From the IMG/VR virus record IMGVR_UViG_3300041662_000011, positions 1 through 24,338 of that record: a stretch of DNA of 24,338 nucleotides; one strand, 5' to 3'. This DNA is from a virus. Shown here piece by piece: positions 1-24,338 of this stretch. The notes under the pieces are model-generated. The model had not been told where the DNA came from. It made no database searches and saw nothing but the letters and a program-made list of their open reading frames with translations. The stretch's first letter is position 1. Each line of letters begins with the position of its first letter. The position numbers and the translations under genes were made by a program.

Positions 1-211
1 GCCAGTCGATTCTCTGTGCGTAAACGTAAGCTTGTTGGATTAGCTTCATTGCAACTGTAAACTCGGTAATGGTTGCGGACGTAAAGCGACGACCTTTTAC
101 ATCACCATACTCGTTCTTATCGGCTGAGTTGTTGTATAGGATCAGATCCTCGATCTGCTCTGCAATCATCTGAACTTTGTATTGAGCATACTCAAAGTGT
201 CCGCCGCTCAT
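1..211 (-). CDS. Hypothetical phage protein, N-terminal part (cut by the window edge)
   Basis: The reading frame opens at ATG 211 and runs without a stop off the left edge, giving about 70 residues. The protein begins MSGGHFEYAQYKVQ and continues as a charged, soluble, probably helical chain. That opening resembles small conserved phage proteins of unknown function. Its start overlaps the stop of the upstream gene as ATGA (211-208), so it is probably translationally coupled to it in the leftward operon. No catalytic motif is visible. Confidence 0.75.
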   Translation of the reverse strand, partial: MSGGHFEYAQYKVQMIAEQIEDLILYNNSADKNEYGDVKGRRFTSATITEFTVAMKLIQQAYVYAQRIDW

Positions 212-435
212 GTGTTCTTCTCCTTTAATTTGGCTTCGACAATTGCCGCAACATCCACAAACGAAAAGTCATCGACGATGGATGGCACACGAGGACGCAT
301 TGAGTCGTAGTCTTCCGGTGTTAGCCCAACCCAAGCCACGGACATCGCCGCTGCCCGAGCTGTCTTTTCGTCCATTGCTTCATTCCATCCGGTTTGATAG
401 CCCTCTGCATAGCCCACACAATATTCTTCGTTCAT
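208..435 (-). CDS. Hypothetical 75-residue protein
   Basis: A soluble, acidic protein of 75 residues starting MNEEYCVGYAEGYQTGW. The repeated G-Y/G-W pattern at the N-terminus (residues 8-17) is typical of small phage helical proteins, but I do not recognise a named family. Both ends overlap the neighbouring genes by 4 bases (ATGA at 435-432 and at 211-208). This is strong evidence that it is a real, coupled member of the operon downstream of the primase-helicase. No membrane segment or metal motif is visible. Confidence 0.7.
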   Translation of the reverse strand: MNEEYCVGYAEGYQTGWNEAMDEKTARAAAMSVAWVGLTPEDYDSMRPRVPSIVDDFSFVDVAAIVEAKLKEKNT

Positions 436-620
436 AAACTGCGCTCCTTCAACGATACAGGCTCATCCTCTGGCTGCTCAAGCTGTGCTTTTAGTGCGTC
501 TATAGCTTCCTTTACTTCATACGACCCACCCAGCCGCCAAACAGCAACTCCGCCGTAATGGCCAAACAATCCTCGCAGCGCATCCAGCGCTTGCTGCATT
601 ATTTCTTTGTCAGTCATCAT
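432..620 (-). CDS. Hypothetical 62-residue protein
   Basis: The protein starts MMTDKEIMQQALDALRGLFG and is largely amphipathic helix. This N-terminus (TDKEIMQQALDAL) is common in small phage and prophage proteins of unknown function. The start overlaps the stop of the primase-helicase as ATGA (620-617), and its own stop overlaps the next gene in the same way, so translation is probably coupled. The first or second Met could be the start. No function is assigned. Confidence 0.7.
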   Translation of the reverse strand: MMTDKEIMQQALDALRGLFGHYGGVAVWRLGGSYEVKEAIDALKAQLEQPEDEPVSLKERSL

Positions 621-2194
621 AGCCCCGTTTCATCAATAAGAGAACATTCATTTAAATACCCCGTCTGTCTATCATAATGTAGGCCAAACTTCTCACCTGT
701 GGCGCTACCTGCAAACCTGTCTTTCAACACGCGGAAGGTGGTGGTTTGCCTCTTCACAGGATCAGCAGCTTGCTTGTCTCGCTCTAAACCAAACATGTAA
801 TGAGACCAACGAGCAATAGCCCGACTACCAGTAAAATGTTTCTCAAGAACCCTTCCCCCCTCTTCGTGAGCCTTACCCTCAGGCGTTGTGAGATGACTAA
901 CAAAATGAATAATGAGGCCGTCAGATTGAGCGAGGCTAGCCATATCTGCCATGATTCCATCGAGTGCTCTCCTTTCATCTTGTTCGTTGGCCGCTAATGC
1001 CGTTAGGTGGTCTAAATAAATCATCTTAATGTCATAAGCCTTAGCAAAGTAGCGAATAATTCCCTTCACTGCTGCCCAATCCATCGCTCCAAAGTGCTCC
1101 ATCATATACAACTGGTTGCGCTTGTCAAGCCTTTCAACACTGTTTTCGTATTGTTCACGCGTCCACCCTGCATCAGGAATGTGATAGAGCTTCTTGTCCA
1201 GCTTACCGGCAACCCGCTGCGCAGTTTCTACGACATTCTGTTCTAAGTAAATCACCCCCACCTTCTCTCCCAACACATCAATGTCATAGCTAATCTGTTG
1301 CGTAAATACATCAGTTTTACCTACACCAACGCCTGCACCAAAGCCATAAATCTCCCCCTTACGCCGTCCATATGTGAGGCGTGTAAGCGTTGGGAAGCAC
1401 CACGGAAGACCAGCCATTGGAGGCGTTAGCATCCGCTCCTTGATGTCACTAACTGTCACAATGTTCTCGGGCTTGAACTCCTCCGCCTTCCACCAAACGC
1501 TTACAAACTCCTTATCCTTGCCGGCTGCTAGGTAATCACAGGCATCCTTGAAGCCTGCCAAGTGCTTAACAACCTTGCTCTTTCCCCCAAACAACTCAGC
1601 AACTTCTTTAGCTGCTTTCATGCCTGGCTCGTCTGCATCAAAGCAGATTACAACTGAGTCGAAGCTGTCTAGCCACTCAAAGGCTGCTTTACAGTCCTTC
1701 AGAGCCGCCTGTGCCCCGTTTCTAACGCTCACCGTAGGGTAGAGGCTACCCTGCATTTGGAACGCTGCTAGAGCGTCCAGTTCACCCTCGCAAATGGTGA
1801 CAGCCTTTCCCCCAGAACTGAATAGGGATTGTCCGAATAACTGAGCGCTTTTAAAGTTTCCCCGGATAGAGAAAGATTTATCCGCAACACTTCTGACCTT
1901 TGCAGCAACAACAGTTCCGCTTGCGTCAGTGTAAGGGTAATGGTGGCTGAATTCATCTTGTCTAACCTCATATTTGGCGCATGTTGAGCGGGTAATTCCT
2001 CGGTCTGGGATGCTCTTGATCTCCCCTACTGTTTCCATAGGTGCTTTCATTAATTGTTGCCTTACTGGGGCTTCGTTGCCATCCCCTGCCGTAGTGTTGC
2101 AGACAAAGCAATGGGTGTGCCCGTCGTCATACAAGGCGCAGCCGTCGCTGCTGCTACATGCAGAGCACTCAACATGCTTTAAAAACTTGCTCAT
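617..2194 (-). CDS. Bifunctional DNA primase-helicase (T7 gp4-like)
   Basis: This 525-residue replication protein should synthesise primers and unwind DNA at the fork as a ring. The N-terminus carries a Cys4 zinc-binding primase domain (C10, C13, C29, C32). A TOPRIM domain follows, with CEGELDA (135-141) and the acidic motif FDADEPG (185-191). The C-terminal RecA/DnaB-like helicase domain has Walker A GAGVGVGKT (286-294), Walker B IYLDH (392-396) and an HFVSHL motif (430-435). Length and domain order match T7 gp4 (566 residues in T7, from memory). The start is supported by an AGGGAAA Shine-Dalgarno-like sequence just upstream. It lies late in the leftward operon, after many small early genes. 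No polymerase gene is in the window; one may lie further left. Confidence 0.95.
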   Translation of the reverse strand: MSKFLKHVECSACSSSDGCALYDDGHTHCFVCNTTAGDGNEAPVRQQLMKAPMETVGEIKSIPDRGITRSTCAKYEVRQDEFSHHYPYTDASGTVVAAKVRSVADKSFSIRGNFKSAQLFGQSLFSSGGKAVTICEGELDALAAFQMQGSLYPTVSVRNGAQAALKDCKAAFEWLDSFDSVVICFDADEPGMKAAKEVAELFGGKSKVVKHLAGFKDACDYLAAGKDKEFVSVWWKAEEFKPENIVTVSDIKERMLTPPMAGLPWCFPTLTRLTYGRRKGEIYGFGAGVGVGKTDVFTQQISYDIDVLGEKVGVIYLEQNVVETAQRVAGKLDKKLYHIPDAGWTREQYENSVERLDKRNQLYMMEHFGAMDWAAVKGIIRYFAKAYDIKMIYLDHLTALAANEQDERRALDGIMADMASLAQSDGLIIHFVSHLTTPEGKAHEEGGRVLEKHFTGSRAIARWSHYMFGLERDKQAADPVKRQTTTFRVLKDRFAGSATGEKFGLHYDRQTGYLNECSLIDETGL

Positions 2195-2203
2195 CTTGTT
2201 TCC

Positions 2204-2293
2204 CTAAAATAATGCGTCTTCTCTTACCGGTATTGGTTTTGGCGGAATGATGATAGCACCGTTTTCATCCCTTTTAGGAAAAGGCCACGACAA
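2204..2293 (-). CDS. Possible 29-residue protein with TTG start
   Basis: Immediately after the TAA of the 58-residue gene upstream, the same frame continues from a TTG codon for 29 residues to a TAG. A GAGGAG Shine-Dalgarno-like sequence lies about 6 bases before the TTG. The peptide is protein-like: it has a Pro-rich stretch IIIPPKPIPV and ends REDALF. It fills the gap between the upstream gene and the primase. It could be a separate short gene started at TTG, a readthrough extension of the preceding gene, or a remnant. Confidence 0.45.
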   Translation of the reverse strand: MSWPFPKRDENGAIIIPPKPIPVREDALF

Positions 2294-2470
2294 TTAGGGC
2301 TCCTCTTGAAAGTCTGGGTGTAAAGTCTTTGCCTCAGCGATGCCAGCTTCTATGGCTTTCATAATACCAAAGCGCAATAACGCATCCTTCATATCATCTG
2401 AGAGGTCAAAAGAATAAACAGCACTACCGTCGGCGTTCTCTTTAAGCAAAGACACATTAATAACAGTCAT
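2294..2470 (-). CDS. Hypothetical 58-residue protein
   Basis: Starts MTVINVSLLKENADGSAVYSF and ends HPDFQEEP. It looks like a compact beta-strand pair followed by a helix (DDMKDALLRFGIMKAIEAG). This pattern is familiar from small phage proteins of unknown function. A GGGGGA Shine-Dalgarno-like sequence lies 5 bases before the ATG. The start overlaps the stop of the 19-residue ORF upstream as ATGA. It is shorter than typical gene-finder cut-offs, but spacing, ribosome site and composition support it. Confidence 0.7.
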   Translation of the reverse strand: MTVINVSLLKENADGSAVYSFDLSDDMKDALLRFGIMKAIEAGIAEAKTLHPDFQEEP

Positions 2471-2526
2471 AAATCCCCCATTAAGTTAATAACAAAAACT
2501 GTAATCGTAATTAAGACAATAATCAT
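2467..2526 (-). CDS. Possible 19-residue hydrophobic peptide
   Basis: A micro-ORF encoding an almost entirely aliphatic peptide (MIIVLITITVFVINLMGDL), long enough for one membrane-spanning helix. Its ATG overlaps the stop of the 57-residue gene upstream and its TGA overlaps the start of the 58-residue gene downstream. Both overlaps are ATGA. This double coupling is what supports it; it may equally act only to carry ribosomes across the gap. Confidence 0.4.
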   Translation of the reverse strand: MIIVLITITVFVINLMGDL

Positions 2527-2696
2527 TTAATTCCTTTCTCTTCCATCCTATTTGTAATTGTTTTTAATACAGCATACAACCCTTGGGTTTCCACCAAGGC
2601 AACGACATCATTAATAACCTGCCATTCATGAAACTCTTGTTCCATTAAGTCCCAGTCGGGGCTATTGTCTTCGGGTATATAAAAATCATTGGCCAT
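2523..2696 (-). CDS. Hypothetical 57-residue protein
   Basis: Starts MANDFYIPEDNSPDWDLMEQEF, giving an acidic N-terminal half followed by a likely helix (VINDVVALVETQGLYAVLKTI) and a charged tail. A purine-rich AAAGAAAG stretch precedes the ATG. It is in the same orientation as its neighbours and ends in an ATGA overlap with the next micro-ORF. No recognisable domain; the function is unknown. Confidence 0.65.
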   Translation of the reverse strand: MANDFYIPEDNSPDWDLMEQEFHEWQVINDVVALVETQGLYAVLKTITNRMEEKGIK

Positions 2697-2757
2697 TGGT
2701 TTCTTTCTTTAAAGGACTGTAGTACTAAAGGTTGTATTAATTGTTGGTTGTCTATAA

Positions 2758-2775
2758 CTTCTAAGAACTTAGAAG
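2758..2775. repeat. Inverted repeat CTTCTAAG-AA-CTTAGAAG
   Basis: A perfect 8-bp inverted repeat separated by 2 bases sits just past the stop of the zinc-ribbon gene (2780-3004). As RNA it could form a 7-bp stem with a 4-base loop. No strong U-tract follows on the minus strand, so it is more likely an mRNA processing or stabilising hairpin than an efficient terminator. The CTTAGAAG word also occurs at 5973-5980, 6356-6363 and 6411-6418. Confidence 0.4.
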
Positions 2776-2779
2776 AACT

Positions 2780-3004
2780 TCATAGTTCTTTAAAGGTAGG
2801 GTAGCAGAAGTTGTCAGTGTTGTCAACATCTTCTTCAATAACCCCACCGTTCATAAGGTCTTTACGGTCAATAGTAGGTAAATCAACACTCATAGTCACC
2901 GAATAATGGCATTTATTGCATAAATCGAGGAATTCTCGGGTTGTTGCGTGCCTCCGTGTACTCTCGAAGTCGTTCAAGGGTTTGTCGCAGCATAGGCATT
3001 TCAT
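2780..3004 (-). CDS. Small zinc-ribbon-like phage protein
   Basis: A 74-residue protein with two CxxC knuckles, C3-x2-C6 and C29-x2-C32, separated by a short charged linker. This is the arrangement of a small zinc ribbon. The start MKCLCCDKPLNDFESTRRH resembles a group of small podovirus proteins of unknown role. Zinc binding is inferred from the Cys spacing; any DNA, RNA or protein target is unknown. The region just upstream lacks a clear Shine-Dalgarno sequence, so expression may depend on upstream translation. Confidence 0.75.
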   Translation of the reverse strand: MKCLCCDKPLNDFESTRRHATTREFLDLCNKCHYSVTMSVDLPTIDRKDLMNGGVIEEDVDNTDNFCYPTFKEL

Positions 3005-3061
3005 AGGAGGATCTCAGTTAGGTTAGAAGGGGTGAAGGCTACTCAGCCACCACCATGGTTT

Positions 3062-3376
3062 TTAAACAGCGCCTAAGGGCTTCTGAGGCTCTTTAAACGT
3101 ACATGCCTTCAGATTTCCAGTGTCGCCGTCAAAAACAAGTACACAATTACATTCCAACGGGCTTGCAGCATAGACCAACGGGCCAGCGTAAGGACTATTG
3201 ACCAGCAACACTTCACGCACCACGTCGGGCTTGGGTATGGGTTTAATCCTATATTCTGCACTATCAAACCAACTAGGAGACGATAGGGTGTACCAAATTT
3301 GCTTATCACTTAGATAAACCTCAATAGTTTCACCGTTGGCCCATGCCATGATTATGTCGTAGTGTTTGTTTTTCAT
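3062..3376 (-). CDS. Hypothetical 104-residue protein
   Basis: The N-terminal half has the pattern HYDIIMAWANGETIEVY...W.TLSSPSWFDSAEYRIKP. This is seen in a widespread small phage protein family: a helix with the AWANG motif, an aromatic-rich strand region and a YRIKP end. The rest (residues 50-104) is likely beta-structure. The ATG overlaps the stop of the preceding gene as ATGA (3376-3373). The function is unknown. Confidence 0.75.
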   Translation of the reverse strand: MKNKHYDIIMAWANGETIEVYLSDKQIWYTLSSPSWFDSAEYRIKPIPKPDVVREVLLVNSPYAGPLVYAASPLECNCVLVFDGDTGNLKACTFKEPQKPLGAV

Positions 3377-3627
3377 TTAATATCTTTTTCTACAATAATA
3401 TATTTAATAATGCGATTGTTATATATCTGCTGTTTAAAACAAATAAACCCAGCGCCATCCGTGGATACATGCGCAGACCAGCTTTTGCTTGGCCTGCAAA
3501 GCCCTTCAATTCTTGCAGCCCGTAGATCGTCCTCTATGCCTTTGGCTGTATAACCAAGGGCTAGACCAAGGCCAAGGGCTGTAAAGCCTGCCAATGGCCA
3601 TAGAAGCCCCTTAGACGCGCCATACAT
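3373..3627 (-). CDS. Small membrane protein, about 84 residues
   Basis: The frame is open from a TTG at 3684, but that start would overlap the upstream gene by 74 bases. The ATG at 3627 gives a more normal 17-base overlap and is preferred. From there the protein starts MYGASKG, then has one hydrophobic span (LLWPLAGFTALGLGLALGY, about residues 8-26). A charged segment with two Cys (residues 42 and 62) and a Lys/Ile-rich tail follow. It is probably a single-pass inner-membrane protein; the role is unknown. The weak ribosome site leaves the exact start uncertain. Confidence 0.6.
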   Translation of the reverse strand: MYGASKGLLWPLAGFTALGLGLALGYTAKGIEDDLRAARIEGLCRPSKSWSAHVSTDGAGFICFKQQIYNNRIIKYIIVEKDIK

Positions 3628-3829
3628 TGTATTCCCAATCCAATAGCAGGCTCTTTTCAATTTCCTGCACCACTCGCGGATCAATCACTAGCATGAGGTC
3701 TGGTCCTTTATCTATTTTTATTGTACATAGGGAGAATATCGGGGAATATCCATAATCTTCCTCTATTATATACATACCATTGAAAGGTATTTTATCAACA
3801 ACTTCGTAGAATATATGTTTTTTAGTCAT
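3611..3829 (-). CDS. Hypothetical 72-residue protein
   Basis: Starts MTKKHIFYEVVDKIPFNGMYIIEEDYGYSP and looks like a small alpha/beta protein with strands around residues 5-25 and 28-50. AAGGGC lies 6 bases before the ATG as a ribosome site. Its 3' end overlaps the following membrane-protein gene. No known motif. Adjacent genes on this arm share its AT-rich composition. Confidence 0.6.
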   Translation of the reverse strand: MTKKHIFYEVVDKIPFNGMYIIEEDYGYSPIFSLCTIKIDKGPDLMLVIDPRVVQEIEKSLLLDWEYNVWRV

Positions 3830-3832
3830 AAC

Positions 3833-4063
3833 TTAGCCCTTAATTACCCCTTGATTAGTGTTGATAATATCGTGATAATGTCCATCCTTATCAAACAACT
3901 GTACAAGGTTGTTATCATTAAACGAACGGAATTTTGCAGGTAGTTTCATATATAATTCAAAATCACGCATTAGTTTTGGTAAAGTACGAGCGCTCAGGAG
4001 TATGCTTTGATGCTTACCGTGTAAATCGTTGTTATGCCAGATAATTATTGAGTAATTATTCAT
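3833..4063 (-). CDS. Hypothetical 76-residue protein
   Basis: Starts MNNYSIIIWHNNDLHGKHQSI and is preceded by AAAGGA in a good ribosome-binding position; the stop of the upstream 45-residue gene lies inside that leader. The protein appears mixed alpha/beta, with a central helix (LPKLMRDFELYMKL). No named family recognised. It is one of a run of closely spaced leftward early genes. Confidence 0.6.
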   Translation of the reverse strand: MNNYSIIIWHNNDLHGKHQSILLSARTLPKLMRDFELYMKLPAKFRSFNDNNLVQLFDKDGHYHDIINTNQGVIKG

Positions 4064-4064
4064 A

Positions 4065-4202
4065 TTATCCTTTAATTAGTTTATAAATCGCTGCATACTC
4101 ATTAAGTAATTGATTATTGTCTGCGATCCAATCCAGGGCATATTGACGATCGTTAAAGGTGACAGCGACAATGCCTGATGATATGTGAACTACTTTATAC
4201 AT
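4065..4202 (-). CDS. Hypothetical 45-residue protein
   Basis: A short ORF (MYKVVHISSGIVAVTFNDRQ...) with an AAGG ribosome site 7 bases upstream. Its stop lies one base before the next gene's start. The sequence suggests a beta-hairpin followed by a helix (YALDWIADNNQLLNEYAAIYKL), a fold plausible for a small phage protein. Codon use and spacing fit the operon. No function can be assigned. Confidence 0.6.
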   Translation of the reverse strand: MYKVVHISSGIVAVTFNDRQYALDWIADNNQLLNEYAAIYKLIKG

Positions 4203-4217
4203 GGTTTTACCTTATAG

Positions 4218-4343
4218 TTAAGACAAATAAACAAGCAAACCAAAGGCAATGGCCACACCTAAGGCTAGAACAAGTATCCAGTCAAACAGCTTTTCGTAAA
4301 TAGACGGCTTGGTGGTGATGATGTAGGGCTTCAATGGCTTCAT
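4218..4343 (-). CDS. Small single-pass membrane protein, 41 residues
   Basis: Starts MKPLKPYIITTKPSIYEKLF, then has one strongly hydrophobic segment (about residues 22-40, DWILVLALGVAIAFGLLVYL). It ends immediately after the span. The basic N-terminus suggests the N-in orientation. It is a plausible small early inner-membrane protein. Size and context support a gene, but no family is recognised and the ribosome site (GAAAGAAT) is only moderate. Confidence 0.55.
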   Translation of the reverse strand: MKPLKPYIITTKPSIYEKLFDWILVLALGVAIAFGLLVYLS

Positions 4344-4351
4344 GGATTCTT

Positions 4352-4579
4352 TCAGTTCAAAAGGGCTTTACAAATGGCGTCAGCTTCGGCGCCATCAATG
4401 GAAGTTTCTAGCGCTTCCACGTAATCAGCAAATTGTGCGTGAGTTATAGGTAATAGTTTTCCCTTCCCCGCCTCTGCTGCTGATTGAACCACAAGCCCGG
4501 GTTTAGCAAGGCATGCACTGTAGCGGCTTGAGTTGTGGAGTAAGCGCGAAGCTGTGACAGTCAATTCTGATGTTTTCAT
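4352..4579 (-). CDS. Hypothetical 75-residue protein
   Basis: The frame is open further upstream, but the ATG at 4579 is chosen because GGAGG, a near-perfect Shine-Dalgarno, lies 7 bases before it. The longer version begins with an Arg-rich stretch read from the gene upstream. The protein (MKTSELTVTASRLLHNS...) is mostly helical. It has a segment HAQFADYVEALETSIDGAEADAI near the C-terminus. No known domain. Confidence 0.65.
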   Translation of the reverse strand: MKTSELTVTASRLLHNSSRYSACLAKPGLVVQSAAEAGKGKLLPITHAQFADYVEALETSIDGAEADAICKALLN

Positions 4580-4590
4580 AATAGACCTCC

Positions 4591-4911
4591 TTAAAATTGT
4601 AAATAGACAAAGCCGCTTGGTGTTTCGCCGACCACGATTGTGTAGTTGTGTAAGTACTCCCGCACGGCGTCGACTTCGTCGCATCCTTCGTCAATCTCAA
4701 TTGAATAGTAGTCGATGACTTCACCCGTGCTGCTCTCTGCGTAGTCGCAGCAAATAGAAACGACGTCCAGTTCTATCTCTTCGCCGGTGTCTTCTTCGAT
4801 CTGCTCAAAGTGCTCCAAAAGTAGCCCAAGCGCCGGGCGGCTGAATTGATTGGCGCGACCAGCACAGGTGAAGGCGTCAATGAATGCTGATTGTGTGATT
4901 GTGGTTTTCAT
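4591..4911 (-). CDS. Hypothetical acidic protein, 106 residues
   Basis: Starts MKTTITQSAFIDAFTCAGRANQFS and continues as a very acidic protein (EQIEEDTGEEIELDVVSICCDYAESS). It appears mixed alpha/beta with a VYLQF end. Proteins of this look occur in phages and plasmids as conserved unknowns. A small acidic early protein that mimics DNA or blocks a host factor is a possible role, but only an inference. It has its own promoter (4942-4969). Confidence 0.7.
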   Translation of the reverse strand: MKTTITQSAFIDAFTCAGRANQFSRPALGLLLEHFEQIEEDTGEEIELDVVSICCDYAESSTGEVIDYYSIEIDEGCDEVDAVREYLHNYTIVVGETPSGFVYLQF

Positions 4912-4941
4912 GACTTGCTTTCAGTGGTTGGTGATGCGTGT

Positions 4942-4969
4942 AGTTTACGCGGGTTGTTCGGGCTGTCAA
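4942..4969 (-). promoter_or_regulatory. Leftward sigma-70-like promoter (C)
   Basis: On the minus strand, TTGACA (4969-4964), a 16-base spacer and TAAACT (4947-4942) lie about 31 bases upstream of the ATG at 4911. The -35 box is perfect and the -10 box matches 4 of 6. The arrangement repeats that of the two promoters at 5262-5289 and 5537-5564, which supports all three. Confidence 0.65.
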
Positions 4970-4979
4970 TGATTATTTT

Positions 4980-4996
4980 CTAGGGGTTTTCCCTAG
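4980..4996. repeat. CTAGGG-GTTTT-CCCTAG inverted repeat upstream of promoter C
   Basis: A perfect 6-bp inverted repeat around a 5-base centre, about 10 bases upstream of the -35 box of promoter C. Its core AGGGGTTTTCCCT (4982-4994) recurs exactly at 5577-5589, about 12 bases upstream of promoter A. Same core, same placement and same orientation suggest a protein-binding site or upstream promoter element. Confidence 0.5.
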
Positions 4997-5019
4997 GATT
5001 GTGAAACTGCTGGTCCCGC

Positions 5020-5232
5020 TTAATTTTGGAACCATTCACGAAGCCAGCTTCGCGCTTTCTGGAGTGACTTCGTGTTAAAGCGTGTCACTTCTTCGCCGTG
5101 TTCGTCTGTTACCCTATAGATCCACTCACTTGTGAACGTCAATTTGTATTGATGGCCGTGCAACTTCAGCGTGCCATCCTTAGCCTGAGCTGCAAGCGCT
5201 ACGGCTTGACGTTCTAGGGTTCCGTAATTCAT
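5020..5232 (-). CDS. Hypothetical 70-residue protein
   Basis: The frame opens at 5289, but that would include the promoter. The ATG at 5232 follows AAAGGACAACCC, a ribosome site shared with the next gene upstream, and is preferred. The protein (MNYGTLERQAVALAAQAKDG...) starts with a helix. Strand-rich sequence follows (YKLTFTSEWIYRVTDEHGEEVTRF), and then a basic/aromatic helix ending WLREWFQN. It has its own promoter. Function unknown. Confidence 0.65.
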   Translation of the reverse strand: MNYGTLERQAVALAAQAKDGTLKLHGHQYKLTFTSEWIYRVTDEHGEEVTRFNTKSLQKARSWLREWFQN

Positions 5233-5261
5233 TGGGTTGTCCTTTGGTTGTTGATGGTTCA

Positions 5262-5289
5262 AGTATAGGGCATTAGTGACGCCCGTCAA
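5262..5289 (-). promoter_or_regulatory. Leftward sigma-70-like promoter (B)
   Basis: Minus strand: TTGACG (5289-5284), a 16-base spacer ending GCCC, and TATACT (5267-5262), about 30 bases before the ATG at 5232. Both boxes match 5 of 6. The region after the -10 box, including a CAACAACCAAAGG ribosome-site leader, is nearly the same as downstream of promoter A, so the two leaders look duplicated. Confidence 0.75.
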
Positions 5290-5292
5290 GCT

Positions 5293-5508
5293 CTATCTTT
5301 TCGCTATTATCTTAACAGATGCAAAGTTAGGGGCTTCGCCAGTGTATCGGGCGACACGAAATGAGTGAAACCCTTGAGCGCTTGCAGCTGCTTTCACGCG
5401 GTTGATGTTCTCAATGGCTAAGCGGTTGTCGGGAAAGCATGCGAGTAAGTCCTCTTGGTATGATTCGTTAGATTCCTTAGCTAAGCCATAAATTAGGATG
5501 TCGTTCAT
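5293..5508 (-). CDS. Hypothetical 71-residue protein, first gene of the leftward arm
   Basis: Starts MNDILIYGLAKESNESYQEDLL. The central helix (NRLAIENINRVKAAASAQGF) and flanking strands (HSFRVARYTG, SVKIIAKR) suggest a compact alpha/beta fold. It lies directly downstream of the best of the three leftward promoters (TATAAT box), so it is probably among the first genes expressed after infection. Its leader, CAACAACCAAAGGCAACC, resembles that of the next gene. Function unknown. Confidence 0.7.
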   Translation of the reverse strand: MNDILIYGLAKESNESYQEDLLACFPDNRLAIENINRVKAAASAQGFHSFRVARYTGEAPNFASVKIIAKR

Positions 5509-5536
5509 TTGGTTGCCTTTGGTTGTTGATGATTCA

Positions 5537-5564
5537 ATTATAGGGCTGCAATGTCTGTCGTCAA
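5537..5564 (-). promoter_or_regulatory. Leftward sigma-70-like promoter (A)
   Basis: Minus strand: TTGACG (5564-5559), a 16-base spacer ending GCCC, and a perfect TATAAT (5542-5537), about 29 bases upstream of the ATG at 5508. This is the closest to consensus of the three leftward promoters and probably begins the leftward transcript. Confidence 0.8.
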
Positions 5565-5576
5565 GAACTATTTCAT

Positions 5577-5589
5577 AGGGGTTTTCCCT
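5577..5589. repeat. Second copy of the AGGGGTTTTCCCT element
   Basis: An exact 13-base copy of the core at 4982-4994, here upstream of promoter A. The flanks (TATTTCAT before, TTGTG after) also resemble those at 4974-5003, and both copies have GAAAC about 10 bases further on. Probably a regulatory site duplicated with its promoter. Confidence 0.5.
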
Positions 5590-5680
5590 TGTGTCTTGGA
5601 AACAACACGCAGGGCTTGCTAGTCCCTCTGAAGACTATATAGGGCCCCACGTCACCTCACCCCTTGCTCCAAAGCACTAA

Positions 5681-5694
5681 TGACCAGCTGGTCA
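5681..5694. promoter_or_regulatory. Perfect 14-bp palindrome TGACCAGCTGGTCA
   Basis: Each half is the exact reverse complement of the other with no spacer. This is the shape of an operator bound by a dimeric regulator. It lies about 120 bases upstream of leftward promoter A, so it is not a direct promoter-blocking site for that promoter. Which protein would bind is unknown; no repressor gene is recognised in the window. Confidence 0.4.
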
Positions 5695-5710
5695 GTAACT
5701 CGACAGGCTA

Positions 5711-6038
5711 CAAAGCCCCTACTACTAACATGGTTATTATTACCAATCAGTCACAATCTGGGCACTGAGCCTACGGAGTGACTGGGTAGTTGCTTATAAG
5801 CTGATGCACCATTGTAGTGCATAGACAATCCCTATCAATGGCGATCTAGTGATAGCCTAAGACTATGAAGCTCTGGTCTGCTGCTTCATTGATGGGGGGG
5901 AGGGGGCTTGCTGGTTTGTAAACATTGTAGGAGCCTCTAAAGCTCACAAAAAGGAAATAATGGAAAAAGGGGCTTAGAAGGAAGGCTTCAAAGCCCCTAT
6001 AAAGCAATTAAATAGGGACAGATCAAAGCCTCTAAAGC
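5711..6038 (+). repeat. Dispersed CAAAGCCYCTA direct repeats (iteron-like)
   Basis: The 11-base word CAAAGCCYCTA occurs at 5711-5721, 5989-5999 (both with C) and 6024-6034 (with T). An overlapping 12-base word AGCCTCTAAAGC is present exactly at 5932-5943 and 6027-6038. All are in the same orientation inside the non-coding region. Spacing is irregular, so classical iterons are not proven. Confidence 0.35.
5748..5889. repeat. Cluster of four inverted repeats (stem-loops)
   Basis: CAGTCAC/GTGACTG (5748-5754 with 5778-5784), ATGCAC/GTGCAT (5804-5809 with 5817-5822), CTATCA/TGATAG (5832-5837 with 5850-5855) and ATGAAGC/GCTTCAT (5865-5871 with 5883-5889) follow one another. All are perfect 6-7 bp stems. 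Four in 140 bases suggests selected structure, as in an origin or a structured RNA. The region's strand of action cannot be decided from this. Confidence 0.45.
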
Positions 6039-6050
6039 ACGTGTAAGCTG

Positions 6051-6079
6051 TTGATATTGTTAAATATAGTAGTAATTAA
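6051..6079 (+). promoter_or_regulatory. Weak, possibly decayed copy of the rightward promoter
   Basis: TTGATA (6051-6056) lies exactly 35 bases before ATAGACATAAAAG (6086-6098). This is the same geometry as TTGACA relative to the identical 13-base word in the strong promoter module at 6226-6278. The -10 position (6074-6079, AATTAA) is poor, so activity is doubtful; it may be a degenerate duplicate. Confidence 0.3.
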
Positions 6080-6225
6080 CTAACAATAGACATAAAAGCT
6101 ATAAAGGAATCTGCGCTAACGTAGTTCCCTTTAAAGAACTTCTAAGCAAAGACACCCTTTAATGTGTAAAGAAGTGTAAAGATTAGGGCTTTATTGATGT
6201 TTATTGCTGTTTTAGTAAATAAAGC

Positions 6226-6254
6226 TTGACATAACAGGATCAATAGTGTAGAAT
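6226..6254 (+). promoter_or_regulatory. Strong rightward sigma-70 promoter
   Basis: TTGACA (6226-6231), a 17-base spacer and TAGAAT (6249-6254; 5 of 6 to consensus). Transcription would start near 6261 and read rightward into the packaging and structural genes. It needs only host RNA polymerase. No promoter of the T7-type repeated 20-base kind was noticed in the window. Confidence 0.8.
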
Positions 6255-6260
6255 ATCTCT

Positions 6261-6278
6261 ATAGACATAAAAGTCTAT
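6261..6278 (+). promoter_or_regulatory. Hairpin at the start of the rightward transcript
   Basis: ATAGAC-ATAAAA-GTCTAT is a perfect 6-bp inverted repeat that begins at the predicted first transcribed base. It could stabilise the 5' end of the mRNA or be an operator overlapping the start site. The first 13 bases recur at 6086-6098. Confidence 0.5.
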
Positions 6279-6321
6279 CAGTAACTCAAATGAACTGTGA
6301 TGCAGGGCCCATCATAGCAAC

Positions 6322-6350
6322 TTGACAGAATCTGGACATGAGCCTATGAC
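6322..6350 (+). promoter_or_regulatory. Possible second rightward promoter
   Basis: TTGACA (6322-6327), a 17-base spacer and TATGAC (6345-6350; 4 of 6). It lies about 135 bases upstream of the small terminase start. The perfect -35 box and spacing make it plausible, but the -10 box is weak and the region is also part of a diverged repeat shared with 5693-5773. Confidence 0.35.
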
Positions 6351-6409
6351 ATCTTCTTAGAAGTGTTTAGTTCATTTAGATTACTGTCTTAATATGTAAT
6401 TAATAGGGA

Positions 6410-6427
6410 AACTTAGAAGACTAAGTT
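6410..6427 (+). repeat. Inverted repeat in the small-terminase leader
   Basis: AACTTAG-AAGA-CTAAGTT forms a perfect 7-bp stem with a 4-base loop about 57 bases before the chosen start codon (6485). It could be an RNA processing or stabilising hairpin in the 5' leader. It shares the CTTAGAAG word with sites at 2768, 5973 and 6356. Confidence 0.4.
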
Positions 6428-6484
6428 CTCCAGAGTCTTTAAAGCCTTTAAGGGGCTCCTATGTCTCCTGAAAGGATAAAGACA

Positions 6485-6874
6485 ATGACAACCAAACAAC
6501 AAGACAAAGAGGCTAAGCAGCCTTTGGTACGCAAGGGGCGTCCTCCAAAGGCTGTCCTAGCTGCTAAGAAGCCAGGAGGCCGTGTAGCCCTTGGTAGACC
6601 CCCCGGAGAGGCTTCAAGGATCCAGGAGTTTAAAGCAAGGCTGTTGGGAACAACAGGAGAGAAGATCATTGCTACGCTCATCCGTAAAGCTATGGATGAT
6701 GAAGACAAGGATCAGTTTGCTGCTCTGAAGTTCTGTGCTGAACGGATTCTTCCTATGAGTGCCTTTGATGCTGCTAAGAACAGCAACAGCACCCCCACCG
6801 TAACCATAAACATAACAGCCTTGTCTGACACCAAACAGGTGTATAACAAGGATGAAGGAGTGATTGATGTTTAA
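6485..6874 (+). CDS. Terminase small subunit (probable)
   Basis: A 129-residue protein encoded just upstream of the large terminase, as expected for the DNA-recognition subunit of the packaging motor. The N-terminal 45 residues are very basic, with two GRPP words (18-21 and 37-40) that recall AT-hook cores. A helical middle follows (RIQEFKARLL...EKIIATLIRKAMDDEDKDQFAALKFCAERILPMS), then a beta-type tail (TVTINITAL). ATG 6485 is preferred over the in-frame ATG 6461 because AAAGGATAAAGACA precedes it, nearly the same ribosome site as at 11022. Assignment rests on position and general form, not on a diagnostic motif. Confidence 0.75.
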   Translation: MTTKQQDKEAKQPLVRKGRPPKAVLAAKKPGGRVALGRPPGEASRIQEFKARLLGTTGEKIIATLIRKAMDDEDKDQFAALKFCAERILPMSAFDAAKNSNSTPTVTINITALSDTKQVYNKDEGVIDV

Positions 6875-7103
6875 ACAACTACTAGTTATTGTCTCTCTTA
6901 GCTTTCCCTTGATTGCTTCAGGGGAGTTTGTTATTGCTACTTCTGTTGAAGAGGCACAGAAACAAGCAGAAGTTAAATGTGTACAAGGCTGCTTGGTGTT
7001 GTCTCCTGCTGAGATGGAAGCCCTCAATATTGTCATCAATAAAACCATACAAGATGCTTATCAGTCAGGGCTTCGAGGCTGGAGCAAGGCTGTTAGTAAA
7101 TGA
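6867..7103 (+). CDS. Small secreted or periplasmic protein between the terminase genes
   Basis: A 78-residue protein with a clear signal peptide: MFKQ, a hydrophobic core LLVIVSLSFPLIASG, and likely cleavage near residue 19-20. The mature part has a CVQGC pair that could form a disulphide, then a helix. The ribosome site GAAGGAG lies about 8 bases before the ATG. It overlaps the end of the small terminase by 8 bases, and its own TGA overlaps the large terminase start (ATGA). A lysis or envelope role is possible, but nothing in the sequence proves one. Confidence 0.75.
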   Translation: MFKQLLVIVSLSFPLIASGEFVIATSVEEAQKQAEVKCVQGCLVLSPAEMEALNIVINKTIQDAYQSGLRGWSKAVSK

Positions 7104-8359
7104 CCCAGCTAAACTTTGAGCTTCTGCGGTGGCAAAAGGAAGTGTTTAATTCTCCTTCACGATTTAAGATTGTAGCCGCTGGGCGGCGCTGTGGTAAAAG
7201 CAGGCTTTCAGCTATCACCCTTCTGATTGAGGGGCTTAACTGCCCTGAAGGGGCGGCAGTGATGTACATTGCTCCCACCCTTGGACAAGCCCGTGCAATT
7301 ATCTGGGACTTGATTCATGATCTAGGAAGGCAGGTTATTAAGAGCAGCCACATCAACAATCTGGAGATCACCCTTATTAATGGTCGTAAGATTATGGTGA
7401 GAGGTGCTGACAATCCGGACAGCTTGCGAGGTATGTCTCTCACCTACGTGGTGCTGGATGAAGTTGCATTTATCAAACAGGACATTTGGGAAAAGGTTAT
7501 CCGGGCTTCGTTGTCTGACCGCAAGGGACGAGCTCTATTTATTTCAACCCCTTCTGGGCGCAACTGGTTCTATGATATCTACAAGCTAGGTATGGAAGAG
7601 ACGGACGAGGAATGGCGTAGCTGGCACTTCACGACTAAGGACAATGAAACCATTGACCCTAAGGAGATTGAAGCTGCTGAGCGAACCCTGAGCAGCTTTG
7701 CTTTTAAGCAGGAATATCTGTCTTCCTTTGATAACGCCGGAAGCGATGTGTTTAAAGAAGCGTGGTTTAAGACAGCGCCAGAGCCTAAGAGTGGTAGTTA
7801 TGTCGTTGCCATTGACTTGGCAGGTTTTGAAGATGTTGCTAAGAATGCAGGGGCTGCAAAGAAGCGCTTAGACGAAACAGCCATTGCCATTGTAAAAGTT
7901 GCAGACAACGGAAACTGGTGGGTTAAGCGCATCGACCATGGGCGCTGGGACATCATGAAGACCGCTGTGAGCATCCTAAAGGCCATTAGAGAGGTGCAGC
8001 CCATTGCCACAGGCATTGAGCAAGGAGCGCTTCGCTTGGCTGTCTTGCCATATGTCTCTGATCTAATGCGAAAGAACAATGTCTACACCCACATTAGCGA
8101 ACTAAGTCACGGCAATAAGAGAAAAATTGATCGGGTTGTCTGGAGCCTCCAAGGACTCTTGGAGCACGGGAGAATCTCCTTCAACGAGGATGAAGATTGG
8201 AAAGAGTTTAAAGACCAGCTAATCATGTTCCCTACAGCAGGGGTGCATGATGACTTGGTGGATGCCTTGTCCTACGTTTCTCAACTAACAACTAGCACTT
8301 ATCAGCAAGAATACGAGGATGACGAATACGACGTTCTCGATGTAACCATAGGATTTTAA
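7100..8359 (+). CDS. Terminase large subunit (ATPase and nuclease)
   Basis: The DNA-packaging motor, 419 residues. Walker A is AGRRCGKS (27-34), with the Arg-rich form typical of terminases. Walker B with the catalytic Glu is VVLDEVAF (D120, E121). A conserved STPSGRNWF segment (coupling motif region) follows. The C-terminal RNase H-like nuclease has acidic motifs VVAIDLAG (D239) and GIEQGA, and ends with HDDLVDAL (383-390). The start overlaps the preceding gene as ATGA. All key residues are present, so it should be active. Confidence 0.97.
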   Translation: MTQLNFELLRWQKEVFNSPSRFKIVAAGRRCGKSRLSAITLLIEGLNCPEGAAVMYIAPTLGQARAIIWDLIHDLGRQVIKSSHINNLEITLINGRKIMVRGADNPDSLRGMSLTYVVLDEVAFIKQDIWEKVIRASLSDRKGRALFISTPSGRNWFYDIYKLGMEETDEEWRSWHFTTKDNETIDPKEIEAAERTLSSFAFKQEYLSSFDNAGSDVFKEAWFKTAPEPKSGSYVVAIDLAGFEDVAKNAGAAKKRLDETAIAIVKVADNGNWWVKRIDHGRWDIMKTAVSILKAIREVQPIATGIEQGALRLAVLPYVSDLMRKNNVYTHISELSHGNKRKIDRVVWSLQGLLEHGRISFNEDEDWKEFKDQLIMFPTAGVHDDLVDALSYVSQLTTSTYQQEYEDDEYDVLDVTIGF

Positions 8360-8360
8360 C

Positions 8361-8624
8361 ATGGCTACCAAGAATCCAAAACTTGAAAAAGCAGGCGTAA
8401 CGGGTTTCAATGCCCCTAAACGAACTCCTTCTCACCCAACTAAAAGCCACGTTGTTGTTGCCAAGGAAGGCGACGAGGTTAAAACAATTAGGTTTGGACA
8501 GCAGGGGGTAAGTGGTAGTCCTGATGGTTCTGCCCGCAATGAAGCCTTTAAGTCCCGTCATGCCAAGAACATAGCCAAAGGCAAAATGTCAGCTGCTTAC
8601 TGGGCTAACAAAGTTAAATGGTAA
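8361..8624 (+). CDS. Conserved small phage protein, 87 residues
   Basis: Starts MATKNPKLEKAGVTGFNAPKRTP and ends with MSAAYWANKVKW. The middle contains VKTIRFGQQGVSGS and a basic RHAKNIAKGK segment. I recognise this as a widespread short, basic phage protein family of unknown function that is common next to terminase or portal genes. The high Lys/Arg content suggests nucleic-acid contact or a minor head component, which is an inference. It starts one base after the terminase stop. Confidence 0.85.
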   Translation: MATKNPKLEKAGVTGFNAPKRTPSHPTKSHVVVAKEGDEVKTIRFGQQGVSGSPDGSARNEAFKSRHAKNIAKGKMSAAYWANKVKW

Positions 8625-8640
8625 TACAAGGAGTTTTGAA

Positions 8641-8790
8641 ATGAACAAGCCCGGCCTATACGCAAACATTAACGCCAAACAGAAACGCATTGCTGGTGGT
8701 TCTGGTGAAAAGATGAACAAGGTTGGCTCCAAAGCTGCCCCTTCTAAAGCCGACTTCGTTAAGTCTGCAAAAACCGCTAAAAGGAAATAA
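8641..8790 (+). CDS. Conserved short basic phage protein, 49 residues
   Basis: Starts MNKPGLYANINAKQKRIAGGSGEKM and ends in a Lys/Ala-rich tail (KSAKTAKRK). The NKPGLYANI-KRIAGGSGEKM pattern recurs in many phage genomes near packaging genes; its role is unknown. A GGAG ribosome site precedes the ATG. The stop overlaps the next start (TAATG). Confidence 0.8.
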   Translation: MNKPGLYANINAKQKRIAGGSGEKMNKVGSKAAPSKADFVKSAKTAKRK

Positions 8791-8933
8791 TGGCTAAAGG
8801 AAAACCCCACTACCTGCCCAACGGTAAGCTACACACAGGGGCCACCCACAAAGAAGCGGGTGTGCTGATGACAGGTGAAAAGCACACAGCGGCCAGTAAA
8901 ACATTGTCCCACACACCACCAAAGAAGAAATAA
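8790..8933 (+). CDS. Short basic phage protein, 47 residues
   Basis: Starts MAKGKPHYLPNGKLHTGATHKEAG and ends HTPPKKK. The words HYLPNGKLHTG and HTAASKTLSH are characteristic of small conserved phage proteins next to the previous one. It is rich in His, Lys and Gly, with no hydrophobic core, so it may be unstructured alone. AAAGGAAATA before the ATG is the ribosome site. It lies 3 bases before the portal gene. Confidence 0.75.
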   Translation: MAKGKPHYLPNGKLHTGATHKEAGVLMTGEKHTAASKTLSHTPPKKK

Positions 8934-8936
8934 CAC

Positions 8937-10964
8937 ATGGCTAAAGAAACACGAGAAGACTTCGAAGAAAGCACATCAGAAGAGAAAGATCTAGTCTCTT
9001 GGGTTGTTGATCACACAGAACGGTGGCGTGACTATCGAGACAGTAACTTCATGGAGCTTTGGGAGGAGTACGAGCGCATCTTCCGTGGTCAATGGGCCTC
9101 TGAAGACAAAACCCGTGACAGTGAACGAAGCCGCATCATTAGCCCAGCAACGCAGCAGGCTGTGGAAACACGCCACGCTGAAATCATTGAAGCCATCTTT
9201 GGTCAAGGAGAGTTCTTTGACATTCAGGATGACCTAAAGGACGTAGACGGCAACCCAATGGACGTTGAAGCCATTAAAGCCATGCTGATGGAAGACTTCA
9301 AGCGGGACAAGATTAAGAAGAGCATTGATCACATTGAGTTGATGGCTGAAATCTACGGCACCGGCATCGGTGAAGTTATTATTGGCACTAGCACTGAGTA
9401 CAAACCAGCAACTCAGACAATGCCTGGTTCACAGGGTGTCGCAGCTATTGGTGTGCAAGAAAGCGAACGCTTCTTTGTAAAGATTAAACCAATCAACCCA
9501 AAGAACTTCCTTATTGACCCCAACGCCGACAGCATTGAAGAGGCCATGGGCTGCGCTGTAGAGAAGTATGTCTCCATCCACCGTGTTGTGGCTAATATGG
9601 AGAAGGGTGTTTACATGAAGCGTAACATCGTCATTTCTCCTACAGACGAGACGCTAGAAGCCACCCAAGAGCTTCGTAACTACGACGACGACAAGGTTAA
9701 GCTACTAACCTATTACGGCCTTATCCCCCGTGAATATCTCAATGCTTTGAACGATGAAGAATCAGAAAGCGAAATTAATCTGTTTCCTGAAGACAGTTTG
9801 GCAGACGACTACAGCGACATGGTTGAGGCCATCATTGTAATTGCCAATGAGAACATCTTGTTGAAGGCTGAAGAAAGCCCATACATGATGAAAGACCGTC
9901 CTATTGTTGCCTACCAAGACGACACGGTTCCAGGCCGCTTCTATGGCCGTGGAACGGTTGAGAAGGCGTACAACATGCAGAAGGCCATTGACGGCCAGCT
10001 ACGTGCTCATATGGACTCTCTAGCCCTTACAACAGCCCCTATGATTGCTATGGATGCAACTCGTATCCCTCGCGGTGGTAAGTTTGAGGTTAAGCCAGGT
10101 AAGGCCATCCTGACCAACGGCCCACCTTCAGAGGTGATCTTTCCGTTCCATTTCGGTCAATCCAACGTGGATGCCCCAGCAGCGGCTCAGAACTTTGAGC
10201 GGATGTTGTTACAGGCAACGGGCACAGTTGACTCAGCAGGGCTTCCTTCGGCTACGCAGCGCGACGCCAGTGGACAGGGTATGTCTATGGCTATGGCAGG
10301 CATCATTAAGAAGTATAAACGCACCCTTGTGAACTTCCAAGAAGATTTCATGATCCCGTTTATCAATAAAGCTGCCTACCGCTACATGCAGTTTGACCCA
10401 GAGCGCTATCCATCCGTGGATATGACCTTCTTGCCTACAGCAACCCTGGGAATCTTGGCTCGTGAGTTTGAACAACAGCAAATGATTGGGTTGCTACAAA
10501 CCCTTGGCCCCAACACACCTGTATTGCCTATCATTTTGAAGGGTATTTTGTCTAATAGCAGCTTGAGTAATCGTGCTGAGTTGATGGTTGCTCTTGAGAA
10601 GATGAGCCAACCAGACCCAGAAGCAGAACAGCAAAAGCAGCAAGCTGAACAAATGGCTCAGCAGGCTCAAATGGCTCTTATTCAGGCTCAGGTGCAGGAC
10701 TTGCAAGCAGCGGCACAGAAGAAAGCTGCTGAATCGCAGCAAATTCAGGTTGAAACTCAATTGGCTCCTCAGTTGGCACAGGCAAAGCTCACAGCGGCGC
10801 TTGCTACCAACCTAGATGATGACAACGAGAGCAAAGACTTTGAACGACGTGCCCGGATGACAGAACTTATGCTTAAAGAGCGTGACCTCAACATCAAAGA
10901 AGATGACAACGTGCGTAATGAGCGTATTACAGCCATGCAAATGCAGAAAACAACCAATAGTTGA
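8937..10964 (+). CDS. Portal (head-tail connector) protein
   Basis: A 675-residue protein that should form the ring through which DNA enters the head. The acidic N-terminus is followed by SRIISPATQQAVETRHAEIIEAIFG, a signature of portal proteins in podoviruses with long portals. The central body includes DDTVPGRFYGRGTVEKAYNMQKAIDGQLRAH, the clip/stem region typical of the family. Residues about 560-630 are Gln/Ala-rich coiled coil. This points to a P22-like long portal with a C-terminal barrel-like extension rather than the shorter T7 connector. The gene follows the terminase cluster, and the next promoter's -35 box overlaps its stop. Confidence 0.92.
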   Translation: MAKETREDFEESTSEEKDLVSWVVDHTERWRDYRDSNFMELWEEYERIFRGQWASEDKTRDSERSRIISPATQQAVETRHAEIIEAIFGQGEFFDIQDDLKDVDGNPMDVEAIKAMLMEDFKRDKIKKSIDHIELMAEIYGTGIGEVIIGTSTEYKPATQTMPGSQGVAAIGVQESERFFVKIKPINPKNFLIDPNADSIEEAMGCAVEKYVSIHRVVANMEKGVYMKRNIVISPTDETLEATQELRNYDDDKVKLLTYYGLIPREYLNALNDEESESEINLFPEDSLADDYSDMVEAIIVIANENILLKAEESPYMMKDRPIVAYQDDTVPGRFYGRGTVEKAYNMQKAIDGQLRAHMDSLALTTAPMIAMDATRIPRGGKFEVKPGKAILTNGPPSEVIFPFHFGQSNVDAPAAAQNFERMLLQATGTVDSAGLPSATQRDASGQGMSMAMAGIIKKYKRTLVNFQEDFMIPFINKAAYRYMQFDPERYPSVDMTFLPTATLGILAREFEQQQMIGLLQTLGPNTPVLPIILKGILSNSSLSNRAELMVALEKMSQPDPEAEQQKQQAEQMAQQAQMALIQAQVQDLQAAAQKKAAESQQIQVETQLAPQLAQAKLTAALATNLDDDNESKDFERRARMTELMLKERDLNIKEDDNVRNERITAMQMQKTTNS

Positions 10965-10989
10965 CAAAACGTTGTAAATATGCTACAAT
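10961..10989 (+). promoter_or_regulatory. Rightward sigma-70 promoter for scaffold and capsid genes
   Basis: TTGACA (10961-10966), a 17-base spacer and TACAAT (10984-10989; 5 of 6). The -35 box overlaps the portal stop codon. The next gene starts at 11022, about 26 bases after the predicted transcription start. It would give extra transcription of the scaffold and major capsid genes. Confidence 0.8.
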
Positions 10990-11021
10990 GGTTGCATTAA
11001 AACAACAGAAGGATAAAGCCA

Positions 11022-11261
11022 ATGGCTCCTGATTTACAGCACTTTTATGATGAAACATTCTCCATGATGGCAACCAAAGGTTGGGCCATGATGATGGAGG
11101 ATTTCACAAAGATTAAAAACACGGTTAATGAATTGTCAACAGTCCAAGATGCACACTCCTTATTCCATCGACAAGGACAACTAGACATTCTTAACCTGCT
11201 TTTATCCCGCAAAGAAGCCTGCGAAACAGCATATGAGAGCTTACAAGAGGCTTCAGAATGA
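11022..11261 (+). CDS. Hypothetical 79-residue protein
   Basis: Starts MAPDLQHFYDETFSMMATKGW and is likely all helical with a HRQGQLDILNLLLSRKEACETAYESL segment. Proteins of this kind occur between portal and scaffold genes in related podoviruses, but their role is not known. The ribosome site AAGGATAAAGCCA closely matches that of the small terminase. Its stop overlaps the next start (ATGA). Confidence 0.75.
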   Translation: MAPDLQHFYDETFSMMATKGWAMMMEDFTKIKNTVNELSTVQDAHSLFHRQGQLDILNLLLSRKEACETAYESLQEASE

Positions 11262-11494
11262 AGCGCATGTATGAATTCATGTGTGCTGAAGGGCATGTGA
11301 CAGAGCAATTGATTGATGAGGGCATTAGAACCACAGTTTGTAAAGAATGTGGTGACAGTGCTATCAGAATCTTATCCACCCCGCGTATCAAGCTGGAGGG
11401 CATCACTGGTGCTTTCCCCGGAGCCGCAGACAAGTGGGTAAAGAATCGGGCTGAAAAGCTTAAACAAGAACAGAAGAAAGCCTCGCAAGAGTAA
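11258..11494 (+). CDS. Zinc-ribbon protein (FmdB-like)
   Basis: A 78-residue protein starting MKRMYEFMCAEGHVTEQLID. The pattern is aromatic-x-C9-x3-H13 with C28-x2-C31-G, as in FmdB-type putative regulatory zinc ribbons, which phages often carry near head genes. The C-terminal half is helical and basic (KWVKNRAEKLKQEQKKA). Binding of one zinc ion is inferred. Whether it regulates genes or is a virion component is not known. Confidence 0.8.
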   Translation: MKRMYEFMCAEGHVTEQLIDEGIRTTVCKECGDSAIRILSTPRIKLEGITGAFPGAADKWVKNRAEKLKQEQKKASQE

Positions 11495-11553
11495 CCTTTT
11501 GGAGTTCATTTTTAAATATCCTAAAACCCTCACGGGCAGGATGAAAGGACGGT

Positions 11554-12330
11554 ATGGCATTATTTGATGAAGAAGACCTGACTAATAGTGAGTTTGATGC
11601 AGTGGAGAACATGGAGCGCAAGGAAACTGTAGCGGCTCCAGAAGTTGTTCCTGAGCGTCCAAAGATTCCTTCTAAATATGAAGGTAAGAGCCTGGAAGAC
11701 ATCATGAACATGCACCAAGAGGCTGAGAAGCTGATTGGTCGCCAAGCCCAAGAGGTAGGTGAAGTTCGTAAACTGGCAGATGAGCTACTTAAACAACAAC
11801 TCTCTAAAACAAATACACCTACTACAGTTGAAGATGAAATTGATTTCTTTGAAGACCCAAAGAATGCAGTTCGCAACGCAGTGGATAAACACCCGGACGT
11901 CTTAGCGGCTAAACAGGCTGCGGAACAATTTAAACAAATGCAATCTCAGGGTGCTCTCCAAAAGAAGCATCCCGATTTTTCAGAAGTTGTACAAGACCCG
12001 GAGTTTATTGATTGGGTTAAGGGAAGCAAGCTACGTATGCAAATGTATGCAGCAGCTGACACCTCCTTTGATTTTGAATCAGCTGATGAATTGCTTTCTA
12101 CATTTAAACAGATTCGTGGTGTTAAAACAACGCAAGCGCGCTCCGACGGGGCTGAGGTTCTTAAGCAGAACATGAAAGCTGCAATGGTTGACACTAGTGG
12201 AACTGGAGAGTCTTCAAGGAAGGTCTATCGTCGTGCCGACCTTATCCGGCTTAGAATGACAGACCCCTCACGATATGAAGCGCTTGAGCCTGAAATTCGT
12301 CAGGCTTATGCGGAGGGGCGGGTTAAGTAA
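11554..12330 (+). CDS. Capsid assembly scaffolding protein (probable)
   Basis: A 258-residue, acidic, helical protein directly before the major capsid gene, the usual place of the scaffold that shapes the procapsid and then leaves. The N-terminus is disordered and acidic (MALFDEEDLTNSEFDAVENMERK). It is followed by KYEGKSLEDIMNMHQEAEKLIGRQAQEVGEVRKLADELL, a coiled-coil pattern I associate with podovirus scaffolds. The basic C-terminus (RKVYRRADLIRLRMTDPSRYEALEPEI) fits the helix-turn-helix that binds coat protein. GAAAGGA is the ribosome site. Confidence 0.85.
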   Translation: MALFDEEDLTNSEFDAVENMERKETVAAPEVVPERPKIPSKYEGKSLEDIMNMHQEAEKLIGRQAQEVGEVRKLADELLKQQLSKTNTPTTVEDEIDFFEDPKNAVRNAVDKHPDVLAAKQAAEQFKQMQSQGALQKKHPDFSEVVQDPEFIDWVKGSKLRMQMYAAADTSFDFESADELLSTFKQIRGVKTTQARSDGAEVLKQNMKAAMVDTSGTGESSRKVYRRADLIRLRMTDPSRYEALEPEIRQAYAEGRVK

Positions 12331-12361
12331 TATGCGCTAATGCGCTAAAGGAAATTTAAAA

Positions 12362-12425
12362 ATGGCTCTCGGTACTAATCACATTACCACCACTACTGGT
12401 GCAACGTTTATCCCGGAAATTTGGT
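12362..12425 (+). CDS. Major capsid protein, exon 1
   Basis: Encodes the first 21 residues of the coat protein (MALGTNHITTTTGATFIPEIW) plus the first base of codon 22. Unspliced, the frame would stop two codons later (TAA at 12431-12433), giving a useless 23-residue peptide. AAAGGAAAT lies upstream as ribosome site. N-termini with a Thr-rich start and FIPEIWS are typical of podovirus coat proteins, and joining to 13343 restores PEIWSDEIIATY. The cut falls in phase 1 of codon 22 (Ser). Two tandem copies of TGCGCTAA (12333-12348) lie just upstream. Confidence 0.85.
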
Positions 12426-13342
12426 TAGCATAAGGCCAAGTAACGATTACTGAATAACGTGGAAGGGCTTGTCCCCAACACGAGAGAAGCGAATGCCCAT
12501 AAACAAATGAAGGGTACTAAATGACAGAACACGTAAATGAAACAGAAGTAAAGTATTTGGCAGGTTTGCTAGATGCTGATGGGCACATTGGTTTTGAATA
12601 TACTAATAAAAGAGTTTATTTAACAATCAGCCTTACAGCATCAGATTCCATTGACAGACAAGGCTACGTAGCTTCTCTTCCAATAACTACAGGCATGGGT
12701 ACAGTTTGTAGGAAAGAGCAAAGAGGAGATTGGTCTCCCATCTCAGTTTGGAAGATAAGCAAGGCATCTCATCTAGAAATGATCGCCCCCCGTCTTGTAA
12801 AGCACATGGTTATCAAAGGAAAGCACCTGCAAAACATGTTTGATATGTGGAAGAAATTCCGCTCTCAAGTGTTAACAGATACAGAAATAGAGCAGTTAAA
12901 GGTTTTTACAAGGGCTTCGCGTGAAGACTCAGGCCCATTGAAAGCTAAGAAGCATCCAACTTGGGCTTGGGTTGCTGGGTATTTAGACGGGGACGGTAGT
13001 TACATATTTAAACAACCACCTAGTCAGAACACACCCAGAGCCTTAGTACAGGCAACGGCACACATCAAAGATCGTGTAGCCCTTGATCTGCTCTTCAAAG
13101 CCTTCGGAGGAACCTTAAACAACCGGGGAGCGAGCCATCCACACATCATGGACTGGAAGCACTCTCTCGGAGCCTCTAATGTCTCATTTGCACAACACTT
13201 TTTAAGTAAGGTGTTACGACACAGTAAGCTCAAAAAACACAAAATTGAGCAACTACTAGCGTTCTGTCATACGCACTCGCACAGGCCAAGTGTAATCAAC
13301 TCTACGGAGTAAGCTATGGTCGAAGGTTTTGCAATGTCCCCG
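12426..13342 (+). mobile_element. Group I intron with homing endonuclease, in the major capsid gene
   Basis: A 917-base self-splicing type insertion. P1: exon bases 12419-12425 pair with 12435-12441 (7 bp), with the diagnostic U.G at the 5' splice site (U12425.G12435). P3: GATTAC (12445-12450) with GTAATC (13292-13297). P4/P5-like hairpin: CGTG (12458-12461) with CACG (12479-12482), enclosing GGG/CCC. P7: GGCCA (13284-13288) with TGGTC (13317-13321). P8: ACTC/GAGT with a TACG loop (13299-13310). J8/7 is 6 nt. The order P7-P3'-P8-P7' is that of group I introns, and the last base is G (13342). The ORF sits between P5/P6 and P7, in the P6 region. Confidence 0.88.
12521..13312 (+). CDS. LAGLIDADG homing endonuclease (intron-encoded)
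   Basis: A 263-residue site-specific endonuclease that would cut intron-less capsid alleles and so spread the intron by repair. Two catalytic motifs, LAGLLDADG (13-21) and VAGYLDGDG (151-159), each supply an acidic residue. Two motifs in one chain mean it works as a monomer on an asymmetric site. The ribosome site GAAGGG lies about 5 bases before the ATG. The last nine codons contain P7, P3' and P8 of the ribozyme, and the stop codon shares a base with P8. It could also help splicing as a maturase, as some family members do; there is no direct sign of this. Confidence 0.93.
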   Translation: MTEHVNETEVKYLAGLLDADGHIGFEYTNKRVYLTISLTASDSIDRQGYVASLPITTGMGTVCRKEQRGDWSPISVWKISKASHLEMIAPRLVKHMVIKGKHLQNMFDMWKKFRSQVLTDTEIEQLKVFTRASREDSGPLKAKKHPTWAWVAGYLDGDGSYIFKQPPSQNTPRALVQATAHIKDRVALDLLFKAFGGTLNNRGASHPHIMDWKHSLGASNVSFAQHFLSKVLRHSKLKKHKIEQLLAFCHTHSHRPSVINSTE

Positions 13343-14202
13343 CTGATGAAATCATTGCCACCTACAAGAAGAATCTTGTACTGGCTAATCTAGTTAAGAA
13401 GATGAGCTTCAAGGGCAAGAAAGGTGATTCGCTTCACATTCCTGCTCCTGTTCGCGGCAGTGCTTCGGTTAAAGCGTCTTCCACCCAAGTCACCTTGGTT
13501 GCAGGCACCGCCACTGAAGTTGTTGTCACCATCGACCAGCACTATGAGTATAGCCGCTTGATTGAAGATATTGTTGAAGCACAGGCTTTGGCCTCGCTCC
13601 GCAACTTCTACACTGAAGATGCCGGCTACGCCCTGGCCCGTCAAGTTGACACTGCCCTTATTGAATTGGGTCGTGGCGTTCGAGGCGGCAGCGGTACGGC
13701 TGCATATTCGGGTGCTTTGTCAGGCGCTGACGGTACAACCGCTTATGTTGCTGGTGCAAACACCGGCTTGGGCGCTCTGACTGACGCTGCTATCCGTCGC
13801 TCTATTCAGCGTTTGGATGACAACGACGTTCCAATGGACGGTCGCTTCTTGATGGTTCCACCTTCCAGCCGTAACACGCTGATGGGTATTGCCCGCTTTA
13901 CTGAACAAGCCTTTGTGGGTGAAGTTGGTTCGTCCAACACCATCCGTAACGGTGAGATTGGTAATGTTTATGGCATCCCAGTGTTTGTCACCAACAACGC
14001 CGATACGACCAGTGGTTCTACTGCCGCTCGTATTGCACTGATGGGTCATAAAGACTTCGCAGTGTTTGTTGAGCAAATGGGTGTTCGTTCGCAAACTCAG
14101 TACAAACAGGAATACCTCGGTACCTTGTTTACTGCTGACACGCTGTACGGTGTTAAAGAACTGCGTGACGGCTCTGCTGTTGCTCTGGCAGTTCCAGCCT
14201 AA
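13343..14202 (+). CDS. Major capsid protein, exon 2
   Basis: Joined to exon 1 it gives a 307-residue coat protein. The sequence continues SDEIIATYKKNLVLANLV, then strand-rich regions including KKGDSLHIPAPVRG, a long central helix region (ALARQVDTALIELGRG), and RFLMVPPSSRNTLM. This is consistent with an HK97-fold podovirus coat protein. The open frame upstream of ATG 13402 belongs to the exon, so the ATG 13402 start a gene finder would choose is wrong: it would drop about 41 residues. A terminator follows at 14215. This should be the most abundant virion protein, so splicing efficiency directly limits phage yield. Confidence 0.92.
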
Positions 14203-14214
14203 ACTGGCTTAAAC

Positions 14215-14239
14215 GGGAGCCCTTCGGGGCTTCCTTTTT
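14215..14239 (+). terminator. Rho-independent terminator after the major capsid gene
   Basis: GGGAGCCC-TTCG-GGGCTTCC forms an 8-bp stem (one G.T pair) closed by a stable UUCG tetraloop, followed by five T. It lies 13 bases after the capsid stop. It should end or reduce the capsid transcript before the tail genes. Confidence 0.92.
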
Positions 14240-14286
14240 AGAGGGCTTCTCCTTCCCCCACCAAAGCTTTCTAAAAAGGAAACAAC

Positions 14287-14430
14287 ATGGCTATGTTTAA
14301 ATGTAAGCACACGGGATGTGTGTATGAAATGACAGATGAAGAGACAATTAAGGATATGCGTAAGCACTCCGAGTATGAAGAAGTGTTTGTTGTAAAACAA
14401 CCCCCTAAGCCTAAGAAAGCAAAAGAATGA
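14287..14430 (+). CDS. Small Cys/His protein, 47 residues
   Basis: Starts MAMFKCKHTGCVYEMTDEETIKDMRKHSEY and ends in a Lys/Pro-rich tail. C6, C11, H26 and the intervening aromatics resemble a short C2H2-type zinc knuckle; His8 could substitute as a ligand. A good AAAAAGGAAA ribosome site precedes the ATG, and its TGA overlaps the tail-fibre start (ATGA). Small zinc-finger-like proteins of this type occur in phage structural clusters; the role is unknown. Confidence 0.7.
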   Translation: MAMFKCKHTGCVYEMTDEETIKDMRKHSEYEEVFVVKQPPKPKKAKE

Positions 14431-15413
14431 CAATCTATCGTGGCCTTGGCGGGGGTGGAAACGCCACCAATGATTCTGCACTTAATGCCGTAGCAGCCCT
14501 CAGTATTACCGCTTCAGCAGCTGCAACTCAAGCAGGTATTTTAGCAGGCAACGCGGCAACCAGTGCTTCTGAGGCTGCTACGAGTGCTTCTGAGGCTTCG
14601 ACGAGTGCTTCAGGGGCTTCAACAAGCGCTTCAACGGCTTCCACACAGGCTACCAACGCTTCTAATAGTGCCTCAGCAGCTGCAACCAGCGCCTCTAATG
14701 CAGCAACAAGTGAGAGCAACGCCGCTGCCACCTTGTCTTCTGCTGTAATCAAGGCTAACAACCTTTCAGACCTGACAAGCGCTTCCACAGCAAGAACAAA
14801 CCTTGGCTTAGGCTCAGCCGCTACCACAGCATCAACAGCGTATGCAACAGCGGCCCAAGGAGGGGTGGCTGATACAGCTTTGCAGGCTTCTAGCCCTCTT
14901 AACAACACACTAGGGGCCACCACCCCTGCAACTGCGGCAGTGACTGTGCTGACGGCTTCAGATGACTCTGCGTTCACTTCTACCGGAGCGGTGCAGCTCT
15001 CAGCCGGTACAACAGGCCAGCGCCCCACAGGAGCCGCAGGTAAGCTCAGGTTTAACAGCACCACAACCCAGTTTGAGGGCTACAACGGAAGTTCTTGGGC
15101 TTCAGTCGGTGGTGCAGCAATCAGTAACGATACAACAACTGCAACAGATGTTTTTCCGTTGTTTGCAAATGACACCAGCGGCACAGCTCTGACGGTATTC
15201 ACAGGTAACGCAAAGCTGCTGTACAAGCCCAGCACCGGAGAACTCAAATCAAGCGTGCTCAATGCTGGTAATGGGATTGTGGTGAACAACCAAACAGTGG
15301 CAACCAGCTATGCAATTGCCACAGGCGAAAACGCCATGTCAGTTGGCCCAATAACAGTGGCTTCTGGCCAATCAGTCACAGTTGCCTCCGGCTCGCGCTG
15401 GGTGGTTTTGTAA
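14427..15413 (+). CDS. Tail fibre protein with Ser/Ala heptad repeats
   Basis: A 328-residue virion protein. The N-terminal region contains about eight TSASEAA-like heptads (residues about 45-100), which should form a thin trimeric shaft. Then comes NNLSDLTSASTARTNLGLGS (111-130), a hinge-like motif common in phage tail fibres. A domain with TTGQRP...LRFNSTTTQFEGYNGSSW (195-224) follows, a motif widespread at fibre ends. The C-terminus is beta-rich (ITVASGQSVTVASGSRWVVL). It starts a cassette of four fibre-type genes. No catalytic site is visible, so receptor binding is inferred, not polysaccharide cleavage. Confidence 0.85.
   Translation: MTIYRGLGGGGNATNDSALNAVAALSITASAAATQAGILAGNAATSASEAATSASEASTSASGASTSASTASTQATNASNSASAAATSASNAATSESNAAATLSSAVIKANNLSDLTSASTARTNLGLGSAATTASTAYATAAQGGVADTALQASSPLNNTLGATTPATAAVTVLTASDDSAFTSTGAVQLSAGTTGQRPTGAAGKLRFNSTTTQFEGYNGSSWASVGGAAISNDTTTATDVFPLFANDTSGTALTVFTGNAKLLYKPSTGELKSSVLNAGNGIVVNNQTVATSYAIATGENAMSVGPITVASGQSVTVASGSRWVVL
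14559..14726 (+). repeat. Eight tandem 21-base repeats inside the tail-fibre gene
   Basis: Units of 21 bases encode TSASEAA, TSASEAS, TSASGAS, TSASTAS, TQATNAS, NSASAAA, TSASNAA and TSESNAA. The first three units are close in DNA sequence (ACNAGTGCTTCWGRGGCT core), the later ones more diverged. Length could change by slippage or recombination, altering fibre length. Confidence 0.8.
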
Positions 15414-15423
15414 AGGAATATGT

Positions 15424-15570
15424 ATGCCAACGATTATTGACGGCTCAGGCTCAGCCACATTCCAGACACCCCTTCCATTAGCTCAAGGTGGGAATGGAAA
15501 CACAACAGGTAATGTCGTATCTTCTCAAGTAGCAGACGCGATTAAGGCAGCAATGCCGGAGACAACATAA
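15424..15570 (+). CDS. Short tail-fibre-associated protein, 48 residues
   Basis: Starts MPTIIDGSGSATFQTPLPLAQGG and contains the LPLAQGGNGNTTG motif that often lies in phage tail-fibre shafts, here alone in a small ORF. AAAGGAATATGT precedes the ATG, and the stop overlaps the next start (TAATG). It may be a separate small fibre subunit, or a fragment left by splitting of a longer fibre gene. The next gene lacks this segment, so the two may once have been one. Confidence 0.65.
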   Translation: MPTIIDGSGSATFQTPLPLAQGGNGNTTGNVVSSQVADAIKAAMPETT

Positions 15571-16547
15571 TGCCCTCACTTATCACGGCGGGAGACGCTT
15601 CCAACGGCTTGGTAGTTGCATCGGGTAACGATGGCGCAGTGGTTATTCAAAGTGGCCCGGCAGGAGCCAAGGTTAATGCTTTGAGTATTGCTTCTAGTGG
15701 CGCAACAACCTTAGCGACAGGTCTAGCAGTAACCGGAGCTATCACAGCAAACTCAGCAGCCGCCACAGCACCGTTTATTGCCAGTATTAATGGTGGTGAG
15801 GTAATGCGCATCAACAGCGCAGGCAACGTAGGGATTGGGACAAGTTCGCCAAGTGGTAAACTTGATGTGGTTGGCGGAAGAAGTTTCTTTTCTGCCAATA
15901 ACGAAAATTTTGCAGTGGGCGTTAGATACCACTCTAGTGGCGGCCCGTTGTATTTTGGCGCAACAAGTGCTTCTAGTACGCCTGACGGTGGCATCTTTAA
16001 TTCTGGTGGTGCCCAGATTATTTCATTTAATAATAACTTAAACGTAGGAATTGGTACTAGTAGTCCGGCTGTCAAATTAGATGTGGTTGGAGCTATCTCC
16101 TGTACTGGGGCACTTTCAAAAGGCTCTGGTTCATTTCGCATTGAGCATCCACTGCCCACCAAATCACCAACACATCAACTTGTCCACAGCTTTATCGAAG
16201 GCCCAAAAGCAGACTTGATTTACCGGGGCAAAGTTGTGCTGGTAGCAGGCCAAGCCACAGTCAACATTGACACTGCGGCCACGATGACAGAGGGCACATT
16301 TGAAGTACTTTGCCGTGATGTTCAGTGTTTTACTACCAACGAGTCCGACTGGGTTTGTGTACGTGGCAAGGTCATCGGGAATATCTTAACCATCGAAGCA
16401 GAAGATATAACTGCAACGTCTGTGGTGAGCTGGATGGTTATTGGTGAACGCCAAGACCCACACATGATGGAAACCGAATGGACGGATGCTGAGGGTCGTG
16501 TCATTGTTGAACCACTAAAACCTGTAGAACTGGAAACAGCGCCATGA
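15570..16547 (+). CDS. Tail fibre/tail spike-like protein
   Basis: A 325-residue protein. The first 80 residues are beta-rich (LVVASGNDGAVVIQSG). Two copies of GIGTSSPxxKLDVVG (88-102 and 160-174) follow. This motif is common in phage fibres and large surface proteins just before a C-terminal domain. The C-terminal domain begins GSFRIEHPLPTKSPTHQLVHSFIEGPKADLIYRG and looks like the conserved end of fibres with this motif. The typical S74 peptidase (chaperone) signature is not seen. It ends METEWTDAEGRVIVEPLKPVELETAP. Probable role: virion host-recognition part. Confidence 0.8.
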   Translation: MPSLITAGDASNGLVVASGNDGAVVIQSGPAGAKVNALSIASSGATTLATGLAVTGAITANSAAATAPFIASINGGEVMRINSAGNVGIGTSSPSGKLDVVGGRSFFSANNENFAVGVRYHSSGGPLYFGATSASSTPDGGIFNSGGAQIISFNNNLNVGIGTSSPAVKLDVVGAISCTGALSKGSGSFRIEHPLPTKSPTHQLVHSFIEGPKADLIYRGKVVLVAGQATVNIDTAATMTEGTFEVLCRDVQCFTTNESDWVCVRGKVIGNILTIEAEDITATSVVSWMVIGERQDPHMMETEWTDAEGRVIVEPLKPVELETAP

Positions 16548-16606
16548 ACCTAATAAAAGAAGGCGGCAAGTCAATACCTGCAAATTGCTAATTGAAGGAA
16601 ACTAAA

Positions 16607-16660
16607 ATGACCACAATAAAAGAACTACGCGCTGCGGCTCGATTGGAGATTAAGCCATGA
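16607..16660 (+). CDS. Possible 17-residue peptide
   Basis: A tiny ORF (MTTIKELRAAARLEIKP) preceded by GAAGGAAACTAAA, a good ribosome site. Its TGA overlaps the ATG of the following 33-residue ORF. The ending LEIKP recalls the REIK end of that ORF and the DNA around both ends is similar, so one may derive from the other. It may be only a coupling leader or a remnant. Confidence 0.35.
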   Translation: MTTIKELRAAARLEIKP

Positions 16661-16758
16661 CCTTTGAACAATGGTTCGCCTCATTAGGCGGTGGTTATGA
16701 CAGCTACGAAGACTTATTAAAAGAGTGCTGGGAAGCGGCGCAACGGGAGATTAAATAA
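16657..16758 (+). CDS. Small hypothetical protein, 33 residues
   Basis: MTFEQWFASLGGGYDSYEDLLKECWEAAQREIK is compact and protein-like: an aromatic N-terminal helix, a Gly turn and a helix ending in CWEAAQRE, a motif of small phage proteins of unknown function. Both ends overlap neighbours (ATGA at 16657-16660 and TAATG at 16756-16760). It lies between two fibre genes. Confidence 0.5.
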   Translation: MTFEQWFASLGGGYDSYEDLLKECWEAAQREIK

Positions 16759-17594
16759 TGGCTGCAGCACTTGACGGCACGAATGGCCTATCATTCAACG
16801 ATGGCACACAGATGGGGACCGCCAACTCACTGGGTATGCGCAACATTCTATTTGACGCTGACTTTCGAATCAACCAGCGGGGCTACGTCTCAGCAGCAAC
16901 CTTGGCGGCAGGTGCTTACGGGCATGACCGATTCAAAGCAGGCGCATCGGGCGGTGACTATTCGTTTACCCAGCTGAACTCCAGCACCCAGATAACGATT
17001 GCTTCAGGTAAAAGCCTGATTCAAGTCGTTGAAGATAAAAACGTAGTGGGCGGTAGTTACGTGCTGTCGTGGACGGGCACAGCGCTTGCTCGTGTTGGAG
17101 TTAACTCGGCTACACCGTCAGGCACGTTTGTTGTCAGCCCCATCTTGATTACCGGGCAGACCGCTGGCACAACCATGAGCGTTGAGTTTAACGCGGGCAC
17201 TTTGAATACGGCACAACTCGAACTAGGCACAGTAGCCACACCCTTTGAGCGCAGACCGATTGGGCTGGAGTTGGCGCTGTGTCAGAGGTATTACGAACAG
17301 TCTCTAGGACTTAGCAATCTAACGGGCACAAGAGCATGTGCAGCGATAACTACAACCTCTCTCATTGGGTTTGTTTTTGTTACTCAAAAACGTGCTGCTC
17401 CAACGGTGGTGCTTTTTTCTAGGTCGGGAGCTGCAAATACAGTTTCTCGGATTATTACTGGCGCAGATGTAGCCGGTAGCTCCACAGCAGCTGCGATTGG
17501 TCCGCAAGGTTTTTTGCGTATTGACTGCTCCGCAGCTAATTATGTTGTGGGCGAAGGATACGAAGCCAATTATTCTGCAACAGCAGAACTGTAA
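16758..17594 (+). CDS. Tail fibre or tail-associated structural protein
   Basis: A 278-residue protein. It starts [20 protein letters not shown] and contains [15 protein letters not shown] (28-42). This is like the entry of fibre domains of the NRIINGDMRIDQR type. It also has [29 protein letters not shown] (154-182), a well-known conserved motif in phage tail-fibre and carbohydrate-binding domains. The C-terminal part (183-278) is beta-rich with no enzyme motif. The role is attachment or an appendage on the tail fibre. Confidence 0.85.
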
Positions 17595-17604
17595 GGAACG
17601 ACCC

Positions 17605-17895
17605 ATGTACAAACTAACCAACTCCACCAGTATCACCCGCCTTGCAGACGGCGCAAGCATCCCCAACGACCCAGCCAACACCGATTACGCCGACTACCTC
17701 AGATGGTTAGCTGAAGGTAACACGCCAGAGCCAGCCGACATTCCACCGCCACCAACCTACCAACAACTCCGAGCCGCTGAGTACAATCTCAAAAGCACAG
17801 GTGAACAGTTTGGGATGATGTTTGACGACCAAGTAAACGGCACGACAAGCTGGCTGGACTGGCAGCAGGGCATCAAGGACAGGATTCCCAAATGA
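17605..17895 (+). CDS. Tail fibre assembly chaperone-like protein
   Basis: A 96-residue protein starting [45 protein letters not shown], a pattern widespread in small phage proteins that follow tail-fibre genes. The [17 protein letters not shown] helix-proline motif is typical. TAAGGAACGACCC is the ribosome site. The start at 17605 is preferred over the longer frame because it lies after the fibre stop and has this site. A chaperone role is inferred from position. Confidence 0.8.
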
Positions 17896-18227
17896 TTTAT
17901 TTCTACGCAGCAGCCATTGGCTTTGGAGCAACCTACGCTTTATGGATTGCGTTTATCTGTGTAATGGGGCTGAAGCGTGCCAAAGATGCTGGCCTACTAA
18001 GCAAAACAGCAATGGCTCTGGGTTACCCCGTGCTGATCGTTGGTTACCTACTGGATTGCTTTGTAAACGTATTTGTACTAACCTTGCTTCTCCTTGAGCT
18101 TCCAAGAGAAACCACAGTGACATCACGCTTAAAGCGACATAACCAAGGCACTGGGTGGCGCAAGGCAGTAGCTGCATGGGCAGAGCCTCTCCTTGACCCT
18201 TACGATCCTTCTGGAGACCATATATGA
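17892..18227 (+). CDS. Integral membrane protein, 111 residues
   Basis: Two hydrophobic stretches are visible: [25 protein letters not shown] (about 2-26) and [27 protein letters not shown] (about 42-68). A basic cytoplasmic-type segment follows ([17 protein letters not shown]) and then [16 protein letters not shown]. The [15 protein letters not shown]...LLDPYDPSG pattern is found in phage membrane proteins near lysis genes. The role is unknown. Start and stop overlap neighbours (ATGA at 17892 and at 18224). Confidence 0.75.
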
Positions 18228-18448
18228 GCACTAATGACTCCAACAGCGCCATATATGAGCGATTAGTTGTTTTGGAAATTAAGGTGGATAAGGTTGCTAA
18301 AGACACAGTGGATGTTATAGCTGCCTTCCGTGCAGCGCAAGGAGCCTTCACCGTGCTTGAGTGGGTTGCAAAAGCTGCAAAGCCAATTATCTGGGTTTGT
18401 GGAATAATTGCTGCCCTCTCTCTACTTGCTCAAGATTTTAGGAAATAA
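18224..18448 (+). CDS. Small membrane protein, possible holin partner
   Basis: A 74-residue protein. The N-terminal helix (YERLVVLEIKVDKVAKDTVDVIAAFRAAQGAF) is amphipathic and coiled-coil-like. Then comes one transmembrane span (PIIWVCGIIAALSLLA) with a basic end (QDFRK). This matches the general plan of haemolysin XhlA-like phage proteins. Placed just before the 3-TM holin, it may help lysis. No definite family is assigned. Confidence 0.65.
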   Translation: MSTNDSNSAIYERLVVLEIKVDKVAKDTVDVIAAFRAAQGAFTVLEWVAKAAKPIIWVCGIIAALSLLAQDFRK

Positions 18449-18459
18449 TAAGGAATTAT

Positions 18460-18861
18460 ATGTTACTAGATGGTTTACTGAGTATTGGAGGAAAGCTAAT
18501 TGATAAGCTCATTCCTGATCCGGCTGCAAAGGCTCAGGCGCAGCTTGATTTAGCTGCCCTAGCTCAGTCTGGCGAGCTGGCTAAGATGGCTAATGAGACA
18601 GAGCTATATAAATCAGAGCAGGACAATGTCACCTCTCGTTGGAAAGCTGATACAGCTACAGACAGCTGGCTTGCTATGAACATCCGGCCAATGTCCTTAG
18701 TTGCTATCTTTGCCGGATACTTCTTGTTTGCTTTAATGAGTGCTTTCGGGTATAATGCTAATGAGAGTTATGTACAACTCTTGGGCCAGTGGGGTATGCT
18801 GATTATGTCTGCATACTTCGGTGGTCGTACTCTTGAAAAGATAATTGCTCTAAGGAAATAA
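18460..18861 (+). CDS. Holin, three-TM gene-transfer-release type
   Basis: A 133-residue protein. An N-terminal partly hydrophobic region and a helical region rich in Ala/Gln (to about residue 60) lead to DSWLAMNIRPMSLVAIFAGYFLFALMSAF (TM about 78-97). A second span, LLGQWGMLIMSAYFGG (about 107-122), ends GGRTLEKIIALRK. The R-P before the first span and the GGRTLEK ending match the holin family found in gene-transfer agents and phages. It should form the inner-membrane hole that lets the endolysin out. The stop overlaps the endolysin start (TAATG). Confidence 0.82.
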   Translation: MLLDGLLSIGGKLIDKLIPDPAAKAQAQLDLAALAQSGELAKMANETELYKSEQDNVTSRWKADTATDSWLAMNIRPMSLVAIFAGYFLFALMSAFGYNANESYVQLLGQWGMLIMSAYFGGRTLEKIIALRK

Positions 18862-19316
18862 TGCAACTCTCTACCAACTTCTCCCTTGATGAGCTTACAC
18901 GATCTATGACGGCCACGCGGCTTTGTATTGATAATATCCCCTCATTGCGGGTTATTGATAGCCTGCAATCTCTTGTAGACAACATCTTGCAGCCAGTGCG
19001 TGACCGTCTAGGCCCTGTAGTTGTTTCCAGCGGCTATCGAAGCCCTGAGCTTAACAAAGCTATTGGAGGCAGCGCTACAAGTGACCATTGTTTTGGTTAT
19101 GCAGCAGATATCCAAGTTAATGGCTTTGATAACAAAGAACTTGCTCGGTGGATTAAAGATGGCGACCCCTTCACACAACTAATCTTGGAGTTTTACGAAG
19201 ACAGCAAGCCTAACAGCGGCTGGGTTCATATTAGCTACAACCCTGACAACCTGAAGAATGAATGCCTACGGGCTGTTAAAAAAGCAGGTAAAACTGTCTA
19301 CCTTAGAGGACTTTAA
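18861..19316 (+). CDS. Endolysin, M15 family peptidase
   Basis: A 151-residue zinc peptidase that should cut peptidoglycan peptide stems. Zinc ligands by pattern are H76 (SDHCFGYAADI), D83 and H123 (WVHISY); the SGYRSPELNKAIGGSATSDH motif (57-76) is classical for M15A enzymes. E110 in LILEFY is the likely catalytic base. No signal peptide is seen, so release needs the holin just upstream. No spanin pair was recognised. The gene sits between lysis and tail genes. Confidence 0.9.
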   Translation: MQLSTNFSLDELTRSMTATRLCIDNIPSLRVIDSLQSLVDNILQPVRDRLGPVVVSSGYRSPELNKAIGGSATSDHCFGYAADIQVNGFDNKELARWIKDGDPFTQLILEFYEDSKPNSGWVHISYNPDNLKNECLRAVKKAGKTVYLRGL

Positions 19317-19318
19317 TA

Positions 19319-19978
19319 ATGGCTCTCCCCTCCTACCTTTCTCTTGTAAACGATGTGTTGGTTCGCTTGCGTGAGCCAGCCGTTACAACTATTAACGAGA
19401 ATGTGCTCTCTAAACTGGTAAGCAAGTTTGTTAATGATGCTAAACGACAAGTAGAAGATGCTTATAACTGGAACGCCCTAACCTCAACCCTCACAGCAGA
19501 AACCACTGACGGTGTGTTTAATTATGTGCTACAGGGATCAGGTGCTCGGTTTAAAGTTATTGAAGTTTTTAATGCCTCTGACCGCCACTTCTTAATTAAC
19601 AAAAGCTCCCGTCAGATGACTCAGAACTTTATTGGTTCTGAAGTTCCTCAGATTGGGAGTCCTATCTTTTACAACTTTAACGGCATCAACAACAATGGCG
19701 ACACACAAGTTGATCTGTTTCCTGTTCCAGACAAGCTGTACACAATCTTCTTTAACTTGTTTATTCCACAAGAAGACCTGGTAGAAGATGCTGACCAAAT
19801 GTTTGTTCCTAAAGAGCCGGTTGTCCTTCTTGCGTTAGCTCGGTCGTTGGTGGAACGTGGTGAAGATGGGGGATTATCCACTTCTGAAGCCTATGGCTTG
19901 TACAGAAATGTTCTTAGTGACTATATTGCAATCGAGGCTTCACGTTATATTGAAGAAGAAATCTGGATTGGTGTGTAA
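19319..19978 (+). CDS. Head-tail adaptor / tail tubular protein A-like
   Basis: A 219-residue structural protein starting MALPSYLSLVNDVLVRLREPAVTTI. It has helix-rich ends and a beta middle (GSGARFKVIEVFNASDRHFL). The pattern SKFVNDAKRQVEDAYNWNAL and the end ASRYIEEEIWIG are typical of T7 gp11-like and similar podovirus adaptors. It would join the portal to the tail. Its stop overlaps the next gene (TAATG). Confidence 0.82.
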   Translation: MALPSYLSLVNDVLVRLREPAVTTINENVLSKLVSKFVNDAKRQVEDAYNWNALTSTLTAETTDGVFNYVLQGSGARFKVIEVFNASDRHFLINKSSRQMTQNFIGSEVPQIGSPIFYNFNGINNNGDTQVDLFPVPDKLYTIFFNLFIPQEDLVEDADQMFVPKEPVVLLALARSLVERGEDGGLSTSEAYGLYRNVLSDYIAIEASRYIEEEIWIGV

Positions 19979-21519
19979 TGGCTCAACCAATTCAAACCTT
20001 TAGTATTTCTGCTCCTGGCTTCTTTGGTCTCAACACGCAAGACTCTTCGCTAAACCTCGCGCAGGGCTATGCCTTGGTTGCCAACAATGCCGTGATTGAT
20101 AAGTTTGGTCGTATTGGAGCACGTAAAGGCTGGGCTCCACAAAACACAGCTTCAGAAGCTCTTAGCACAGCCCCCATCGAAGCAATCAAGGAATTGGTTG
20201 TTGATGATGGAACTGAGTATGTTGTATGTGCTGGCAATAATAAACTGTTCTTGCTTGTATCAGGAGCTTTAACTCAGCTTACTTACGGAGGCGGTGGTAC
20301 AGCTCCTACAATTGCTGCTAACAACTGGCAGATTGTCTCGTTAAACCAAGCCCTCTACTTCTTCCAAGAAGGCTACGATCCGCTGGTCTTTGACCCACTG
20401 GTGTCGTCCTCAACCTATCGACGCATTACAGAGAAGACAGGCTATTCTGGAACTGTTCCTTTAGCTGATATTGCTTTGAGCGCCTATGGGCGTCTGTGGG
20501 TTGCCTCCACCACAACTAATAAGACAGTGGTGTCTTTCTCTGATCTGTTGGCTGGTCATAAGTGGACAGCGGGTACAGCAGGTACGTTAGACATCTCAAC
20601 TGTGTGGCCTGCCGGCGCCGACACCATTACAGGGCTTGCTGCTCATAACAACTTCTTGTTTATCTTTGGTAGAGAAACAATTCTTGTCTACGCTAATGCC
20701 TCTGTTCCAGCTGATATTGCTTTGTCAGACACTATTACAGGAATTGGCTGCATTGCTAGAGATACCATTCAAAACACAGGTAGTGATGTTATCTTCTTGT
20801 CTGCTACGGGTGTGCGTAGTGTACTTAGAACAGTGCAAGAAAAGAGTGCTCCTTTAAGAGACATCAGTAAGAATGTCCGTGATGACTTGATGAGTGCCGT
20901 GCAAGGAGAAGTTCTTAAAACCATCAAGAGTGTTTATAATCCTTTTGAAAGTTTCTACCTCATTACATTTCCCGTTCTTCAACAAGTTTATTGTTTTGAT
21001 ACGAGAGCATCTTTAGAAGACGGGGCAGCAAGGATTACTACTTGGGACAACATACGTCCTTCTTCATTTTGCTTCCTTCGTAACCGAACAATGCTTATTG
21101 GCAAGGAAGGCTTTGTAGGGGCTTACAAAAACTACTCGGATAACGGTGAGAGTTATAGGTTCCAATACTTTACAAACCACGCCGACTTAGGAGATCCTGG
21201 AGTCACCTCGGTGCTTAAAAGGCTACAGGTTATTGTGATTGGTGGTAGTTTTCAGTATGTGACAATGAAGTGGGGCTATGACTTCTCTGGAAACTACTTA
21301 GCACAGAACGTACTTATCCCTTCTCAAGGAGTTGACTTTTATGGAGAGGCAGAGTATAATGTAGCTGTATACAGTCCGGGAACTTCGCTACAAACACTTA
21401 CAGCATACCCAACTGGCAGCGGTAAGATTGTTCAAACAGGATATGAGTCTGAGATTAACGGTGCTCCTTTGAGTATCCAGAGAATAGAAATCCAAGCTAA
21501 GAATGGGAAACTAGTATGA
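19978..21519 (+). CDS. Tail tubular protein B / phage stabilisation-like protein
   Basis: A 513-residue beta-rich protein. The start MAQPIQTFSISAPGFFGLNTQDSSLNLAQGYALVANNAVIDKFGRIGARKGW is highly characteristic of the podovirus tail hub or stabilisation protein. Repeated strand blades follow with motifs like VVDDGTEYVVCAGNNKLFLLVSG. Length is nearer to P22-like stabilisation proteins than to T7 gp12 (from memory). It probably forms the nozzle of the short tail. Its stop overlaps the next gene (ATGA). Confidence 0.85.
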   Translation: MAQPIQTFSISAPGFFGLNTQDSSLNLAQGYALVANNAVIDKFGRIGARKGWAPQNTASEALSTAPIEAIKELVVDDGTEYVVCAGNNKLFLLVSGALTQLTYGGGGTAPTIAANNWQIVSLNQALYFFQEGYDPLVFDPLVSSSTYRRITEKTGYSGTVPLADIALSAYGRLWVASTTTNKTVVSFSDLLAGHKWTAGTAGTLDISTVWPAGADTITGLAAHNNFLFIFGRETILVYANASVPADIALSDTITGIGCIARDTIQNTGSDVIFLSATGVRSVLRTVQEKSAPLRDISKNVRDDLMSAVQGEVLKTIKSVYNPFESFYLITFPVLQQVYCFDTRASLEDGAARITTWDNIRPSSFCFLRNRTMLIGKEGFVGAYKNYSDNGESYRFQYFTNHADLGDPGVTSVLKRLQVIVIGGSFQYVTMKWGYDFSGNYLAQNVLIPSQGVDFYGEAEYNVAVYSPGTSLQTLTAYPTGSGKIVQTGYESEINGAPLSIQRIEIQAKNGKLV

Positions 21520-22250
21520 CACAATATGTAAAGAGTACGTCGTTTGCTTCAAAGGATGCTTTGCCCCAAGGCAATCCTTTGAAGATTGTCAAGGGCACTG
21601 AGATTGATACGGAGTTTAACAACATTGCCGTAGCGGTGGCTACGAAGGCTGATCTGCTCAACCCTGTGTTTACAGGCGTTCCAACGGCTGCAACAGCGAC
21701 AGCAGGTACGTCCACCACTCAACTAGCAACTACAGCCTTTGCTGTGTCGGCAGGAACTCCTACTGCATCTCTGCTTATGTGGCCCACAGCAACGGCTCCC
21801 ACAGGCTTCTTGCTCTGTAACGGACAAGCAGTGAGCAGGGTTACATATGCTGCTTTGTTTGCCATTGTCGGGGTGGTGTTTGGTGCGGGGGACGGTTCAA
21901 CAACTTTCACGCTCCCTGATTATCGTAACAAAACGGTATTGGGTGCTGGTGATCTTTATTCTGCTAATAGTCAAGGAGGCTCTAAAGACGCTGTTGTTGT
22001 TAGCCACACGCACACGGCTACAGTTACTGATCCCGGCCATGCCCACACTACCACCATCCTCTTGATGGATGATTCAAACGGTTCGGGAACAAATGGAATT
22101 GTAGACGGAGACAACTCATTTTCATCGGTTTCTTATACCTCCTCTGTGGCTACTACAGGCATCACAGTAGCCAACAGCACAGCAGGCGTAAGCGGCACAA
22201 ACGCCAACTTGCCCCCTTACCTCGGCATCTTCTTTATTATTAAAACATGA
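21516..22250 (+). CDS. Tail collar-domain protein
   Basis: A 244-residue protein. The first 80 residues include KIVKGTEIDTEFNNIAVAVATKADL and a tail-fibre-like linker (TAATATAGTSTTQLATTAF). A phage tail collar domain follows at 85-145: LMWPTATAPTGFLLCNGQAVSRVTYAALFAIVG...GDGSTTFTLPDYRNKTVLGAG. The His-rich segment VVSHTHTATVTDPGHAHTTTI (about 156-176) is typical of metal-binding fibre tips. It is likely part of the short tail or its side fibres. The C-terminus NLPPYLGIFFIIKT is the usual end of this domain. Confidence 0.9.
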   Translation: MTQYVKSTSFASKDALPQGNPLKIVKGTEIDTEFNNIAVAVATKADLLNPVFTGVPTAATATAGTSTTQLATTAFAVSAGTPTASLLMWPTATAPTGFLLCNGQAVSRVTYAALFAIVGVVFGAGDGSTTFTLPDYRNKTVLGAGDLYSANSQGGSKDAVVVSHTHTATVTDPGHAHTTTILLMDDSNGSGTNGIVDGDNSFSSVSYTSSVATTGITVANSTAGVSGTNANLPPYLGIFFIIKT

Positions 22251-22552
22251 TACAGCCTCATCACTTCTCAGACGGCCTCTATGCTAAAGAGGTGCAGCTA
22301 AAGGCCGGAACCTTTGCTGTACAGCATAAGCACACCTATGACCACCTCAGCATCCTTGCACAAGGCCGTGTTCAGGTGTTGTTTGAAGGGGAACTTAGTA
22401 TGGAATATATAGCCCCGGCTTGTATTAACATTGTTAAGGATGTGAACCATGCAATCCATGCCCTGGAAGACAGTGTTTGGTTTTGTATTCACGCCACCTC
22501 TGAAACAGACGTAGAAAACATCGACAAAGTATTAATTAAGGAAGGGGTTTAA
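22247..22552 (+). CDS. Small cupin-fold protein
   Basis: A 101-residue protein. A cupin metal motif is visible: HKHTYDHLSIL (H27, H29, H33) followed by G40, and a later His in NHAIH (H68). The predicted beta strands match a minimal single-domain cupin. It overlaps the collar gene start/stop (ATGA). Known phage cupins here are of unknown role; sugar binding or a small modifying enzyme are possible, not shown. Confidence 0.75.
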   Translation: MIQPHHFSDGLYAKEVQLKAGTFAVQHKHTYDHLSILAQGRVQVLFEGELSMEYIAPACINIVKDVNHAIHALEDSVWFCIHATSETDVENIDKVLIKEGV

Positions 22553-22553
22553 T

Positions 22554-23573
22554 ATGCCTTTTGCAGCTATTGCCGCTATTGGTGGCTCTCTTATCTCAGG
22601 CAATTCAGCTAAGAAAGCAGCCCAAACACAAGCAAACGCACAGCTTGAAGCAGCCCGGCTTGCAGCAGACGCCCAACGGTTTAAGCCCGTAGGCATCACC
22701 ACTGCCTTTGGTTCTAGTAACTTTGGTTATGGCTCTGACGGTAATCTGTCTTCAGCTGGTTACACCTTGTCTCCTGAGCTAGCTGCTCAGCGGGATGCTT
22801 TTCTGTCACAGGCACAGAACCAGGGTATGTCTTTTGCTGACCAGTCACAGCAGGCCGGACAAGGCTTGTTTAACTTGGGGCAGGGCTACTTAGCTCAAAG
22901 CCCTGAGCAGGCCGCTCAGCAATACCTAACTGCTCAGCAGGCTATGTTGGCTCCCGGGCAAGAGCAACAGCTTGCTCGTATCCGTAACAACCAACAACAA
23001 CGAGGCACTGCTGGCCTTGCAGTTGGAGCTACAGACGCTGGTGGTATGGGGGCTTCTAACCCAGAGCTTCAAGCCTATTATAACAGCCTTCAAAACACCA
23101 ATCTAAACCTTGCTTCACAAGCACAAGAACAAGGGCGTGCTCAGACAACCTTTGGGACGGGCTTGCTCAGCGCAGGTGGTGATCAAATGGTGGCTGGCTA
23201 CAACCCCTACAAAGCTCAGTTTGGTTTGGGACAGAGCTTGGAAGCAGCAGGTCAAGGGGCTTTTGATCTTAGTAGTACTTTGGCAGGGCGTTCAGCCACA
23301 GCCGGCGCTAACGTAGGGCAGTCCCTATTCACTGGTGGGAACAATGCAGCCAACTCTATGCTGAGGTCTAATTCATACAACCCGTTTGGGGATACGCTCT
23401 CTGGGTTGTCTCAGAACAAAGACTTCACATCTAGTATCGGTAAGTTGTTCTCCCCCTATGGCGGAACGCCTCAAGGGGCTTATGGTCAGCAAGACCAATA
23501 CCTAGCTGGCGCGTTTTCTAATCCACAGTCACAGCAAGCTCAGATGCTGGCAAATCAACAGTTTGATATGTAA
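22554..23573 (+). CDS. Internal virion / DNA-ejection-type protein
   Basis: A 339-residue protein starting MPFAAIAAIGGSLISGNSAKKAAQTQANAQLEAARLAADAQ, with a hydrophobic entry and then an Ala/Gln-rich helix. The rest is Gln/Gly/Ala-rich (SQQAGQGLFNLGQGYLAQ; ARIRNNQQQRGTAGLA). This resembles the internal virion proteins that leave the head with DNA in podoviruses. Membrane insertion of the N-terminus is possible. There is no enzyme motif; assignment rests on composition and place. Confidence 0.7.
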   Translation: MPFAAIAAIGGSLISGNSAKKAAQTQANAQLEAARLAADAQRFKPVGITTAFGSSNFGYGSDGNLSSAGYTLSPELAAQRDAFLSQAQNQGMSFADQSQQAGQGLFNLGQGYLAQSPEQAAQQYLTAQQAMLAPGQEQQLARIRNNQQQRGTAGLAVGATDAGGMGASNPELQAYYNSLQNTNLNLASQAQEQGRAQTTFGTGLLSAGGDQMVAGYNPYKAQFGLGQSLEAAGQGAFDLSSTLAGRSATAGANVGQSLFTGGNNAANSMLRSNSYNPFGDTLSGLSQNKDFTSSIGKLFSPYGGTPQGAYGQQDQYLAGAFSNPQSQQAQMLANQQFDM

Positions 23574-23583
23574 GGAGTAATAT

Positions 23584-24338
23584 ATGGCAACAGCACCAAG
23601 TCTCTTCGGAGCAACTCCTGAGAGTATTCAACAAGCCCGCGTCGCGGCCCTTAATCAAGAAGCTAACGCCTATGCACAGCAAGACCCCTTTGAACGGGCG
23701 TCTGCCGGCCTTTACAGGGGCGGTAACCAGCTAGGTGGGGCTATTGGTCGTATGCTTGGCGGACAAGACCCTGAGATGATGCGTATGCAGCAGCGACAAC
23801 AGATTGTACAAGGTATTAACCTAAACGATCCAAACGCTCTTAGGCAAGCAGCTCAGCAGTTTTCACAGATGGGGGACTTCCAAGCAGCCCAAGAGCTATC
23901 AGCAAGAGCACAAACAGCGCAGCTTGAAACGGCTAAGATTAGTAAAGCAGAAGAAGAAGCAACACGCCTCACTACAAGCAATCAAAAAGAAGACAGACTA
24001 AGCGCCGCCTTGTCTTCTCTTCCCCCAGATGCCACAGACCAACAAGTGGAAGATGTTGTGCGTCAGTTTGGTAAGCCGGAAGCTGTGTTGGCTTCTGTGG
24101 TTCGTCGTCAAGCGGCTTCAGCTGCTCAAGAGGCTCGTGATAGTTTAGCAGCAGAAAAAGCAGCTGCAAAAGTAGAGGCCGCAGATCGTGCAGACCAACG
24201 AGCAAAGGAAAACATTGCCCTACGTGCTCAAATTGCAGGGCCTAGTAATTCTTTACAGAATCTGATTCTTCAGGAACGACTCGATGCTTTAAACGACAAA
24301 AAAGAACAAGCAAGAGAGAAAGCAGCGGCCTCTAAAGA
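23584..24338 (+). CDS. Internal virion protein, N-terminal part (cut by the window edge)
   Basis: The frame opens at ATG 23584 after TAAGGAGTAATAT (a strong ribosome site) and runs open off the right edge, giving at least 251 residues. The sequence starts MATAPSLFGATPESIQQARVAAL and is rich in Ala, Gln and charged residues. Long helices or coiled coils are visible (KAEEEATRL, RAQTAQLETAKI, EQAREKAAASK). It is consistent with a large internal virion protein; a lytic transglycosylase domain, if any, would lie outside the window. Confidence 0.75.
   Translation, partial: MATAPSLFGATPESIQQARVAALNQEANAYAQQDPFERASAGLYRGGNQLGGAIGRMLGGQDPEMMRMQQRQQIVQGINLNDPNALRQAAQQFSQMGDFQAAQELSARAQTAQLETAKISKAEEEATRLTTSNQKEDRLSAALSSLPPDATDQQVEDVVRQFGKPEAVLASVVRRQAASAAQEARDSLAAEKAAAKVEAADRADQRAKENIALRAQIAGPSNSLQNLILQERLDALNDKKEQAREKAAASK

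Follow-up and report, generated by a model that had tools for sequence, protein, structure and literature searches.

Two predicted leftward phage promoters with an upstream dyad belong to a swappable promoter type common among uncultured, probably freshwater, phages

Introduction

In sigma70 promoters, UP elements and class I activator sites are located 5' of the -35 box, and the proximal UP subsite is an A-rich tract next to that box. Downstream of the start site, mRNA decay can be slowed by a 5'-terminal hairpin, as in the ompA type. The closest known kind to the phage promoters analysed here is the PeSL (promoter early stem-loop) cassette of T4-like phages, which was reportedly described by Arbiol et al. 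in 2010 and by Comeau et al. in 2014. PeSLs combine a host-type early promoter with a stem-loop, are dense in regions of gene shuffling and are credited with mediating that shuffling (PMC4503421). A second point of comparison is Pseudomonas phage LUZ100 of the Autographiviridae, which has host-specific sigma70 early promoters P1-P3, mapped by ONT-cappable-seq (PMC10134795).

Here we analyse three leftward promoters, A, B and C, in the 24,338-bp viral record IMGVR_UViG_3300041662_000011, hereafter the window, by which we mean the whole stretch of DNA that was analysed. Two of them, A and C, carry a conserved dyad directly upstream of the core promoter and belong to a common swappable promoter type of uncultured, probably freshwater, phages.

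Results

The window encodes a T7-like primase/helicase (phrog_239) and small ORFs leftward, and terminase, portal, head and tail-type genes rightward, the portal or adaptor belonging to phrog_1216/332. A direct DNA search with the whole window against named phages found no similar phage, and the promoter region alone gave two matches to named phages, both with an E-value of 0.2. The nearest relatives in IMG/VR are 99-100% identical in TerL and 97-99% identical in the primase, and some of these records are ~37 kb long. A search with PF00940, the profile of the T7-type RNA polymerase, gave no match in the window or in 18 relatives (19 records in all, which may be incomplete); all three named Autographiviridae taken as a positive control were matched. 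The single-subunit RNA polymerase gene that serves as the criterion for Autographiviridae was thus not found in the window and its 18 relatives. This result disfavours a T7-type polymerase promoter system for the window's phage group and suggests that transcription probably relies on the host polymerase. The genes for the scaffold-like protein and the major head protein are separated by an HNH endonuclease-like gene (12521-13312), which probably encodes a free-standing homing endonuclease.

The search of bacterial genomes for a related gene returned a single match, a 6.6-kb contig of a Bacteroidetes MAG (L127, JAFMBH010000210.1) that encodes a 93% identical end of the primase/helicase of the window phage. 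We rejected Bacteroidetes as the host suggested by this related gene: the contig is phage-like, and it is judged a binning error because the promoter boxes are presumably not of the Bacteroidetes type. The genome to which the contig was assigned has no match to the pattern of the upstream element described below.

An earlier sequence-only reading had proposed three leftward promoters here with a common 16-base spacer, each ~30 bases before a small gene. Direct reading and a consensus scan recover all three on the minus strand, and the spacer is 16 bases long in each. Promoter A is TTGACG-16-TATAAT (5537-5564, with the -35 box at 5564-5559 and the -10 box at 5542-5537), promoter B is TTGACG-16-TATACT (5262-5289; -35 box 5289-5284, -10 box 5267-5262) and promoter C is TTGACA-16-TAAACT (4942-4969; -35 box 4969-4964, -10 box 4947-4942). 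They match the sigma70 consensus at 11/12, 10/12 and 10/12 positions, respectively, and both hexamers and spacing are of the sigma70 type. The distances from the -10 box to the ATG are 28, 29 and 30 nt for A, B and C, in line with the proposal. Placing the start 7 nt after the -10 box predicts start sites at 5530 (A), 5255 (B) and 4935 (C) on the minus strand. In the 24,338 bp the combined pattern TTGAC[GA]-N16-TA[AT]A[AC]T has three occurrences, each on the minus strand, compared to a mean of 0.035 in second-order Markov sequences, of which 0 in 1000 contain three or more; the test is after the fact because the pattern was derived from the three sites themselves. The same boxes at other spacers from 13 to 21 do not occur in the window, and a generic sigma70 scan of bases 1-12000 shows no enrichment (21 found versus 16.9 +/- 3.9 expected). 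Promoters A and B are 79% alike over 56 nt. The sequence-only reading had also noted a GCCC before the -10 box and a leader common to these two, and both observations hold: among the three promoters GCCC is present in A and B only, and CAACAACCAAAGG is found without mismatch at 5516-5528 and 5241-5253 and nowhere else. Upstream of promoter A, ~850 bp (5593-6460) contain no convincing gene and have repeated AGGCTnCAAAGCCCCTA words; a further leftward TTGATA-16-TACAAT is seen at 5838-5811 and a rightward TTGACA-17-TAGAAT at 6226-6254.

The three downstream genes, all on the minus strand, are small and mutually dissimilar. Gene A (5293-5508) encodes 71 residues and belongs to a small family in 8 other phage loci with 41-66% identity. 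Gene B (5020-5232) encodes a basic protein of 70 residues (pI 9.2) with one relative at 89% identity, in locus L253 on the same contig as L058. Gene C (4591-4911) encodes a protein of 106 residues that is strongly acidic (pI 4.1, charge -18.3) and matches phrog_9974 weakly (E 2.9e-6). None of the three products matches any described function, and phrog_9974 is itself without known function. AlphaFold models, with a mean pLDDT of 70.0 for gene A and a poor 49.6 for gene C, are too weak for function, and by charge alone the product of gene C is a candidate DNA mimic. When the proteins are compared with each other there is no meaningful similarity (best E 0.56 over 15 residues), and the flanks upstream of the promoters match at only 7 to 14 of 35 positions. 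Whole-gene duplication was therefore rejected as the origin of A, B and C.

Directly 5' of the -35 box in both A and C lies a 25-nt element, AGGG-N5-CCCTA-nn-AAATA, that the sequence-only reading missed. The promoter and leader of its proposed cassette both stand; what it left out is this upstream dyad element of A and C, and C is without the exact leader shared by A and B. The element of A, AGGGAAAACCCCTATGAAATAGTTC, occupies 5565-5589 on the minus strand and consists of the dyad AGGG-N5-CCCT followed by AAATA. That of C, AGGGAAAACCCCTAGAAAATAATCA, occupies 4970-4994 on the minus strand and is identical at 25/25 positions in the related locus L058. Both have the form AGGG-AAAAC-CCCTA-nn-AAATA-nnnn and are the same at 20 of 25 positions. 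Their PWM scores are 41.6 (A) and 47.2 (C), compared to a maximum of 11.1 in 40 Markov-1 sequences. In most relatives the dyad is TAGGG-N5-C/ACCTA, and relatives with primases down to ~63% identity have the element before comparable promoters. The arms are constant and the centre varies among relatives (AAAAC, TTTGT, TAAAC). The arm centres are ~10 bp apart, or one helical turn, and with transcription taken to begin at the A located 7 nt past the -10 box, the dyad is centred near -53. A role as terminator is disfavoured, as no T-run follows the dyad on the coding strand. As single-stranded DNA the dyad can fold, with z-scores of -3.25 for C and -0.86 for A. Twice the dyad occurs without AAATA, once at a promoter (L154) and once with no obvious promoter either (L261).

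In promoter B of the window the element is absent, and only 3 nt separate the gene A stop codon from the -35 box of B; the counterpart of B in L058 has the element. The element is thus not required for a cassette of this set. Since it is common to A and C and absent from B, C groups with A, judged from sequence, by element and spacer and not by the exact leader that the earlier reading had used.

We next consider how widely the element occurs. Searched as a degenerate pattern together with TWGAC, it is found in at least 120 stretches of viral DNA, and the reversed pattern in none; 110 instances are distinct among the matches listed. At up to one mismatch the element is present in 6 of the 19 records comprising the window and its relatives, compared to none for the reversed control in the 25 records searched. 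Records without it are G004, with an 89% identical primase, six records with TerL 75-78% identical, and G001, whose primase and TerL are 99-100% identical to those of the window. The G001 contig seems broken in this region because primase and TerL lie near its two ends.

For a closer description, 133 loci were used: the window, L120, 119 loci from the pattern scan and 12 relatives added to these. They gave 135 instances, located in 120 of the loci. Among 128 distinct 45-mers, three features are conserved though free in the pattern, namely ATTA-like bases before GGG, solely A or C at position -16, and a TTG before the -35 box. The base at -16 follows the centre, with TTTGTC 24 times versus TTTGTA once and TAAACA 29 times versus TAAACC three times. 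A -10 box (at least 5/6 matches), which was not in the search pattern, lies at a spacer of 16 in 68/135 instances versus 1.6 in shuffled sequences; spacers of 17, 18 and 19 account for 6, 8 and 2 of the 135, with ~1.5 per spacing in shuffles, and the remaining instances have a weaker -10 box. This implies that the 16-nt spacer is a trait of the wider set. Only 9/135 sites lie within an ORF of at least 100 residues, compared to 65% of random positions. In 128/135 instances an ATG within 130 nt of the -10 box opens an ORF that has at least 25 residues or runs off the locus, with a median distance of 46 nt and a median ORF length of 67 residues. Both the -10 test and the ORF test are independent of the TWGAC requirement.

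TWGAC starts exactly 25 nt from the start of the element in 103 of 112 distinct element instances, a count that is biased to TWGAC, with which most loci were fetched, and to AAATA, which the search required. When a fixed criterion is applied to the other nine, four of them have a promoter, at distances of 24 nt (L208), 34 nt (L051, L218) and 37 nt (L258), and L137, L146 and L176 show by eye a weak TTGCAC at best. The element shifts of 9 and 12 bp are close to one turn, as would be expected if an activator had to lie on the polymerase side of the helix; these are three cases and prove little.

Two named isolates have the element, one infecting Limnohabitans and one Xylophilus. Limnohabitans phage DC31 contains it exactly (27/27 nt, BLAST E 7e-5) and Xylophilus phage Lumi has an exact match to the short element pattern (BLAST E 5). 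Both phages are from freshwater, and both host genera belong to the Comamonadaceae. Other BLAST matches in named phages, such as XacN1, were set aside at E 0.4 or worse, LUZ100 has no match to the element patterns, and there is no match in the plasmid collection. No recognisable promoter follows the element in DC31 or Lumi, which counts against a purely promoter-bound role. The perfect element of DC31 (L262, 19980-20760) has TTATCCACA-like words and tandem GACTGAACCGTCTAG-like repeats in its vicinity, and this repeat stretch is perhaps a replication origin. In Lumi the element is inside the terminal repeat. The word 'promoter' has 0 occurrences in the main texts of the papers on DC31 and Lumi, and the element, for which the literature searches gave no description, is apparently undescribed.

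Counted from the predicted start sites, leader A (with ATCAACAACCAAAGG, 5509-5530, from A5530) and leader C (ATCACCAACCAC..., 4912-4935, from A4935), both on the minus strand, have no predicted structure and fold at 0.0 kcal/mol. Leader B (with ATCAACAACCAAAGG, 5233-5255, minus strand, from A5255) equals leader A at 14/15 of the first nucleotides after the -10 box. The window thus uses the short form of two leader forms seen in the wider set. Out of the 128/135 instances with an ATG, 122 leaders had sufficient length for folding, 31 short and 91 long. Some of the short leaders are ATCAACAAC-like, 12 have CAACAAC or CAACAAAC, and their mean folding z-score is +0.2 (25 of the 31 tested). The long leaders have a mean z-score of -2.5, with 64% below -2, relative to shuffles that preserved base composition only. 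In 83/91 of them the helix begins within 0-4 nt of where the predicted CA start opens. The 85 distinct long leaders have 44 different outer stems, so the fold is kept and the sequence varies, with the reservation that the stems come from predicted folds and pairing is expected by construction. Leader hairpins in several carriers (e.g. L137, L181, L189, L249) often have an inner GC or AC/GT helix around a loop such as AAWWC, which may be an RNA motif bound by a protein and not just a stabilising structure. In L146, L178, L218 and L247 a TTGGCGC follows the element and promoter; strong inverted repeats are found there in L146, L178 and L218, and AAAGTA words are common to L146, L218 and L247. 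The next ORFs in L146, L178 and L218 are short (26, 66 and 31 residues), which makes a non-coding transcript possible.

Of the earlier reading, the promoter-leader cassette and its duplication or exchange are borne out: cassettes vary in copy number and have moved independently of the genes behind them. The strong early burst of host-takeover-type genes that it also proposed would be a putative consequence. Promoter A precedes three mutually dissimilar ORFs in the window, in L047 (same contig as L003) and in L058, and close relatives have one to three cassette copies. Gene C remains with promoter C in the same three loci, at 72-89% identity. Between the window and L058, promoter C is identical at 25/25 element positions and at 6/6 positions in both the -35 and the -10 box, with 8/16 in the spacer, a distribution that reads as a footprint. 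Promoter A of L058 is A-type in its upstream part (element 24/25 versus A of L047), and from AATGCCC onward it matches promoter B at 27/28 positions and promoter A at 22/28, which looks like the outcome of recombination inside the cassette. The window and L058 copies of B share 15/16 spacer and 15/15 leader positions, and 11/25 in the element region. The element is missing upstream of the gene A homologues in L254, L255, L257 and L259, and those in L256 and L258 have it farther from the -35 box, so genes and promoters have been reshuffled relative to one another. In the latter two loci (L256 at ~4890-5000, L258 at 4891-4990) a TACCCAATGGGTA dyad lies between element and -35 box and recurs in the spacer; it looks like a repressor operator.

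The phage records here are 24-41 kb long, with T7-like or other replication genes. By terminase, the carrier loci, mostly fragments, form two or more clusters (with 44 and 24 of 121 loci), and their replication and recombination genes are of several kinds. No protein family is present in all 121 loci, and the largest reaches 44/121. When loci are grouped through the protein families they share, single linkage puts all 121 in one group, and a requirement for three or more shared families leaves 109 of them together, so the carriers are not truly unrelated. Gene exchange within one phage community, or a shared phage regulator encoded outside the fragments, is therefore possible. The differing terminase and replication genes and the lack of a universal family lean towards a host factor as the protein that reads the element.

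Discussion

We consider it probable that A, B and C are early promoters of the host sigma70 type and that A and C are portable cassettes in which a predicted protein on the dyad boosts initiation. Host sigma70-type RNA polymerase would read all three soon after infection. In A and C the cassette would run from the 25-nt element through the -35 box, 16 nt and the -10 box to the leader, which begins at the predicted start. The dyad would most likely be bound by a dimeric DNA-binding protein, and the bound dyad and the A-rich tract beside the -35 box would together raise initiation once the DNA enters the cell. A host factor is somewhat likelier in this role than a phage factor. The leader would keep the short early mRNA translatable or stable, in many relatives through a 5' hairpin. 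Recombination through the cassette would allow small early genes to be gained, lost or swapped with their control intact.

A more specific version of this proposal is tentative, and we rate it as possible rather than likely. An abundant, as yet undescribed DNA-binding activator in freshwater bacteria akin to the Comamonadaceae would recognise the element, and many phages with different packaging and replication genes would have acquired the element by exchange or by convergence as a booster of the first transcript, coupled to a promoter with a 16-nt spacer and a protective 5' leader.

It is rather unlikely that the element is instead the operator of a phage-encoded repressor or activator, with the cassettes regulated by the phage for early-gene shut-off or superinfection control. 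The site is a dyad of operator size 5' of small early-type genes, the second, different dyad in L256 and L258 (TACCCAATGGGTA) shows that operator-like sites do occur, and shared protein families connect the loci that carry the element. Against this, the largest of those families covers 44/121 loci, packaging and replication genes differ, and a place 5' of the -35 box suits activation more than repression.

We regard as unlikely an intrinsic, UP-like function, in which the alpha subunit of the polymerase would read the DNA with no extra protein. The AAAATAATTG tract beside the -35 box does have the place and the A-rich nature of a proximal UP subsite, and promoter B of the window, without the dyad, still has GAAAAGATAG there by eye. 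A UP element is A/T-rich from about -40 to -60; here the proximal half is A-rich and the distal half is the GC-rich dyad. Against a UP-like function, the outer part of the dyad (AGGG...CCTA) is the most conserved and unlike an A/T-rich distal subsite. In addition, dyad and tract are found together away from the -35 box in L051, L218, L258 and DC31, where AAATA was required by the search in all but DC31, which was found by BLAST. This joint occurrence hints that the A-rich tract is part of the bound site.

A non-transcription site for replication, segregation, packaging or recombination that happens to lie beside early promoters, maybe as a crossover point for gene swapping, is very unlikely. 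Such a site would account for the DC31 element, which has no promoter box and is surrounded by intergenic DNA rich in repeats and TTATCCACA-like words, for the Lumi element in a terminal repeat, and for window B, which lacks just the part 5' of the -35 box. It fits poorly with the TWGAC at 25 nt in 103/112 instances, in a set biased by the TWGAC of the fetching pattern, and with the promoters of four of the other nine. Finally, that A, B and C are three independent ordinary sigma70 promoters, alike through common constraint and without any cassette, is extremely improbable: such boxes converge easily and C is without GCCC and the exact A/B leader, but A and B agree at 79% over 56 nt, A and C share 20/25 element positions, and the element with its -35 box recurs in at least 120 stretches versus 0 for the control.

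If host-read promoters with a protein-bound dyad are the right explanation, the element would allow early transcription to be recognised from sequence in a large set of uncultured phages, and it would provide a marker that links them to hosts and predicted start sites for gene calling. It would also point clearly to a regulator that phages exploit in bacteria common in lakes, and it would extend the idea of a mobile promoter cassette from T4-like to small phages. The window, L047 and L058 would then be a concrete case in which the sequence reveals how small early genes are exchanged while the promoter before them stays the same. In practical terms, the cassette would be a short promoter part in hosts for which genetic tools are scarce. 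The occurrence of a compound early promoter, with its additional upstream site, across many uncultured phages is more interesting than the original observation of three similar promoters.

How do these promoters compare with the known systems? Like a UP element or class I site, the upstream element is positioned 5' of the -35 box, with an A-rich tract abutting it; unlike these, it is a conserved GC-rich dyad of fixed sequence, and we know of no named factor that binds this dyad. LUZ100 resembles the window in having host-polymerase promoters in an early region with short hypothetical genes and a DNA primase/helicase of the same family (47.0% identity), but it encodes a T7-type RNA polymerase, which was not found in the 19 records here. 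The closest likeness is to the PeSL. Both are repeated promoters before small genes, here in one to three copies in close relatives and with the early timing inferred, and both are tied to gene exchange, here through the three unrelated ORFs behind promoter A and the B-like core of L058 A. The differences are that the leaders of the window lack a stem-loop, although 91/122 leaders in the wider set are long and folded, that the window phage is not a T4-like myovirus, with its T7-like primase/helicase and relatives of ~37 kb, and that the cassettes here carry the upstream AGGG-N5-CCTA-nn-AAATA, which to our knowledge is not found in PeSLs. Leaders without a stem-loop in a phage that is not T4-like place the window outside the PeSLs by membership; by analogy, its cassette may nevertheless work like one.
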